NCBI GenBank assembly: GCA_947184155.2
Contig: CAMXCT020000805.1
Location: 1-64,000, forward strand
Source: Cladocopium goreaui
Lineage: Eukaryota; Sar; Dinophyceae; Suessiales; Symbiodiniaceae
DNA: 64,000 nucleotides
Reading direction: 5' to 3'
Shown in pieces: positions 1-64,000 of the stretch. Each line of letters opens with the position of its first letter. The first letter of the stretch is position 1. The translations under genes were made by a program, and so were the position numbers. The notes below the pieces were generated by a model. It had not been told where the DNA came from, ran no database searches, and was given only the letters and a program-made list of their open reading frames with translations.

Positions 1-581
1 TAATCCTCTGACATACCTGCAATAGAAGAAGTTGACGAAGCAGTTCTTCGCTGACGAGGTACTGAATCTCCGAATAAAACCTGTGTAGAATGTTCCATTG
101 TACAACATGCAGTGCACCTTGCATATTCAGTCACCGGTAGACTCTTGAAAGTACGACAAAATCGGGTCAAATGAAACTTCTGTCCTTGTTCAGAAGCAAA
201 AATACATTGCCCAATCTCAAAAGTCGAAGATGAAATACGGCAGATTTCACAAATTGTAAGCCCTCTCTTCACATTGTCCCAATCTGGATAACAACGACAA
301 CGGCGATCAAGATGATAACACCTCTCCGCAGTTCCAATGTACAAATGATAAGAAGACGAAGTCTGAGCTCTGTGCATTTGTCTGAAGTCTGACGTCTCAT
401 CCGATGTAGCCTGAGTATATTCAGCCTGAATTGTCGCATCCCTCAACTCTGGACTAACTTTCTCAATAACTGTCTTACGTTCCAGTGCTCCACAAAGCCA
501 GAATATAACAACTGTCCCCAAAGATCCAATCATCACTCCAGTCAATGCAGAAAATAGCACCACAATGAGAAGCTCATCCAT
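1..581 (-). CDS. Membrane-anchored Cys/His-repeat protein, C-terminus beyond the window
   Basis: I do not recognise this protein. From an ATG at 581 the frame stays open for 193 codons to the window edge. The first ~35 residues are strongly hydrophobic (LLIVVLFSALTGVMIG, then further hydrophobic residues to WLCGAL), suggesting a signal anchor or single membrane helix. It then carries two related units spaced about 50 residues apart: YHLDRRC followed by CEIC, and FHLTRFC followed by CTACC. Each has a His, a Cys three to four residues on, and a CxxC about 25 residues later, so each could bind one zinc. It follows the copia ORFs on the same strand and may be a late ORF of that element, an env-like position, or an unrelated host gene. 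A pyrimidine tract ending in AG (AG at 612-613) precedes the start. The open frame and composition are clear; the function is unknown. Confidence 0.55.
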   Translation of the reverse strand, partial: MDELLIVVLFSALTGVMIGSLGTVVIFWLCGALERKTVIEKVSPELRDATIQAEYTQATSDETSDFRQMHRAQTSSSYHLYIGTAERCYHLDRRCRCYPDWDNVKRGLTICEICRISSSTFEIGQCIFASEQGQKFHLTRFCRTFKSLPVTEYARCTACCTMEHSTQVLFGDSVPRQRRTASSTSSIAGMSED

Positions 582-1050
582 GGCTGGCGAACGCGGCGCG
601 GCCGGCCCGGGCTACACGAAAAAGAAAACACACACACAACAGAACAAAACAACTGGAGTGTGAGCGTCCTGATGCGAGCACTCTCTCAACGGAGTTGATA
701 GGCTCCTGAAACTAAATTGGTGTCATCATCTGATTCCTGATGACAAAACCTGAGAATTCACTTAGTGAAGTCTTCACTGAAAACTGTGCCTGACAATCGA
801 ATGTCCCTGAATCCGCTGTGAACCATGCAGACATGCAAATTCCACTGAACGGTTCAGCTGAAAAAGAAAACTGTACTTTCCTGAAGTCAAACTGCTGACA
901 TGAAATGCAAACTGATGCAAACTGCAGTCAATGACAAACAAAATCACGATGTTTCTTCCTGTTGATCAATCCAACGAAGTGCAATAGCACGACAATAGAA
1001 TCTAGCAAACTTATATGAGTATCTTTCCGTCATCGAATAGTTGACCTGAT
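582..1050 (-). other. Non-coding spacer with pyrimidine tract and candidate splice acceptor
   Basis: No convincing ORF lies between the stop at 1051 and the ATG at 581. On the minus strand, positions about 655-612 form a T/GT/C-rich tract ending in CGTGTAG, followed by a short GC-rich leader (CCCGGGCCGGCC) and the ATG. This has the form of a 3' splice acceptor, cis or spliced-leader trans; dinoflagellate mRNAs are commonly trans-spliced. Confidence 0.4.
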
Positions 1051-3240
1051 TCAATGGAGCGTGGTCCTGAGTACATTTACACTGAAATCTCTTTCCAAGA
1101 CCTGTGGCAAGTACTTGATCCGAACATGCAATGCGAAAGACTTTACCAATGGGCTGTCCCTGACTGGTTTCCAAACCCATGGCACTGCAGCACAATCCGC
1201 AAACTTTTGCATGTCGTGGTCAGTCAGAAACTTCTTCAATCTCTCGTCTGACCAAAAACGGTTCGACTTCGGAAGCTCCAGAGTCACAGCACTACACACA
1301 TTGCTCATGCCCTTGATATATGAAACATATCTCTTGCAATGATCAAGAAGCCTGAAATACGCATCCTGAGCAGGTTTCCTGTCTTTCTTGGATAAGTCCA
1401 ACAAAGGGCTACCCCCAGTACAGGGAAGAGAAATGTGTACCTGAATCAGTTTCTGTGAATCCGCACTACCGGAAGATCCCTCAGCAAAGCTCTTGGAGAA
1501 CTTATAGGCCTGACGTTGAGTTGACGGAAGCTCCAAACCGGCATGAATTCCAATGTAACTGCATCCAAACTCCCTAGAAGCATTTTGAATCACTGAGTCA
1601 ACACCACAAGCTAACTCCAAAATCAAAAGATTTCCACCTGAAACAAACATGGTCATACTTCCATCTTCAGACACGTTGCAAACACCTGAATGAGTTGGAG
1701 TACGAGATCTACCTGAGTTCTCACTGAGGCTTGGACTGACTTCGGTCCCATTAACAGGACCTGCAGGATTCGCAGCAGCCGCAGGGGCTGGATGTGCAGC
1801 TTGGGCTGGAGTCGTAGGCGCCGCTTGAGGTGTCTGTCCCAAACGAAGCTGACCCGTTCCGATGAGTCGGAACAATCGCAGATTCACCTGCGAGTTCAGC
1901 AGCCCACTCCCTTGGCATGCCACACAAACCTCTGTCTCTCCTCCCACTGGTGCTGGCGGTGGTGTCGGTGGCAATGGCGAAATCCCCGGAGCCTGTGCCC
2001 ATTGATGCACACTCGGTGTAGGTCCCTCTCCTGCCACAGCGGAATCTCCTGCTGGAGATGTAGGTGTCGGAGCTTGCGAGCTCACCGGCGTCTGCTGGTG
2101 CACTGTCAGTGCTGACAATCTCCCACAACCTTGTGCTGCAACAAGATTGGCATCACCTTGTCCTGCATTGTCTGTCACCGGGGTCACGAGGTCCACAGTC
2201 GTAGGTGGCGCCTTTGCTGCTTCAGCTTTCGCAGGTGCTGAACCTCGGGCTGCAGCATCTTTGAGAGCTCTTTCTTCCGCAGGCCACAATGCCCTCTCCT
2301 CAACCGCTCGTTTCGGCGATGGTGTCTTTGGGATTGGCCTCACAGCCTTCCCAACCGAACCACGAGGCGCCGCTGGTCCTTCAGGAATCTCAGCCTCCTC
2401 ACTGGTCCTCTTCTGTGGAGTAACTGGCTTAGCTGCTGCCTTCTTTGGAGGCGTAGTTGGTCTCCTCGGCGGTGTAGATAATCTCTTTGGCGGTGTAGAT
2501 GGTCTCTCTGACCTTGACTTCAAAGCCTCTTCTGTCAACCGTCCTCCTTGAGGTTCATCTTGACTGAACTTAGGCGGCAACCTTGGTCTCACACTCGAAG
2601 GTGGGAGTCCAGGACGAGAGCGTGCCAAACGAGGGCTCCCCTGAGGCGGGGGAGGAGGTGGGGGTGGTAGTGCTTTCTTTGGAGCAACACCCCCAAGCAC
2701 CGACATAGTCCCAAGGATGGCACCTCCAATCTGCGAGGCACTGTCATCTGGACCAATCTCATCTGCTCCCAATCCTTCACCAGAAGCTGAGGGCACCGAG
2801 CCCATATTCCCCTGGAGTCGCACCCTGGGGCGCGTTTCTTCAGGACCCACAAATTCGATTGTCCCTTGTGTCAAGCTGACTCGACGAGTTCTCCTTGGAC
2901 AATTGGCACTCAAATGTCCCTTCTCACCACACTGGTAGCAAGTGCGAGTCTCAGTAGGGTACCTGGAAAAACCTGACTGTCCAGCTCGAAACTTCTGGTC
3001 CTTCTCAATCGGCCTGACTTCCATTACCTCTCTTCTGCCTGAAATAGGATCGAAAAAGGATCGAATTGGCGCTTCTCCTCCATGAGCTGGGATCTCGAAA
3101 ACTGGAGCGGGCTGAGCACGCTCTTCCCTGGCAGCTTTCTGGATCTCTTCCCACTTTGCCTTCTGGCGTCGCCTTGTCTCCTGGTTCTTGAAGCGGTTCT
3201 TCCCGGGCACCTTGGCTGTTGTCCCAGGCTCTTGTTTCAC
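1051..3240 (-). CDS. Copia downstream ORF: CCHC zinc knuckle, Pro-rich linker, possible methyltransferase-like tail
   Basis: A 729-residue ORF downstream of the copia pol. Residues ~1-45 are basic. A CCHC zinc knuckle lies at ~101-114 (CYQCGEKGHLSANC), as in nucleic-acid-binding Gag proteins. A long Pro/Ala/Ser-rich, probably disordered linker with a P8 run (~192-199) follows. The last ~200 residues look folded: LILELACGVDSVI (~539-551) resembles a Rossmann methyltransferase motif I, SLPCTGGSP (~605-613) resembles the PC-containing catalytic loop of C5 DNA methyltransferases, and TLELPK (~653-658) could stand in for motif VI. That reading is tentative and no motif VIII or X is evident. The ORF overlaps the end of 3005-4312 by 236 nt in another frame, so expression would need splicing or a frameshift. 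It may be a captured accessory gene of the element. Confidence 0.45.
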   Translation of the reverse strand: MKQEPGTTAKVPGKNRFKNQETRRRQKAKWEEIQKAAREERAQPAPVFEIPAHGGEAPIRSFFDPISGRREVMEVRPIEKDQKFRAGQSGFSRYPTETRTCYQCGEKGHLSANCPRRTRRVSLTQGTIEFVGPEETRPRVRLQGNMGSVPSASGEGLGADEIGPDDSASQIGGAILGTMSVLGGVAPKKALPPPPPPPPQGSPRLARSRPGLPPSSVRPRLPPKFSQDEPQGGRLTEEALKSRSERPSTPPKRLSTPPRRPTTPPKKAAAKPVTPQKRTSEEAEIPEGPAAPRGSVGKAVRPIPKTPSPKRAVEERALWPAEERALKDAAARGSAPAKAEAAKAPPTTVDLVTPVTDNAGQGDANLVAAQGCGRLSALTVHQQTPVSSQAPTPTSPAGDSAVAGEGPTPSVHQWAQAPGISPLPPTPPPAPVGGETEVCVACQGSGLLNSQVNLRLFRLIGTGQLRLGQTPQAAPTTPAQAAHPAPAAAANPAGPVNGTEVSPSLSENSGRSRTPTHSGVCNVSEDGSMTMFVSGGNLLILELACGVDSVIQNASREFGCSYIGIHAGLELPSTQRQAYKFSKSFAEGSSGSADSQKLIQVHISLPCTGGSPLLDLSKKDRKPAQDAYFRLLDHCKRYVSYIKGMSNVCSAVTLELPKSNRFWSDERLKKFLTDHDMQKFADCAAVPWVWKPVRDSPLVKSFALHVRIKYLPQVLERDFSVNVLRTTLH

Positions 3241-4312
3241 TTTGACAATTTCTCTTCCGAGGCATCAACTTCGCAGCTGGGCGCTTCGGCATCTTCTTCA
3301 CCTGGGGTCTCCTCCCAGATCCCGAAGAAGTTCCACCTGCAGGCTTCTCTCCTGAAGTTGTAGCTTGTCCACCTGAAACTGCTTCCTTGGTGTCCGGTGT
3401 TCCTGAAACAGTCACAGCTGGCTCCTGAGTACCTGATGCATCTGCTCCTTCTGGTGCAGTTTCAGTGACTTCCCTGACTCTTGCATCTCTTCTCATCACC
3501 TCACCAGTATCTGGATCCTTGCGAGGATTCCCTGTCGTGTAATCGACACGAGTCAATCCAGACACCATAGACTTGCTGTCCTCTTCTTCACCTGCCATCT
3601 GCGCGATAGCAGGACTTGGAGTTCGCGGGTCGGTCAAACTTGCTTGAGCAACCACAGCTTTCACATGACGAAATGATCTCTGATCTCCTGAAATTCCCTG
3701 TTCTTCTTCCAAAGCAAACAAAATCAAACGTTCTCCGCACAAAACGCAGTTCCTGTTTGACAAACATGAAATTGGTTTTGAATAACTGTTGTCACAAACG
3801 TCCAAGCAAAACCCAAGGATGTTCGAAATCAAACTGAAATCAACTTTCACAAATCCAAGCATGTTCCTGTAAAATAAAAACTTCTGAGTTGGCAAACACT
3901 TGGTAAAACAATCCGCTGGGTTCAAAGTTCCTGGCACATGCGACAAAAGCAAAACTCTGCGATCCATCAACTCCCTGAGCCAATAAACTTTAATCTCAAT
4001 GTGTCGGCTCTTTCGTTGCAAATCAGATGCTTCGAGAAGCATTTTCCCTGACAAACTGTCGGTCTTGACGACCAGTGGAAACAAGTATGATACTCTCATA
4101 GAGTCTTCGTCATCAGACTCTGCTTCGTCATACCAAGTCCCCTGAGCGTCCTGAGGAATAATGTCAACCCATGGATACAAACGACCAAGCACAAAACCCA
4201 AAGTCCTGAGCAAGCCGATTCCTTCCTGAACACCTGACTGTAATGCAACAAGCTCAGCCTCACAGGAGGAGAGCGTCACAGCTGACTGGTGTCTGCTGAA
4301 ACACTTCATCAA
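3005..4312 (-). CDS. Copia RNase H (C-terminal part of Pol) plus disordered tail, frame-disrupted
   Basis: This carries the rest of the Ty1/copia RNase H that begins at the end of the upstream ORF. The segment TLSSCEAELVALQ (residues 13-25) holds the catalytic Glu, VKTDSLSG a following Asp, and SHVPGTLNPADCFTK the family's usual final motif. About 240 residues of low-complexity, Thr/Gly/Pro/charge-rich sequence follow, with no recognised domain. The upstream Pol frame stops at 4309, where the minus strand reads GTT TGA TGA AG; this frame enters through TTGATG. Between the first RNase H Asp (VYTDAGFAP, upstream ORF) and the Glu here there are fewer residues than in intact relatives, so a small deletion plus frameshift is more likely than a programmed shift. 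Confidence 0.65.
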   Translation of the reverse strand: MMKCFSRHQSAVTLSSCEAELVALQSGVQEGIGLLRTLGFVLGRLYPWVDIIPQDAQGTWYDEAESDDEDSMRVSYLFPLVVKTDSLSGKMLLEASDLQRKSRHIEIKVYWLRELMDRRVLLLSHVPGTLNPADCFTKCLPTQKFLFYRNMLGFVKVDFSLISNILGFCLDVCDNSYSKPISCLSNRNCVLCGERLILFALEEEQGISGDQRSFRHVKAVVAQASLTDPRTPSPAIAQMAGEEEDSKSMVSGLTRVDYTTGNPRKDPDTGEVMRRDARVREVTETAPEGADASGTQEPAVTVSGTPDTKEAVSGGQATTSGEKPAGGTSSGSGRRPQVKKMPKRPAAKLMPRKRNCQSETRAWDNSQGAREEPLQEPGDKATPEGKVGRDPESCQGRACSARSSFRDPSSWRRSANSILFRSYFRQKRGNGSQAD

Positions 4313-7300
4313 ACACTGTTGAAAGATGAAGCAAGTTTCATGGGTGCAAACCCAGCATCTGTGTACACTTCCAAACCTTTCACATCGGGCAAAGTAAGCT
4401 CTTCTGATGGAAAACGCAATGCAACATCCATGTCAGTCATAAGGTACCTGAGTACAGCACGCAAACATTTTTCATGGGTCTCAAACGGTTGTGCCTGACC
4501 AGTTCCAAGCATGCTGACCAAAATCAACAAGTCTTGACGAGTTTGGCAATACCATGACAAACGACCTAGAACTCTGCGAAAACGTGCATGTCCTTCTGCT
4601 GACAATGGTTGGCCTCCTTCCTGTTCCAGAATGGGACGCAAATCCGGAAATGTTGTGCTTCCCTTCTTCAAATCAAACTCAGCAAAAGCTTCATCCAAGT
4701 ACGTTGGATCCACCTGCATGTACAAAGCAGATGAGCCTGGCCTTCGAAAGATACTTCGACCAAGGAAACGCAAGTGTCCCCCTTTCAAACCAACGCGGCC
4801 AGTCTCTCGAACCTTGACATGAGCTGATAGTGCAGTCATAAGTGTCTTGAGAGCTGATTCCGAAGTGGTGGCAACAAGCAAATCATCGACGTACGCCATG
4901 ATGACGATGGGTGCCTGATCTTTGCCAACCATTCGACCAACATACAAACAAGGCTCCACAGTACCTGAAACTACTCCAATACTCTTGACAATAGATGAAA
5001 AGAAAACGATCCATGCCTGAGAGGCAATTCTCAAACCGTTGATGCCTTTCTCAGCCCATAGAAAAATTGGTTCTCCCTTCATAGTTGACATGGATAGTGG
5101 CATCCGGAGAATTTCTGGTCGCTCCAATGGTGAGTTCATAAACGCCTGAGAAACGTCCAAACCTGCCAAAAACATGGCTTGATTTCCAACCCTCCACGCC
5201 CCACAGGCGACTCCAAGAACCATCCGGAGTGCCTCAATGCTGGGTGTTGGGCTAGAGATGCCCATACTTCTGGCAGACTGACCACTTGCAAAGTCCTTTG
5301 CAACGATCCTGGCGCGCACACCTTCCTGAGCTTCCTCTTTCTCGTTGGTCACCCACCTGGTGCCGATGATGCGCTGGCCACTTTCTCTTGCCACATTCTC
5401 GGCAAGAACCTGACCTGCACCAACAGCGGTGAGTCCACGAATCTCCTTCTGCATGGCCAAAAAGGTTCCTTCAGCTGGCAAGTCCCTGAGCGTGACATCA
5501 GACACGGCTCCACTGGGCTTCCAAAGCTTGATCTTCTGACCACAGAAATCCATGACGACAAACTCATTGCAGTAGCCATCGTACTGAATTGACTCCACTG
5601 AAAACCGATCTCGTTGAACAAGTTCTGGTGATGTCAACATACCCACATGATATGGCTGTGCCATGCAAACGTCAACCATGGGCATGTCGCCAACGTCCTC
5701 AGTGGCCATCTCAACGTCCGCAGGCTCGACTGGGTCCGGAGCCAAAGATGGAGAATAAGAACCATCTCTCACCCCACCTTCCTGTACCGGAAGATCCTCC
5801 AGATCACCAAGCGATGGCTTGGCAGTTTCTCCTGACACAAACTCAGCTTGTCGCTTGCGACAATCGGCAGAGTGCCGGGTACCTGGAGCATTCATACCTG
5901 ATTCACAACTTGGACAACGGCGCGTCGGGGTCATCCCAGCAGGCAAACCTGGGATGCGCGGCAATGGTCGTGAAGGCACGGCCACAGCCGGGTCATTGGG
6001 CTCAACTATTGGTAGTTGTTCCTCAGGCTTGTCGGGCAAAGCTGGCACTTCTCCCTTCTTCTGGTTACGGATCCAGTTCCAATAGCGCTCACAGCACTTC
6101 TTGGAATGTCGACCTTGTCGAGTGGCACATGAACTGCATCCTTCAGTTCGTCCATGAGCATCAACCCAGTGTCGTGGAGGCTGCACCTGATCTGGAAGTC
6201 GTGCAAACTCCTCTGGCAAAATCTCAATGGGTGCCTGATCAACAAGCGATGGACGATCACCTGAACCTGAGTGACAAACAAAACGTTCAATGAGATCTTG
6301 TGGATATTCAATCGGAAAAACAAGTTTCAAACTCTTGGCTTGGAAAAACTTCAGTTCATCAGCAATTTTCGCACAAACAAAATGAGCAAACGAGTTCCTG
6401 ACAGGATACAAATATGCAGCAGTGACAAACCGTCCAATACTGTCAACACTTTCTGGGGTCTCTGCAAGAACCCTAGAGCAAAACATGGCGGAAATTCGAG
6501 TTCCTTCAGATGTGTTCCTGAGCAATTCCTTTCCAGTCTTTCCTGTGTTCTGGATCTTGCCGTGGAGGTTGTGCATAGCAGTCACATACCTGGAAGCGGC
6601 CTCCCAGGCAACCAAGCTGTCGACCAAATCCAATCCGGCCTTGGCCAGTTCCAAGCGCAAGACAGCAAGAGCTTCCTTGACTTCTCTCACACCACGCTCA
6701 ACTGATCCAACCGTATCATGGTTCTGAGGTCCAGCTTTGTTCACAGTATACTCCCTTGGCAAACCAGATCTCCTCAGAACAGTTCCGACTTCGTCCTGAG
6801 CATCTGTCCTGAAATCAACTGGCGGTCCTTCCAAAGTCTCAAGCAATCCAAACTCAGCTAAGATCTGACGCAAATGCTGGCCTGTCACCTGAACATTCTC
6901 GCTCACCGCAGTGACACCAAGCAAACCTGAAAACACCTGACGCAGCAAAATCATCTTGAACTTGCTCTCAACCAAACCCAAAAAGAAGAAATCCACCTGA
7001 ACTTCAAGGATTCTCTCACGCAAACTTCGCCTTGGTGCTCGAGAAACTCCTCGTCCCTGTTGGCATTCCAAACAGTGTGGATCAAACGGGTAATGGCCTC
7101 GAAGAACATGTTGACGCAACTTCTCCTGACTTGACAGCTCAACAGCTCCAACCATGCTAACTTTCAAACCCTCTGGCTCGACCACTGATGACTCAACCAA
7201 CTCCATCGGCTGACTGCCATCCTTCAAGCTCGGTTGTGCTGCCCTGCATGCTCGTAGCCACGGAGTCCCTCCCCACAACAGCACGTCACTAATGAGCGTT

Positions 7301-9519
7301 CCACTGTCCTCGTGGTAGAGGTACGTCTCTCCAGGTGACTGAATCACACTCCAACCCTTCTTGACCAACTGAGTTGTCGAAATAATGTTGTGTGACACAT
7401 CCCCAATACAACAGGCCAATTTGAATGATTGAGTTTTCTTCTTTCCAGATGCCCCAGTCACAACCTGAAATGCCAAACTTACCAAAACATTGGCCCTCAT
7501 GTGAACTGGAGTCCCATTCGCTGCATAGTAGGTTTCCAATGCTCCTGCCGAATCCTCCTGAGCCTGGCAACGATACATGCCCTCATAGTTCTGCGACAGC
7601 ACCGACGTGGCAGCTCCAGAATCTAACAACCACCAAGTTCCCTCTGAACTTGAAACCTGTGATGAAATGAGCGGCATCATAATCGCTTCTCCAGATTCTT
7701 GCTCTTCTTCTTGAGGTCCTTCGGCTGAAACTTCATGCATCTTTCCCTTGCGACCACCTTTTCCTCGTCCAGCTTTCGCTGCAGGCTTGGCCTTGGCTGC
7801 ACCTGAACCTTTCCCAGTGCTCGAAGACGGAGATGAACTTGCAGACTTCGGACTGCTGGCTTGGCAATTCGCGCCAATATGCCCGCTCTGTCCGCACTTG
7901 AAGCACTTCACACGACCCATATTCGTGCTGCAATCCTTCTGCATGTGTCCAGTCTTGCCACACTTTCGACATTTCACTCCTGAATTTTTGTTGATTGCGG
8001 CAGTGTTGAGCCACAGCTCACTCTCTGGATCCCATTCCCACTCCTCTTCGGCACCTTCGGCGTAGTAGTCCTGCTCATCTTCGTAGCCATAGTAGGTGCT
8101 CCAGTCACCTTCGGCTTCCAAGGCGTGCATATTGCGGCCTGATCCTCCACCCAGTTCTTGGAACAACCTCTGCTGTTGTTCGAACTTCAGGGCTGCTGAT
8201 CTGTAGTCAGTATAGCCCTCACCTGACGCATGCAAAACGACGTAGTTCTTCACGTCACTGGGCAAGGATCTCAGCAACATCAACGTCAAGTCGACCTGTT
8301 GCAAATCCAAGCCAGTCTTATCGCAATGCTGAGGCAAGGTATCGATCAACTTCCGATACTTGGACAAACCAACGTCCATCTGTCGGACTAGATCACTGAT
8401 CTGTGTAGGGCCACTCTGTGCCTTAAACGTCTTGGACATGAACTCAGACCTGAAAAATGCAGCTTCCGCTCTTGATCTCAAACTGAACTCCTTTGCAAGC
8501 AAACGCAACGCCTCAAAACCAGACGTTCCTCGCACTGCCTGAAAAGAACCATCCATACCAATTCCTTCTGAATAGGCCTGTAGGATCATATGAGCTCGTG
8601 GATATTCCGCAAACGCCTGAGTTAGGATGGCCAGCAACCTGGCACTACGAAGTTGCTGTGCAGGTTTCAGATTCGTCATGTGCAGTTCGTGCGGCCAACT
8701 CAGCGCACTTTCAAGCTCCCACCCAAACGTATCACTTGCCAAGGCTACCCAGCTTCTCAAAGACTGAACATAGCCGGCAAAACCCAAAATCTCCTGTTCA
8801 CGTGTCTTCCAAGTTCCATGCTCACACTTGGGCAATGGAGGAAGCCACTTCTCACTCTTAGTAAAGACATCCCTGTCATCCTGTGACGACGCTTCACCCT
8901 GAGTGTTCTGTGCAGTACCCTGCCCCTGACGAACTTCACTAATCAGTCTCTGAGGCGACTGCTGCAAACCTGGTGGCTGTTCCACAGTGTTCCTTGGAAA
9001 ATTGGGTTGTGGACTGGTGGGTGGACGATCTCCAAATGATGACAAACCACTTGAGATAGAAGGTGATGTTTTCGCAACTGGTACCTGAGCTGGTTGTGAT
9101 GCAGCTTGCTGCACCTGTGCCTGAGCAAACACATTCTGTTGATGAACTACCTGTTGTTGCAAACCATTCAACCTCATGTTAAACTCACCCATAGCCTGGT
9201 TCAAACTCAAAGACACTATTTGAGCTATCTGAGTCATCTGCGCAGTGGAGAAAACTTCTTGCTGTCCAGTTGGACTTCCTGGCATACTTCCACAACCACT
9301 GGCAGCTTTCGGCGGTGGGGGTGGTATAGAGGCATAAGGTGCAGTTGCCCCTCCAGGCAAACCTTGTCCGCCCTCCGGCGAGTTCATCCTGAAACGTTGA
9401 GGTCCTTGTGCAGGCTGTTGCTGTTCCTGAGTCGTAGGCGTACGAGTGGGACTTCTTTCCCTCTCTCCACGCTGTGTCGGTACCTGACCCGCACCGCCGC
9501 TTGCAGATGCGTCGGCCAT
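4309..9519 (-). CDS. Ty1/copia Gag-Pol polyprotein (Gag, protease, integrase, RT)
   Basis: The frame is open from 9558; I chose the ATG at 9519 (MADASASGG) because a pyrimidine tract ending in CAG lies immediately before it. Residue numbers here count from the 9558 limit. Gag spans ~14-510, followed by two CCHC knuckles at ~530-543 and ~552-565. The aspartic protease motif LLDSGAATS is at ~644-652. The integrase has an HHCC finger (H817, H822, C829, C832) and a DDE triad D856, D919, E954, with the expected 35-residue step between the last two. RT follows, with RIVAKDFA, LDVSQAF (D1468) and YVDD (1556-1559). RNase H begins at VYTDAGF (D1734) and is cut by a stop 15 residues later. A Cys-rich insert (~1140-1235, several CxxC) lies between integrase and RT. 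All catalytic residues are present except the displaced end of RNase H. Confidence 0.9.
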   Translation of the reverse strand: MADASASGGAGQVPTQRGERERSPTRTPTTQEQQQPAQGPQRFRMNSPEGGQGLPGGATAPYASIPPPPPKAASGCGSMPGSPTGQQEVFSTAQMTQIAQIVSLSLNQAMGEFNMRLNGLQQQVVHQQNVFAQAQVQQAASQPAQVPVAKTSPSISSGLSSFGDRPPTSPQPNFPRNTVEQPPGLQQSPQRLISEVRQGQGTAQNTQGEASSQDDRDVFTKSEKWLPPLPKCEHGTWKTREQEILGFAGYVQSLRSWVALASDTFGWELESALSWPHELHMTNLKPAQQLRSARLLAILTQAFAEYPRAHMILQAYSEGIGMDGSFQAVRGTSGFEALRLLAKEFSLRSRAEAAFFRSEFMSKTFKAQSGPTQISDLVRQMDVGLSKYRKLIDTLPQHCDKTGLDLQQVDLTLMLLRSLPSDVKNYVVLHASGEGYTDYRSAALKFEQQQRLFQELGGGSGRNMHALEAEGDWSTYYGYEDEQDYYAEGAEEEWEWDPESELWLNTAAINKNSGVKCRKCGKTGHMQKDCSTNMGRVKCFKCGQSGHIGANCQASSPKSASSSPSSSTGKGSGAAKAKPAAKAGRGKGGRKGKMHEVSAEGPQEEEQESGEAIMMPLISSQVSSSEGTWWLLDSGAATSVLSQNYEGMYRCQAQEDSAGALETYYAANGTPVHMRANVLVSLAFQVVTGASGKKKTQSFKLACCIGDVSHNIISTTQLVKKGWSVIQSPGETYLYHEDSGTLISDVLLWGGTPWLRACRAAQPSLKDGSQPMELVESSVVEPEGLKVSMVGAVELSSQEKLRQHVLRGHYPFDPHCLECQQGRGVSRAPRRSLRERILEVQVDFFFLGLVESKFKMILLRQVFSGLLGVTAVSENVQVTGQHLRQILAEFGLLETLEGPPVDFRTDAQDEVGTVLRRSGLPREYTVNKAGPQNHDTVGSVERGVREVKEALAVLRLELAKAGLDLVDSLVAWEAASRYVTAMHNLHGKIQNTGKTGKELLRNTSEGTRISAMFCSRVLAETPESVDSIGRFVTAAYLYPVRNSFAHFVCAKIADELKFFQAKSLKLVFPIEYPQDLIERFVCHSGSGDRPSLVDQAPIEILPEEFARLPDQVQPPRHWVDAHGRTEGCSSCATRQGRHSKKCCERYWNWIRNQKKGEVPALPDKPEEQLPIVEPNDPAVAVPSRPLPRIPGLPAGMTPTRRCPSCESGMNAPGTRHSADCRKRQAEFVSGETAKPSLGDLEDLPVQEGGVRDGSYSPSLAPDPVEPADVEMATEDVGDMPMVDVCMAQPYHVGMLTSPELVQRDRFSVESIQYDGYCNEFVVMDFCGQKIKLWKPSGAVSDVTLRDLPAEGTFLAMQKEIRGLTAVGAGQVLAENVARESGQRIIGTRWVTNEKEEAQEGVRARIVAKDFASGQSARSMGISSPTPSIEALRMVLGVACGAWRVGNQAMFLAGLDVSQAFMNSPLERPEILRMPLSMSTMKGEPIFLWAEKGINGLRIASQAWIVFFSSIVKSIGVVSGTVEPCLYVGRMVGKDQAPIVIMAYVDDLLVATTSESALKTLMTALSAHVKVRETGRVGLKGGHLRFLGRSIFRRPGSSALYMQVDPTYLDEAFAEFDLKKGSTTFPDLRPILEQEGGQPLSAEGHARFRRVLGRLSWYCQTRQDLLILVSMLGTGQAQPFETHEKCLRAVLRYLMTDMDVALRFPSEELTLPDVKGLEVYTDAGFAPMKLASSFNSV

Positions 9520-9520
9520 A

Positions 9521-9540
9521 CCTGAAACACAAACAAGATT
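9521..9540 (-). promoter_or_regulatory. Candidate splice acceptor just 5' of the copia gag start
   Basis: The minus strand reads CTTGTTTGTGTTTCAG, then GT, then the ATG at 9519. A T-rich tract ending in CAG two bases before the start codon fits a cis- or spliced-leader trans-splice acceptor. RNA data would decide. Confidence 0.4.
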
Positions 9541-9617
9541 CACGCAAGACCTGAGCAAAGTATAAACTCACAAACACGGTTCCTGGATCCACAGACAAAC
9601 CAAGATCACACAGATCT

Positions 9618-9646
9618 GTGGTAGGAGCACGAAGCTCCGCTACCAC
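9618..9646 (-). promoter_or_regulatory. Leader hairpin upstream of copia gag
   Basis: A 29-nt hairpin: a 6-bp outer stem GTGGTA/TACCAC, a small asymmetric bulge, a 5-bp inner stem GGAGC/GCTCC and a 5-nt loop. It lies ~100 nt upstream of the gag start in the element's leader, where LTR retrotransposons often carry packaging or dimerisation structures. The function here is inferred from position only. Confidence 0.4.
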
Positions 9647-9878
9647 GTAAAACTTTGCACCGCTAAGTTGTGCCTTGAAAACCAAAACAAAACCTATCGC
9701 GATCAAAGTTACCCAAAGGCTTTTCCACAAATAAACAAACGTGAGTCAAACTTTCCGTGCTCTCTCGCTCAAATCACTCCAGACAACAAGCAACGCTTCA
9801 ACACACACTCTGTTTCTCTCGCTCGGGCTTGAGCCAACGAGTATCGTTGACCATTCAGTTCAAATACTGTTTAAAGGT

Positions 9879-9905
9879 GACAAAAACCAAGGAGGGGTTT
9901 TTGTC
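9879..9905. repeat. 10-bp perfect inverted repeat
   Basis: GACAAAAACC at 9879-9888 and GGTTTTTGTC at 9896-9905, with a 7-nt loop. It may mark or lie near the copia LTR; no partner copy is visible in the window. Confidence 0.5.
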
Positions 9906-10077
9906 TAAACTGCAAACTGGATTCCAGTCTTGACGAAATTCCGAAAAGCGATCCACTGAGGATCAAAAGCTTTCATTCGGTTCTCAAACCCATGCAAGAT
10001 GTTGAAATATTTCCAAACTGTTCAAATAATGTTCGGTTTCCTACAAAAACATCACAACTCTCAACTACAAAACGAGA

Positions 10078-10107
10078 CGAGTGCAACCGCAGTGTCGGTT
10101 GTGCTCG
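10078..10107 (+). repeat. 12-bp hairpin, fully paired only as plus-sense RNA
   Basis: CGAGTGCAACCG pairs with CGGTTGTGCTCG across a 6-nt loop. All 12 pairs form if the two T/G positions are G-U wobbles in plus-strand RNA; the minus-strand RNA would have two A-C mismatches there. Confidence 0.45.
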
Positions 10108-10120
10108 TTGAGCGTCATGA

Positions 10121-10138
10121 GATGCTCTATGAAGCATC
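10121..10138. repeat. 6-bp hairpin GATGCT/AGCATC
   Basis: Perfect 6-bp stem with a 6-nt loop, immediately after the 12-bp hairpin. Function unknown. Confidence 0.3.
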
Positions 10139-10978
10139 GATCATCCAAAAACGTCCAAAAGTATATCTTCTACAGATGATATTCGGTCAAATCAAAACTA
10201 CAAACTACGATCTGTCCATTCACAATCGTTCCAAGTCAAAATAGGCTCGTCCATAGACGATACTTGGTGAAATCAAAACTGTGCAACGTCACTGATCTCT
10301 CAGCGCTATACCAGGTAGGATTTTCACACATGAGGCGCATGATTGCTGAGACAAAGAGTGGCCCGGGCGCACTTGTTTGTGAATCCCGTTTCCCATGTTG
10401 GGTGTTTGCGCCACTGAATGGGTTTCATTTTTACAAAATTGCCAACCTTCTTCTCTTCCAAACTAGACTGGGGCTGGTGTAGGAACGGTCAATTTGCACC
10501 TCCCAAAATATTCCACCGCTGCAGTCTTTCAACCCCATGCCGCATAGAAATTATATGAAAAACATGCATTTCGAATATGAAATGGTTGGAATTGGATCAA
10601 TCTAAAAATCAGTATATTGCGAATGGCATGGCGATGCTTCTGACAACAGAGACTCGCCCGAGTCCCTTTTTGCTTGCCAGGCTGCAGTAACTGCAAAACG
10701 ACCATGTCCACCTCACAGTTGACTAAAGGTACATCTCGCAGTAGAGCTCCACTCTGTTTTGAACTTCTGTTTGCCTCTTTCTGGGCGTCCAGAGGGAATC
10801 AACTTCCCGCCCAGGGGAAACGGTGGGAAGGAAGAAAAAGAAAAAAAAAACACCTCTCTGTACACCAGCTCCTCAGCAAGCACAGGAATCGTGAAGCAGA
10901 GTGCAGAACGTTTTGCCCTGAGAGGATAGACTAGCGGTGGGATCATCACTATGCAACTGCCATGCGACCCTTTCTGTT

Positions 10979-10995
10979 CCCAAGGGTACCTTGGG
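10979..10995. repeat. TRC-loop hairpin
   Basis: CCCAAGGGTACCTTGGG: 7-bp stem and 3-nt loop. Equivalent to the copy at 51063-51079 in element B. Confidence 0.6.
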
Positions 10996-11379
10996 TAATG
11001 GAAAAAATAATGGATAAAGTTTTTCAGTGACCTGCATCGAGTTGCAAAGGCTCCTTCAGACTGATAAAAACTACGAAAAAGAAAACGGTTTAATCTTTTA
11101 CTGTCTCTGAATCTCGTTTTCTGTCTGTCTGTAGTTTAGTCCTGTAGCGTGCCATTTTCTCTGACCCTCCGATCTACCTGCGCATTGTAGTCCACTGCAC
11201 AAGCACAAGCTTGTAGGTTAGTTTTTTTGCGTCTTCGGTGCTCCAGGCCTTTCTACTCGAGTGCCGTACCAATGGTAAGGTGCAGCAGGTCGCGCTGAAT
11301 AACACTGCCCTTCAGCGCTACTTGCCACTTAGATTGTTACCTTGTCGAATGAAGCATCTCATAGTAGAAACGAATGGAT

Positions 11380-11398
11380 GACACTTCCCTGTCCATGC
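11380..11398 (+). repeat. SINE target-site duplication, left copy
   Basis: A 19-bp sequence starting GACACTTCCC is repeated exactly at 11542-11560 on the other side of the SINE. Confidence 0.9.
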
Positions 11399-11541
11399 AG
11401 GTGTCCTCGTGGCTCAGTTGGTAGGGCGTCGTTCTTGACGACGCGGACAGACTGCCGGTGGTGGTTCGATTCCCCGCTGGTCCGCGAGTAAGCCTCAAGT
11501 GGTGACCCGCCGAAAGGCAAAGGGCGCCGGCCAAAAAAAAA
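11399..11541 (+). mobile_element. tRNA-derived SINE with A-tail and perfect 19-bp TSD
   Basis: A 143-bp insertion. It holds a pol III A box TGGCTCAGTTGG (11410-11421) and a B box GGTTCGATTCC (11463-11473). Between them CGTCG/CGACG forms a 5-bp anticodon-like stem on a 7-nt loop TTCTTGA, where the CTT triplet would suggest a Lys-type ancestor. The long segment before the T arm and the weak T and acceptor stems mean it is not a functional tRNA. The body ends in an A9 tail (11533-11541) followed directly by the second 19-bp target duplication. The homologous site in element B, near 50,690, has a single copy of the target and no SINE, so insertion came after B and C separated. It was presumably mobilised by a LINE. 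Confidence 0.9.
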
Positions 11542-11560
11542 GACACTTCCCTGTCCATGC
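11542..11560 (+). repeat. SINE target-site duplication, right copy
   Basis: Exact 19-bp repeat of 11380-11398. Confidence 0.9.
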
Positions 11561-12213
11561 TCAGATGCCAACAAATGCTGGGTAGTTATTGCTGACTCGC
11601 ATGTCTTAGGGAAAGATATATCTTCTCTGCTCCAACCATAATGGTTACCATCAGCACACTACCCAAGCACTCAACCCCTAATCGCCCACCTTGTAGCTAA
11701 CCCTGCGGGTGGATGTTCCACAAAACTGGCCAAATGGATAAAGGTTGCTCCCAGAAATAACTCTTGCCCAATTGTCATTAGTCCAGTTTACCACATTGAA
11801 GAAGGCCTTGTTCTAATAGTTATTGCCGTGTTGGTAGCAGAGCCAAGCTGAGCAACGCCTATGCTTAGAGTTGGTTTCCCACTATCATTTGCCAGCCGGC
11901 GCACTATCTTAGCCTAAGTTATAGTACTGCAATCAACGCGGATATACGAAACTCCGCAGAATTGCCCAATAAATGGGGTTCACTCCCGGGTGATGGACAT
12001 CACTTCCACACGACACCGCTGAAGATCCATGGCCATGCGCCACCGACGCAGGACAGAGAAGTACCACAATGACGCCTCCCTCGTGCGGAGTAATTGAGCC
12101 GGTAGGACATTCAGTGCCGCCAAGTTCAAGTAGATAGTGCTCTCGCCGCCCATTGCACCTCATACTCAGAGCTTGATAGCCTAGAGTGCTAGCAGTGTAG
12201 GATAGCTGCTATT

Positions 12214-12230
12214 CCCAAGGGTACCTTGGG
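12214..12230. repeat. TRC-loop hairpin
   Basis: CCCAAGGGTACCTTGGG followed by TAATGG, as at 10979 and 14045; equivalent to 50016-50032 in element B. Confidence 0.6.
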
Positions 12231-14044
12231 TAATGGCGAGATTCTTAACTACTACTCCGAAATGCGGTACACTGCCCCAAACCGGTGCCATCTTAGTGTT
12301 CTGTACTTAATTCGCGCCGAAACAGCCTTTGCCTTGCCTTATATGCCAGACGGCGGCATGCAGCCGTGAAGCTCTCTTTGGCCAGCAAGTCTTGGCGCTG
12401 GTGTCCTGGACGGAGTCCAACCGGAGCACCAGGCATTAGTTTGCGATAGCTCGTACACCTGCGCGTCAAGTAAGCTGCTCTTGCACGGTCTTGCCTTTTT
12501 CTGCCAAGGCCCATGGCCTAAGGATCAAGTTTTTGGGCCACAAGTGTTACTCCAAAATCTATTAGCACAGAACAGCGCAAACTCTATGGGCGTCAACAAT
12601 CAGTCACAGGTAGCTGGCAAGATTTTCTGGCAAATAAGTTCTTGCACAGACCAGCCTCTTGGACAAACTACCCTCTAGGACATCGCAAGAGCTCCCAACG
12701 AAGATCAAGGACCATGTTAAATGTTGATGGAAGTACTTCCGCGCATCGATGCACTTAGGCCTCTTCGGATTGGTACAAGGCACAAAAAGGAGCTGTGGCC
12801 ACGGTGAGCTCTCCAGTTGCCGCATTTGAATCGGAATCACCATCTGTCCAAAGGAAAGATATAAAAGGTATCCCTTTGACCCACAGCTGTGCCCGATAAT
12901 TGTAATTTACCGCATAATTTCAAGCTTTTTCACTTTTTTCGGGCATATCCTTTTGGAAGGTTTTGATTGCGGGCCTTGTGACAAATACTGAGTGACCATG
13001 GAACTATTCAATAATTTTTCAGAGATTGATGAACTCCTCAGACATGCTGCTAACAGCTGCTGGAAAGACTGGTGTTTCCTAATTACTGGTGGCATAGCTC
13101 CAGCCAATGTCCTTGGCTCTGTACCACAGGGGTGTTTCTCTAGTCATTGGCTGCCCTTAAGTAATTACCTGGGGATGACACTACACCAAATACTATTACA
13201 TTGTTGTAACGGCTTCAACATTTGCCTCCTTACTGCCACAGTCCAATCTAGACTTCCAAGTATGCAGGACGCTAAGAATAGCCGAATAGCCACTAGGGCC
13301 TCAAAACATACTATTGACATGTTACAGTAGGAGGTGCGTAAGTGCATACTACCTGTCTATCTTTGTCAGTGCGTCCGTGAAATTTGGCTAGAGCTTACCC
13401 GCCTCTGTTTTTCCTGTCCACCACCCTGTTTGCTGCCGAACGTCCATTAGCGCTGTACAGCATTTCGGACCTGATTCATGCACAGGGCAGCGCGCAGCGC
13501 AACTGCTGACCATGTTCGTGCCTTACTCCAGCAGCTCCTTTTTGTCCATCGTGTTAAACTTTTGGCCATGAGATTGCAGTACCAGTTGGAGGAAACCATG
13601 GATGACCTGGACGACATAGGGTTTGACGAGCAAGTACTAAGCGGAGTATTACGAACCGCCCACCTGGAGATCAGTGCATTTATCGCCCGCTGTGACCGAA
13701 CAATGCTCACGACGGAACAACGCATCCTACGTATACTACGGCGATGAAGTGCGGAGCAGTAATGTACAGATAGAATTTTTCAACTCGGCTACACTGAGTG
13801 CCCACCTGCTGCCAAAAAACAGTCAAGCAGTCAGCAATCCGTACTCCCTCGAAACCACCCTAGGCCCCCTCCAACAGGTGAGTCGACACATTGTAGGTGT
13901 ACCCCCCCGCTTAAGAATAGAACGGATTGAAACTGCTTCCCGCACTCAACCATCTATCTCAGCAGTCCCTCATGCCTTCACCCCCCGCTGTGCCCCTCAC
14001 ATCAGTAGGAACATGACACATGTGTCTTTCATTCCTCCACTGTT

Positions 14045-14061
14045 CCCAAGGGCACCTTGGG
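14045..14061. repeat. TRC-loop hairpin
   Basis: CCCAAGGGCACCTTGGG: same stem, loop GCA instead of GTA; equivalent to 48635-48651. Confidence 0.6.
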
Positions 14062-14599
14062 TAATGGTGAGGGTTCAGCTTCGCTTTCACCCTACCAGGC
14101 ACTCATCTCACATGGTTCACACACTCATGACTGTCACCCCTCCTCCCAATATCCTGACGGCCATATATCCTCTCACTAATGTGTACTCCTTGCTGATAGT
14201 GCTCCTCAGGGTCCATCGTTTCTAGCATATCTTGCACAGGTAGTCACCTCCTCCTGTCATGTGCTGCTGCCCCACCACTTGCCCTGCCCCTTGCTACCTC
14301 CTCCTGTGTCATGTCTCTACTACCGAACCACAATGCACCTTCACTCCAATCCTGTCACCGGTTACATGTTGCACATACTTCCCACCGTTGCAGTGTCTGG
14401 TATTTTGTCAACTGTGCCTGAACCGAACATGATTCACTGTCTCCGTCAGCAGCCGTTGGCTCGAACTGTGAGGACATCGCACCTGCATAAGCCAGTGTTG
14501 CCTGGATCCTCATTGACCCCAACTTCTAATTTGCTCGCCCGTTCATACATTCAAGCCAACACGGGGTTCTCGTTGTTTGGCCGCTGCCCGCAATAGCGA

Positions 14600-15576
14600 G
14601 TGGTTCCTGTCGTTTGGTCTAACCATACGCCGTGCAACTGCCTCCACTCCGGAGAGTGCTGCCACTGCAGGGTACCTGCTGCTGGTATGCCGAAGCCAAA
14701 CCCTTTTCCGTCTGGCCAAATCAATGTTTCTGATCAACACCTACTGGACATATCGGCTGGAATGAATTGGGACATGCCAGCAGCCAGCAAAGTTCGCTTT
14801 CTTGCAGTGAGGGGCACAATATGGGTAGGAGATTGCCAAACAACATATAACTTTACGCTGGTAGAATACCACTTGCCTATTGACGAGGTGCCATGGCTTC
14901 TCTTTTCTACTCTTGCAGACGTTCTTGAGAAAGAGTTTGACCCTGCCTTTTGGGAGACCGTTAATTACGGCCGGAAAGAGAGGTGGGGCTTTCTTGAACC
15001 ACCCTGGGATGGGAAAGTCTACGGTGCTGCGCCACCGTATACCCAAGTCCGACTATCCATCTTTAATCGTGACGCTCACACCATGCGAGTTGTGCAACCT
15101 TTTGTGTGGAACCATACCCACCTGAAAGTTCACCCGAACGGAGCAATGATTTTCCATGAGCAAAAGAGATTAGCTTTCCTGCTGCCTTTGATCGTGGAAG
15201 CCCATGAGTTGCTACCGCCTAAGCCATTGTTCTGGGTCACTGATGACAATACCATCCCATTGTGGAGAACCACCCTGTGGACGCATGAAGAAACTGTACA
15301 GTGGTTAGCTGAGACCGGAGAGCCGTACCCACCTGAGCTACGAGATGAAATTCAGCCACGCATTGACCGACTTAAATCTTCGCAGCATGTGAAACGGGCA
15401 CTGCCTCCGCCTCCGCCGCTACCAACCAGGTGGACGGAGCGATCCGCAGCAAAGCAGCCAGTACAAAAACTGCAAGCAGACACTCCACAGGACCCCAAGG
15501 GTACTCAGAGCACGCCACAGCAAGTGGCTGACCGAGAGCGGCAATATATGGAATTGCAGTCTATCATTCATCAGGC
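14600..15576 (+). pseudogene. ORF-X, element C copy, truncated by element A
   Basis: Truncated relative of the ORF-X at 46412-48094, about 90% identical in protein by eye. It holds the Cys-rich head (PCNC, GECCHC), the folded middle (FDPAFW, GRKERWGFLEPPWDGKVYG, FVWNHTHLKVHPNG) and the P-rich start of the tail, then stops matching after the codons for IIHQA at 15576. The next bases are the reverse complement of element A's A9 tail, and the ~37 nt that follow in frame to 15613 are foreign. No ATG precedes the conserved head (first ATG at 14687), so the authentic start may be in a spliced upstream exon. Function unknown. Confidence 0.65.
14667..14679. repeat. TRC-loop hairpin within ORF-X
   Basis: GCAGG and CCTGC pair across GTA. 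It lies in the Cys-rich head of ORF-X; the element-B equivalent (about 47,992-48,004) has one changed end pair. Confidence 0.4.
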
Positions 15577-18174
15577 GATTTTTTTTTCCTCCGGTTTGGC
15601 CGATTCGCACTAGGCACGGTCCTTACAATAGCGTAAGCGGTGAAAAGCATTTAGAAAAAGGACTCGTGTGGTCCAAAAACGTGGGCAAATCATCACATCA
15701 ACACAAACAAAAAACCAAACAAAAAACGCAACCAAAACGACCCGCAAATCCCCCAGCCAGATTTGCGTTTCGCCATAAAGCAAACAGCGAAGCAACAAAG
15801 AACGGGGCCGGGCCCAAACAAGAACCAAACCAAACAACTTGGGATTTGCCTTGAATACAGTGACCTAAGCCACTGTATTGTCATCAAAAACATGCAAACT
15901 AATTAAGTGCGGCAGAGCGAAAAATTAGTACACGATCACCCAGATTCTAATCATCCATACAACCGTGACTGTCACTCCAGCTCTCTGAAAGGTAGGCAGA
16001 GCAGGAATAGCTGACATTACAGCTCGTATCAGTTGCCATTCTCAATGTCAAAGTTGGTCCTATGATGATGAGTGAAGTTGGAGTCCAATCTCTGTAGTAA
16101 GATACTGCCGCAGTGGTGATGTGACTCAATACCCCCCTCAAGGGGGGTAGGGATTGACAGCCTGTAGGTCATGCAGGACAATAACTGTAATTCATCCCAG
16201 ATGCTGTCATATCGTAGGAAGCCAAGAGGACCTGAAACGGTGCCAATGGTGAAAGATCTCCGCAGATAAAAAGGATCCTCTCCGTAAGGTCATTGCAGAT
16301 GAATAGAATACACTCGTGCAGAGGGAAGGCTTAAGCAAAGAAAGATTGCTACTCAGCGACCTGTACACAATTGCGCCGCTCGCACATGGCAATCGAGCTC
16401 AAGCCACAAACTTGAAGAGGTGGCTAGGTTTGCTGTACCAGCACCAGATTGACTAGCAGGATTCACAAGGTGTCATCGTCCCAGCAAAAACTGCTGCAAG
16501 TCAGATGTTCCAGAGGTTCGCAGTGCATCTCACATAGGGCCACTCTCCCCCTAGAGTGAGCCATGAGCAGAATCACGACGTCCCATCAGCGCACCGATCC
16601 ATGTTGGCAGGCTTTGCTGCACTAGGGCGCTCCAGACTGAACAGCAGGAAGCACCACTGGACAGCGCCAGTAGTGCTCACTGCAGTGCAGCCTGGTCCAT
16701 GGCTCTACCGGGGATCTACCGCCCCTCCCGGAGAAATCGCAGAAACAAAACAGAGCGAGAAGGGCCCTCCCCAGACAGCCAACGAAAAAGCCACATGAAT
16801 CAAACAGCCCAACACCGCAAAAAGACATAAAAGAGGTAAAACGGAGAGGAGGGGACGGTGACAGGAATCTGCCCCACCGCGAACGAATTCAGAGTAACTA
16901 GAGATAAGACCAATGTAGTGAAGGTGAAATGACAGAGCAATGATGTAGAGCGGTAACCTCAGTATCCAGGCAACAGGTAAACCAGAAGACACAACAACCA
17001 CCAAAGAGAACCCTGCCATCATGGGGGAAAGCAAATCACAAAAGGGGGGAGAGGCCAAAACAAAACACACACAACGACACCGGCCACACAGAAGGAGCGA
17101 GGAGAGGAGCCAGGAGGCAGCAGAGGACAGAGGGAGAGGGACACACCCGCACCAGAAGGGGTACAAACGTGCCTTAGCGGAGTTCAAAAAAGGGGCCAAG
17201 GATCATACTATGATGAATACCTCAGTGAGGGTGCACACAGCACTCCAACAACACAGGAAACATGGTGTAGAGGGAACGAGCCCCACACAGGGCCAAAGGC
17301 CTTTAGTGCCATGAGACACAATGAAGAGGGGAAATCAATGCACAACAATCACTCCAAGCACAGAGGCAAGGCAACCAGGCCGTCGCCGGAAGCAACGATA
17401 CCCAGAGGGAGGGACCAGTAAAACCTGGACCAAGGCGCCAAGGAGGAACATCCGAGGGGGAGTGAGGGTCACGTCAGGCAGGGAACAGTAACCACAAACC
17501 GAAAAGGACAGAAAAAGGCACCAACACCTAATGTAGCTCTGCGGATGGCAAAACCTAAGGATGAGTCAGCGAATTCAAGTGCCTTGGTTGGTGGAAGGGG
17601 TGGGGGAGTGGGTGGCTAATCAAGACTACATCTGGGGACAACAACAGCATCTTCACCCATCGATGATTGTCAGGCAAAGACTGCGAGAAAGCGAGTGCGT
17701 GCACTAGGCTTCATGGCAGAGGCAACCTTAGGACAAGCTAAGCTCTCGACGGGACAGCACATTCAGAAAGCGGGTATTAACGAAGCCATGCGGCCCGATC
17801 TGTTATGCCTAAGCTGGCACTCGCACACAAAGCCAACTGTGGCTCCCAACTGATGGAGAGATCTGGGTTAGTTGGAGCCAGGCATGTGTCGCATGATGAG
17901 CCTAACAATTATAAATGGGGAAACTGTGTCTCCTGCTGCATACCAGTGCACCTGTCACGTCTTTGGACAGACACACTGGGTATGAGCAGTACACTTAAGT
18001 AGATGTGACAATTGAACCAATTAGACACGTAAGTCATCTTCCACCACCGTGATTGATGAAACAAAAGCCAACCAATGGGTGAAAACCCAGAGTGAAACAG
18101 AAAAAGATAAGGGGAGGGGGGAGAGGGGGTGGACACACGAAGGAAAGTGTGATACTGGGGGGTTGAGCTGGGGA
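15577..18174 (-). other. Element A 3' region, no supported gene, A9 tail at its end
   Basis: About 2.6 kb downstream of the polyprotein stop. The A9 run is at 15579-15587. Positions about 15,680-15,740 and 16,700-17,500 are pyrimidine-rich on the minus strand, which creates hydrophobic-looking ORFs that I do not accept. A 20-bp palindrome lies at 16130-16149. No equivalents of the two small proteins found after polyprotein B are visible here. Confidence 0.4.
16130..16149. repeat. 20-bp near-perfect palindrome
   Basis: TACCCCCCTCAAGGGGGGTA: 9-bp arms around CA. It does not share the T(A/G)C loop of the dispersed hairpins. Function unknown. Confidence 0.5.
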
Positions 18175-21100
18175 TCATGTCATACCTCTCGTGAAATGTT
18201 CCAGATGGTGTTTTTTGTCTGCTGTAATGGTGTCATACCATTCATTGGTGAGCCCAAATGAAACTGGGTTCACTGCTTGCTGGGCAGTAGCACGCTGATG
18301 AAGCGCTCTGAGCGCCCTTCGATGTTCATCCAGATCTTCCGGAGGGACCCTCCGGCGGACTCGCCTGTCTGGGAAGTTTCGTTCCCGCAGGTTGGTTTGC
18401 AAGGCATGTTCCGCTATATAGACTGCTGGTTGCTGGAATAAAACTCGCTCCGCAAATCTGTCGAGATGGACTGTCCACTCAGCAAACATGTGGCTGTGTG
18501 ACAGTTGCTTCCTGAGTCGCGCCTCTGTTTGATGAAGGCTCCCATTCATATGCCACAATAGTAAAAGACTGTAGTTGGAAGGCCAGTCAAGTGGGCACAG
18601 TGTGGCTGTTTCTTTCCATTTTTCAGGGGTAAGCCCTTCTGGAGAGGGAATAATCACTTCAAGAGTAGTACGATTCGATCCAAGGGGTTGGAGACCTCGC
18701 AGCATACATGGTTCAACGAGCCCTGTGGTGTAGCCATTGATGAGCTCCTGGAAGCTTCCAGCCATTTGAAAGTCTTCATCCAACCCCCGGTGAAAACCAG
18801 GCAAATTTTTAGCAACAAATTTAACTGCTTGGAGCAGCTGCTTTTCTCCTTCCACGGGAGTCTCGTCATAGGAACGTTTCGGGCACGTGATGTTGATTTC
18901 TTGAGGTTTCTGTGCATTCTCAGGAGCATTCTCGAGGAGTTTGGGAGCAATTTTACTGGCCCAACTAGCCGGAAACCATGCCAAGAGGGCAGAGGCGCCA
19001 CTCGTAAGGTCCACTAACCCAGTAGTGCGCCGATGCGGTCGATCTGTGACTAGGACTTTCACAGGGCCACTCGGCGCTCGACTCCGATTCACTTCAGAGC
19101 TCTCGCGGGCTGAGCCAATGAGTTCAGACAGGATGGGCCGAAACCAGTAAGTGGCATACAAAAGGCATTCAGTTTCTGGAGTCACCATGGATTCAGCCAA
19201 TCTCATCAACGAGCTCATCGCCTGGGCGAGCTTCTCTGCCAATCGAATTGTGAGAGCCCTAGCTGTTTGATTAAGGACATCCTCCACCTTGGCACCTTGC
19301 CCGCGCAACCACAGTTCACCGGCCACACTCAGCAAGACGCGCGCAAACTTTTCTTGGATGGCAATCAAGGACAACGTCAGTCTCGCCTGGAGCCATAGCG
19401 GCGGGAGAACGCCAAGGTTTTCTGGTATGCAGAATGGGTTTCCGTCAGGTTGGATATTGTCAATTAACATTGCTAGCTTATCAGCTGCGCTCAAGATCTC
19501 GTCCTCAGAGGGATCTTCGGCTGCTTCAGGTATGGGTGGACACCATGAGATGGTAGGGTCTTCTGGATCACTTTCTCCATCGGTAGAGGCTGCTTCTTCA
19601 TCCGAGGATGGGTCACTCACTGTGTCTCTTGCACCCTCCGGGCTTGCAAGTTTCATAGTGCCTGGATCAAATTGGCGATCTAGTGTGGCCAAAAGCTCAG
19701 GTTGCAACCGATGGGCATCAAAGTAATGGATACCAGGGATTACCACAAGTTGTCGATCCTGTATACCAGCATGAAAGAAAACCTTGTGACCTCTGTGTCG
19801 ATGAACGAGGGCTGGGGACCCATTGTAAGCTGCACACAGCCAGAGGGGAGATCTGTAACCATCCGCGGCGTAACCATATAGGTACTCACGATCAATTGAG
19901 CAGGGGAAAAATCCGCTGGTCGTCAGCACATGGTCACGTGTGCGGGACTCTAGCGCTGCGAGGACATTAGGGGGAAGCCGTAGCCTGTCTCTGCATGCCA
20001 CTACCAGCCGATATCGTCTCCACGCTCGTGTGCCATTGGTGGTCACTATCATGGCAATAGCAAGGGGCGGTTTATCTTGGGGAGTAAAGGGCACCGATAA
20101 TCCCCAGTCCAGTATGGCACATCTGTCGCTGGGGTAGTTTGTAGGGCCATGGTACTGAATGTCACGGGCTTTCAACGTGAAGTATCCGTAATGGTAAACC
20201 CCTATTGTCTGGGCCATTCCAATCATGCCTGCCATGTCAAGAGGCGAGACAATATAGGTATGGTCGATGGCTCTTGTCAGCGCTACAGTTGCCCTTCCAT
20301 AGCAGTCCTCGCGCTCGTCTGCTGTTGAATCTCTCCGTCCTCCACTAAGAAAGCCTACCCCTGTTTGAACAATGACAGCAATGCGAGCTGTCGCTCCTGC
20401 AGCAGAGGAGGTGGTGGAAACTCGCAGCCCGCCATACCACTCGGTCTGAAAGCCATGTTGGAGTAGCAAATTATGTACAGCCGTACGGTTGCATAAGACA
20501 AGCAGCTGCGAGGTCGCTCCCTGTTGCAAGTTACGATAATAATTCTTCAGGTAGGTACAGAAGGCAACCACATCCTCAACTGCAGACCTGAGATCCTTAG
20601 GGGCTTTCCACAATACTGTGCGGAAGCCTCCAATGGCTACAGTGGACTCATGTGGCACGAAATGGCCAATGTAGATATGGTTGGACTCATGGAGGACTAA
20701 CTCCGGATATCGAACTGCAACAATGGCTTGGTAGGTCAGCATGGAAACTCGTGAGCTGTTAGGGAGAATGATGCCCCATCGATGAGGACCACAGAGTCCA
20801 GCTGCTTCAAGGGTCGTGGTGCACGCAGGTACCCCAAACTCCTCTGGTGCTGTGGCAATCAGCAAGACTGCGAGCACCGCTGCAATGAGGCTGCTGTGTG
20901 CATCCAGCTGGCACGAAATTCGGCAGTGGAACACCCGCCTTAGGGCGACAGGCAGCTCGTAATCTTGCGGAGTGGATGTCCATGGGCCACTGTGCGGCTT
21001 GTTTGCAAGCCTCAGCAGACTGAAGAGCTCCGACTCCGGATCTTGGCTCGCATCAGGCCACAGCTGAGCTACGAGGGCTGCCATTCGTGCTGGTGGAAAA

Positions 21101-24100
21101 TAGTCGCCGGACTTATCAAGTGCTCGGAGCCCCAACGGCCGTTGCAACAGTTTACGTCGATTGACAGCCGCTGCTCGGCCTTTGGATAGCCCTCCTGGAG
21201 TTTGCCTGTGGTCTCCAATGAAGACAGTCAGCATTGGCTGTTGTATGGCAGCAAGAGCTGCAATCTCATGGTAGTTGCCATACTGTTGACTTTCGTCCAT
21301 AAAGGCAAGCCAGGTGCGAGAAATCCAATGGCCAAAAGAGGAGTAGCGCATCGCCATTTCCGCCGTAGCTGAGCCACCTGTTGCGATGAGTATATTCTTA
21401 TGTGAGATGATTCTATTACGGTCACTACATCGGACGTCAATTTTGGAGGCGTACGCCTCTCCTTTGCCCTCCTCCATGCGTCCAATTAGCCTGCCGAAGT
21501 TCTTGATTGTGGGGGGCGCAAGATCACTCACTTGATCCGCTAGTGCTTTGGCAGCTACATTCTCTTTAGTGTAGACGATTGCAACAAAGTCATTCAGTTC
21601 GCAGCTTAGGGCAATGAGCAGGACCGCAAGGGACCGCGTTTTGCCAGCACCAAAAACCCCTGCAATACATAAGTCAGATCTTCCAGTCATAATGGCCAAC
21701 AAGAGTGCAATTGAGACTGTCAGGACATGTCCATCACCGTGTGCTGCTAGAGGAAGGAGATATTCACGATAGTAACTGTCATGGGCCCCATCCATCGAGA
21801 TCGCAGCTGGTGTCAAAAATCGGCTCAGGATTCTGACTAACGCATCAGTCAGTTGCGTTTTGCGCTCGCTAGCCATACGGCGAACAGGTATATGCGGCTG
21901 CACGATGCCCATTGCCAGTGGTAGGCGCGACTGGTTAGCTTGTGCAAACACTAAGAGTTCATGGCGGCTGCGTGTGTCTCCCAGAAAGGCCAACTCTTCC
22001 CAAACAACGGCCATGGACGGGTGGTCTTCAATGGGTTTCAGCCAATCCTGTGCAGGATCAAAATAACTCATTGTTCTAAGATGCTGATCCAAAAGTCGCC
22101 CACAAAAGGTCCGAGCAATAGGCAGAGAGACAATAACAAGCTCCAGCATCTTTGGGGCAATGCGCTTGAGCGCTCTTTGAACAGGGTTTTTGCTAGTTCC
22201 GCTCGACATCACCTTCTCATGTACCAATGCTATGACACAACGCTGCTGATTGTCTGGCAACTGGAATATACCCAGTAGGGCTCTGCCTGCCATCACGTTC
22301 GCTTCCAAGTTGCCCAGGTTCCCAGCTTCACAGAGAGCACGCGGCGACAGCGCTGGAACATCGGAAGGTGCACTAAATAGCAGGAGTGGGGCACCATCAG
22401 TATGTAGGTGGATGACATGAAATCCGGCATACGCCTCATATTGATAGGTAACCTGTAACCGTGTTCCAGTCTGTCCTCGCTTCTTCTGCTGAGCAAGTTC
22501 TACACTGACCCAAGGCTGTAGATGTTGGAGCTGCCGTCCCGCATGATAGGCGTCTAATTGCGGAAGCACCATGTCCAGGAGGAAGATGAGGGTGCGCAGG
22601 GAAAAGCCTCGCAGGAATTCCGCCAGTAAGTTGCGAACTAGCAATCCTCCCTCATCATGGGACCCTCCCGGTGTGGGAATCATCGCAATCAGGGCCGCTT
22701 GCAGTTCAGCTTCCGTTTCAGGCTGGCCATCCCGGATATCCCTTCCGTCAATGGGCACTGTGTGCAGTTCAGTGTTCCCTTCACCAGCTGCTACTAACAG
22801 AGAACTTAGAGTTGTCTTGAGATGTTCAGGAAGGTCAAAGCTAACCCATGAAAGTACACGCAGCAGACCCTCGCAACGTACCCCATGTGGAATGACTTGA
22901 GGGGTAGTGATTTGTAGTCTTTGGACTTCATGAACCCCTTCGTCAAGATCAATGAAGAGCAAGTGGCCATAGGAGTGTTTAGCACGTCCACTCCATGTGG
23001 GGTGCCCTTCTATCAGGACAATCTGATAGTTGAATTCTGTCAGAGAGTCAGGTTTCCACACACAAAGCCGGTCCTCCAGGCAGTGCACCAGTGTGACTGT
23101 GCGTTCGCCCGTGGCAAGTCTCATCATCTCTGGTGGCGTCGCAATCGCAGCAACTTTGGTGAGGCCAGGGAACACAGCAAACGCACTCAGGATCTCATGG
23201 ACAGCAAGGCCCGTATAGGACCCTGCCGAAAAACCGTGCACGTTGACATCCCTGAAACCGCTTGCTGCCGCTGTGGTGACTAACTGTGGAAAGCATGACT
23301 TCAGAAATAGATGTTTGCCTTGCGGATGGTAGCAACGAAAGATTTGCATAATTGCTGTTGTCCAGGTCGGGTGTGGTGGCCTGGCATGGGCTGGCCGGAT
23401 ATTCGCAGCCTCAATTAGGCGAATCGCTCGCGTGAGCAGCAGTTGTTGATCAGCGAACTGTCCAGGGAGAAAATCTCGCCAAGCTGTCCATCCTTCTGCC
23501 GTGGAGAGTAGCTGATAGATCACATATTCATGCACAGTTTTGGTGAGGCCCAACTGGGTGATATGTTCTTCCCAGTCATCTGTCATCGCAAGCGATGGGC
23601 CATACACCTTGGTTTGCGCAAGATTTTGCAGAAAAATATCATATTCATGCTCGCCACTAAGTAGGCCACCCCCTAGTCCACTGCAATGCACTTCAAGGGG
23701 TCGGTCTTGCATCGGGGCGTCATCTTGCCAGACTTCAGCGAGGGAAAAGACCCAGGAGGCCCACTCTGCAGAGCCTGTGAGGGCTACGGGCAGCGCATCT
23801 GCGGGTTGGCCCCCACTGTAGTGTTGTTTGGACACTTCCCCAATATCTATGGCCTGCTCATTGACGGTGACTTCCCACTTAGTCATCTCTCTGAAGGGTA
23901 GCGGAAGACCAAACGTGAGGGGAGCTGCCTGCTGCAGCGATGTACATGAAGGTTCAGATTGTTCCTTCCGGTGCCACAGTCCACACAGCAATGTGAGTTG
24001 AGCTTGGGAGAGAGGAACAGGAGGCACTTTAGCATGCAGTCGCAGACCAACCACTGGAAGGAAATTGGGATGCAACCATTGGGGCTTCCATTCTTGTGTC

Positions 24101-24627
24101 CCAAATAGAGCCGCAGCCAGCGGCAACCAGCCAAATTGGGCCAGCTCAGCGAGACTGCTGGGCATTCTTTTCTTGGCAGTACTGCCAAACCCATGCAGAA
24201 TCACAGGCCGCATGTAGTGTGGCTCAATTGTCATGGCTTGGTACATCTTGTCTCCCGGTAGTACTCGTACGCTGACTTCACCCGGCAGCAGGCTAAGGGT
24301 CGGAAGGGGTCCTTGCTCATAGGCAGGCCGAGCCCATTTGTGGAAGTTGGGTTGTCTACCTTGGTAGCCATCAAGGATTCTCCGTAGATGACCGTGGCGC
24401 GGCCAGACTCCAGAGGCTGGGACCGGAAAAGTGACTAATCCAGACCACTGGCCCAACACACTCCACGCATGGCACCAATCTGCAGTAACCCGGGTGGACG
24501 TGCCAAGCAGAGGAGAGCCAAGTAATCCACTAGCAACTGCTTGCTCAACGTCCGCAGGTGGATATGTAGTAGCAAGGTAGGCTTCGACATGTCTATGATA
24601 GGCACTGTAATGTCGTGAGCTATTTCG
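18175..24627 (-). CDS. Polyprotein A, C-terminal part: alpha/beta-hydrolase, Upf1-type SF1 helicase, long tail
   Basis: Open from 24627 (in-frame stop at 24628-24630). I start there because similarity to polyprotein B continues upstream of the first GTG (24459); residue numbers count from 24459. An alpha/beta-hydrolase-like domain has a nucleophile elbow GFSAG (S411), an acid in LEDRLCVW (D463) and a candidate His in KHSYGH (495 or 499). A superfamily 1 helicase follows: Walker A GVFGAGKT (934-941), DESQ (1055-1058), motif III IGDHRQ (1081-1086), and VGFL then YGRATVALTRA (to ~1397) matching Upf1-family motifs V-VI. The last ~670 residues are unrecognised, with an acidic Asp/Ser/Glu stretch near the middle. 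The combination with the DxD region encoded just upstream is unusual. The frame change at about 24,530-24,627 is absent from copy B, so A is probably damaged. Confidence 0.75.
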   Translation of the reverse strand, partial: RNSSRHYSAYHRHVEAYLATTYPPADVEQAVASGLLGSPLLGTSTRVTADWCHAWSVLGQWSGLVTFPVPASGVWPRHGHLRRILDGYQGRQPNFHKWARPAYEQGPLPTLSLLPGEVSVRVLPGDKMYQAMTIEPHYMRPVILHGFGSTAKKRMPSSLAELAQFGWLPLAAALFGTQEWKPQWLHPNFLPVVGLRLHAKVPPVPLSQAQLTLLCGLWHRKEQSEPSCTSLQQAAPLTFGLPLPFREMTKWEVTVNEQAIDIGEVSKQHYSGGQPADALPVALTGSAEWASWVFSLAEVWQDDAPMQDRPLEVHCSGLGGGLLSGEHEYDIFLQNLAQTKVYGPSLAMTDDWEEHITQLGLTKTVHEYVIYQLLSTAEGWTAWRDFLPGQFADQQLLLTRAIRLIEAANIRPAHARPPHPTWTTAIMQIFRCYHPQGKHLFLKSCFPQLVTTAAASGFRDVNVHGFSAGSYTGLAVHEILSAFAVFPGLTKVAAIATPPEMMRLATGERTVTLVHCLEDRLCVWKPDSLTEFNYQIVLIEGHPTWSGRAKHSYGHLLFIDLDEGVHEVQRLQITTPQVIPHGVRCEGLLRVLSWVSFDLPEHLKTTLSSLLVAAGEGNTELHTVPIDGRDIRDGQPETEAELQAALIAMIPTPGGSHDEGGLLVRNLLAEFLRGFSLRTLIFLLDMVLPQLDAYHAGRQLQHLQPWVSVELAQQKKRGQTGTRLQVTYQYEAYAGFHVIHLHTDGAPLLLFSAPSDVPALSPRALCEAGNLGNLEANVMAGRALLGIFQLPDNQQRCVIALVHEKVMSSGTSKNPVQRALKRIAPKMLELVIVSLPIARTFCGRLLDQHLRTMSYFDPAQDWLKPIEDHPSMAVVWEELAFLGDTRSRHELLVFAQANQSRLPLAMGIVQPHIPVRRMASERKTQLTDALVRILSRFLTPAAISMDGAHDSYYREYLLPLAAHGDGHVLTVSIALLLAIMTGRSDLCIAGVFGAGKTRSLAVLLIALSCELNDFVAIVYTKENVAAKALADQVSDLAPPTIKNFGRLIGRMEEGKGEAYASKIDVRCSDRNRIISHKNILIATGGSATAEMAMRYSSFGHWISRTWLAFMDESQQYGNYHEIAALAAIQQPMLTVFIGDHRQTPGGLSKGRAAAVNRRKLLQRPLGLRALDKSGDYFPPARMAALVAQLWPDASQDPESELFSLLRLANKPHSGPWTSTPQDYELPVALRRVFHCRISCQLDAHSSLIAAVLAVLLIATAPEEFGVPACTTTLEAAGLCGPHRWGIILPNSSRVSMLTYQAIVAVRYPELVLHESNHIYIGHFVPHESTVAIGGFRTVLWKAPKDLRSAVEDVVAFCTYLKNYYRNLQQGATSQLLVLCNRTAVHNLLLQHGFQTEWYGGLRVSTTSSAAGATARIAVIVQTGVGFLSGGRRDSTADEREDCYGRATVALTRAIDHTYIVSPLDMAGMIGMAQTIGVYHYGYFTLKARDIQYHGPTNYPSDRCAILDWGLSVPFTPQDKPPLAIAMIVTTNGTRAWRRYRLVVACRDRLRLPPNVLAALESRTRDHVLTTSGFFPCSIDREYLYGYAADGYRSPLWLCAAYNGSPALVHRHRGHKVFFHAGIQDRQLVVIPGIHYFDAHRLQPELLATLDRQFDPGTMKLASPEGARDTVSDPSSDEEAASTDGESDPEDPTISWCPPIPEAAEDPSEDEILSAADKLAMLIDNIQPDGNPFCIPENLGVLPPLWLQARLTLSLIAIQEKFARVLLSVAGELWLRGQGAKVEDVLNQTARALTIRLAEKLAQAMSSLMRLAESMVTPETECLLYATYWFRPILSELIGSARESSEVNRSRAPSGPVKVLVTDRPHRRTTGLVDLTSGASALLAWFPASWASKIAPKLLENAPENAQKPQEINITCPKRSYDETPVEGEKQLLQAVKFVAKNLPGFHRGLDEDFQMAGSFQELINGYTTGLVEPCMLRGLQPLGSNRTTLEVIIPSPEGLTPEKWKETATLCPLDWPSNYSLLLLWHMNGSLHQTEARLRKQLSHSHMFAEWTVHLDRFAERVLFQQPAVYIAEHALQTNLRERNFPDRRVRRRVPPEDLDEHRRALRALHQRATAQQAVNPVSFGLTNEWYDTITADKKHHLEHFTRGMT

Positions 24628-25748
24628 TCAGGATCCGTGTCCGAGTCCTCCAAGGCTGTGACAGGTACAGGGCTCTCATGACCCGAAGCTAATACAATGA
24701 CCAGACCCGCATTGATTTCAGTGAATGCCTCACTCACAAGGATGACTCCTTTGGGCCTACACGCACTGGCAGTTTCATCCACGTCTGATTTGTCCTTCCG
24801 GGTAGGTTTAGTTGACCCAGCCGGGGAAGAGTCAGTGCTGCTAGACGTCGCCCGCCGAGACATGCGGGGACTCGGGTCTGGTGACCCACCATAGTCAACT
24901 TCATCTGCCAGATCGGCACCATAGGTAAGTGGCGGAGCTCGTAGCGGGTCAGCTGTTCGGACAGCAATATGGTCAGCACTATGTGATCTGGACAGCTTCG
25001 ATGGTGGGCCAGGTTGCTGCATATCCCTGCCCGTGTCCACAGAGCGCGCACGTTTGTGCGATGATGCAATGGGACTTGGCAGTTTGCTTTTGGCAGCTTT
25101 GCTTGGCGTAGCTGGGAGGGTTGGATCAGTGCTCGCTAGCCAAAGTTCTCGTATCTCAAAGAGGGTCACAGGCACACAATCGCTGTCAATCAGTGCAAAG
25201 TTGATGGTCGGAAAGAGGAATACACAAGCATCAAGGATGTACGTCCCAGCCCATGTCGGGTGTACCTTGTGAAGACCCGTGTCAGCCGAAATGTGGACAA
25301 AGACAACTGTGGTGAGTTCACCATATGGACCGACATATCGTAGCCGTTCTTTCCACCAAGCAGCGACCATTGGCCAATGGCTGAGTCCAGGCACAGACTT
25401 GACCTTGTCTGATTGCAGATCCCGATTGTCCGTCACCAGATATACCGTGTGGTAGGGCAGAAACGCTGAGCTCTGACTAACCAACCATCGGTACAACTTG
25501 TGCCAATCCGGTCCAGGTAAGGCTTCGCTCCCGTCGACCGTGGCAATTTCATAGTCATGCCGATCCGGTGCAGCTGTCTTCTTATGGGGGTCTCCAAATC
25601 GCCAGTGCTGCTCAATCGATACATTCAGCCCGTATTCAGTCGAAATGCTCTTGTGCTGTTCGATTGCGTAGAGCAAGTCAAAGAAGCTGATATTTGGGTT
25701 CTTTTCATACCAAGACTTCGTAACCTGTTCTCTAGAGAGCAGAGACAT
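24435..25748 (-). CDS. Polyprotein A, N-terminal part: DxD glycosyltransferase-like region
   Basis: N-terminal segment of polyprotein A, starting at the ATG at 25748, just after a pyrimidine tract ending in CTACAG (AG at 25780-25781). Residues ~75-210 parallel polyprotein B: TVYLVTDNR, ADTGLHKVHPTWAG and NFALIDSDCVP (DSD at 189-191). A DxD at the end of a hydrophobic strand is typical of GT-A nucleotide-sugar transferases, but I cannot name a family and treat this as a candidate. Residues ~205-380 are Ser/Pro-rich and probably disordered. From about residue 390 the frame no longer matches copy B, whose equivalent (AYLATT, then PP.ADVEQAV) is read in the overlapping frame of 18175-24627. One indel at about 24,590-24,630 would join the two. 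Confidence 0.6.
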   Translation of the reverse strand: MSLLSREQVTKSWYEKNPNISFFDLLYAIEQHKSISTEYGLNVSIEQHWRFGDPHKKTAAPDRHDYEIATVDGSEALPGPDWHKLYRWLVSQSSAFLPYHTVYLVTDNRDLQSDKVKSVPGLSHWPMVAAWWKERLRYVGPYGELTTVVFVHISADTGLHKVHPTWAGTYILDACVFLFPTINFALIDSDCVPVTLFEIRELWLASTDPTLPATPSKAAKSKLPSPIASSHKRARSVDTGRDMQQPGPPSKLSRSHSADHIAVRTADPLRAPPLTYGADLADEVDYGGSPDPSPRMSRRATSSSTDSSPAGSTKPTRKDKSDVDETASACRPKGVILVSEAFTEINAGLVIVLASGHESPVPVTALEDSDTDPDEIAHDITVPIIDMSKPTLLLHIHLRTLSKQLLVDYLALLCLARPPGLLQIGAMRGVCWASGLD

Positions 25749-25814
25749 CACTCTATGAATTCCTGGGCAACTGATTTGGCTGTAGAAAAGAAGAGCGGGG
25801 GAGGGAGGGAGGTG

Positions 25815-25851
25815 TTGAGAATCCTGACACGTCCTTGGTCAGAAGACTCAA
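25815..25851 (-). ncRNA. Two-helix hairpin, copy 1
   Basis: Plus-strand view: outer stem TTGAG/CTCAA, internal loop AATC/AAGA, inner stem CTGAC/GTCAG, terminal loop ACGTCCTTG. A further GTG/CAC pairing may extend it. A pyrimidine tract and AG follow towards the polyprotein A start. Confidence 0.6.
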
Positions 25852-26006
25852 GCACACCAAATGGAAAAAACAACAGAAAAACCGACAGGGAGAAACAAAG
25901 AGAAAGACAAACAAAGCAGGCAACAGAAAGAAAGGGCCAACAGCACAACACACAACCAAACCAGACAAACGAAACAGAAAAGGGGGGGGAGAGGGGGGGG
26001 CGAGTG

Positions 26007-26043
26007 TTGAAAAACCTGGCACGTCTTTGGCCAGGCAGTTCAA
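26007..26043 (-). ncRNA. Two-helix hairpin, copy 2
   Basis: Outer stem TTGAA/TTCAA, inner stem CCTGGC/GCCAGG, terminal loop ACGTCTTTG. The outer-stem G/C pair of copy 1 is replaced by A/T, keeping pairing. Confidence 0.6.
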
Positions 26044-26176
26044 GCACCCAGAGCTAAAATTGAAAGATCAAATCAAATACCCAGGACACTAAGACTTAGG
26101 AGCAATGGCTAAACTAGGCAGCGCACACGTAGTGAGCGAAAGAGGTGAATGAGGGGGAGGAAGCAGGAAGAGGAAG

Positions 26177-26212
26177 CTGGAAGCCCTGACAGTCTTTAGT
26201 CAGAGAATCCAG
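26177..26212 (-). ncRNA. Two-helix hairpin, copy 3
   Basis: Outer stem CTGGA/TCCAG, internal loop AGCC/AGAA, inner stem CTGAC/GTCAG, terminal loop AGTCTTTA (8 nt). Confidence 0.6.
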
Positions 26213-26261
26213 GCACGAGAAAGAGACAAGAAAAGAAAGGGGGAGGAGGGAAAGGGAGGTG

Positions 26262-26298
26262 CTGGTAACCCTGGCACGTCTTTGGCCAGAGAAACCAG
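26262..26298 (-). ncRNA. Two-helix hairpin, copy 4
   Basis: Outer stem CTGGT/ACCAG (last pair changed A/T to T/A relative to copy 3), internal loop AACC/AGAA, inner stem CTGGC/GCCAG, loop ACGTCTTTG. Confidence 0.6.
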
Positions 26299-26744
26299 GC
26301 GTCAGATGGAAGGGAGGGAGAAGCAGGATGAAGTGAAATGAGCAATGATGGATGCTATCGTTAAATGTGGTCCCTATGCACGAAAGATCAATATGTACTT
26401 TGTTGAATGGAGAAAAAGCGGTAGCAATACCCTTCACCCAATATCCGGGAAGTTGGCTGTTTCAATCCCTTAATGTGGTTAGGAGGAGCTGTATGTCCCT
26501 TTCCTGGAACTGAGCTAAGGGCAAGACTGGCTACGACTGTCTCTTGAGCCGATGGGATCGCAGGGAGCAGTATCTCTTTGTGACAGAGCACACAGTACTG
26601 GTGCATTGCAAACATCATGGTTCAAATGAAACAAAAATTCTTATGCGTACGTTCTTTCGTGTGTCTTAAGATAACAAGCAAGCCAGAGTTCCTTTTTGCT
26701 GATGCCCGCATCCTACTGGGAAAATGGTCATCTGGAGCACGCAA

Positions 26745-27863
26745 TTAGTCAACTTGGTGGAGGAATGTTTCTTCCTGGTTGTGCTCAGGGGGTATCTGCA
26801 ACTCAGGGCGTAGTTGTACTGGTAAAGACAGGCCATCGAGTATTCTGCGCCATCTAAATGTGGTGAAATTAGTCTGTCGAGACTGTTTTTCGATTATGTG
26901 TTGATATTTCCACACTATTTGTTTGAGGATAGCGGTGGCCCTATCTGTCAGAGCAGTGAATTTGATTCGCACCTGAGAAAGTTGCTCACTTCTCACCACG
27001 TCGGAGGGGCTACTGGCACGCTGTAAAATGTCAATGACTGTGTCTTCAGTGCTCTGCAAAGCAGCAGCTTGTACAGCGTTGAAAACTTCTTTACGGGCAG
27101 GGTAACCATACCATTCCAGGGAGTGGCAAAGCACCGAGGCAATCGTAATCTCCTGCCACGGGTCCGCTTGTGCGTCTAGGAGCAGCTGGACATTAGTCCT
27201 GTGTCGATGGAGGACAGCAAGGAAAAGGGGTGGGAGCGCTCCTTTCACGGGTATCACCGAGGCACCAGCTTCAAGCAAAATTTGTACGTGCTGTGAGCTG
27301 CCCAACTCAACTGCTAACTCCAACATGGTGGTAGGTTTTGTTTTGGGCGGAATGATATTGGGGTCAGCATGGGCTTGTAGCAGTAGGTAAGTTAGTGTGG
27401 CTCCATGTCGAGGAAAACAGTGGCCAGCAGTAGGCTGGTAAGCGTATGGATCAGCAGAGTGGTCTCGAAGGATAGCAGAAGCTACTAATGTACTAATATG
27501 CCCTTCCTCCGTTGTCATGTCCATAAGGCCTACACCCTTACCAAGAAGATAGCTTACATCAATCACATCCTTGTGACAAATGGCAGTGAGAAGGTCTCGG
27601 TATTGCTGTGCTGACGGGACTTGTAACGACTGTACTATATAGCAGAACGTTGTCTCATTTGTATCTGTGTCGAACTGAACGGCCCTCAAAGGCAATTGGA
27701 TTGCTGACGAGCTGGCTGCATACAGGACCACTTGGAAAGGTGAGTCTAACCTGAGCACCTTAGCCGTCTGTTTAATAATATCCCATCCGAGGGTTGTCCG
27801 TTCCACGACGTCCATCATCAGGGTGGTTTCACCACGGATTCCATGGCAGACACGGAGTCGCAT
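26745..27863 (-). CDS. Ubiquitin-like plus ankyrin-repeat protein
   Basis: I chose the ATG at 27863 (MRLRVCHGIRG) although the frame is open to 27953, because a structured hairpin and a TTATTTCCAG acceptor lie between. The first ~60 residues (MRLRV, ETTLMMDVVE, TAKVLRLDSPFQVVLY) look like a ubiquitin-like beta-grasp head, a combination often seen ahead of ankyrin repeats in dinoflagellate proteins. At about 170-250 there are ankyrin-type repeats: LTYLLLQAHADPN, MLELAVELGSSQHVQILLEAGA and LFLAVLHRHRTNVQLLLDAQADP. The last ~100 residues are unassigned. It sits between the ORF-X relative and polyprotein A on the same strand, and probably mediates protein binding in the cytosol or nucleus. No equivalent is seen in element B, so it may be a cargo gene. 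Confidence 0.65.
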   Translation of the reverse strand: MRLRVCHGIRGETTLMMDVVERTTLGWDIIKQTAKVLRLDSPFQVVLYAASSSAIQLPLRAVQFDTDTNETTFCYIVQSLQVPSAQQYRDLLTAICHKDVIDVSYLLGKGVGLMDMTTEEGHISTLVASAILRDHSADPYAYQPTAGHCFPRHGATLTYLLLQAHADPNIIPPKTKPTTMLELAVELGSSQHVQILLEAGASVIPVKGALPPLFLAVLHRHRTNVQLLLDAQADPWQEITIASVLCHSLEWYGYPARKEVFNAVQAAALQSTEDTVIDILQRASSPSDVVRSEQLSQVRIKFTALTDRATAILKQIVWKYQHIIEKQSRQTNFTTFRWRRILDGLSLPVQLRPELQIPPEHNQEETFLHQVD

Positions 27864-27888
27864 ACTTACCCCTGGAAATAAGTAATCA

Positions 27889-27924
27889 GAGGCAACCCTG
27901 ACAGTCCTTAGCCAGAGGGGCCTC
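27889..27924 (-). ncRNA. Two-helix hairpin, copy 5
   Basis: Outer stem GAGGC/GCCTC, internal loop AACC/AGGG, inner stem CTGAC/GCCAG (one pair is G-U in minus-strand RNA), loop AGTCCTTA. It lies immediately upstream of the acceptor and ATG of the ankyrin gene. Confidence 0.6.
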
Positions 27925-27953
27925 GCACTTATATTTGCAACCACGAAATTCAT

Positions 27954-28411
27954 AGATGCCTAGGCAGGATACAGAGGGGTGTATAAGGAACTGTAAAAGG
28001 ACTAGTAACAAATCAGACCATCTAAATTTGAGCCGATATTGCTTAGCAGATCACACGAGAAGAGTTCGCAAGGGCTTGCAAGCAAATACAACGAAAAAAT
28101 AGTAGCCAGTCAGAAGAAAACGGCATGTGCTGTATAGCATATCTAGGATCCCTTAGGTCTAAAGATCGATCTAGTTGGTATGCTTTTATTTGAGCTGAAA
28201 ATTCTGCGGGCCTTCTATCGAGCAGCGTGGCAAGGGGTCACATGCAAGAAACTCTTCTACTCGACTGCCAGAAATCTGGTAGCAGATATAGCAAGTATCG
28301 CACTTACCATCTTTTTCTGTCCTGCATCCTCAGCGTGAGGAAAGAGCCACAGTCTTCGCTGCAGTTCCTTCGGACTGTAGACAGCATGCAGATGTCAAAG
28401 GTCTATGTCAC
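27954..28411. other. Gene-free interval
   Basis: 458 bp between the ankyrin gene and the ORF-X relative. I see no ORF, repeat or structure worth naming. Confidence 0.4.
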
Positions 28412-29575
28412 TCAGGTTTGACTTCCCTCTGTAGCTGGATCTGTGCACGATTCTGTCGGAGCAGCGGAAACAGCTTGAACCAAATCTTCCTCTTTGGCCG
28501 TGGCTTGTTCATGCTCGATCTGCACCAAGTTGCCCACGACTTCTTCCATTTGGGTGGCTGCCTCCATTACGAAGGTTAATAGAGTTCGTGCATACGCCAG
28601 CTGTTTAGCGGCCCGGGCCCGGCCCTCTGTTGCAGGTCCTAGCGGCGGTACCTCACCATGCCGCCACATTGTGACTTTGCTTGTTGTATGAGTTGGCATG
28701 GAGGGTGATTGCGGCTCCGATCGACCAGCAAAGGTCGCATTGAGTTTCTGCAAGTCGCGTTCACTGTAATTCCCAGTCGGGTCGAGCTGTTGGGTACTTG
28801 TCTGTCCCGTGGGGTCTGTGTACTTCCTCTTGCCATGCAAGTTCTCCTCTCTTCGCGGCATAGACTTTATGGCACTTTTGTGTTCAAAGCCAGTCTTGAA
28901 AGTTTCGTGAGCTGCTGAACTACAGCGGGATTCTCTGTTCAGGGCAATAATTTTGTCCATCACCTTGCCTGAGCTATTGGTCATTTCTGTGAAGGGCCAG
29001 CAGGGCGTGCGATTCGCCAGGATATTGTGTTCATGCATCCGGTCAACATAGAAATGATTCAATTTCTCATTGTGTCGATGGTTCGTGATGACAGCAAATC
29101 TTCTGGGACTGACCCAAATCCATAAATCCTCCTGAAAGGACTCTGTGGCATAGAAGGGCCAGATCTGCCGGCCTCCCATTTCCACAAAACAAAAATTGGT
29201 GTAGACGTCATCACTGGCTTCGGTATCTATATGACAAAAGTCATGTGACAGCTTGGCGGAACTGGACCCTGGATAGGCCCAGTCCACTGGGCTCTTCATG
29301 TCATCATTGAGAATAATGTTCCAACATTCGCCATTGATGTACATTCTATATTCGTAGAAGGACCATGCATGGAGCTGCTTGGCGTGCTCATAGCAGCCTT
29401 GCTGCCGATAGACCTGGATGCCATCGTACTCCGCAAGGTAGGACTCTTTGTATTCAAGTCGCTGGTGTTCACTGTGAGCTTCAGTATCATTACTGCCACC
29501 AGCGGGGCCCGCTTGGTCAGGCCCAGTCAGTGGGCCTGCTTTTAGCGTGACCTTATCACCGATCCACTGCGCCAT
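28412..29575 (-). CDS. ORF-X relative of element A (unknown function)
   Basis: I chose the ATG at 29575 (MAQWIGDKVTL) although the frame is open to 29698, because the upstream codons come from a pyrimidine-rich tract. About 387 residues. The middle (NIILNDDMKSPVDWAYPG, FCFVEMGGRQIWPFYATE, WIWVSPRRFAVITNHRH) has the same aromatic-rich layout as the middle of ORF-X in element B, and both end in a disordered stretch followed by a predicted coiled helix (here AKQLAYARTLLTFVMEAATQMEEVV). The same position, upstream of the polyprotein, supports a shared family, but direct identity is low and should be tested. No enzyme motif recognised. A two-helix hairpin and ~200 nt of pyrimidine tract precede it. 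Confidence 0.5.
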   Translation of the reverse strand: MAQWIGDKVTLKAGPLTGPDQAGPAGGSNDTEAHSEHQRLEYKESYLAEYDGIQVYRQQGCYEHAKQLHAWSFYEYRMYINGECWNIILNDDMKSPVDWAYPGSSSAKLSHDFCHIDTEASDDVYTNFCFVEMGGRQIWPFYATESFQEDLWIWVSPRRFAVITNHRHNEKLNHFYVDRMHEHNILANRTPCWPFTEMTNSSGKVMDKIIALNRESRCSSAAHETFKTGFEHKSAIKSMPRREENLHGKRKYTDPTGQTSTQQLDPTGNYSERDLQKLNATFAGRSEPQSPSMPTHTTSKVTMWRHGEVPPLGPATEGRARAAKQLAYARTLLTFVMEAATQMEEVVGNLVQIEHEQATAKEEDLVQAVSAAPTESCTDPATEGSQT

Positions 29576-29599
29576 GACTGCCCACCAGGGTTTACAAGG

Positions 29600-29793
29600 G
29601 TATGGCAGAAGCAGGAACAACGTGCAGGAAAAGAGAGGAGAGGAAACAATCACAGACGAGTGAGGGGGACGGACCAGAAGGTAAACACGAGGGGCCAAAA
29701 GTTACGGACAGCAGCAGAGGTGGCAATAGGGGGCAGCCAAAGAGAGGAGGAGACTACGGCAAAAGAGAGGGAAGGCAGGATAGAGAGAGGGTA
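29600..29793 (-). promoter_or_regulatory. Long pyrimidine tract upstream of the ORF-X relative
   Basis: On the minus strand ~190 nt of mostly C/T (CTCTCTCTATCC, CCTTCCCTCTC, CTCCTCCTCTC) connect the hairpin at 29794 to the ATG at 29575. It resembles an extended polypyrimidine tract for splicing. Confidence 0.4.
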
Positions 29794-29822
29794 CTCCCCT
29801 GACACGTCTTTGGTCAGAGGAG
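29794..29822 (-). ncRNA. Two-helix hairpin, copy 6
   Basis: Outer stem CTCC/GGAG, single C/A mismatch, inner stem CTGAC/GTCAG, loop ACGTCTTTG. Followed on the gene strand by the pyrimidine tract. Confidence 0.6.
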
Positions 29823-30068
29823 TGGGAGCCCTGTACATGGGGCGATGGTTTGAGCCACAGGTATGCGATAGGGTATACTAAGAATGATGCCGTATCTCTC
29901 CCTGTCGACATGTACCAGATTCACGTGTACACATGAAGCATATGCTGAACATGCACGCTGCCTTGGCGGAGACACGACTCTCTTTTTGCCAGAATTTTGA
30001 ATTGGCAAGATCACACCTAAGGATGATAAGCATAGTCACATAGTCCTTGCTTCGCGTCACTTGATTCA

Positions 30069-30536
30069 TCAAAAAACAGTTAAACAGTGAGTAAGTTCAG
30101 TGTAACTGTGTTGTACATAAGCTGTGGCGATGTACATTGTAGATGAATCCGTGAGGCCTATTCCTTCACGGAACAGCTGTTCAAGGAGCCCAGCATCAAG
30201 GCAATCTACCGTCTCTTCCTTGATCGAAAAAACGCAAGGGGTCCTATGCATGAGTCCATTGGATATGAGGAGATAGTCTTGAATTTGTTGCTCGTCGATT
30301 CGGATTACTGCGTGTGTAGCAGTGTGTGCAATACAAGTCTCCGCATCAGGCATTCGTAGGTGCAAAATTAGCAGTTCGATGTTGTCTCCTATCACTGCAG
30401 ACGGAGGTCTTGCTTCGAGCGAGGTTGCTCCGATAACTCCATCCACAACGTCTAAGTGCTTCATTTCGTCACCATGGCAATTCCGTATGCGCTGTCTGAC
30501 TAGGTCTCCGTGTCTAGCGTAATTGCTTGGAAACAC
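30069..30536 (-). CDS. Small hypothetical protein, possibly ankyrin-related
   Basis: A 155-residue frame starting at GTG (first ATG at 30464). I do not recognise a family. The C-terminal third (LDAGLLEQLFREGIGLTDSS) resembles a short stretch of the neighbouring ankyrin protein (IDVSYLLGKGVGLMDMTTEE), so it may be a decayed or one-exon relative. It lies in the 5' part of element A on the same strand as its neighbours. A real gene is plausible but unproven. Confidence 0.35.
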   Translation of the reverse strand: MFPSNYARHGDLVRQRIRNCHGDEMKHLDVVDGVIGATSLEARPPSAVIGDNIELLILHLRMPDAETCIAHTATHAVIRIDEQQIQDYLLISNGLMHRTPCVFSIKEETVDCLDAGLLEQLFREGIGLTDSSTMYIATAYVQHSYTELTHCLTVF

Positions 30537-30716
30537 CTAGTGATCTCAACCAATAACTACAGAGTGGTATTGTTGGATGTGTGTTGTGACGTATCAACTC
30601 TTGAGCAAACGATGGCACGCGTAGGTAATGAGTGGCACATAAACCATGTTGTTGCACCGATCTGTTATGCGGCAATTCTAAAATTTTCTAAAATCCACAG
30701 CAATTTCACTGTTTTG

Positions 30717-31462
30717 TTATAGGAGGACGACCTCCGGTGCACCCAACGCTCTGTCAGGACTTCGAGTGGCCGCAGTGGGCGGGTCCTGCACAAGAAGTCT
30801 AAATCTTATGTCGGGAGCCATCATTCTGGCTACTTCGACTAGGAGCGTGCTAGGTTGTAGTCTTTGCACAGTTGAATTTGTTCCAGCTGCTCTAGTGGTC
30901 CAGATGCGGAGGTTGGGTGGCAACCCTATCCGTAATAGGAGAAATGCCACTTCCACCACTGTATCAACCGTTTGCTGCATGGTCCTGCGGTCCAAGAAAC
31001 CGCCCAAGGTCGCAGTGATGTGTATTGTCTGGATAATCAGCCGGAATGGTCGGGCATCGATTGGCACTGGTGCAAATCCCGCCTGATCGGTCATGCCTCC
31101 ATCAGCAGCTGGAATTAAGTATAGGTGATTGACCCACACACCTCGTGTAGACGGGCGACTAAAACCTGCCACTTGGACTATGTCCTCGTATGATGCTGCT
31201 AGTGCTGTCAAAGATGCTGTGTGATGCTCTGTCCATCCAATTCAACTTGTTGGAGGTCAGCTTCCAATGTGTTATAGATCAATTGCAGCCCATGTGCTTC
31301 TTCTGGAAAGAAGGTGACACATCCACTCTGCACCAGCCGTACTGTGCGCCTGAGGTCTCGCACAGCCACCATGAGTTCCTGTGCTGCTTCCAAGCTATAT
31401 AAGATCATCTTTACTGGCATAGAGAAACGGTGTTCTTCACCGCGGAGTCGTACAAAGTCCAT
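30717..31462 (-). pseudogene. Split hypothetical gene of element A (two frames)
   Basis: The ATG at 31462 opens an 84-residue frame (rich in Leu/Glu, probably helical: LYSLEAAQELMVAVRDLRRT) that stops at 31208. An overlapping frame starting at TTG (31211) continues for 164 residues to 30717, with alternating hydrophobic strands (FRLIIQTIHITATLGGF, VVEVAFLLLRIGLPP). The 4-nt overlap and lack of an ATG for the second half suggest one gene with a frameshift or an unrecognised intron. No domain recognised. It is the most 5' gene of element A and is preceded ~100 nt upstream by a two-helix hairpin. Confidence 0.4.
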
Positions 31463-32276
31463 GGCAGTACGGGTAGAGAGAGTGGGGGCCCACTACATAA
31501 AGATTGCTATTTGCAAGTATAAGAGAGTGGCAATTAAAACGGTTATTAGTAATGTTGTGGTCAGTCAGTTGCAATCCCGACACGTCTTTGGTCGGAAAGA
31601 CAACGTGACCGTCAAGGTTACCCTATTGAATGTCAGGCATGTTGGGAATTGGGTCATATCAGCCATGTCTCTATGATGACTGTCTCGCTAGGGTATTTCA
31701 GTAAGTGTGATGGGGAAGGTTAATTTTTATCCCATTGTCGCTGAAACACGCTCACGTCATCTTTGTACACCTTTGAATTAGTGAAGAGCCCAGGGGCACC
31801 GTGCAATTTACCATTGTGTGCGAGTGAGCTAGATAACAAGTACAGACAAAAGACATGCAGGTTAGGGACCATCCTAAGCCCTTCGCGAAAATTCCATGAA
31901 ATTGCCTGTATCAGACTGTCTTCTACCTTGCGGGTAGGTGGGCAGGGGATATTGCGTATTAGGCATGCTAGCTTAGGGGGAGAAAAACCTGTGAGCAGAA
32001 ATAGCGGCATGTTCACACTGCAGTCATCGCCAGCAATGGCAAGATGAAGATGAATGTGCCCCTACTAGATGAGCATGTGGCTCAATTCCCGTAGAAGTTA
32101 CTTGCAAGACATGCGAGAATCACCACCGGAAAAGCAGACCAATGAAAACCTCTTTTGATTAACTGTCGATCAGCTTCACCGGTCTTCTGCTAAGTCATGT
32201 AGGCCTCATAGGTCATTGAAGATGGTTGCATAAGCTTCACTGAGGGCATACCAATTTTGCTGTAGTCGGTAAAGTG
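31463..32276 (-). other. Element A 5' region
   Basis: About 800 bp with the hairpin at 31568-31604. A frame at 31720-32066 with no usable start (contains LHLAIAGDDCSV and NMPLFLLTGF) could be an exon remnant; I cannot support it as a gene. Confidence 0.35.
31568..31604 (-). ncRNA. Two-helix hairpin, copy 7
   Basis: Outer stem GTTG/CAAC, internal loop CAATC/AAAGA, inner stem CCGAC/GTCGG, where an A/T pair of other copies is replaced by C/G, and loop ACGTCTTTG. Confidence 0.6.
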
Positions 32277-32289
32277 ACAAACAAGTGAC

Positions 32290-32769
32290 GTGCAACGTGC
32301 AGTAGCGGCCATTCAGCATTTCCCATCCCCCGTTCCCCCTGATAGCCCCTTCATGCGAACACTAGGGACACCGGCTGCCCTAAAAGCCCCACCGCAGACG
32401 GACACCCTGGCGCAAAGAGCTCTAGAAGAATGGGAACGCACTGTGTGTGATAAGGCAGTGGCAATCCTCGCCGAGATCCAAGCTGGCCGACCGACTATAA
32501 TCCATAAAGATGGGGGTGAAATGCTTATTGCCATTGTCCTTGATCGGCCACTGGCGGAAGCGAAAGCACTAGTGGATGACCCTGCGGCATTCGCTTGCGA
32601 AATGACGCGAATCCTGCATGACAAACAAACCCACCCGCTTATCGCCCAAATGATGAAACCAGCGGCAAGCAGTAATCCACCCTCCGCCGCTGCAGCCAGT
32701 GGTGCTAGTAGCAGTAGAGAGCCTCGCGCTGCCTCACACGAGCAGTTTCAAGTGAGCCACATGAAGTGA
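32290..32769 (+). pseudogene. Polyprotein tail, element C fragment
   Basis: Nearly identical to the last ~160 residues of the tail ORF at 37643-39652 (QRAVAAIQHFPSPVPPD through the Ala/Ser-rich end). The rest of the polyprotein is missing upstream, so this is a truncated remnant and its first Met is not a true start. In element B the same peptide is the C-terminus of the unknown tail that follows the helicase. Confidence 0.7.
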
Positions 32770-32837
32770 CGCAGAGACCCCAAATTTATCATCCGTGCAT
32801 TTAGCGCGTAACTTGCTTCAGGTTGAGCGGGGTTGTC

Positions 32838-32855
32838 ACCATGGGGTCTCATGGT
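32838..32855. repeat. TRC-loop hairpin, decayed
   Basis: Counterpart of 37542-37560; one base of the loop region is deleted (ACCATGGGGTCTCATGGT). Confidence 0.4.
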
Positions 32856-33083
32856 TGATGGCCACCTGCTACAATTGCCTATGCTGTCAGCATGTCGGAG
32901 CCAATCTGGGAAGGGAGGCGGTAGGGGGCGGATATCTCAATCCTGTTCTAGGTTTTTAATTTGTATTTGTTCATGTTGTGCTACCTTAATTGTTGCATCG
33001 TAGTTTAGTGCGATGTCAAAGTACATCAAGCCATGGCGCCCGTTGCTGTCTTGTTCAGGCAATCCAGTACCTGCATTGCTTGA

Positions 33084-33539
33084 ATGTCACCCGACCATAT
33101 GAGCTCCATGCAATCAAGTGAAGTAGTATGCCTGCCTCAAGAATTCCAGACTCACAATGAGGCACAGGATCTCCTCCTTTTGCAGGACTATGTGCACAGA
33201 CTGACGAATACTCTCAGAACTTTGGAAGACACCCACGCCGTATTGCAGCAAACAGAACTCCTTGCAGGTGTTATCAACAAGCAAGACTGCAGAGATATTC
33301 GCACAGCCTGCTGTTGCATACGGAGTCTGCGCATTCGAGTAGAAGTCCGTGCCAATGTTACAGAACGTGAAGTGATAAGTCGACAGCTACAGCTCATGCA
33401 TGCGAGCGTACAACATTACCTGACTGAGGATCTTAACACAGCTGATACAAGTTGCCTGTCCAGAACCTCGCTTGAACACTTTGAGGATAGACCTGGTCCC
33501 TGGGCAGAGAAAAACGCTCGCATTCCTACACCAAGGTAA
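33084..33539 (+). CDS. Small helical protein 1 of the element family (151 aa)
   Basis: Open frame from ATG, mainly helical: LLLLQDYVHRLTNTLRTLED, LLAGVINKQDCRDI, CCCIRSLRIRVEVRANVTER. Its inverted counterpart at 36857-37312 is ~95% identical and also open, so the frame is kept in two copies despite nucleotide changes, which argues for coding. It follows the polyprotein on the same strand of its element. No motif recognised. Confidence 0.55.
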   Translation: MSPDHMSSMQSSEVVCLPQEFQTHNEAQDLLLLQDYVHRLTNTLRTLEDTHAVLQQTELLAGVINKQDCRDIRTACCCIRSLRIRVEVRANVTEREVISRQLQLMHASVQHYLTEDLNTADTSCLSRTSLEHFEDRPGPWAEKNARIPTPR

Positions 33540-33574
33540 CTGAGCCAGCTACCATGATCACCTGACCGCATCTA

Positions 33575-34054
33575 ATGCAGTTGGTTGCAACACCTGCTGA
33601 GTTGACCGCTCGAGCTGCTCAACGCTTGCAAGCCTGCATCCATGCTGTCGAGCTCGCCCTTCGCGAACTCGATCGCATTGGATTCAGCTTTGAAAGCGGT
33701 ATACACCGCCAGAGTGCACTGCAACTCCCATATATGCGTACAATCTCCCATATCACGAAACTGCATAGCATGAGCACTCGCATAGCGAAGCTGCTCACAA
33801 TACCGGTGCAATATGATGATTGGAAAAGCAGTACTGAGCGGACTCTGAGGGTAGCTGAGTGCTGTTACCGCGCCGTCTTTTTCACCTTAGATCACGTTTC
33901 ACCCTTCTGTCTCACGGCGGTAGTTTCTCACCACTTTGTTGTGCCGGCGTTGTCGGTGTTTGCTTCAAAGTGTCAGGGTGAATGTCATGCCATGATGGCT
34001 GCTCTTTGTGATCTCGGGGATCCTGGCTGGGGGGATCTCTGGTTTCCGCATTGA
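33575..34054 (+). CDS. Small protein 2 of the element family (159 aa)
   Basis: Open frame 35 bp after small protein 1. The N-terminal half is helical (LTARAAQRLQACIHAVELALRELDR). The counterpart in element B (36383-36821) is broken by indels, so this is the better copy. Unrecognised. The last ~25 codons run into GC-rich sequence before the T-rich tract and may not be conserved. Confidence 0.5.
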   Translation: MQLVATPAELTARAAQRLQACIHAVELALRELDRIGFSFESGIHRQSALQLPYMRTISHITKLHSMSTRIAKLLTIPVQYDDWKSSTERTLRVAECCYRAVFFTLDHVSPFCLTAVVSHHFVVPALSVFASKCQGECHAMMAALCDLGDPGWGDLWFPH

Positions 34055-34079
34055 GCTTTTTTGCTTGCACCCCTCGGAG

Positions 34080-34345
34080 TGGCCCTTTGTGATTTTGTTG
34101 GCGGTTGATTGTTGTTTGTTTATTTTTTGGCCGGCGAATATGACGTGCCGAGACGATACTAAGCTATCACGACTCGCTTCAACAACTGTTTCACCCATAA
34201 ACTGGAACCCGTCACGTCACTGTGGTGCGTTTGTGTGGTTGTTTGTGTTTTGTGTGGGTCGTTGTTTTGTTTTTGTTTGGGTTTGTTTTTGGTGTGTTTT
34301 TTGTTGTTTGATTTCTGTTCTTTGTGTTTCGGTTTTTGCTCTTGA
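34080..34345 (+). other. T/G-rich tract in the element 3' region
   Basis: A stretch of TTTG, TTTTG and TGTTT words on the element's sense strand, mirrored as an A/C-rich tract at about 36,010-36,140 on the plus strand of element B. It could be a 3' UTR regulatory tract or the pyrimidine-rich part of an intron. No gene. Confidence 0.4.
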
Positions 34346-34448
34346 AATGTGACAAGGGATTTGGACTATGTATCGGTCCTCTTCCAGTTTACTTTCGCGG
34401 CCATTACAGCTTCGGCCCCTGCACGAGTCAATTAATTAATCTCATTTG

Positions 34449-34470
34449 CAACATGCTTGGAAACATGTTG
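34449..34470 (+). repeat. Stem-loop 40 nt before the element 3' end
   Basis: CAACATG and CATGTTG pair across an 8-nt loop. The element B equivalent (near 35,920) keeps 6 of the pairs. A terminal stem-loop followed by a short A-run is a usual recognition signal for LINE-type reverse transcription. Confidence 0.5.
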
Positions 34471-34511
34471 AACGACCTGGCGGAAGCCATAAGGCGTTGG
34501 ACGGAAAAAAG

Positions 34512-35272
34512 TACAAACCTTGGCACGAGAACAACGTATCCGTGATTTCTCCTCCAAACAAATTGGTCTTGACCCAATGCCGGAACTTCCAATTCATGCA
34601 CTCGAAGGTCACTTGATCCCAGTCATGCCGACTGTACTGCCCAAGCAACTGCTGCCTGCTACCCGTAAGATTCACCCTGCCAACCTAGGCGTCATGGGCA
34701 ACAGACCACCATCGCAGCTTTCGCCAACTGCAATTCAACTCCTTCAGAAGAAACAAATGCAAAGCATCCTCATAGGAATGAAGTTTTTCGGAGCAGAAAT
34801 TGGAAGAGCTGAAGATCTGCTGCAATTCTTCTTTGGTCATAATTATGATGCTGTAGTTGAACGCCATTGTCCACAGGCCAAGGAATGGATCTCCCACAAA
34901 CTTAAATCCGCTGGACAGTGCACCTCCACCATGACACAAATTTTGCTTTGGTTGTATTCTTTATTACACCATGAACAAGTTTCTGTTCATTTTGTTCATA
35001 TTGCTGACTGGGAAGATCAAGCACACATTGCTACCTTCGGTGACGCTCCTGCCAAATGGACGGTCTACTGTGTTCAATTTCCACGCTCGCGTACTTTTCA
35101 CCTTGACACAGCTGCGTGGAATTGTCATGCCCAGGTTGACATCCCATGGCAGCAATTGCCTCACCCTGTGCTGCAACATACACACAGCAGCTAGTTTTAT
35201 CCTGAACTCCATGGTTGTATGTTTATTGACAATGAAGGTAATGTTGTCGTTGCTGCTGCGCACGACTGGAGG
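34512..35272 (+). pseudogene. Fragment of the USP/DNMT ORF1 tail
   Basis: Plus-strand copy of the region C-terminal to the methyltransferase in ORF1 (compare ORF1 residues from ~1370: REQRIRDFSSKQIG, ELPIHALEG, RAEDLLQFFFGHNYD, DIPWQQLPHP). It lacks the methyltransferase core and carries an internal deletion of roughly 150 bp after LPHP. It starts exactly where element C ends and stops where the helicase fragment begins. Confidence 0.75.
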
Positions 35273-35280
35273 TTTGATGT

Positions 35281-35860
35281 CAGCATTGAGACCCGTGAGC
35301 TGTTAGGGAGAATGATATCCCAACGGTGAGGACCACATAGCCCGGCTGCTTCGAGGGTTGTGGTACACTCAGGTATTCCAAACTCCTCTGGTGCTGTGGC
35401 AATCAGCAGGACTGCTAGAGCTGCTGCAATTGGGCTGCTGTGTGCATCCAGCTGGCACGAGATTCGGCAGTGAAACACCCGCCCTAGGGCGACAGGCAGC
35501 TCGTAGTCTTGCAGAGTGGATGTCCATGGGCCACTATGCGGCTTGTTTGCAAGTCTCAGCAGACTGAAGAGATCTGACTCCGGATCTTGGCTCGCATCAG
35601 GCCAAAGCTGAGCGACAAGTGCTGCCATTCGTGCCGGTGGAAGATAGTCTCCTGGCCTATCAAGCGCTCTGAGCCCTAACGGCCGTTGCATCAGTTTGCG
35701 TCGATTGGCAGCCGCTGCTCGGCCTTTTGACAGCCCTCCTGGAGTTTGCCTGTGATCGCCAATGAAGACAGTGAGAGTTGGTTGTTGAATGGCAGCGAGA
35801 GCTGCGATCTCATGGTAGTTGCCATACAGTTGGCTTTCGTCCATGAAAGCTAGCCAGGTG
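35281..35860 (-). pseudogene. Fragment of a type-A polyprotein helicase
   Basis: Over 95% identical in protein to polyprotein A from the DESQ box to just past the NSSRVSMLT segment (FMDESQLYGN, IGDHRQTPGG, LWPDASQDPESD). No Walker A and no motifs V-VI, so it is not functional. One end joins the 3' end of element B (35861) and the other joins the ORF1 fragment. Confidence 0.8.
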
Positions 35861-36382
35861 CTTTTTTCCGTCCAACGCCGTGTGGCTTCCGCCAGGTCGT
35901 TCAACATCTATCCAAGCATGTTGCATATGAGATTAATTATTTAATTCACGCAGGGGCCGATGCTGTAGTGGCCGCAAAAGTAAACTGGAAGAGGACCGAT
36001 ACATAGTCCAAAGTCCTTGTCACGTTCCAAAGAACAAAAACGGAGAACAAAAACCGAAAAACAAAGAACCAAAAGCAAAAACAACACCGAAACAAACCCA
36101 AACAACAAAACAACCCACACAAAAGAAAACAACCACAAGGCCACAAAACCGTGACGTGACAGGTTCCAGTTTATGGGTGAAACAGATCTGTTGAGGCGAG
36201 AGGTGATAGCTTGTTATCATCTCGGCGCATGCAGATGACAACTTGTGTGTCATGTTGGCAGGCCCATAAAATTAAACAACAACAAGACCAAAGACGAAAT
36301 CACCATGGGCCACTTGAAGGGTGCGGGAAGCAACAAGGCTCAATGCGGAAACCAGGGATCCCCCCAGCCAGGATCCCCGAGA

Positions 36383-36821
36383 TCACAACGAGCAGCCTTC
36401 ACGGCATGACATTACACCCTGACACTTTGAAGCAAACACCGACAACGCCGGGTCACAACAAAGTGGTGAGAAAACTACCGCAGTGAAACAGGAGAGTGAA
36501 ACGTGATCTAAGGTGAAAAAGACGGCGCGGTAACAGCACTCAGGTACCCTCAGAGTCCGCTCAGTACTGCTTTTCCAATCATCATATTGCATCGAAATTG
36601 TGAGTAGCACCACTATGCTAGTGCTCTTGCAATGCATCTTCGTGATATGGGAAATTGTACCCATATATGGGAGCTGCAGTGCACTCTGGCGGTATACCGC
36701 TTTCAAAACTGAATCCAATGCGATCGAGTTCGCGAAGGGCGAGCTCGACAGCATGGATGCAGGCTTGCAAGCGTTGAGCAGCTCGAGCGGTCAACTTAGC
36801 AGGTGTTGCAACCAACTGCAT
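36383..36821 (-). pseudogene. Small protein 2, element B copy, frameshifted
   Basis: The counterpart of 33575-34054 is split: 36821-36618 keeps the N-terminal half, then an indel moves the rest to the frame of 36754-36383 (RQSALQLPYMGTISH, DDWKSSTERTLR). Broken in this copy. Confidence 0.6.
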
Positions 36822-36856
36822 TAGATGCGGTCAGGTGATCATGGTAGCTGGCTCAG

Positions 36857-37312
36857 TTACCTTGGTGTAGGAATGCGAGCGTTTTTCTCTGCCCAGGGAC
36901 CAGGTCTATCCTCAAAGTGTTCAAACGAGGTTCTGGACAGGCAACTTGTGTCAGCTGTGTTAAGGTCCTCAGTCAGGTAATGTTGTACGCTCGCATGCAT
37001 GAGCTGTAGCTGTCGACTTATCACTTCACGTTCTGTAACATTGGCACGGGCTTCTACTCGAATGCGCAGACTCCGTATGCAACAGCAGGCCGTGCGAATG
37101 TCTCTGCAGTCTTGCTCGTTGATAACACCTGCAAGGAGTTCTGTTTGCTGCAATACGGCGTGGGTGTCTTCCAAAGTTCTGAGAGTATTCGTCAGTCTGT
37201 GCACATAGTCCTGCAAAAGGAGGAGATCCTGTGCCTCATTTTGAGTCTGGGGTTCTTGAGGCAGGCATACCACTTCACTTGGTTGCACTGAACTCATATG
37301 GCCAGGTGGCAT
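36857..37312 (-). CDS. Small helical protein 1, element B copy (151 aa)
   Basis: Open frame ~95% identical to 33084-33539, with scattered conservative changes. It lies 3' of the polyprotein on the same strand. Unknown function; probably helical. Confidence 0.55.
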   Translation of the reverse strand: MPPGHMSSVQPSEVVCLPQEPQTQNEAQDLLLLQDYVHRLTNTLRTLEDTHAVLQQTELLAGVINEQDCRDIRTACCCIRSLRIRVEARANVTEREVISRQLQLMHASVQHYLTEDLNTADTSCLSRTSFEHFEDRPGPWAEKNARIPTPR

Positions 37313-37541
37313 TCAAGCAATGCAGGTACTGGATTGCACTGAGCAAAAAAGCAACGGGCGCCATGGCTTGATGTACTTTGACATCGCACTAAACTACCAT
37401 GCAACAATTAAGGTAGCACAACATGAACAAATACAAATTAAAAACCCAGAACAGGATTATGATACCCGCCCCCTACCGCCTCCCTTCCCAGATTGGCTCC
37501 GACATGCTGACAGCAAAAGTAATTGCAGCGGGTGGTAATCA

Positions 37542-37560
37542 ACCATGAGTACCCCATGGT
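37542..37560. repeat. TRC-loop hairpin
   Basis: ACCATGAGTACCCCATGGT: 8-bp stem with one A/C, which is a G-U wobble in minus-strand RNA. Confidence 0.5.
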
Positions 37561-37642
37561 GACAACACCGCTAAACCTAAGGCAAGTTACACGCTAACTG
37601 CATGGATGATAAACTTGGGGACTCTGCGTTACTTCATGTGGC

Positions 37643-39652
37643 TCACTGGAACTGCTCGTGTGAGGCAGCGCTGGGCTCTCCACTGCTACTAGCACCACTG
37701 GCTGCAGCAGCGGCGGGGGGTGGATCACTGCTCGCCGCTGGTTTCATCATTTGGGCGATAAGCGGGTGGGTTTGCTTGTCACGCAGGATCTGCGTCATTT
37801 CTCGAGTGAATGCCGCAGGGTCATCAACCAGTTCCCTTGCTTCCGCCAGTGGCCTATCAAGGACAATGGCAATGAGCATTTCACCCCCATCTTTGTGGAT
37901 TATAGTTGGTCGGCCGGCTTGGATCTCGGCGAGGATTGCCACTGCCTTGTTTTCACACAAAGTGCGTTCCCATTCTTCCAGAGCTCTTTGCGCTAGGGTG
38001 TCCGTCTGCGGTGGGGCTTTTAGGGCAGCCGGTGTCCCTAGTGTTCGTATGAAGGGGCTATCAGGGGGAACGGGGGATGGGAAATGCTGAATGGCCGCTA
38101 CTGCACGTTGCACGTCATTTGTTTGTACATCATATGACGTGGTCGTTTTTTTGCTTATGGCAGGTTCGGAGTCGGCCCATAGTTGCTCCAGTGTGTATCC
38201 TGGTCTCGGTTCCATATACTTTCGGTTCCATACTGCATGATGGGACCATTGTGGCGCGTCACGGTTGATTTCTACTGAATCCCTTTTCATGTCATATTCT
38301 TTGAGCATATCATCTAATTCTTGTAAGCTAGCAGCTCTGTGAATACAGCATTGTCTGACAGCGCCATCGATGTGGAGTGGCCATCCCACAGGCATGTGGG
38401 AATCTTCCAGGAGTCCGTCACCATTTTCCTCTATGATTGTACCCAACATAGGGACATCAATAGTTGCTTTGAGGCTGACTTGTGCACGTTTGCACTTCCA
38501 TGTGTCAGGTGCTAAGAGACCTCTGCCAGCCAACAGCTCAAGTGACTGGAATTGTGGTTGGTTAGTCGCTGGTAGCACCTCTTCTTTGATGACTAACTTC
38601 AGCCCATGTAGTGGCTGGGGTTGCTCTTTTTGAGGGTCTTGAGGTTGCTGGGATGTAGTGTCCCTGGGTGTTGTGTCTTCAAACCAGGTGAGACGGACTG
38701 ACTGGACTCCTATGGGACTTGCAGAACTCGCAGTTTTAATGCTTTCTCTGCGCAGGCTATGGTAGACGGGCGGGATCATCCATGCCGGCACAAATACTGT
38801 GATGAACTGCACATTCCAGATAACCTGCAAATTCTGCGGCTTCACTTCAGGCGTGATACATCTTACCTGACCATCGATCACTCTGGTGTATGATTCAGAG
38901 CGGTCGAAGGACGCTGTGACTTTCAGGCCTAGATACAGTTCTCTAAACCAGTATTCCTTTAGCATCATAAAGGAAAGGTGAGGTGCCCTCACTTCCAATA
39001 CGTGCGAGGCTGGCATTAGAAGAGTTACCATCCATTCAGCTAAGAACTCAATCATTTTGACTTCGAGTTTGGGGAGGATGGCTTGAACTGCTCGTAGTGC
39101 ACCCGCGATGTCCGGAACATGCCTACGCGAGGGCAATCCAACTGTTCGCTTGGCATACTCGTCAGCAAAGTAAAGTCTGCACAACTTTGAGACCCATTGG
39201 CTCGGTTTCTCCATGTCTATGGTGATCTTAGCTAGGGGCCATGGGTTTGGGAGCGTGGATAAACAATGCAACAATTCGGAGGTTAGGTCCGCCGAGATGA
39301 CTGGGAGGGCTTCTCCTTGTGGGCGATAGTCAACTGCAGGTCCCACCGTGCCTTTGCTTCTTTGCGTGTGGGTGCGGGCGGCACTGTGCACGGCTTGGAT
39401 GGTGGTCTCATATTGGCTGACCATGGCTCGTAAGTACTTGCATGCGCGAACAGCTGCTCTTCTTGTGCTTGGCCCATCTTCGGGCTGGTTCTTGGCAGCT
39501 ACTGCGAGGATATCTCGTGCCTCTTCTTCTGGCGACCGTTTGGGTTCCGTATCTGGTGCAGGTGCATTGAGAGCGGTACCTTGGACTGGCGCCTCTTTTG
39601 CGCGTGGCAAAGTGGTCTGGGATTGGCAACTTCGGGTGTAATCGCCATCCAT
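37643..39652 (-). CDS. Polyprotein B, C-terminal tail (unknown)
   Basis: 669 residues from the ATG at 39652. In polyprotein A the equivalent region is fused to the helicase in one frame; here a frame change near 39,70x separates it. Similarity to copy A is clearest upstream of this ATG, in the overlapping frame (LPGIYFFDGWRLHPKLP in B, IPGIHYFDAHRLQPELL in A). Much of the tail is unrecognised: an acidic/Pro-rich start, a folded middle (LPNPWPLAKITIDMEKP, YWFRELYLGLKV) and a helical, Ala-rich C-terminus. The last ~160 residues lie in the inverted repeat and are duplicated in element C. Confidence 0.55.
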   Translation of the reverse strand: MDGDYTRSCQSQTTLPRAKEAPVQGTALNAPAPDTEPKRSPEEEARDILAVAAKNQPEDGPSTRRAAVRACKYLRAMVSQYETTIQAVHSAARTHTQRSKGTVGPAVDYRPQGEALPVISADLTSELLHCLSTLPNPWPLAKITIDMEKPSQWVSKLCRLYFADEYAKRTVGLPSRRHVPDIAGALRAVQAILPKLEVKMIEFLAEWMVTLLMPASHVLEVRAPHLSFMMLKEYWFRELYLGLKVTASFDRSESYTRVIDGQVRCITPEVKPQNLQVIWNVQFITVFVPAWMIPPVYHSLRRESIKTASSASPIGVQSVRLTWFEDTTPRDTTSQQPQDPQKEQPQPLHGLKLVIKEEVLPATNQPQFQSLELLAGRGLLAPDTWKCKRAQVSLKATIDVPMLGTIIEENGDGLLEDSHMPVGWPLHIDGAVRQCCIHRAASLQELDDMLKEYDMKRDSVEINRDAPQWSHHAVWNRKYMEPRPGYTLEQLWADSEPAISKKTTTSYDVQTNDVQRAVAAIQHFPSPVPPDSPFIRTLGTPAALKAPPQTDTLAQRALEEWERTLCENKAVAILAEIQAGRPTIIHKDGGEMLIAIVLDRPLAEARELVDDPAAFTREMTQILRDKQTHPLIAQMMKPAASSDPPPAAAAASGASSSGEPSAASHEQFQ

Positions 39653-39709
39653 CAAAGAAGTATATGCCGGGCAGGGACAGGATCTCCTGGTCTGGGCCCG
39701 TCTGTGCTA

Positions 39710-42700
39710 CTATGTGCCCGGCGCGTGCTTTATACAGTCCTGAGGGTAGGCACACGTAGGTGGGAAAGTGTGTGCGATCAGCAGCAAGGCATATAGGACA
39801 ACTTCAGAGAAAGGGAGATTTTGCTCGGGGAGCCACTTGTGTTGAGTTCGTAAACCTGCTTGAACTTCTTGGAAGCGCTCCCTGTTCAGCCATCTAAGGT
39901 CTGACCCTCGCACCAATATCAGACGATATCTTGCTCGCTTCACTTCGTCAGCTTGCTGATCGTAGTATTGATTGGCAATTGCAAGGAGAGGGTACTCCCA
40001 GGTTGGCGCCGAATTTCGTGACCACCGGCTTAGCTGTGTTAGATTCTCTTGGACTGGGTCAGGGTCAAATTTTGGCATGCTCCATGTCGTTTCTCCTCTC
40101 CGTAGGCCCCGGATGCCATATGCAATTGCAGCAATCACCAGTGCCATGCCCATGAGCCCCATCATGTCTAGCGGGGAGACCAGCAGGGTTAACGATTTGG
40201 ACCGGGTGAGTCCTACAGTGATTCTGCCAAGGCAGTCTTCAGTATCTTCTGTAGGAGAGCCATTGGAGTAGTACTTAGTGTTGAGAAATCCAATACTGGG
40301 CTGAGCTACGATTGATACCTGCGCTGTTCCTCCTGCCGAATTGGCTATTGTTTCGACACGCAGGGTGCGAACATAATCCCTTTTGAGCACGGAGCGGTTC
40401 AAGTTGTTCTTATGATCAGTTGCTGTGGTCATTATGAAAAGTCCATCTGCAAATCCAGCATTGTGAGGAAAGGGGCTGAGTACTTCTGTCACAAGAGTTT
40501 CTAAATCCGTCGCTACCAAACCGTTAATCCTAGCATTAGTATCCCAGAGCACTAATTGGAACCCTGGTGGCTTGTCGGGAAGGCCTCCCGAGGCAAAACT
40601 TCCCAGTTCCCATAGGCCATTGATCTTCCTGCAAAGATCAGGATATCTAACTGCAACCACTGCATGGTATGTCACAGGACTAACCCTGGAGCTGGACGGA
40701 AGCATTAACCCCCAGGCATGGATGTCGCTTACACCGGCGGTCTGGGAGTTTAAGACTGCTTGTATGTCACCAGCCATGGGCAGGAGGGTAGCGGCATGCT
40801 GCAAAATCCAGGCAAGGCGCACGAGAGACCGTGAAAAATGGAGAGCGGTACCCGCCAGCAGTTCCGAGTCTACGAATCGGGAGTGTCGTTGCATATTTGG
40901 TTGGGCTGCTTCAAATACGGCTTGGAGGCCTGGGAGCACAGTGCTGGCTGCCCTGAGGTCTTCCTCATCCTGCGGCGAGAGGTGACTTGTCCATAGCTGA
41001 CCTAACGTGGACTGGCCTCGTTTGAGGATTTGACTAAGAGCCGTTAAGCCTTCATTCGCCGAACCGTCTAGCAGTCGGATCATTGCATCGGCAAGGTTGG
41101 CTGGCATGTAGTAGTTGCGGTCGCTTCGCAGGCCATGCTTTTTAGCTAACAGTAGTTGTCGTGACCGTTTTGCGTTGCGAGCTGCCCGATCAATGCCGCC
41201 AGGTGTCTGCTCAGAGTCTCCTGTCCACAGGACCAGGGGTTGCTGTTTCAGCAGGCTGATAACTGCAATTTCGCGGTCAGTGCCATACTGCTGGCCTTCA
41301 TCAATGACCAGGAGGGAGAGCTCTTGCATAAAACCACTCATTGTGGACCATTGCATGGCAAGATCCTGGGCTACCGTTCCCCCAGTGGCTAATATTAACT
41401 GACACTTGTTCAGCATTTGCCTTCTTTCTCTCGGGTGGATATCAAATTTCGTGTGCGAGTAACTGCTTTTGTTGCGCTCTTGGTCTCCCACCAGCCTACC
41501 TATGCGCCCAAACACCCCCGACGGGGGGTCGAGCCATAGGAGGAGGTCAGCAAAGGATCGAGTGCCGGAGTTCTCTTTGCAAATGAACAATATTTTGAGG
41601 CTGTCGGTAGTGTCGATTTCAATCAAGGCCAGGATGAGGATTGCCATCGATTTCGACTTGCCTGCTCCGAAAAGCCCTTGGATGCACAGATCTAGCCGGT
41701 TGGTGAGCAACGCCATTGTCACTGCGCAGAGTGTGCCTAAAACGTGTCCGTCAAGCTCAGCGGCAAAGGACAGTGCAGTGGAGCGGGTCCAAGGGTGAAG
41801 CTCGCCCTCCACGTGACATGGAATTAGCACTAGGCGGAGCAACTGGCCGCACAAATGCAAGAAATGTGATCTTTTGTTGCCCTCCATTCCTTCTACTGCC
41901 GTTTGGACATTGTAGATGCCTAATCCCAGGTGGTACCTGCACGGGGGGGTTTGCGCGACCGCGGTAAGCTCTCGGGTAGGCTTAGTACATCCGAACATCC
42001 ACATTGTATTTAGAAAGAAGGTCTGGGGGACCGGGCTTTTCTGTCCCTGGACGGTCGCATCAATGGGGTCCAGGTGCTGGCCGGAGGCACTATACAGGTC
42101 TTGGAGGGCTTCAAGTTGTTCCTTTGCAAAAAACTCAATGGCCGGTCCTGAGAGGAAAGCAACTTCGATGAATTTAGGGTTGCACTGTCTGTATATGCGT
42201 GAGGCAGCCAGCTCATCCTTTTTTTTGGCTGCGCGTGGCGTGATGGCTAGGACCAAGCCAAAAAGGATTTGAAGGTCATCTCCATCATAAGCTAGTGCGT
42301 CTGCTGTACCCACCATGGCAATAAGCCTACCCGTGCCAATGGGACTGACTTTGTGATGGTGCGCATCACTGGCTAGCAGGCTGAACACTTCAGTTTTACC
42401 CAGGCTTGGGTGTCGGAACGCGAATGCATCCTGTCCGCCTTTAACTTTCCAGTGTCCAAACTCGCTGCCTTTGAAGAGGAATTCAAGGGCGATGGGTTGC
42501 GATGGTTGCCGGATAGGTCCTGCACTTTGCATTGTTAACCCTGTTTCATTATAGCCTTCATTTGGGCTGAGCATGGGCAAGTAGTAGTCTAACATGTAGA
42601 CAGCCAGGGGCAACTGCAAGGTGCCAAGGAAATGTTGTACCATGGTGGTATAGTTGAGCAACTTGGTCCTTGAGGAGATGGTGACAGTTGCCAACGTGGC

Positions 42701-43612
42701 TAAGTATTGGGTTGCCTCTTGCTCAGTTTTGACCTCTGAATTATGGGCAGCAATGTGTGTAACAAGTGCCTGTGTCGTGGTTTCAGGTAGCTCGCACATT
42801 TCCGCTAATTCACGCAGGAGTTTTCTGGCAGTTCTTGGGAGCTCAAAGCTGCACCATGAGATCAGACGGAGGGGAGCCTGTGAGTACACTTCGAAGGGGA
42901 GCACTCCAGGGGTACCTTCTAACTGCTCCATATCTGGTCGTCCTTCTGGGAGGGCAACTCTTGTCCAATGCGAGTAGTTATGTTGCGCAGTACCGAGGTA
43001 CGCTCTCCATCCTGTGATATGCGTAATTTTAAAGCCCCGTTGCCTAAGCAGCTTGATGTCATGGTTCGACGGGTTCCATACGCAGAGCCTGTCATCTGCA
43101 TGGTGAATGAGGTGGATCTCTCTCAGCTGAGAGAAATTGCATGTCGTGAGCAGCGATGGTGGTAGCGCAATGGCTGCTAGCACGGTTTTGCCACCAACGT
43201 CTGGGAATTCTGAGAGGATGGTTTCCCATACCATTCCTGCATACGAGCCAGCGCTGTGCCCTCGAATGTAGATGGAGCCTACCATGTATCCTGTTAATCT
43301 CAGAACATCTACTGGGCGGATTTCAGGGGGCAGACATACTCCGACTAGCGGATGTGCAACTAGTAACTTAGTGAAAAGTCGCAGGCCATGTATGTACCCG
43401 GGCCACGGCGGTTTCTGTGTGCTGGGATGATGGGACAGAAGCGCAACAGTTTCATGGCCCGACTGATGATCTGCGCTTGCAATTGGTTCGCACTGGGCAT
43501 TCCTAAGACGCGGCACCAGAAGTGTGCACCTATGGGAAACATGGCGATGTGCAGGAGCAAGTATTCTTGTGTGTGAGCAGTGCCTGCTACTGTGCCAGCT
43601 CTTGCATTCCAA
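39710..43612 (-). CDS. Polyprotein B, middle part: alpha/beta-hydrolase and Upf1-type SF1 helicase
   Basis: The first ~60 codons of this frame are a shadow of the preceding gene; similarity to polyprotein A begins near 43,430. The hydrolase has GHSAG (S120), ADDRLCVW (D173/174) and QHNYSH (H211 or 215), the same order as in A. The helicase has LFGAGKS (Walker A, K652), DEGQ (771-774), TGDSEQ (797-802) and the GFL, ITVGLTRS end motifs. The domain order and ~35-40% identity to A (by eye) show that the fusion is old and kept. The frame ends at 39710 after a frameshift that removes the last residues shared with A. It may act on nucleic acid, coupled to an esterase or lipase activity; this is inference. 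Confidence 0.75.
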   Translation of the reverse strand: MECKSWHSSRHCSHTRILAPAHRHVSHRCTLLVPRLRNAQCEPIASADHQSGHETVALLSHHPSTQKPPWPGYIHGLRLFTKLLVAHPLVGVCLPPEIRPVDVLRLTGYMVGSIYIRGHSAGSYAGMVWETILSEFPDVGGKTVLAAIALPPSLLTTCNFSQLREIHLIHHADDRLCVWNPSNHDIKLLRQRGFKITHITGWRAYLGTAQHNYSHWTRVALPEGRPDMEQLEGTPGVLPFEVYSQAPLRLISWCSFELPRTARKLLRELAEMCELPETTTQALVTHIAAHNSEVKTEQEATQYLATLATVTISSRTKLLNYTTMVQHFLGTLQLPLAVYMLDYYLPMLSPNEGYNETGLTMQSAGPIRQPSQPIALEFLFKGSEFGHWKVKGGQDAFAFRHPSLGKTEVFSLLASDAHHHKVSPIGTGRLIAMVGTADALAYDGDDLQILFGLVLAITPRAAKKKDELAASRIYRQCNPKFIEVAFLSGPAIEFFAKEQLEALQDLYSASGQHLDPIDATVQGQKSPVPQTFFLNTMWMFGCTKPTRELTAVAQTPPCRYHLGLGIYNVQTAVEGMEGNKRSHFLHLCGQLLRLVLIPCHVEGELHPWTRSTALSFAAELDGHVLGTLCAVTMALLTNRLDLCIQGLFGAGKSKSMAILILALIEIDTTDSLKILFICKENSGTRSFADLLLWLDPPSGVFGRIGRLVGDQERNKSSYSHTKFDIHPRERRQMLNKCQLILATGGTVAQDLAMQWSTMSGFMQELSLLVIDEGQQYGTDREIAVISLLKQQPLVLWTGDSEQTPGGIDRAARNAKRSRQLLLAKKHGLRSDRNYYMPANLADAMIRLLDGSANEGLTALSQILKRGQSTLGQLWTSHLSPQDEEDLRAASTVLPGLQAVFEAAQPNMQRHSRFVDSELLAGTALHFSRSLVRLAWILQHAATLLPMAGDIQAVLNSQTAGVSDIHAWGLMLPSSSRVSPVTYHAVVAVRYPDLCRKINGLWELGSFASGGLPDKPPGFQLVLWDTNARINGLVATDLETLVTEVLSPFPHNAGFADGLFIMTTATDHKNNLNRSVLKRDYVRTLRVETIANSAGGTAQVSIVAQPSIGFLNTKYYSNGSPTEDTEDCLGRITVGLTRSKSLTLLVSPLDMMGLMGMALVIAAIAYGIRGLRRGETTWSMPKFDPDPVQENLTQLSRWSRNSAPTWEYPLLAIANQYYDQQADEVKRARYRLILVRGSDLRWLNRERFQEVQAGLRTQHKWLPEQNLPFSEVVLYALLLIAHTFPPTCAYPQDCIKHAPGT
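40845..40855. repeat. TRC-loop hairpin, short
   Basis: GCGG and CCGC pair across TAC inside polyprotein B. With only 4 bp, chance is possible. Confidence 0.25.
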
Positions 43613-45771
43613 TCGTCCTGTTTGCTAAGGGATGGCCCGTAAACATGTGCTTCCTTTTTGCAGGCTAGCAGTACGTCCCAGTCTTCATCAAGTTCTCCTC
43701 CACCCAACCCAGTGCACTGAACTTCCAGGGACCCTGGGTCAGCGTCATTGAGTTGCCAGGAGGTGTTATCCATGACAGTGATTTTCCAATCAGTGTATTG
43801 GGGGTCAGTATGGCTAGCAAGCACTTCGTTGATTGCTAGTTCTGCGTTGCTGGGGTCAATTTCCAGTCGCCGTTGCAGCGCTTCCAGCAGAGGGAGGATT
43901 GGGGCACTGGGGAGCTGGAGGCTCGCATGCTGACCGCAGAAAACAATGGCAGGATCACAAGTCTTGGACCAAGGTGTATGGTCATTGCTGTTGTTGGGAG
44001 CTTCCACCGGTGTCCAAAGACTCTGAAGAAGCAACACCTGCAGCTTGGTAAGGCTTCTGTTTTGCAGGACATGCGGCTTGGCGATTAGTTTACTCCCTCT
44101 AACAAAATCGCAGCCTGTGGGGTGTGTCCATAAAGGTGGTGCCTCGTCGACTCCTATGAGCGACACAGCAAGCGGTTGCAGCCCTTTGCTTAGCCACTGT
44201 TGGAGTTGTTGTCCTAGGCCTACTTTGCTCCCATGGAAGGCGTGCACTATTGGCGGCAGGCTATACCCTATGGTTAACTCCTTGCTTTGGAACAATTTGT
44301 CTCCTGGAAGACAGAGTATGGGGAAGTCGGCTGGGAAAACTGACATAGGGGAGAGTGCACCTTGTTCGAAAATGGGGCGTGCCCAGGTAAGGAATGGCGG
44401 GGTCCGCTCGACAAAGTCCGGTCTAAGGTATCGGCCATCCCCGTGACGTGGCCATTCTCCTCGTTCCGGGATGGGGAATGCAATGGCTCCCGCCCATTCG
44501 CCCAACATTGCCCATGCATGTGTCCAGTCAAGTGGGGTTCTAGCCCTACAGCCGAGTAGGGGGGTGAGAAGTAGCCCTCCCCTCATTGCTTCCGCAGGGT
44601 CTTCTGGCACAGCGGTTGTAGCTAGGAAACTGGCTCTGCTATCCTGGAGTGCGGTAACCCAGTCATCTGCTGTGCGGTTGGCAGGGTGGGCTATTCGTCG
44701 TGCCTTTGGGGCGGGTGCAGCACTCGGAGAGGAGCTTTGGGCAGGGGCCGGTGGCATGCATGCTTCCGGGGTTGCTTGGGCCATTTCTACATCAGTTGCC
44801 TCGGTCGGGATGTGCCCTGTCACAATGATCAAGCCGGCATTAAGTTCGGCTTTGGCTTCTGTGGCAAGGAGTACTGCTGGAGGGCACTGGTTAGAGCTGG
44901 CCATTGTGTTATGTTGCATTGCTGCGGCTCTGCTTGCCTTATCCGTCATAAGATTGACTAGCTCGGCTATTTCGAACAATGAGGTCGGCACGCAGTCAGA
45001 GTCGATGAGAGCAAAATTCACAGTGGGGAACATTAAACACAGCGCCTCCAGAGCTGCAGCACCAGCCCAGGTATAATGGACCTGATGCAAACCTGTGTCA
45101 GCATGAATGGGAAAATGGATCGCAGTAGTTTTCTCCCGGTAGGGGCCAGTCACTGTACATCGGCCTTTGATCCAGGGTGCGAAATGTGGCCAGTAGGCTG
45201 GAGGATCAGTGCCTGACAGTTTGCGGTTGTCCACATAAACATAGACGGTGGCATACTGAGGTAACCATGAGAGATTATCTGTTATCCACTGGAAGAGCGT
45301 TCTATGATGGACCTGGCTGGCTGCGGGGCGTTGGATGCCGTTCCCTTCGTCCACCATGAGTGCAGGGTATGTCAGGGGTGACCGAGGCATTCGACAGGAG
45401 CCTACATCGTCCCATTTCCACCTTTGTTTGATGTCGTCCATGCCGAGCGGGGTCTCAACTTCTTTTTGCGAGAGGAACAGTTGGTCAAGCTGGTGGCTTA
45501 ACTGTGTGACCTCTTGGACATTCAAGAAATCGATAGGTGCGGCAATTTCCCACTTCTCCTTTGGGGGAGGCTCAGTCCCTTGTTGGAAATACGGAACGTC
45601 ATCATCTGTCTCGAGGGCGTCAAAGTATTCTGTATCACTGTGCATTGACACATCCTCGACTGTGTTATCTGGGGCGGTTGGCTCTGCTGGTTCGATGTCT
45701 GTATCTGAGTCATCAGGGTCAGGCGACGTCAATGAAATGAACCTATTTGGTGTCATAAGCTGTTGCAGCAT
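43360..45771 (-). CDS. Polyprotein B, N-terminal part: DxD glycosyltransferase-like region
   Basis: First ATG at 45771; the frame is open further upstream (to 45822 and beyond), so the start is unsure. Numbering from 45822: an acidic, disordered ~100-residue head, then at ~190-290 TVYVYVDNR, ADTGLHQVHYTWAG and NFALIDSDCVP (DSD 274-276), matching polyprotein A. The DxD suggests a nucleotide-sugar-binding GT-A-like fold. A Pro/Ala-rich linker follows, then a long region shared with A (WPRHGD, LPGDKLFQ, ECTGLGGG-like CTGLGGGELDEDWDV, YGPSLSKQDDW) leading to the hydrolase. The frame shifts near 43,400; A is intact at that point, so this is decay, not a conserved programmed site. Confidence 0.6.
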   Translation of the reverse strand: MLQQLMTPNRFISLTSPDPDDSDTDIEPAEPTAPDNTVEDVSMHSDTEYFDALETDDDVPYFQQGTEPPPKEKWEIAAPIDFLNVQEVTQLSHQLDQLFLSQKEVETPLGMDDIKQRWKWDDVGSCRMPRSPLTYPALMVDEGNGIQRPAASQVHHRTLFQWITDNLSWLPQYATVYVYVDNRKLSGTDPPAYWPHFAPWIKGRCTVTGPYREKTTAIHFPIHADTGLHQVHYTWAGAAALEALCLMFPTVNFALIDSDCVPTSLFEIAELVNLMTDKASRAAAMQHNTMASSNQCPPAVLLATEAKAELNAGLIIVTGHIPTEATDVEMAQATPEACMPPAPAQSSSPSAAPAPKARRIAHPANRTADDWVTALQDSRASFLATTAVPEDPAEAMRGGLLLTPLLGCRARTPLDWTHAWAMLGEWAGAIAFPIPERGEWPRHGDGRYLRPDFVERTPPFLTWARPIFEQGALSPMSVFPADFPILCLPGDKLFQSKELTIGYSLPPIVHAFHGSKVGLGQQLQQWLSKGLQPLAVSLIGVDEAPPLWTHPTGCDFVRGSKLIAKPHVLQNRSLTKLQVLLLQSLWTPVEAPNNSNDHTPWSKTCDPAIVFCGQHASLQLPSAPILPLLEALQRRLEIDPSNAELAINEVLASHTDPQYTDWKITVMDNTSWQLNDADPGSLEVQCTGLGGGELDEDWDVLLACKKEAHVYGPSLSKQDDWNARAGTVAGTAHTQEYLLLHIAMFPIGAHFWCRVLGMPSANQLQAQIISRAMKLLRFCPIIPAHRNRRGPGTYMACDFSLSY

Positions 45772-45797
45772 GTTGACGCCAGCTTGACCCTGAACAA

Positions 45798-45808
45798 CCG
45801 GTGCCCGG
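45798..45808. repeat. TRC-loop hairpin, short
   Basis: CCGG and CCGG pair across TGC near the start of polyprotein B; 4-bp stem, weak on its own. Confidence 0.25.
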
Positions 45809-45822
45809 GTGTCAGGTGCCAA

Positions 45823-46411
45823 GTGACTAGCCGAGATAGTGAATGCTATACGGGCAGCGAGTGCAAAAGTATACCAACAGGATTAGCTAGGCTAGGGAAG
45901 CCCCGAACACCCGGCACCCGGGGTCAGGGTTCCCCCTTGCAGGGCCAATGCGTTGGAGGTGAACCAGGTAGGAAACAAAACAATCAGGGTTTATCTTACA
46001 CCTTAGTGTGCGAATTGATGTCAGATGGCTGACCTAGCTATGAAAACTAGTGGAGCCACAAAAGCTGCAGTGCGAACAATTGAGCCACTAACAGTTTATG
46101 CAACCTACTTACCCAAAGTACATGTGAGTTCGACAGACATTGAGGTGACCAACGGTGACGGGACCTGGGACACACACCTAGCCAAGAAACTTAGCAGACA
46201 GTCCAAACGAATTGAAAAACCCATAAATCCCTTTGCCCCGGTTTATGGGGGTCATACTTAAGTGGGTACTCTCCCTTACAGTTGGTTTGGGGGGTATTAG
46301 CCTGGCACGCAGCTGCTTTTCTCTTGGCGCATCTGCGGAGTAGGCGGCATTAGAATGCTGATCAGGTGATTTCACACAGTCAGGTGCACACAGTGCTAGC
46401 TGTCTGTATGG
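45823..46411 (-). other. Intergenic interval between ORF-X and polyprotein B
   Basis: No gene. At about 45,898-45,932 GGGAA/TTCCC encloses ACCCGG/CCGGGT, a two-level GC-rich hairpin comparable in form, though not in sequence, to the two-helix hairpins of element A. Confidence 0.4.
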
Positions 46412-48094
46412 TCAGTCAATGATTTCCATTTCCATATCTGCAACAGGAGAGGGTTGCGGAGTGCCTGGTGAGTGGTCATCTTGCATTCTTTTAAGGCGCT
46501 TTCTAATGCGAGTTAGGTGCTCGCGGGCATTGAAGAGTCGCGTTTCATAGGAGGCCACTCTTTCACAGGCTGTCTTCTCCATGTTCTGTAACGTTGGGAT
46601 GTCCGCTGCGGCGAGGTCGACGTCCTGCATGGAGTCACTGGCGGGCTCAGGGCTGCTAGCACCAGCAGTGTCAGTTGCTTGAGTCTCTGGCGATGCTTTG
46701 GGTGTATTTGCAGGCGACGATTCTTCTGTTGATGTGTCGTCGTGGGCTGCGAGCTGTTCCGGAGGTTGTTGTTGCTCATCATCTTTGCTGTGAGTTGCAG
46801 AGTGAGAGTCAGAGGATAACACGCCGGTACCCGGGGTATCCGTTTGCGCTTTGTTCGCAGGAAGGGCCGACGGTGGGCCTGGTCTTCTGTGAAATAATGA
46901 TTGTGCACTGATTTTGTCAGGTGGCTTGCTTTGCTGCGGGGTTAGAGCTTCTGCCACCACGCCTGTACTAGGATTGGACGATGCGGCGGTTGCTGCATTG
47001 TCTGTGCTTTGTTGACTTGCGGCCAGCAAATTGGCTGGTTTGTGGGTCTGTCTGGTCGCCGCTGGTCGGCTATCTGCCAACGTTTGTTGGTTTGCTTGAT
47101 GAATAATAGACTGCAATTCCATGTATTGCCGCTCTCGGTCAGCCACTTGCTGTGGCGTGCTCTGAGTACATTTAGGGTCCTGTGGAGCATCTGCTTGCAT
47201 TTTTTGTACTGGCTGTTTTGCTGCGGATCGCTCCGTCCACCTGGTCGGTAGCGGCGGAGGCGGAGGCAGTGCCCGTTTCGCATGTTGTGAAGACTTATGT
47301 TGGTCAATGCGTGGCTGAAGTTCATCTCGCAGTTCCTGCGGGTACGGCTCTCCGGTCTCAGCTAACCACTGTATGGTTTCGTCATGCGTCCACAGGGTGG
47401 TTCTCCACAATGGGATGGTATTGTCTTCATTGACCCAGAACAATGGCTTAGGCGGCAGCAACTCATGGGCTTCTACTATCAAAGGCAGCAGGAAGGCTAA
47501 TCTTTTTTGATCATGGAAAATCATTGCTCCGTTCGGGTGAACTTTCAGGTGAGTATGGTTCCACACAAAAGGTTGCACAACACGCATGGTGTGAGCGTCA
47601 CGATTAAAGATGGATAGTCGGACTTGGGCATACTGTGGTGCAGCACCGTAGACTTTTCCATCCCAGGGTGGTTCAAGAAAGCCCCACCGCTCTTTTCGGC
47701 CGTAATTAACGGTATCCCAGAAGGCAGGGTCAAACTCTTTCTCAAGGGCGTCGGCAAGGGTCGAAAAGATGATCCATGGCACCTCGTCGATATGCAAGTG
47801 GTATTCTACCAACGTGAAATTATATGTTGTCTGGCAATCTCCTACCCATATTGTGCCCCTCACTGCAAGAAAACGAACGCTGCTGGCTGCTGGCATGTCC
47901 CAATTCATTCCAGCCGATATGTCCAGTAGGTGTTGATCAGAAACACTGATTTGGCCAGACGGGAAAGGGTTTTGCCTCGGCATACCAGCAACAGGTACCC
48001 TGCAGTGGCAGCACTCGCCGAAGTGGAGGCAATTGCACGGCGTATAGTAAGACCAAACGACAGGAACCACTCGCAATTGCGTGGCAGCGGCCAA
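46412..48094 (-). CDS. ORF-X of element B (unknown function)
   Basis: Frame open from TTG at 48094; first ATG at 47983. I keep the whole frame because element C conserves the upstream Cys-rich head (PCNCLH, GECCHCRVP). It has ~560 residues: a Cys-rich head that might bind zinc, a folded middle (~60-270: VRGTIWVGDCQTTYNFTLVE, GRKERWGFLEPPWDGKVYG, RLSIFNRDAHTMRVVQPF), a PPPPPLP motif near 285, a long Gln/Ser/Thr/Pro-rich disordered stretch, and a C-terminal coiled helix (ERVASYETRLFNAREHLTRI). It resembles a capsid- or Gag-like layout (folded core, disordered linker, basic coil), but I see no sequence evidence for that. It lies upstream of the polyprotein in both A and B. Confidence 0.6.
   Translation of the reverse strand: MAAATQLRVVPVVWSYYTPCNCLHFGECCHCRVPVAGMPRQNPFPSGQISVSDQHLLDISAGMNWDMPAASSVRFLAVRGTIWVGDCQTTYNFTLVEYHLHIDEVPWIIFSTLADALEKEFDPAFWDTVNYGRKERWGFLEPPWDGKVYGAAPQYAQVRLSIFNRDAHTMRVVQPFVWNHTHLKVHPNGAMIFHDQKRLAFLLPLIVEAHELLPPKPLFWVNEDNTIPLWRTTLWTHDETIQWLAETGEPYPQELRDELQPRIDQHKSSQHAKRALPPPPPLPTRWTERSAAKQPVQKMQADAPQDPKCTQSTPQQVADRERQYMELQSIIHQANQQTLADSRPAATRQTHKPANLLAASQQSTDNAATAASSNPSTGVVAEALTPQQSKPPDKISAQSLFHRRPGPPSALPANKAQTDTPGTGVLSSDSHSATHSKDDEQQQPPEQLAAHDDTSTEESSPANTPKASPETQATDTAGASSPEPASDSMQDVDLAAADIPTLQNMEKTACERVASYETRLFNAREHLTRIRKRLKRMQDDHSPGTPQPSPVADMEMEIID
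46826..46836. repeat. TRC-loop hairpin, short
   Basis: CCGG and CCGG pair across TAC within ORF-X. Confidence 0.25.
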
Positions 48095-48128
48095 ACAACG
48101 AAAGGCGGGCAGCGGCCAAACAACGAGG
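48080..48128. repeat. 27-bp-period direct repeat at the ORF-X 5' end
   Basis: GGCAGCGGCCAAACAACGA occurs twice, 27 bp apart; element C has a single copy at the same place. Confidence 0.55.
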
Positions 48129-48634
48129 ACCCCGTGTTGGCTTGAAAGTATGAACGGGCGAGCAAATTAGAAGTTGGATAAAAATGAGGATCCAGTCAAC
48201 CCTGGCTTATGCAGGTGTGGTGTCCTCACAGTTCGAACCAATGGCTGCTGACGGAGACAGTGAATCATGTTCGGTCCAGGCAGAGTTAACAAAATACCAG
48301 ACACTGCAACAGTAGGAAATATGTACAACATATGACCGGTGACAGGATTGGAGGGACGGTGCATTGTGGTTCAGTAGTAGATTCATGACACAGGAGGGAG
48401 TAGCAAGGGGCGGGGCAAGTGGTGGGGCCGTAGCACATGACAGGCGGGGGTGGCTATCTGTGTAAGATATGCTAGAAAAGATGGACACTGAGGAGCATCA
48501 TCAGCAAGGAGTACACATTATTGAGAGTATAGATAGCTGTCGGGATATTGGGAAGAGGGTGGCAGTCATGGGGGCATGAACCATGTGAGATGAGTACCTG
48601 GTAGGGTGAAAACGGAGCTGAGCCCTCACCATTA

Positions 48635-48651
48635 CCCAAGGTGCCCTTGGG
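48635..48651. repeat. TRC-loop hairpin
   Basis: CCCAAGGTGCCCTTGGG, 7-bp stem, TGC loop. Confidence 0.6.
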
Positions 48652-48972
48652 AACAGTAGAGGAATAACAGACACATGTGTCATGTTCCTACCGATGTGAG
48701 GGGCACAGCGGGGGGTGAGGGCATGCGGGACGACTTAGATAGATGATGGAGTGCGGGAAAACCCTATGTCATCAAACCCTATGTCGTCCAGGGCATTCAT
48801 GGTTCCATCCAACTGGCACTGCAATCTCATGGTCAAAAGTTTGACAGGATGGACAAAGGAAGATCTGCTGGAGTAAGGCACGAACGTGGTCAGCAGTTGC
48901 GCTACGCGCTGCCCTGTGCATGGACAAGGTCCGAAATGCTGTACAGCGCTAATGGGCTTGCTGACCAAGGAG

Positions 48973-49292
48973 AGCTTCACAGCTGCATGCCGCCATCTAG
49001 ATGGGGCGAGGCAGAGGCTATTTCAGCGCTACTTCAGTACAGAACACTAAGATAGCACCGGCTTGGAACAGTGTACCGCATTGCAGTGTAGTAGTTAGAC
49101 TCGCCATTACCCAAGGTACCCGTGGGAACAGCAGCTGTCCTAAACTGCGAGCACTCGAGGCTCTATCAAGCTCTGAGCATGAGGTGCAATGGGCGGCGAG
49201 AGCTCTATCTACCGAAACTTGGCGGCCCTGGATGTCCCACCGGCTCAACTACCCTGCACGAGGGAGGCGTCATCGTGGTACTTCTCTGTCCT
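48973..49292 (-). repeat. Segmental repeat, copy 1
   Basis: About 320 bp, ~85% identical by eye to 49878-50199, same orientation. Element C has only the equivalent of the second copy. Confidence 0.65.
49110..49126. repeat. TRC-loop hairpin with one mismatch
   Basis: CCCAAGGTACCCGTGGG: same as its neighbours with one unpaired position in the stem. Confidence 0.5.
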
Positions 49293-49877
49293 CTAAGGGC
49301 AAAATGTTGCACACGTTGCTTCACGATGTCTGTTGCACACGCTGCCTTGTCATTGTCCAGTAGCTGAGGTCCTGCATGGTATCTCCAGGTTACCAAGAGG
49401 CAAATTAGTCGGCAATCAATTTGTTGAGCTTTGTAACTAGACAAGGAAACAGGCCATGATAGCTACTGGCAAGACGCTTGCTGGAGCTGTGTTACCAGAG
49501 ATTAGGAAGCACTAGTCTTTCCTGCAGCTGTTGGCAGCATGTCTGAAGGGTTCATTAACCTCTGAAAGTTATTGAATAATTATTGAACAATTAACTGGTC
49601 ACTCATTACTACCACGAGGCCCGCAATCAATACCCTCCGAATGGATATGTTCGAAACCAAAAATAATAACATTGAGGTCATGCAGTAAAGGATAATCATC
49701 GGGCACAACAGGGGGGCTAGGAAAAACAGCATTTTCAACGTCTTCCCTTTGGACAGATGGTGATTTCGATTCTACTACGGCAACTGGAGATTTCACCGTG
49801 GCCAGAGCTTCTTTCTGTGCCTGGCGCTCTAATGAGACTCCGTCCACGACACCAGCGCCAAGACTTGCTGACAAATA

Positions 49878-50199
49878 AGCTTCACAGCTGCATGCCTCAT
49901 CTATATGGGGCAAAGCAGAGGCTATTTCAGCGCGAATTAAGTACAGAACACCAAGATAGCATCGGTTTGGAACAGTGTACAGCATTTCAGTGTCGTAGTG
50001 AGAAACTCGCCATTACCCAAGGTGCCCTTGGGAACAGCAGCTGTCCTAAACTGCTAGCACCCTAGGCTCTATTAAGCTCTGAGTATGAGGTGCAATGGGC
50101 GGCGAGAGCACTATCCACTGGAACTTAGCGGCACTGAATGTCCTACCGGCTCAATTATACTGCACGAGGGAGGCGTCATCGTGGTACTTCTTCGTCCTG
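49878..50199 (-). repeat. Segmental repeat, copy 2
   Basis: Partner of 48973-49292; corresponds to about 12,040-12,370 in element C. Confidence 0.65.
50016..50032. repeat. TRC-loop hairpin
   Basis: CCCAAGGTGCCCTTGGG, 7-bp stem. Confidence 0.6.
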
Positions 50200-51062
50200 C
50201 GTCGGTGGTGCATGGCCCTGGATCTTCAGCGGTGTCATGCGGGAAGTGATGTCCCACACCCGGGAGCAACCCTCATTCATTGGATAGTTCGACGGAATTT
50301 CTTATAGCCACGTGGATGGTAGTACTACAACTTAAGCTGAGATAGTGCGCCAGTTGGCAAGATGATATAATGGGAGAACGACCCTAAGCATAAGCGTTGC
50401 TCAGCCTAGCGATGCTGCCAACAGGGCAATAACTATCAGGAACCAGGCCCTCTTTGATGTGGTAAACTGGACTAATGACAATTGGGCAACAGTTATTTCT
50501 GGGAGCAGGGCCAGCTTACAACATCCACTCGCAGGGTGAGCTACAATGTGGGAGATGAGGGGTTGTGCGCTTGGGTAGTGCATTGATGGTAACCATTATG
50601 GTTGGAGCGGAGAAGATATATCTTTTCCTGGGACAGGCGAATCATCCGTAACTACCCAGCATTTGTTGGCATCTGAACGTGGACAGGGAAGTGTTATCCA
50701 TTCGTTTTTACTACGAGAAGCTTCATTCGAAAAGGAAACAATGTAGGTGGCAAGTAACGCCGAAGGGCAGGATTGCTCAGCGTGAACTGCTGCACCTAAC
50801 CATTGGTACAGCACTCGAGTAGGACGACCCGAAGCAAATGACTCCAAAAACTAACCTAGAAGCTTATAATTGTGTCGTGGGATACAATGCGCAGGTAGAT
50901 CGGAGGATCGTGGAATATGGCATGGTACAGGACGTACCTACGGACCGACAGAAAACGGGATGCAAAGACAGCAACAGGTGACTACGGCTTTTTACGTAGT
51001 TTATATCAGTCCGAAGGAGCCTTAGCCGCTCGATGGAGGTCACTGAGAAACTTTTTCCATTA

Positions 51063-51079
51063 CCCAAGGTACCCTTGGG
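51063..51079. repeat. TRC-loop hairpin
   Basis: CCCAAGGTACCCTTGGG, 7-bp stem. Confidence 0.6.
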
Positions 51080-51388
51080 AATAGAAATGGTCGCATGGCA
51101 GTTGCATAGTGATGATCTCACCGCTAGTCCATCCTCTCAAGGCAAAATGTTGCACACGATGCTTCACAATGCCTGTGATTGCTAAGGAGCTGGAGTACAG
51201 AGAGTATTGTAGTGGTATTTTTTTTTCCCACTTTCCACCATTTCCCTAGGGTGGAAAGCTGATTCCCTCTGGACGCCCAGAAAAAAGCAAATAGGAGGTC
51301 AAAACATAGTGGAGCTATAATGCGGGATGGACTTTTGGCCAACTGTGAGGTGGACATGGTCGTGTTGAGCAGTTACTACAGCCTGGCA

Positions 51389-51876
51389 GTCTAATAGCGT
51401 TGCAGATTGATATTTGGGCTTGGCTGAGTTTCCGCGAGCGGCTGAACCTGGGTCCTCTCTGTAGGACCACTTAATCCCTTTGAAGTGCCCTATCATTAGT
51501 GGGCCGCAAAAAGTCGCCTATATTTAAGGTCCTCCAGGTGAAACTGGTGCGCATGTAACACTTTGGGCTAGTTTGCTGAATGATGGAATGGGTCTTCGGC
51601 TACCCGAGACTAGTGGTTTAGGATTACGATGTCCTCATGGGTCTTGCACAGGTGGGGAGAGCTACCCAGGGTACCCCTGGGAGCCCACCCCACTGGACTG
51701 ACCAGTGTTCATGAGGTATGAGAACTAAATTGGCAGGGGGTGGGTACAAATAAGGTAGTGAGCTGATGAGGGCTACTCGGATGTCACAGGAGATCACAAT
51801 CAGCAATAACTACGTTGCAGCAGCCTAAAGCTGCCTGGGCAGTGGCAGGCCGTTGGTCTTGGGGTTGGTCTTGGTT
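51389..51876 (-). other. Interval between element B and the LINE ORF2 stop
   Basis: Probably the LINE 3' UTR and/or older flank. No gene and no clear poly(A). It contains the hairpin at 51665-51681. Confidence 0.4.
51665..51681. repeat. TRC-loop hairpin with compensated stem
   Basis: CCCAGGGTACCCCTGGG: relative to the element B stems an A/T pair is replaced by G/C, keeping all 7 pairs. Confidence 0.6.
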
Positions 51877-54800
51877 TTAACTCCCTCCCGTCGGGCGTTC
51901 GCGTCGAGCACGCAGTTTGGAAAGGGCTTCCAAGGGCGTGGCGCAGATGTGTGGCGATCCTTGAGCACTGCGCTGCTTACGTTGGGAGCTGTGGGGTGCA
52001 CGACGGGTGAGGGATAGGGTATGGCTACTGGAGGTATGCTTGAGGGTGTCTACGTATGCATTGCGTGCCGTGCTAAGGGAGGTGACTTTAAACCATGTTT
52101 GACCAAAGTAAAGCTGATGATTGGACAGAACTTCCTTCTCGATCTGCCTTACCATTTGTTCAGGAGGCGGGGGAGCAACTAAGAAACCATCGTGTAGCCA
52201 CACCAAGGATTGTGTTGGGTGGCGGGCAATGAGTGCACGAATGGTGTCCTCGACAATTGTGGCTTCAAAATGCTCTAGCAATCGAAAAGCGCTGTCGTTA
52301 TGGTTGACCAGGAACTCTGGGCGGAAACGCGGTAGCAACTGAGTAGTCAGGGTTGTACTCAAAGACTCGAGTTGGCAGAGGATTGCGCTGACACTCGCAC
52401 TGGGGGAGTCATCAACCAGAGAGCTTAGATATCGGTATGTAGTAGCAAGAGAGCTATTGATAATTCTCAATGGGAGTTGCTTGATGGTGTCAGGGCAGAC
52501 TGCTTCAACTTTTCGAATATAGGGGTCTCGAGCTAGCTGCGCGCGGAACTCATCGATGGTTGGGAGGGGTACAAAGTCGGGCGCAAAACGTAGTCCCAGG
52601 CGTCGAACAAGTTCATAAAAAGATCCTTTGAGGTCAATTTCGCAGTGATTCTGTCCGAACAATAACAGCCTGGCAGCTCGCGGTAGTCGCTGGCCTCCTA
52701 TGGTGCAGCAATATTTTCGTCCGTGGTTGTCAGCAGCTTTGGGGGAGTAGTCAATTTCAATACTGCAGTTTTGCGGTAGACACGGGGAGAGATAGGATTC
52801 GATCAGCTGGCGGTGATGGGGGTGGAGGGTCACGTGTTTTCGGAGAAGACCGTGATCGATACTGGGCCTCTCTACTAGAGTAAGTATGGGCTGGCTCCAG
52901 GGTTGATCAAAACTTTGAATGTGAAAGCCTCCGACCTGAAAGAGGCCCGTTGGGAATGATGGCTTAATGGACACCGGTCCAGTATTCCGATTGAAGGCAG
53001 CAGGGTTGCTCCTATATTTAGCCAACAGGAATTGGGTGGCTTGTCCAGCCAAGTCATCTGCTATGCTGTTGGCCACTCTCGGCAGGTATATGAATAAACT
53101 ACTCGGGAGATGCAGACTAACGGTTGAACGAATGCTTTCCAATGGTTGGTGCATATCTATCCTCCGGAGACGGCCTGCAAATTGAAAGTACTTAATGACA
53201 GGAAGAATGTCCCCTTGGATGACTACCTTGGGCGTGAGGCCGCGGCTCGATAAACGCTGCTTAACGACAACAGCAACTTCTTCAACAAGATACAAACAGG
53301 CCATGATTTCTGCTTCTATATTATCTGAACAATGTGGCAGAGCGACTGACCGACATGCAATAACGCGAGACCGACCACCTTCTATTACATAGATGACATA
53401 GCCAGCTCCTCCTAATTCATCTTCGTGCATACAACTGCCATCGAATTGGCCTACGATCTGAATCGAGGGTTCGGATGGTGTATCGTCGGGAGGGATTGCT
53501 AAGATCAACTCATTAGGACTGATGGATTGAAGAGCTGTCACAGTACAGAAGGAATCAGGCGAGTTGGGGCAGGCTGGTACAATTTTAGCATTAGGGCGGA
53601 ATCCAGCGACCCGGGCTCGAGCTGGGGCAATGAGGCTAAGCCATGGATGTCCAAGGGGGAGCACAGCGATAGGCTGATCCGGGGCAATGGGTGTAGTAGC
53701 TGTGCAAACTAGATCAGGAAGGGCTGCAGAGTGGAGAGTAACTGCTTCGTTGGCGGCGGTTTGCATGTAGCAAGGATGGTTTGGGTTGTCTGCGCCTGCA
53801 CTCTGGGGTCTGACGGGAGAGACAAGCTCCGGGAGGAAACGAGTTGGGATTGCCTGTAGAGCATTGTCATGTAGGCGGGTTAGCCATTCAGGGACACTTA
53901 GGGGAACTGAAGATGGCGCATGTTGCATGCCTCCATGCTCAAGCAAGAGTCGGCGGAACTGATGCAGAATGTGGCTCGCGATCACGCATCCAGCTGTGTT
54001 GACTCGGGCTAGTTGGTCCAACGATTTCACTGGATTGGGGGAAGGTGACAAAACGTTGGCAACTAGGACAGGCACTATGCAGAAACGAGCCCAATGTTGA
54101 GAGGAATTGTCTCCATGTCCGCACGCTACACAGGGGGCTAGATCTCGTGCACGGTCACGCCATGAGGCAGGAATATGAAAAGATCCCCGAGCAGATTCTG
54201 CGATGGCATGCCAGGGGGATGCGGTCGGGATCCCCCATCTCTCACCGCTGTACAGAGTGGTAGCGTTAATATCATGGTCATGGCAGCATTTCTCACAAGC
54301 TGGGGCAAAATTGAGTCCAAGTGGGTACAGCCGGGTAGGAATTCCACAGAGTTGGCATGGCTGCTCAGCCTGCAGCGAGCCTGCAAGTCGAAGCCGCAGG
54401 CATTCATCGTCATCCTCATTCACCGCCCACCGCAAGACAGCAAAGCGCGCAACCCCATTAACAGCAAGTTTAGGCACTGTGGCTAAATGGGTCAACCAAG
54501 CCCACGATACCCCGCCTGGTAGAAGCTGTAAGCTAACTCTAGACTGTAGATATTGCAGTGCATGCACTTGGATGGCTTCGTAAAGTCTGAGTTTCAGCTG
54601 GCGGAGGAATTGGAGGTGTTGTTTCCTGGTGTTTTGTCCTGCAATTATGCGTAACAAGTTGCCGACTGTGTCAATTCCGCGCAGGGGAATCCATGTGCGG
54701 AAAATGCGTTGGACAACCGCTCCTTGCCTTGTCCCTACATCCGGGTACCCCGGTGAGAGAAAGGCGGTAGAGCCATTCTGTCTAAGCCAATAACCCAAGC

Positions 54801-57800
54801 ACGCTGCAGTGAGTGTGACCGCTGGGTCTAGTGCAGGAGCAATACCTAACCACCGAAATATGTGTGGGAGGTACCGTGCGGCCAGCCATGGTCTGCCAAG
54901 AATAAGTTTCGCAGAGCGTTGTTGGTATAAATTGATGTCGTCCGGAGTGAAGCCAAAGTATGTACTTTGGTAAATATTAAGGGACAGAATAAAACAGTTA
55001 TTGGCAAGGCTTCTTTGCACTACAGAGTGAGCAGGTGTGGCGAAGAGGGCAAGCCGATGGTTAGCTTTGGACATGGCTTTGGGGTTAATGGCTTGTGTGC
55101 CTATAAGTTCCTCTACTGGGGTCCACCCTTGATGACTACGGGTATATTTACCATACAGGAGCAGACCCAGCGCTGTAGTTTTTCCCTCAATGAGGTGGGC
55201 TCCCCAGTCGGAACGTTCAAGCGCATTCAGAGTACTATGGGAGGCAGGGTGATTAACCAGTACACTGCACTTGTTGGAACAACTACACTGTGCTAGGAAG
55301 AGTGGGTCAATTTTAGCCAGATGTCCTCCGGTTAATATTAAATCAACCTCTGCTGGGGTAAGACACACAAACAAATTTGCTCGGCACACTATGGTGGTGG
55401 TGCTATAACCTGCTCTGTGAACCAAGGCTTGCCGCAATGTAGCATGTCCTGGTAAACTTTGTGCCCAGTTTAATGGAGGGTATTGGTCGATCTGACCAGA
55501 GCTAGCTGCATGCATATTGATCCCACTGGTTCGCCAGCAGTGGTGTTCATCTATTTGGATGCCAGCGGATTTCAAACGGACGCAGGCTTGCCAGGCATCC
55601 GAGAGCCATTGCATGCCTGCTGCAGTATCTCCCACCATTGTGGTGTCATCAACATATCCTTGAACTGTCAGCATGCCAGGGATTCGGTTAAGGTAGGTCA
55701 AAACTGGATCCATGGCAACGCAAAAAAGCAGGACTGAAAAAGATCGACCCATGTCAACGCCTGTGACAATCATTTTTGAGGGTAACAACTTGCCTTGGAC
55801 TTTGTGCCTGCATCTTCGAAAAAGGAGGATGTGCCGGGTATACATGATGATCCACCAGGGGGCTTTACATGCTGATAAAATTTGCAAGATCCAGTGGGGG
55901 TTAATCCGCTCGAATGCTTTGGAAAGGTCCAATGACAGGCATGCGCATGGTGCATCTTGGTCTAGAACAGCTTGAACGGATTGGACAGCACTTTGCGGTT
56001 CGCGGAAGACATTTAACACCGTTTGAGAGGGGTGGAGTAGCGGAGCAATGGCTCTGGTCATGACTGTCGCGATGCTTCCGTCTATGACTCTCTCAAATGT
56101 CGATGGCATACCCAATGGACGGAAATTATCAGCAGTGGGGCCCATTTTGGCTTTCGGGATCCATGCTTGGACTGAGCAAGGGGGAGGGACTGCGGATCTA
56201 CAGATATCATTTAGATGTGTAATCATCGCATCAGATGACACTCCAGGGTGGAGTCGCCATGCTGCATAGGGTATTCCGTCTGGACCTGGGGAAGAATCGT
56301 TGGTGGCAAGGACAGTTCTGATGAGATCTTCCGCGCCCGGTGGGGGAACATGTGGCCAGGGCTGGGCTTGTGCTTTATACTGCTCCAGGTAATCTGTCCA
56401 CTCAGGATCATATTTGACAGGCGGTTGGAACCAGAACTTGCGAGTGGCGAGCATGGCTGCTGACAAGTCCAGGTCAGTCTGGCACTGGTTGCCCGCACCG
56501 TCCAGAATAGGACCATTATAAAATACAGTTCGCGGGCAGCTAGCTCGTAATCTCTGCCACAGAGGGGCATTAGTGCCCAGGCCACGACTGCGGGTAGTTT
56601 CATCTCTATTCCTAGTGATAAGATGCTGTTGTTGTAGCTGCAGATCAAGGAGCTCGAAACACTTCCAAAGGAAGGTACGAGGAACCGTGATTACCGTGGA
56701 TGTTTGGCAGTATTCTTCTAGGGCAGGGCGGAAGCCTGGAAGGGCCGACAGAAGCTCTCGTAGCAACCGTTTAGAGATGTTGAGAAGTGGTCGATCAGAT
56801 TGGAGATGCTTCCTCAGAGTGTTGAAGTCCCGGGGCCGCTTGGGGAGTGACATCCACCATTGCCATAATAATGCCTGAAGGGATTCAAATGTGGGCTGGG
56901 AGACTAAGCAAAGTCGGCGAACCAGCGATTGGAGTGACGGCCACACTTGTCGGGTGTCATGTCGGTCCTTACCCGGTTGAAAAACACTTGCTGGTATGGT
57001 CATATGTAGAGGCAGGTCTGAGCTACTCGAAACTGGCGGCCTGTGGCGCAATTGGATGGATATGCATGCATGCCCAGCAGACTCAAAAAGACGATCATAG
57101 AACACCTGATGTTGGATTAGCCCACGATTCATGTATTCGGTCGGAAGAATGACTTTGTCGATTGCTGACGAGCCATTTGGGCCCCAGAAGGTCGGTTCAT
57201 CTTTGACAATGTCGTCTCCTTGAGCACAACTTAAAATACGGTGCCAGGCGTCAAGGGAAAGGTGATGACCATGATTAAAGTCTCCGACGATGAAGAAGGG
57301 GTCAGGATGGTCCTGATGGTCAGATAGCCATCTGGCAAGCGTTTCACAGTCTTCTTTAGCGCTGCTGGGATGACAATATGCCGAAATCACCCAAAAGCAA
57401 TCGGTTCTGGTCTGGACTTGTGCAGCAATGAGTTTGCCAGGCGTGATAACAATTTCTTGTAGTAATCTAAAGGAGCATGGAATCAATATGGCTACTCCTC
57501 CCGACAGGCCTCCGTTTTCTGTTGCGATCGATGGGGAGTGCGCAATATTAAAGCCTGGATAGGTTTGGAGAAAGTTGGTAGCAGTACTCGCAGTCCATCT
57601 GGTTTCTTGGAGGCAGACAATGCCGTGCCGAGCCCGGCGGAGAATGGCTTGCGTCTTAGGGTTAGTCCATTGTAACGTTCTCCAACCTGATACATTCCAT
57701 GTGGTTAACTGTCTGAGGGCAGTACAGCAATCTTGTTTCTTTTCGAGACGATATTTGAGGACTTCAGCACAAAGGAGGCTAAACTCAGAAGAGTTGGCCA

Positions 57801-58140
57801 GTGATTGTGCAAGGAGTTGTCGAGAGTGGGTAAAACATTCACTGCGGATGCCACACTTATGAGCCACTGTCTGGATATCTAATATTGGCCACGGTGCGGG
57901 GATCTGGAGTACATGCGGCAAAAAAGAGAGTGACTGCAGGCAGTGTAGGTTTTTCGGACATTTGGTCATAAATTGGAGTGAATACAACGCTCGAATTTGC
58001 CGGGACCACGCGTTGCGAAATTCGAGCAGTAGAGGTTTCGCAACTGTCCCGAGGTGCTGCATGTTTACTAGTGACACTCGATCAGGGAACAAACAAAAAA
58101 GGCAAAATCTGGGGGAGTATCGTTTATGTTCCAGTTGCAT
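51877..58140 (-). CDS. LINE-like ORF2: AP-endonuclease, reverse transcriptase, RNase H, extra polymerase-like module
   Basis: 2087 residues from the ATG at 58140. The endonuclease/exonuclease/phosphatase domain (~147-360) has QETRW (E179), VGDFN (D287), SAIDKV (D328) and AGHAC (H357). RT (~600-850): SPGPDGIPYAAWR, LSLDLSKAF (D738), DMGRSFSVLLFC, YVDD (829-832). Cys-rich knuckles lie at ~1262-1286 and ~1337-1354 (CVACGHG then QHWARFC). RNase H has FDGS (D1567), E1609, D1644 and D1695. The last ~330 residues form a further module with IDLKGSFYELVRRLG (D1836) and LHDGFLV (H1982, D1983), reminiscent of motifs A and C of family A polymerases or single-subunit RNA polymerases; this is tentative. 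All APE, RT and RNase H catalytic residues are present and the frame is undamaged, so the element could be active. It follows ORF1 on the same strand. Confidence 0.9.
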   Translation of the reverse strand: MQLEHKRYSPRFCLFCLFPDRVSLVNMQHLGTVAKPLLLEFRNAWSRQIRALYSLQFMTKCPKNLHCLQSLSFLPHVLQIPAPWPILDIQTVAHKCGIRSECFTHSRQLLAQSLANSSEFSLLCAEVLKYRLEKKQDCCTALRQLTTWNVSGWRTLQWTNPKTQAILRRARHGIVCLQETRWTASTATNFLQTYPGFNIAHSPSIATENGGLSGGVAILIPCSFRLLQEIVITPGKLIAAQVQTRTDCFWVISAYCHPSSAKEDCETLARWLSDHQDHPDPFFIVGDFNHGHHLSLDAWHRILSCAQGDDIVKDEPTFWGPNGSSAIDKVILPTEYMNRGLIQHQVFYDRLFESAGHACISIQLRHRPPVSSSSDLPLHMTIPASVFQPGKDRHDTRQVWPSLQSLVRRLCLVSQPTFESLQALLWQWWMSLPKRPRDFNTLRKHLQSDRPLLNISKRLLRELLSALPGFRPALEEYCQTSTVITVPRTFLWKCFELLDLQLQQQHLITRNRDETTRSRGLGTNAPLWQRLRASCPRTVFYNGPILDGAGNQCQTDLDLSAAMLATRKFWFQPPVKYDPEWTDYLEQYKAQAQPWPHVPPPGAEDLIRTVLATNDSSPGPDGIPYAAWRLHPGVSSDAMITHLNDICRSAVPPPCSVQAWIPKAKMGPTADNFRPLGMPSTFERVIDGSIATVMTRAIAPLLHPSQTVLNVFREPQSAVQSVQAVLDQDAPCACLSLDLSKAFERINPHWILQILSACKAPWWIIMYTRHILLFRRCRHKVQGKLLPSKMIVTGVDMGRSFSVLLFCVAMDPVLTYLNRIPGMLTVQGYVDDTTMVGDTAAGMQWLSDAWQACVRLKSAGIQIDEHHCWRTSGINMHAASSGQIDQYPPLNWAQSLPGHATLRQALVHRAGYSTTTIVCRANLFVCLTPAEVDLILTGGHLAKIDPLFLAQCSCSNKCSVLVNHPASHSTLNALERSDWGAHLIEGKTTALGLLLYGKYTRSHQGWTPVEELIGTQAINPKAMSKANHRLALFATPAHSVVQRSLANNCFILSLNIYQSTYFGFTPDDINLYQQRSAKLILGRPWLAARYLPHIFRWLGIAPALDPAVTLTAACLGYWLRQNGSTAFLSPGYPDVGTRQGAVVQRIFRTWIPLRGIDTVGNLLRIIAGQNTRKQHLQFLRQLKLRLYEAIQVHALQYLQSRVSLQLLPGGVSWAWLTHLATVPKLAVNGVARFAVLRWAVNEDDDECLRLRLAGSLQAEQPCQLCGIPTRLYPLGLNFAPACEKCCHDHDINATTLYSGERWGIPTASPWHAIAESARGSFHIPASWRDRARDLAPCVACGHGDNSSQHWARFCIVPVLVANVLSPSPNPVKSLDQLARVNTAGCVIASHILHQFRRLLLEHGGMQHAPSSVPLSVPEWLTRLHDNALQAIPTRFLPELVSPVRPQSAGADNPNHPCYMQTAANEAVTLHSAALPDLVCTATTPIAPDQPIAVLPLGHPWLSLIAPARARVAGFRPNAKIVPACPNSPDSFCTVTALQSISPNELILAIPPDDTPSEPSIQIVGQFDGSCMHEDELGGAGYVIYVIEGGRSRVIACRSVALPHCSDNIEAEIMACLYLVEEVAVVVKQRLSSRGLTPKVVIQGDILPVIKYFQFAGRLRRIDMHQPLESIRSTVSLHLPSSLFIYLPRVANSIADDLAGQATQFLLAKYRSNPAAFNRNTGPVSIKPSFPTGLFQVGGFHIQSFDQPWSQPILTLVERPSIDHGLLRKHVTLHPHHRQLIESYLSPCLPQNCSIEIDYSPKAADNHGRKYCCTIGGQRLPRAARLLLFGQNHCEIDLKGSFYELVRRLGLRFAPDFVPLPTIDEFRAQLARDPYIRKVEAVCPDTIKQLPLRIINSSLATTYRYLSSLVDDSPSASVSAILCQLESLSTTLTTQLLPRFRPEFLVNHNDSAFRLLEHFEATIVEDTIRALIARHPTQSLVWLHDGFLVAPPPPEQMVRQIEKEVLSNHQLYFGQTWFKVTSLSTARNAYVDTLKHTSSSHTLSLTRRAPHSSQRKQRSAQGSPHICATPLEALSKLRARRERPTGGS
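54741..54753. repeat. TRC-loop hairpin inside ORF2
   Basis: CCGGG and CCCGG pair across TAC, in codons for SPGYPDV. Confidence 0.35.
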
Positions 58141-58573
58141 GCGAGTTCCTGACTGATTTTCCCAATGGGGTTAATATGTGGAAGGGTGTCACTATGCTCT
58201 GGGTACTTGAAAACACGGCAGTCAATAGATGCTTTGATCAGGCAGGTTTGGTATCCTGTAGTGTCATCAAGCTTCCAGTCGTGCGCAGCAGCAACGGCGA
58301 CATTACCTTCATTGTCAATAAACATACAACCATGGAGTTCAGGATAAGAACTAGCTGCCGTATGGATATTGCAGGAGGCTTGTTCGACAAAACGAGACAA
58401 AAAGCAAACAATGCACTGGTCATATAAGAATGTGCCAATAAATCGATGGCAAATCAGATATTGCCCTTTAGGTCCATAAGGAACAGCAAACCAGATGCAG
58501 TTGGGGTTGGTGCAGTGGAACGGGATAGGCGCAGCCGTGAAAACCACAGGGTGAGGCAGTTGTTGCCAGGGGA
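57895..58573 (-). repeat. 679-bp tandem duplication, copy 1
   Basis: Direct repeat of 58574-59249 with only a few substitutions and a 3-bp (one-codon) difference. It contains the current ORF2 start and a second copy of the ORF1 tail. Confidence 0.9.
58068..58573 (-). pseudogene. Duplicated ORF1 tail without its body
   Basis: The C-terminal ~165 residues of ORF1 (PWQQLPHPVVFTAAPIPF to SLIECH) repeated ahead of ORF2. The frame upstream enters unrelated codons from the other duplication unit. It overlaps the ORF2 start by 73 nt. Confidence 0.8.
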
Positions 58574-58819
58574 TGCGGGGATCTGGAGTACATGCGGCAA
58601 AAAAGAGAGTGACTGCAGGCAGTGTAGGTTTTTCGGACATTTGGTCATAAATTGGAGTGAATACAACGCTCGAATTTGCCGGGACCACGCGTTGCGAAAT
58701 TCGAGCAGTAGAGGTTTCGCAACTGTCCCGAGGTGCTGCATGGTTACTAGTGACACTCGATCAGGGAACAAACAAAAAAGGCAAAATCTGGGGGAGTATC
58801 GTTTATGTTCCAGTTGCAT
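58574..58819 (-). pseudogene. Duplicated ORF2 head
   Basis: Repeats the first ~80 residues of ORF2 (MQLEHKRYSP, SLSFLPHVLQIP), then loses homology at the duplication junction. Confidence 0.8.
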
Positions 58820-59249
58820 GCGAGTTCCTGACTGATTTTCCCAATGGGGTTAATATGTGGAAGGGTGTCATTATGCTCTGGGTACTTGAAAACACGGCAG
58901 TCAATAGATGCTTTGATCAGGCAGGTTTGGTATCCTGTAGTGTCATCAAGCTTCCAGTCGTGCGCAGCAGCAACGGCGACATTACCTTCATTGTCAATAA
59001 ACATACAACCATGGAGTTCAGGATAAGAACTAGCTGCCGTATGGATATTGCAGGAGGCTTGTTCGACAAAACGAGACAAAAAGCAAACAATGCACTGGTC
59101 ATATAAGAATGTGCCAATAAATCGATGGCAAATCAGATATTGTTTAGGTCCATAAGGAACAGCAAACCAGATGCAGTTGGGGTTGGTGCAGTGGAACGGG
59201 ATAGGCGCAGCCGTGAAAACCACAGGGTGAGGCAGTTGTTGCCAGGGGA
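58574..59249 (-). repeat. 679-bp tandem duplication, copy 2 (676 bp)
   Basis: It holds the true ORF1 C-terminus and a relic of the ORF2 start. The junction at 58574 reads GGGGATGCGGGG, where the edges share a few bases. Confidence 0.9.
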
Positions 59250-62200
59250 TGTCAACCCGGGTATGACAATTCCACGCAGCTGTGTCAAGGTGAAAGGTAC
59301 GTGAGCGTGGAAATTGAACACAGTAGACCGTCCATTTGGCAGGGGCGTCCCCGAAGGTAGCAATATGTGCTTGATCTTCCCAGTCAGCAATATGAACAAA
59401 ATGAACAGAAACTTGCTCATGATGTAATAAGGAGTACAACCAAAGCAAAATTTGTGCCATAGTGGAGGTGCACTGTCCAGCAGATTTAAGTTTGTGGGAG
59501 ATCCATTCCTTGGCCTGTGGACAATGGCGTTTGACTACAGCATCATAATTATGACCAAAGAAGAATTGTAGCAGATCTTCTGCTCTCCCAATTCCTGCTC
59601 CGAAAAACCTCATTCCTACGAGGATACTTTGCATTTGTTTTTCCTGAAGGAGTTGAATTGCAGTTGGCGAAAGCTGCGATGGTGGTCTGTTGTCCATGAT
59701 GCCTAGATCGGCAGGGTGAATCTTACGGGTAGTAGGCAACAGTTGCTTAGGAAGTACAGTTGGCATGACTGGGGTCAAGGGACCTTCGAGTGCATGAATT
59801 GGAAGTTCCGGCATTGGGTCAAGACCAATTTGCTTGGAGGAGAAGTCACGGATACGTTGTTCTCGTGCCAGGGTTTGTACTTGTTCACGCAGGGCTTGAT
59901 ATTGAGCGCGAGCTTGTTTCGGGTGAACGACTCCAGACCATGCATGCTTGGTTGCTGTTTCAGCAGGTTCAGTAAGCCAGTCGCGTAGACGCTCAGGGTG
60001 TCCTACGGCTGCCTGAATATATTCTGGATGAAAGCTATTGCCGCAATAGTTTCTAACTGTAAACTCAGTGAGCAGCGAGCGATGAGCATGTACCCGGTCA
60101 AAATGGTTGTGTAATCCAGCTAGTTTTTCGACCTCCTCGCAGAGCAAGATTCTCATGGGTGCTTTGATGTGGGGATGATGGAATATTGGCAGGATAGCAC
60201 GGACAAGCCGGTCTCTGTCGATGGTGCTCACATTTTTTTGTCGGAGAGACTGCAGGAATCGATTCCATGCACGCAGATAATGTGGCGGCAGAGATTTCTC
60301 AAAGTCAAGGGCAGGGATTATATCACTGGAATGCATATTGGCTTTGAGTTGAAATTGAGCTTTATCCCCCCAGAAAAGGTAGTCCCATATAAGAGAAATT
60401 GGTTGATATGCCGTCCAAGATAGCTGATACACGTTGTATCCCAGGACTGACCTGACTCGTAGGAGTGGCCCAAAAGGAATCGGATGACCATTAAAGTTTA
60501 CTAAAGGCCCTTCTATGTCACTCAGTTCTAGGACAACCGTCTTGGAGACTTTGACACAGTCTTGGTAGTTGCGAAAGTAAAATCTGTTACGTCTTATGCC
60601 ATGCGTATTCTTGGGGTCAACGTGGAAGCTATCGGGAGACGAATCAGGGTTAAGTCCAAGGGCACGTAGGATTGCTTTACGATGGATATCAAGCATTGCA
60701 CCTGCATTCTCAAGCAGAAAGCGGATGTGCTCCAGAGGATAGTTCATTTGCACTAGCCACAGGATTACGTGGACATAGTAGAAAAGGGAGCTACAATGGC
60801 CAGTGAGTCCGAGGAGTCCTTTCAGGGGGCCGGCTGGGGTAAGATCCTGGCAGGGTGAGCCAGCAATTACAAACCAGCGGCACTGTGGCCCAGCTAATGC
60901 AAATGCTTCCTTAAGTATTCGACATTGATTGCGAAGAAGCTGCCGCACATCGTCAGCATAAAGCGTGTAAGTGTCCTTGCTGGATTGGGTCCATTCACCA
61001 TCAGTGCGAAGAGCAAATTGTTCACCAACGAGTTGTCTAAGGATGGGGTCACATTCTGCAACAATGATGATGCGCGGGGCACATCCGATAGCTTTAGTGA
61101 TGGCCGGAATAGCTGAGCCTACACCGTCAAATAGGCTAATGATAGCGTATGGGTGAACTTGGGAATACTTAGCTCTTTTGGGAGGGGATGCATCTTTCTC
61201 CTTCGCAAAGGAACTATGGGAAGCACCACTTTCACCACTGACTGGAGGGCGGAGACTATCAGCATAGCTACAGGACGGGTTTACCTCGTTGCAACTATCA
61301 TTGGGGCGTGACCGGACAGCCTCCGCTGGTGCATGCTCATGTGTTGGACACTGGGCACTTGCGTTACTACTGACTAGTGTCAAAGCCTCAGTTTCATGAG
61401 GGTGAGGGACAGCAACAAGCTCTTTACTGCCAAGGTCTGCATGGGATAGTGAACCGTTATCGTTTTGAGGGGCTTCCGTCAGTCCAACTGTGGGTGCCCC
61501 ACAGTGGCTTACTGACGTACCACCTGCAATGTCGTTGTCCTGGTCAGCATGTGGAATGGGTGTGCCATCGTGAGGAAAAGGCGGACCAATTCCAACCATG
61601 GGTACCCCATGGTGGCTGCAATGATCATTGCCGGCCGGCTCATTTTGCAGAGGGATAGACGTGTGTTCGGTTCCGGGTGGGTAACCAACCACGGGTGCCC
61701 CGTGTTGATCATCCACCGAACTGTGTGTCGGGTGAGTGTGTTTCGGGATATCGGCAGGACGAGGGCTCTCACTTGGTGGTGGGGGGTCAATTGGCTTGCT
61801 ATCCAATGCTTCAGTTAATTTATCCGAAGTACTGTTATTTCCCAATTTCTTTCTTGAAAGGTTGGGGGCCTGATATCGTTTGGCACTGATGCCGAGGATA
61901 TTTTTGGGTTTTAACTTTGGTTTTTTGGGACGGTGAGACTGCTTGGCACACTGAAGTGTGGCAGGTGCAATGGCTTTGTACTGTGGAGGTTGGAAAGAAT
62001 AAGGCTGATGATCATGTCGACGGAAGACAAAACCCCAAACAAAGGAGGTAGCTTTCAGTTGTTCGACCGGGATCCATGCATGGCCTCGGAGGTTGTCATA
62101 GACAAGAACCTGTCCTTCGTTCCACCGCTCAATGATAAGGAAATGGTGTGACGACTTTCCTTGAACAATGATGATGCCAGTGATTAGGAAAGATTGAGAA

Positions 62201-64000
62201 ACAGGATTGGCACTCAGGGTGGGAACATTGAGGAGCTGTCCAAGGAGATTTAAAGCCTTGGTGGCAATTGGCAGTTGCTCAATGGGGCTTGTAATTTTAA
62301 GGGTAAAAATCAAACAACCTTCAATTTCTTCATTATTTTGTTGGTCCTGATTGTAACAGTCGCTGGCGTGAGAAAAACCAACATCCTCTCTGTCAAGTGC
62401 AAGGCGCGGAGTCCGATCTGCAATCATTTGTGGAAGATCAATGGTATCATTCTCTAGGTTAATACTCAACATTGTATCAAACAGAGCGGCTGAAACTTTG
62501 CCCGATGCGCTACATGAAAGGCAGTTCACATGAAATTGCGCAAAGAAGCGTTCGCTATGGTCTGGAAACAAGTCATCACAGGCTGCAATAATAGCGGTGT
62601 CAAGGTCAGAAACTTGCCCAGGCGGGAAGGCATTCACGTTCAGGTAGCTGGCAAAAGCAGCGCAGACTTCTCCAATGCTTACTCGTCTTCCTTGCACAGT
62701 AGCAGTCTGGTCAGCCCATGTCCATCCATTGCTGATAGCGCATAGGACTAATTCTCTGATGTGGCCATGAAACATGTTATCATCCCAAGGTGCATGGGTG
62801 AGGACACGTAGTGCAGTAACCGCATAGCACATGTAGCTTGGGAATTTAATGAGATAACACATTGCAAGCTTGGTAAAGTAGTCGCAATCAGCATGGGAAA
62901 ATGAGCTGGGCCATCCAGTGATGATTTCTCTATTGGAAATAAGGAGACTACTGCTTTGCGTACTGCCACATAGAATATTGTCAGTAGGGCTGTGTGAGGC
63001 TTTGACAAAGATTACATCATCGCCAGGAGCATGAGTGTTAGCACTGTCATCCAGTGGCTGATAGGCGGCCTTTTGTGCTAAGAGGTCTAGGACAGTTTCG
63101 GGTGGCTGATTAGGTACACTCCTGTGTTCAGCTTTGCTGCGGCTCGTCTGCTTGCTGGTCTGCCGACTCTTTTGTGTTGGTAAGCCAACTTTTGAGGTAA
63201 GATTGTCAGAATGGTCTTGTTGTTCGGGCGTTGAGTCATTGGCGATACACGCAGGAAAGTTGAGTGGTCCTGTGGCCTGAGGTATGGAGTGGGTACGAGT
63301 GGATCTGTCGGTAGCATCTTTTCGCTGAGTGGTGCAGTCCAGTAGTAAGGGTTGTACAGTGGCTTTGGAGACACAATGAGCCTGGGCAGTAGATTGGGGA
63401 GTGTCACACAACCGTGAGTACCCCACGTTGGCGACATCTTCGTGATCAGTGGGCGTACCTGTATTACGGTGCAAGTGTTTCACCTTGGGGGAACTAAGGT
63501 TGTTCATATTGCTATCCTGGGCATGTTGTCTTGGTTCGTGAGGGTGATTCTGATCAAGGTTGGCCATGGCAAGGTTATTGTCAGAGGCGAGGGGGTTATG
63601 ACCATGGGGGGTATTATCATGTCGTTGTGATTCTTTGTCCGAACTATGAGTGTTGTCGTCAACCGGATCAAGGGCTGTTGCAACACATTCCATGGGCACA
63701 TCTTCACAGTGTTCGCCGATGCTTGCCTGAAGGTGCGTTTTCGGGGGTTCTGGGTGTTTGCTGTTATTGGTTGGTGCAGGCTGCATTTCAATATCGCCCT
63801 CAGGAGGTGTGTTGGGAGATCCTCTACACGGCCTGGGTTTGTAGGGTGGGCGATAAGTTGGTCTGTTCCCTGTTGGTGTTGGACTCGACTGTCCGTGGGA
63901 GGGCACATTCTTAGTGCTGTTCATTCCGTGGCCGTTTGGAAAATGAGCAGTCGGTGTGGCAGTAGTATATTGCTCCTTCAATCCAGCATGTGTAGTGCCA
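58747..64000 (-). CDS. LINE-like ORF1: USP-like deubiquitinase domain fused to DNMT3-like cytosine methyltransferase (5' partial)
   Basis: The frame is open to the window edge, so the start is outside; numbering counts from TTG at 63981 (first ATG at residue 20). A disordered, His/Pro/Thr-rich head (~1-350) is followed by a USP-like (C19) domain: Cys box PSYMCYAVTALRVLTHAPW (C385), a CLSC pair (~487-490), and a His box GKSSHHFLIIERW (H612/H613) followed by VYDN (D629). A second disordered linker (~660-940) carries three GAP.VG-type repeats. The methyltransferase spans ~945-1340: motif I SLFDGVGSA, motif IV GSPCQDLT (C1044) with the DNMT3-like spacing to GLLGLTGHCSSLFYY, motif VI ENA, motif VIII RRNRFYF, motif X GNSF. 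A Cys/His-rich tail (to 1744) is unassigned. It could methylate CpG in element DNA and remove ubiquitin from host factors; the latter is inference. Confidence 0.88.
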   Translation of the reverse strand, partial: GTTHAGLKEQYTTATPTAHFPNGHGMNSTKNVPSHGQSSPTPTGNRPTYRPPYKPRPCRGSPNTPPEGDIEMQPAPTNNSKHPEPPKTHLQASIGEHCEDVPMECVATALDPVDDNTHSSDKESQRHDNTPHGHNPLASDNNLAMANLDQNHPHEPRQHAQDSNMNNLSSPKVKHLHRNTGTPTDHEDVANVGYSRLCDTPQSTAQAHCVSKATVQPLLLDCTTQRKDATDRSTRTHSIPQATGPLNFPACIANDSTPEQQDHSDNLTSKVGLPTQKSRQTSKQTSRSKAEHRSVPNQPPETVLDLLAQKAAYQPLDDSANTHAPGDDVIFVKASHSPTDNILCGSTQSSSLLISNREIITGWPSSFSHADCDYFTKLAMCYLIKFPSYMCYAVTALRVLTHAPWDDNMFHGHIRELVLCAISNGWTWADQTATVQGRRVSIGEVCAAFASYLNVNAFPPGQVSDLDTAIIAACDDLFPDHSERFFAQFHVNCLSCSASGKVSAALFDTMLSINLENDTIDLPQMIADRTPRLALDREDVGFSHASDCYNQDQQNNEEIEGCLIFTLKITSPIEQLPIATKALNLLGQLLNVPTLSANPVSQSFLITGIIIVQGKSSHHFLIIERWNEGQVLVYDNLRGHAWIPVEQLKATSFVWGFVFRRHDHQPYSFQPPQYKAIAPATLQCAKQSHRPKKPKLKPKNILGISAKRYQAPNLSRKKLGNNSTSDKLTEALDSKPIDPPPPSESPRPADIPKHTHPTHSSVDDQHGAPVVGYPPGTEHTSIPLQNEPAGNDHCSHHGVPMVGIGPPFPHDGTPIPHADQDNDIAGGTSVSHCGAPTVGLTEAPQNDNGSLSHADLGSKELVAVPHPHETEALTLVSSNASAQCPTHEHAPAEAVRSRPNDSCNEVNPSCSYADSLRPPVSGESGASHSSFAKEKDASPPKRAKYSQVHPYAIISLFDGVGSAIPAITKAIGCAPRIIIVAECDPILRQLVGEQFALRTDGEWTQSSKDTYTLYADDVRQLLRNQCRILKEAFALAGPQCRWFVIAGSPCQDLTPAGPLKGLLGLTGHCSSLFYYVHVILWLVQMNYPLEHIRFLLENAGAMLDIHRKAILRALGLNPDSSPDSFHVDPKNTHGIRRNRFYFRNYQDCVKVSKTVVLELSDIEGPLVNFNGHPIPFGPLLRVRSVLGYNVYQLSWTAYQPISLIWDYLFWGDKAQFQLKANMHSSDIIPALDFEKSLPPHYLRAWNRFLQSLRQKNVSTIDRDRLVRAILPIFHHPHIKAPMRILLCEEVEKLAGLHNHFDRVHAHRSLLTEFTVRNYCGNSFHPEYIQAAVGHPERLRDWLTEPAETATKHAWSGVVHPKQARAQYQALREQVQTLAREQRIRDFSSKQIGLDPMPELPIHALEGPLTPVMPTVLPKQLLPTTRKIHPADLGIMDNRPPSQLSPTAIQLLQEKQMQSILVGMRFFGAGIGRAEDLLQFFFGHNYDAVVKRHCPQAKEWISHKLKSAGQCTSTMAQILLWLYSLLHHEQVSVHFVHIADWEDQAHIATFGDAPAKWTVYCVQFPRSRTFHLDTAAWNCHTRVDIPWQQLPHPVVFTAAPIPFHCTNPNCIWFAVPYGPKQYLICHRFIGTFLYDQCIVCFLSRFVEQASCNIHTAASSYPELHGCMFIDNEGNVAVAAAHDWKLDDTTGYQTCLIKASIDCRVFKYPEHNDTLPHINPIGKISQELACNWNINDTPPDFAFFVCSLIECH
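61487..61505. repeat. TRC-loop hairpin inside ORF1
   Basis: ACTGTGGGTGCCCCACAGT: perfect 8-bp stem, TGC loop; codes for HCGAPTVG. Confidence 0.65.
61595..61613. repeat. TRC-loop hairpin inside ORF1
   Basis: ACCATGGGTACCCCATGGT: perfect 8-bp stem, TAC loop; codes for HHGVPMVG. Confidence 0.65.
61690..61704. repeat. TRC-loop hairpin inside ORF1
   Basis: CACGGGTGCCCCGTG: perfect 6-bp stem, TGC loop; codes for HGAPVVG. Confidence 0.6.
63413..63427. repeat. TRC-loop hairpin inside ORF1
   Basis: CGTGAGTACCCCACG: 6-bp stem with one position that pairs only as G-U in minus-strand RNA. Confidence 0.5.

What the first reader, a model, noticed from the sequence alone, without database searches (positions are those of the whole stretch)
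25815..31604. Seven copies of a two-helix RNA hairpin with strong covariation
All share an inner stem of about 5 bp (CTGAC, CTGGC or CCGAC with matching partner), a 4-nt-like internal loop and a loop reading CAAAGACGT or close variants on the gene strand. The outer stems are all different yet all pair: TTGAG/CTCAA, TTGAA/TTCAA, CTGGA/TCCAG, CTGGT/ACCAG, GAGGC/GCCTC, CTCC/GGAG, GTTG/CAAC. Inner-stem changes include G-U intermediates only on the gene strand. This is what selection on an RNA structure looks like, and I do not recognise the motif.
Basis: seen in the sequence. Interest (0 to 1): 0.9.

Follow-up and report, generated by a model that had tools for sequence, protein, structure and literature searches.

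The report
New RNA hairpin preceding linked genes
Eight copies of an RNA hairpin that matches no catalogued family sit among a row of linked genes, mostly just before the gene starts, in what is probably an algal (dinoflagellate) genome; their sequences change in ways that keep the hairpin folded, so it very likely does a job in the RNA, although which job is not yet known.

Summary
A covariance model finds eight copies in the window: the seven listed plus one at 17939-17985. All lie on the minus (gene) strand at 47-62 bits; the next match scores 9. Refined structure: basal stem with a bulged C, a 5-bp outer stem whose sequence differs between copies, a 2x2 internal loop, a 7-bp inner stem with a near-constant U.G pair, and an AARGAC loop. 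Eleven of 15 pairs show two-sided changes; 0 of 500 shuffles reach the covariation score. On the gene strand G.U outnumbers A.C 15 to 3, which points to RNA.

The copies lie in and around a one-directional four-gene row. In 27 of 99 close relatives of its ankyrin gene the hairpin is read through upstream of the shared start, in three of them in another frame. Relatives of two of the genes share contig lengths. Rfam has no match.

Best reading: a protein-bound leader hairpin in transcripts of a multi-copy gene module, perhaps marking mRNA 5' ends. Transcription and function are inferred. The own-genome search did not complete.

The parts
17939..17985 (-). hairpin copy 8 (not in the finding), about 190 nt after the end of ORF 18175-24627
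   Evidence: 52.6 bits with model R1; outer stem CCAGT/ACTGG; fold z -5.6 on the gene strand
25811..25857 (-). hairpin nearest to the start of gene A (ATG at 25748)
   Evidence: 61.4 bits; outer stem TTGAG/CTCAA
26003..26049 (-). hairpin upstream of gene A
   Evidence: 60.8 bits; outer stem TTGAA/TTCAA
26173..26218 (-). hairpin upstream of gene A, short-loop variant UAAAGACU
   Evidence: 53.8 bits; outer stem CTGGA/TCCAG
26258..26304 (-). hairpin upstream of gene A; part of a 72-bp match (79% identity) with the 26003 copy and its flank
   Evidence: 62.1 bits; outer stem CTGGT/ACCAG; match
27885..27930 (-). hairpin about 22 nt upstream of the MRLRV start of gene B, short-loop variant; the gene B frame is open through it
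   Evidence: 47.5 bits; hairpin also present in relatives of gene B
29786..29832 (-). hairpin about 210 nt upstream of gene C; shifted outer stem, no internal loop
   Evidence: 47.7 bits
31564..31610 (-). hairpin about 100 nt upstream of the gene D start
   Evidence: 58.4 bits; outer stem GTTGT/GCAAC with one U.G
24435..25748 (-). gene A, first ORF (ORF 24435-25838, first ATG 25748); no Pfam match
   Evidence: 39% identical to part of 43360-45882
18175..24627 (-). 2150-aa ORF overlapping the end of gene A and probably continuing it; related to the helicase-like ORF 39710-43624
   Evidence: 29% identity over 1152 aa; no Pfam match of its own at E 0.001
26745..27863 (-). gene B, ankyrin-repeat protein, from the MRLRV start (the ORF's first ATG is further up, at 27953)
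   Evidence: PF12796 E 2.9e-6; first ATG; 120 hits
28412..29575 (-). gene C, conserved protein of unknown fold
   Evidence: 61 hits; alignment A2; first ATG 29575
30717..31462 (-). gene D, start read by eye, continues in another frame (intron or decay)
   Evidence: three-frame translation; ORF 30717-31241 without Pfam match

Best explanation
The eight hairpins are one family of cis-acting RNA element in transcripts of a multi-copy, one-directional gene module (order 5' to 3' on the minus strand: D, C, B, A), carried mostly in the leaders. A constant apical part (inner stem plus AARGAC loop) is the recognition part; the outer stem only has to be double-stranded, so its sequence drifts while pairing is kept. 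Most likely a protein binds the apical part and marks the boundary between genes for making the mRNA 5' end, by cleavage or by spliced-leader trans-splicing between hairpin and start codon. Shown: structure, covariation, strand, position relative to ORF starts, presence of the hairpin upstream of other gene B relatives. Inferred: that it is transcribed, that a protein binds it, that its job is 5'-end making rather than translation control. Confidence in an RNA-level element of whatever function is about 0.8; the figure below is for the full statement.
For: RNA level: covariation; native outer-stem pairing reached by 1 of 40320 assignments; G.U 15 versus A.C 3, with U.G at columns 15-35 in 7 of 8 copies; fold z -2.1 to -5.6 on the gene strand, -1.2 to -3.5 on the other. 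Position: each of the three gaps in the row D-C-B-A holds at least one copy, and 7 of 8 copies lie about 22 to 510 nt upstream of an ORF start. Specificity: no further match above 9 bits in the 64 kb, so none at the related locus 39710-45882. Spread: in 27 of 99 close gene B relatives the hairpin is read through upstream of the MRLRV-like start (25 by pattern; P0150 and P0199 by eye, P0199 only from the apex on); P0173, P0184 and P0248 read it in another frame, so the nucleotides rather than one peptide are kept. Of 11 chosen proteins of these 27 (7 distinct peptides), 10 allow all 12 core pairs by some codon choice, against 3 of 400 random peptides. P0180 and P0230 imply G-C where the window has A-U at pair 8-42. 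Module: relatives of B and C share 7 longest-contig lengths against 0.11 on average at offset lengths. Flank: pyrimidine content of the 60 nt downstream averages 0.69, reached by 51 of 20000 random intergenic sets.
Against: No transcript was seen. The copy at 17939 has no recognised gene downstream and could as well be a 3' element. At gene B the ORF's first ATG (27953) lies upstream of the hairpin, and the 27 relatives are predicted with an open frame through it, so there it could be coding; ORF prediction favours such copies, so their number does not settle it. The pyrimidine bias is present upstream too (0.66; 454 of 20000), is absent at the copies 17939, 27885 and 31564 (0.53, 0.52, 0.57), and first AGs end 3 to 156 nt downstream, so no fixed acceptor geometry is shown. 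The dinoflagellate spliced leader (recalled) is not in the window within 3 mismatches. Of the other 72 gene B relatives 43 start at the MRLRV-like start and 24 show no such start, so these are silent; 5 (P0212, P0218, P0220, P0221, P0223) carry about 13 residues upstream without a recognisable hairpin peptide, a mild negative. P0150 breaks pair 20-30. Relatedness of the copies inflates shuffle tests.
Confidence: 0.45

Rival explanations
1. Translation or mRNA-stability control: the hairpin stays in the mature 5' UTR and a protein bound to it controls translation or decay of the module's mRNAs together.
For: At gene B the hairpin ends about 22 nt before the MRLRV start; four copies precede gene A, like a stacked regulatory site; same RNA evidence as above.
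Against: Distances to the start vary from about 22 to 510 nt; the copy after ORF 18175-24627 has no recognised start downstream.
Confidence: 0.25
2. 3'-end or intergenic processing signal of the preceding gene: a double-strand-specific nuclease cuts the hairpin, as an RNase III-like enzyme does at Mimivirus transcript ends.
For: Each gap of the row and the region after ORF 18175-24627 holds a copy; the giant-virus precedent is described in PMC4402537 (passages read).
Against: At genes A, B and C the nearest copy is closer to the next start than to the previous long ORF's stop; the copy 31564 has no recognised gene upstream on its strand; Mimivirus hairpins are not conserved in sequence, these are.
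Confidence: 0.15
3. A folded single-stranded DNA site used in mobility of the module or of its genes, in the manner of integron attC sites.
Against: The G.U over A.C bias fits RNA better; the four copies between B and A enclose no listed minus-strand ORF of 130 aa or more. Short target-site duplications were not tested for.
Confidence: 0.1
4. Dispersal of a short palindromic repeat (MITE-like) without function.
For: Two copies (26003 and 26258) look related by local duplication.
Against: Outer stems differ in sequence yet pair natively; one strand only and no further match above 9 bits in the window.
Confidence: 0.05

Closest known systems
Mimivirus/Megavirus 3' hairpin cut by an RNase III-like enzyme (PMC4402537; passages including part of the abstract read)
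   Same: A hairpin near gene ends, read as double-stranded RNA.
   Different: There the hairpin is not conserved in nucleotide sequence and ends the transcript; here loop and inner stem are constant and most copies sit before starts. IMG/VR scans with ORF 18175-24627, gene B, gene C and the helicase-like alignment found no relative; gene A's first ORF and gene D were not scanned.
Nematode operon Ur element, a stem-loop upstream of SL2 trans-splice sites (recalled; a paper search with these terms listed 0 papers)
   Same: Stem-loop between genes, upstream of an acceptor region.
Amoebophrya introner elements with inverted repeats (PMC7789003; passages read)
   Same: Short hairpin-forming repeats in a dinoflagellate.
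   Different: In introners the inverted repeats pair the two ends of one intron, with 3-5 nt direct repeats at the exon borders. These hairpins have a constant loop and lie between ORFs except at gene B; direct repeats of that size were not tested for.
Integron attC sites (recalled)
   Same: Hairpins between genes of a one-directional row, with structure kept over sequence.
   Different: attC keeps its ends and varies its middle (recalled); here the apex is kept and the base varies; the G.U bias points to RNA.

Membership tests
Any Rfam 15 family | score at or above the family's gathering cut-off | tested here: not met
   0 matches in 64 kb; at E up to 5, in 25700-31700 only (seven of the eight copies), one hit, Yar_3 at 16 bits, away from the hairpins
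Mimivirus-type 3' processing hairpin | hairpin lies at the mapped 3' end of transcripts | not testable with these tools
   no transcript data held
Mimivirus-type 3' processing hairpin | hairpin not conserved in nucleotide sequence | tested here: not met
   13 invariant columns of 47 in A1
Spliced-leader outron element | acceptor AG with pyrimidine tract at a regular place downstream (recalled) | tested here: inconclusive
   pyrimidine content 0.67-0.87 in 5 of 8 copies, 0.52-0.57 in 3; first AG ends 3-156 nt downstream
Amoebophrya introner | inverted repeats at the two ends of an intron inside a gene | tested here: inconclusive
   6 of 8 copies lie outside the module's long minus-strand ORFs, one is entered by the open frame upstream of gene A's ATG, and the copy at gene B lies in an open frame; introns were not mapped
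Amoebophrya introner | 3-5 nt direct repeats at the borders | not tested
   the repeat searches used lengths of 20 or more and blastn
Integron attC | conserved basal sites and variable centre (recalled) | tested here: not met
   conserved apex, variable base
tRNA or tmRNA | ARAGORN detection | tested here: not met
   0 genes in the window

The most novel reading that the evidence does not exclude
A multi-gene mobile module of a dinoflagellate carries its own RNA punctuation: one hairpin family, recognised by its apex, marks each gene in a common transcript and is read by a dedicated factor to release single mRNAs, an operon-like system. The listings (titles and abstract starts only, capped lists) show no description of such a signal.
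Probability: 0.25. Interest if true: 0.85.

Novelty: new variant of a known kind. Interest (0 to 1): 0.62.

Why it matters
Structured cis-acting mRNA elements with clear covariation are rarely reported from protist nuclear genomes (my recollection, not searched as a claim). If the organism is a dinoflagellate, this one would give a sequence handle on how genes in one-directional rows are turned into separate mRNAs. The constant apex is a ready bait for the protein that reads it, and the module offers several genes under one signal for a direct test.

Tried and rejected
Rfam: nothing at gathering scores over the window; at E up to 5 over 25700-31700 one chance hit. Pattern scan of IMG/VR for the core: 21 stretches. 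Re-scored with R1 the 21 core matches have 11.8-26.6 bits, below the 47 of the weakest copy; 20 of 21 match the inner stem and loop only, and L010 matches full length at 16.2 bits; a further row in L005 has 9.9 bits. I take them as chance. Longer patterns: 0 in the prokaryote genome collection, 0 in IMG/VR. IMG/VR scans with ORF 18175-24627, gene C, the helicase-like alignment and gene B: no relative. Phage records: 5 short matches at E 0.1 to 6. Structure prediction of gene C from 18 sequences gave a low-confidence model (mean pLDDT 39.6), so no fold search was made. PDB sequence searches with ORF 18175-24627, A3 and A2 gave nothing at their limits. Dinoflagellate spliced leader in the window: none within 3 mismatches. 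Selenocysteine insertion element, iron-responsive element, boxB and small ribozymes were considered from memory only and set aside; the Rfam search is the only test of this. A conserved N-terminal peptide as the sole reason for the hairpin at gene B was rejected because three relatives read it in another frame and because the window's other seven copies are cut off from their genes' frames by stops or lie outside them.
Full report
What was checked. The finding lists seven hairpins between 25815 and 31604. The sequence holds all seven, and direct scans show an eighth with the intact core at 17951-17970. A model built from the eight (R1) and run over both strands with filters off returns these eight, all on the minus strand, at 47.5-62.1 bits; the next match has 9.0 bits. 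The eight lie in 13.7 kb and in one orientation.

Structure. On the gene strand the consensus is a basal stem, a bulged C (column 6), a 5-bp outer stem (7-11 with 39-43), a 2x2 internal loop (12-13 by 37-38, all pyrimidine in 6 of 8 copies), a 7-bp inner stem (14-20 with 30-36) and the apex (alignment; pairs). The apex reads CAAAGACGU in six copies (one of them CAAGGACGU) and UAAAGACU or UAAGGACU in two; both can be drawn as a hexaloop AARGAC closed by C-G with a bulged U or by U.U. That last point is my reading, not a test.

Is it more than chance? Of 15 pairs, 11 have changes on both sides; 93.3% of cells pair; the covariation score is 0.729 against 0.241 in shuffles and 0.05-0.24 when the 3' arm is slid. 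Shuffles do not allow for relatedness, and two copies (26003 and 26258) share a 72-bp match at 79%. A second test exchanges 3' arms between copies: the native set forms 37 of 40 outer pairs, the mean over all 40320 assignments is 21.4, and 1 assignment reaches 37. The three missing pairs are all in copy 29786, which folds with a shifted outer stem and no internal loop.

RNA or DNA? On the gene strand there are 15 G.U and 3 A.C cells among the 15 pairs, 11 and 1 among the 12 core pairs. A double-stranded DNA palindrome would have no evident reason for this bias. Folding z-scores are lower on the gene strand in 8 of 8 copies; the energies themselves are lower there in 7 of 8, the exception being copy 29786. 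Folded single-stranded DNA is not excluded.

Surroundings. The 13 stop-to-stop ORFs of 400 aa or more are all on the minus strand. The row is D (start about 31462 by eye, then another frame), C (29575-28412), B (27863-26745, ankyrin repeats) and A (25748-24435, overlapped by the 2150-aa ORF 24627-18175). Hairpins end about 100 nt before D, 210 nt before C, 22 nt before the MRLRV start of B, and 62 to 510 nt before A (four copies); the eighth lies about 190 nt after the end of ORF 18175-24627. At gene B the ORF's first ATG (27953) is upstream of the hairpin, so there the hairpin lies in an open frame and could be translated. A related helicase-like pair of ORFs at 45882-39710 and the element with a reverse transcriptase at 4309-9567 (RVT_2) have no hairpin by the model. 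Downstream of the hairpins the gene strand is pyrimidine-rich on average (0.69 in 60 nt; 51 of 20000 random intergenic sets reach it), but the upstream side is rich too (0.66; 454 of 20000) and three copies are not rich. I therefore do not claim a splice-acceptor layout.

Beyond the window. No DNA of relatives could be fetched: the search of the window's own genome did not complete, and the viral and prokaryote collections gave nothing convincing. The protein database gives an indirect look. Gene B was searched from the upstream ATG, so its first 30 residues include the hairpin read as codons. Of 120 hits (7993 candidates scored, a capped number) I took 99 (P0150-P0248, E 1.2e-27 or better) as close relatives and printed their first residues. 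In 27 of the 99 the hairpin is read through: 25 caught by pattern, P0150 and P0199 by eye, P0199 only from the apex on. Of the other 72, 43 start at the MRLRV-like start, 24 show no such start, and 5 have about 13 residues upstream of it without a recognisable hairpin peptide. The core WLKTVR is kept in P0180, 68% identical, while residues on both sides change. P0173, P0184 and P0248 show the same nucleotides in another frame (KCEASLAKDCQGCL). P0180 and P0230 need G-C where the window has A-U at pair 8-42. For 11 chosen proteins of the 27 (7 distinct peptides), 10 allow all 12 core pairs by some codon choice; of 400 random peptides from the same set, 3 do. The exception, P0150, loses pair 20-30. 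Such a search shows mostly copies whose hairpin lies in an open frame, so it does not measure how often the hairpin is lost.

The module. Relatives of B (99) and C (61) share seven longest-contig lengths (16384, 40133, 49954, 69123, 189822, 191310, 535833), against a mean of 0.11 at lengths offset by up to 50; hits of the helicase-like ORF 39710-43624 (88) share none with C and one with B. Equal length is taken as the same contig; the contigs themselves were not seen. So B and C are probably linked elsewhere too. Cluster sizes (up to 353 members for C) suggest a multi-copy module. Whether it is mobile is not shown.

Organism. No call names it. GC of 0.47-0.54, one-directional long ORFs and, from memory, an ankyrin protein with this kind of start make a Symbiodinium-like dinoflagellate likely. 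One-directional gene clusters in dinoflagellates are described in PMC11453091 (passages read), which also says that polycistronic expression appears rare; that counts against the boldest reading.

Mechanism. The most economical reading is a protein-binding hairpin in transcripts of the module: a constant apex to be recognised and a base that only needs to be paired. Its presence in each gap of the row, with a copy near the next start, suggests a part in making the mRNA 5' end; translation control is the main rival, then 3' processing like that of Mimivirus (PMC4402537, passages read), then a folded-DNA site. Sequence alone cannot decide.

Literature. Searches on Perkinsus hairpins (7 of 7 listed), dinoflagellate stem-loops and spliced leader (15 of 34), Symbiodinium palindromes (12 of 724), introners (6 of 6), polycistronic dinoflagellate hairpins (12 of 15), RNA structure models in Symbiodinium (10 of 490) and mobile ankyrin or helicase genes (1 of 1) listed no paper that, by title and start of abstract, describes this hairpin. 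Beyond the listings I read only passages of PMC7789003, PMC11453091, PMC3795323 and PMC4402537.

Odds.

Noticed in passing
10979-10997, 12214-12232, 14045-14063 (+); 48633-48651, 49108-49126, 50014-50032, 51061-51079, 51663-51681 (-): A second hairpin family: eight matches of the palindrome CCCAAGGGTACCTTGGGTA within 3 mismatches (0.02 expected); one has a paired A-T to G-C change, one an unpaired change, three a change in the central GTAC.
   Followed up: partly
10675-15576 and 47094-51388: Long inverted repeats (76-90% identity in pieces), about 31.5 kb apart, with the hairpin module between them; possible ends of a very large element.
   Followed up: no
32277-34514 and 35858-38126: A 2.3-kb inverted repeat (90%) enclosing a fragment (35279-35861) that is 89% identical to 20735-21317 in the 2150-aa ORF.
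   Followed up: no
39710-45882 and 18175-25838: Two related two-ORF helicase-like loci with overlapping frames (29% to 39% identity); the search with 39710-43624 gave 88 hits with up to 801 members each, one (P0045) with domain PF03372.
   Followed up: partly
25865-25990 and 16001-18000: A-poor stretches on the gene strand next to the module: 1 A in the 150 nt after the hairpin at 26003; AT skew 0.33 on the plus strand in 16001-18000, so T-rich on the gene strand.
   Followed up: partly
57895-58575 and 58574-59251: A 680-bp tandem duplication at 99% identity where the ORFs 51877-58170 and 58747-63999 meet.
   Followed up: no
P0241: This gene B relative has upstream residues resembling the translation of about 34220-34350 (minus strand), as if another repeat joined just upstream of the hairpin; seen by eye only.
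   Followed up: no
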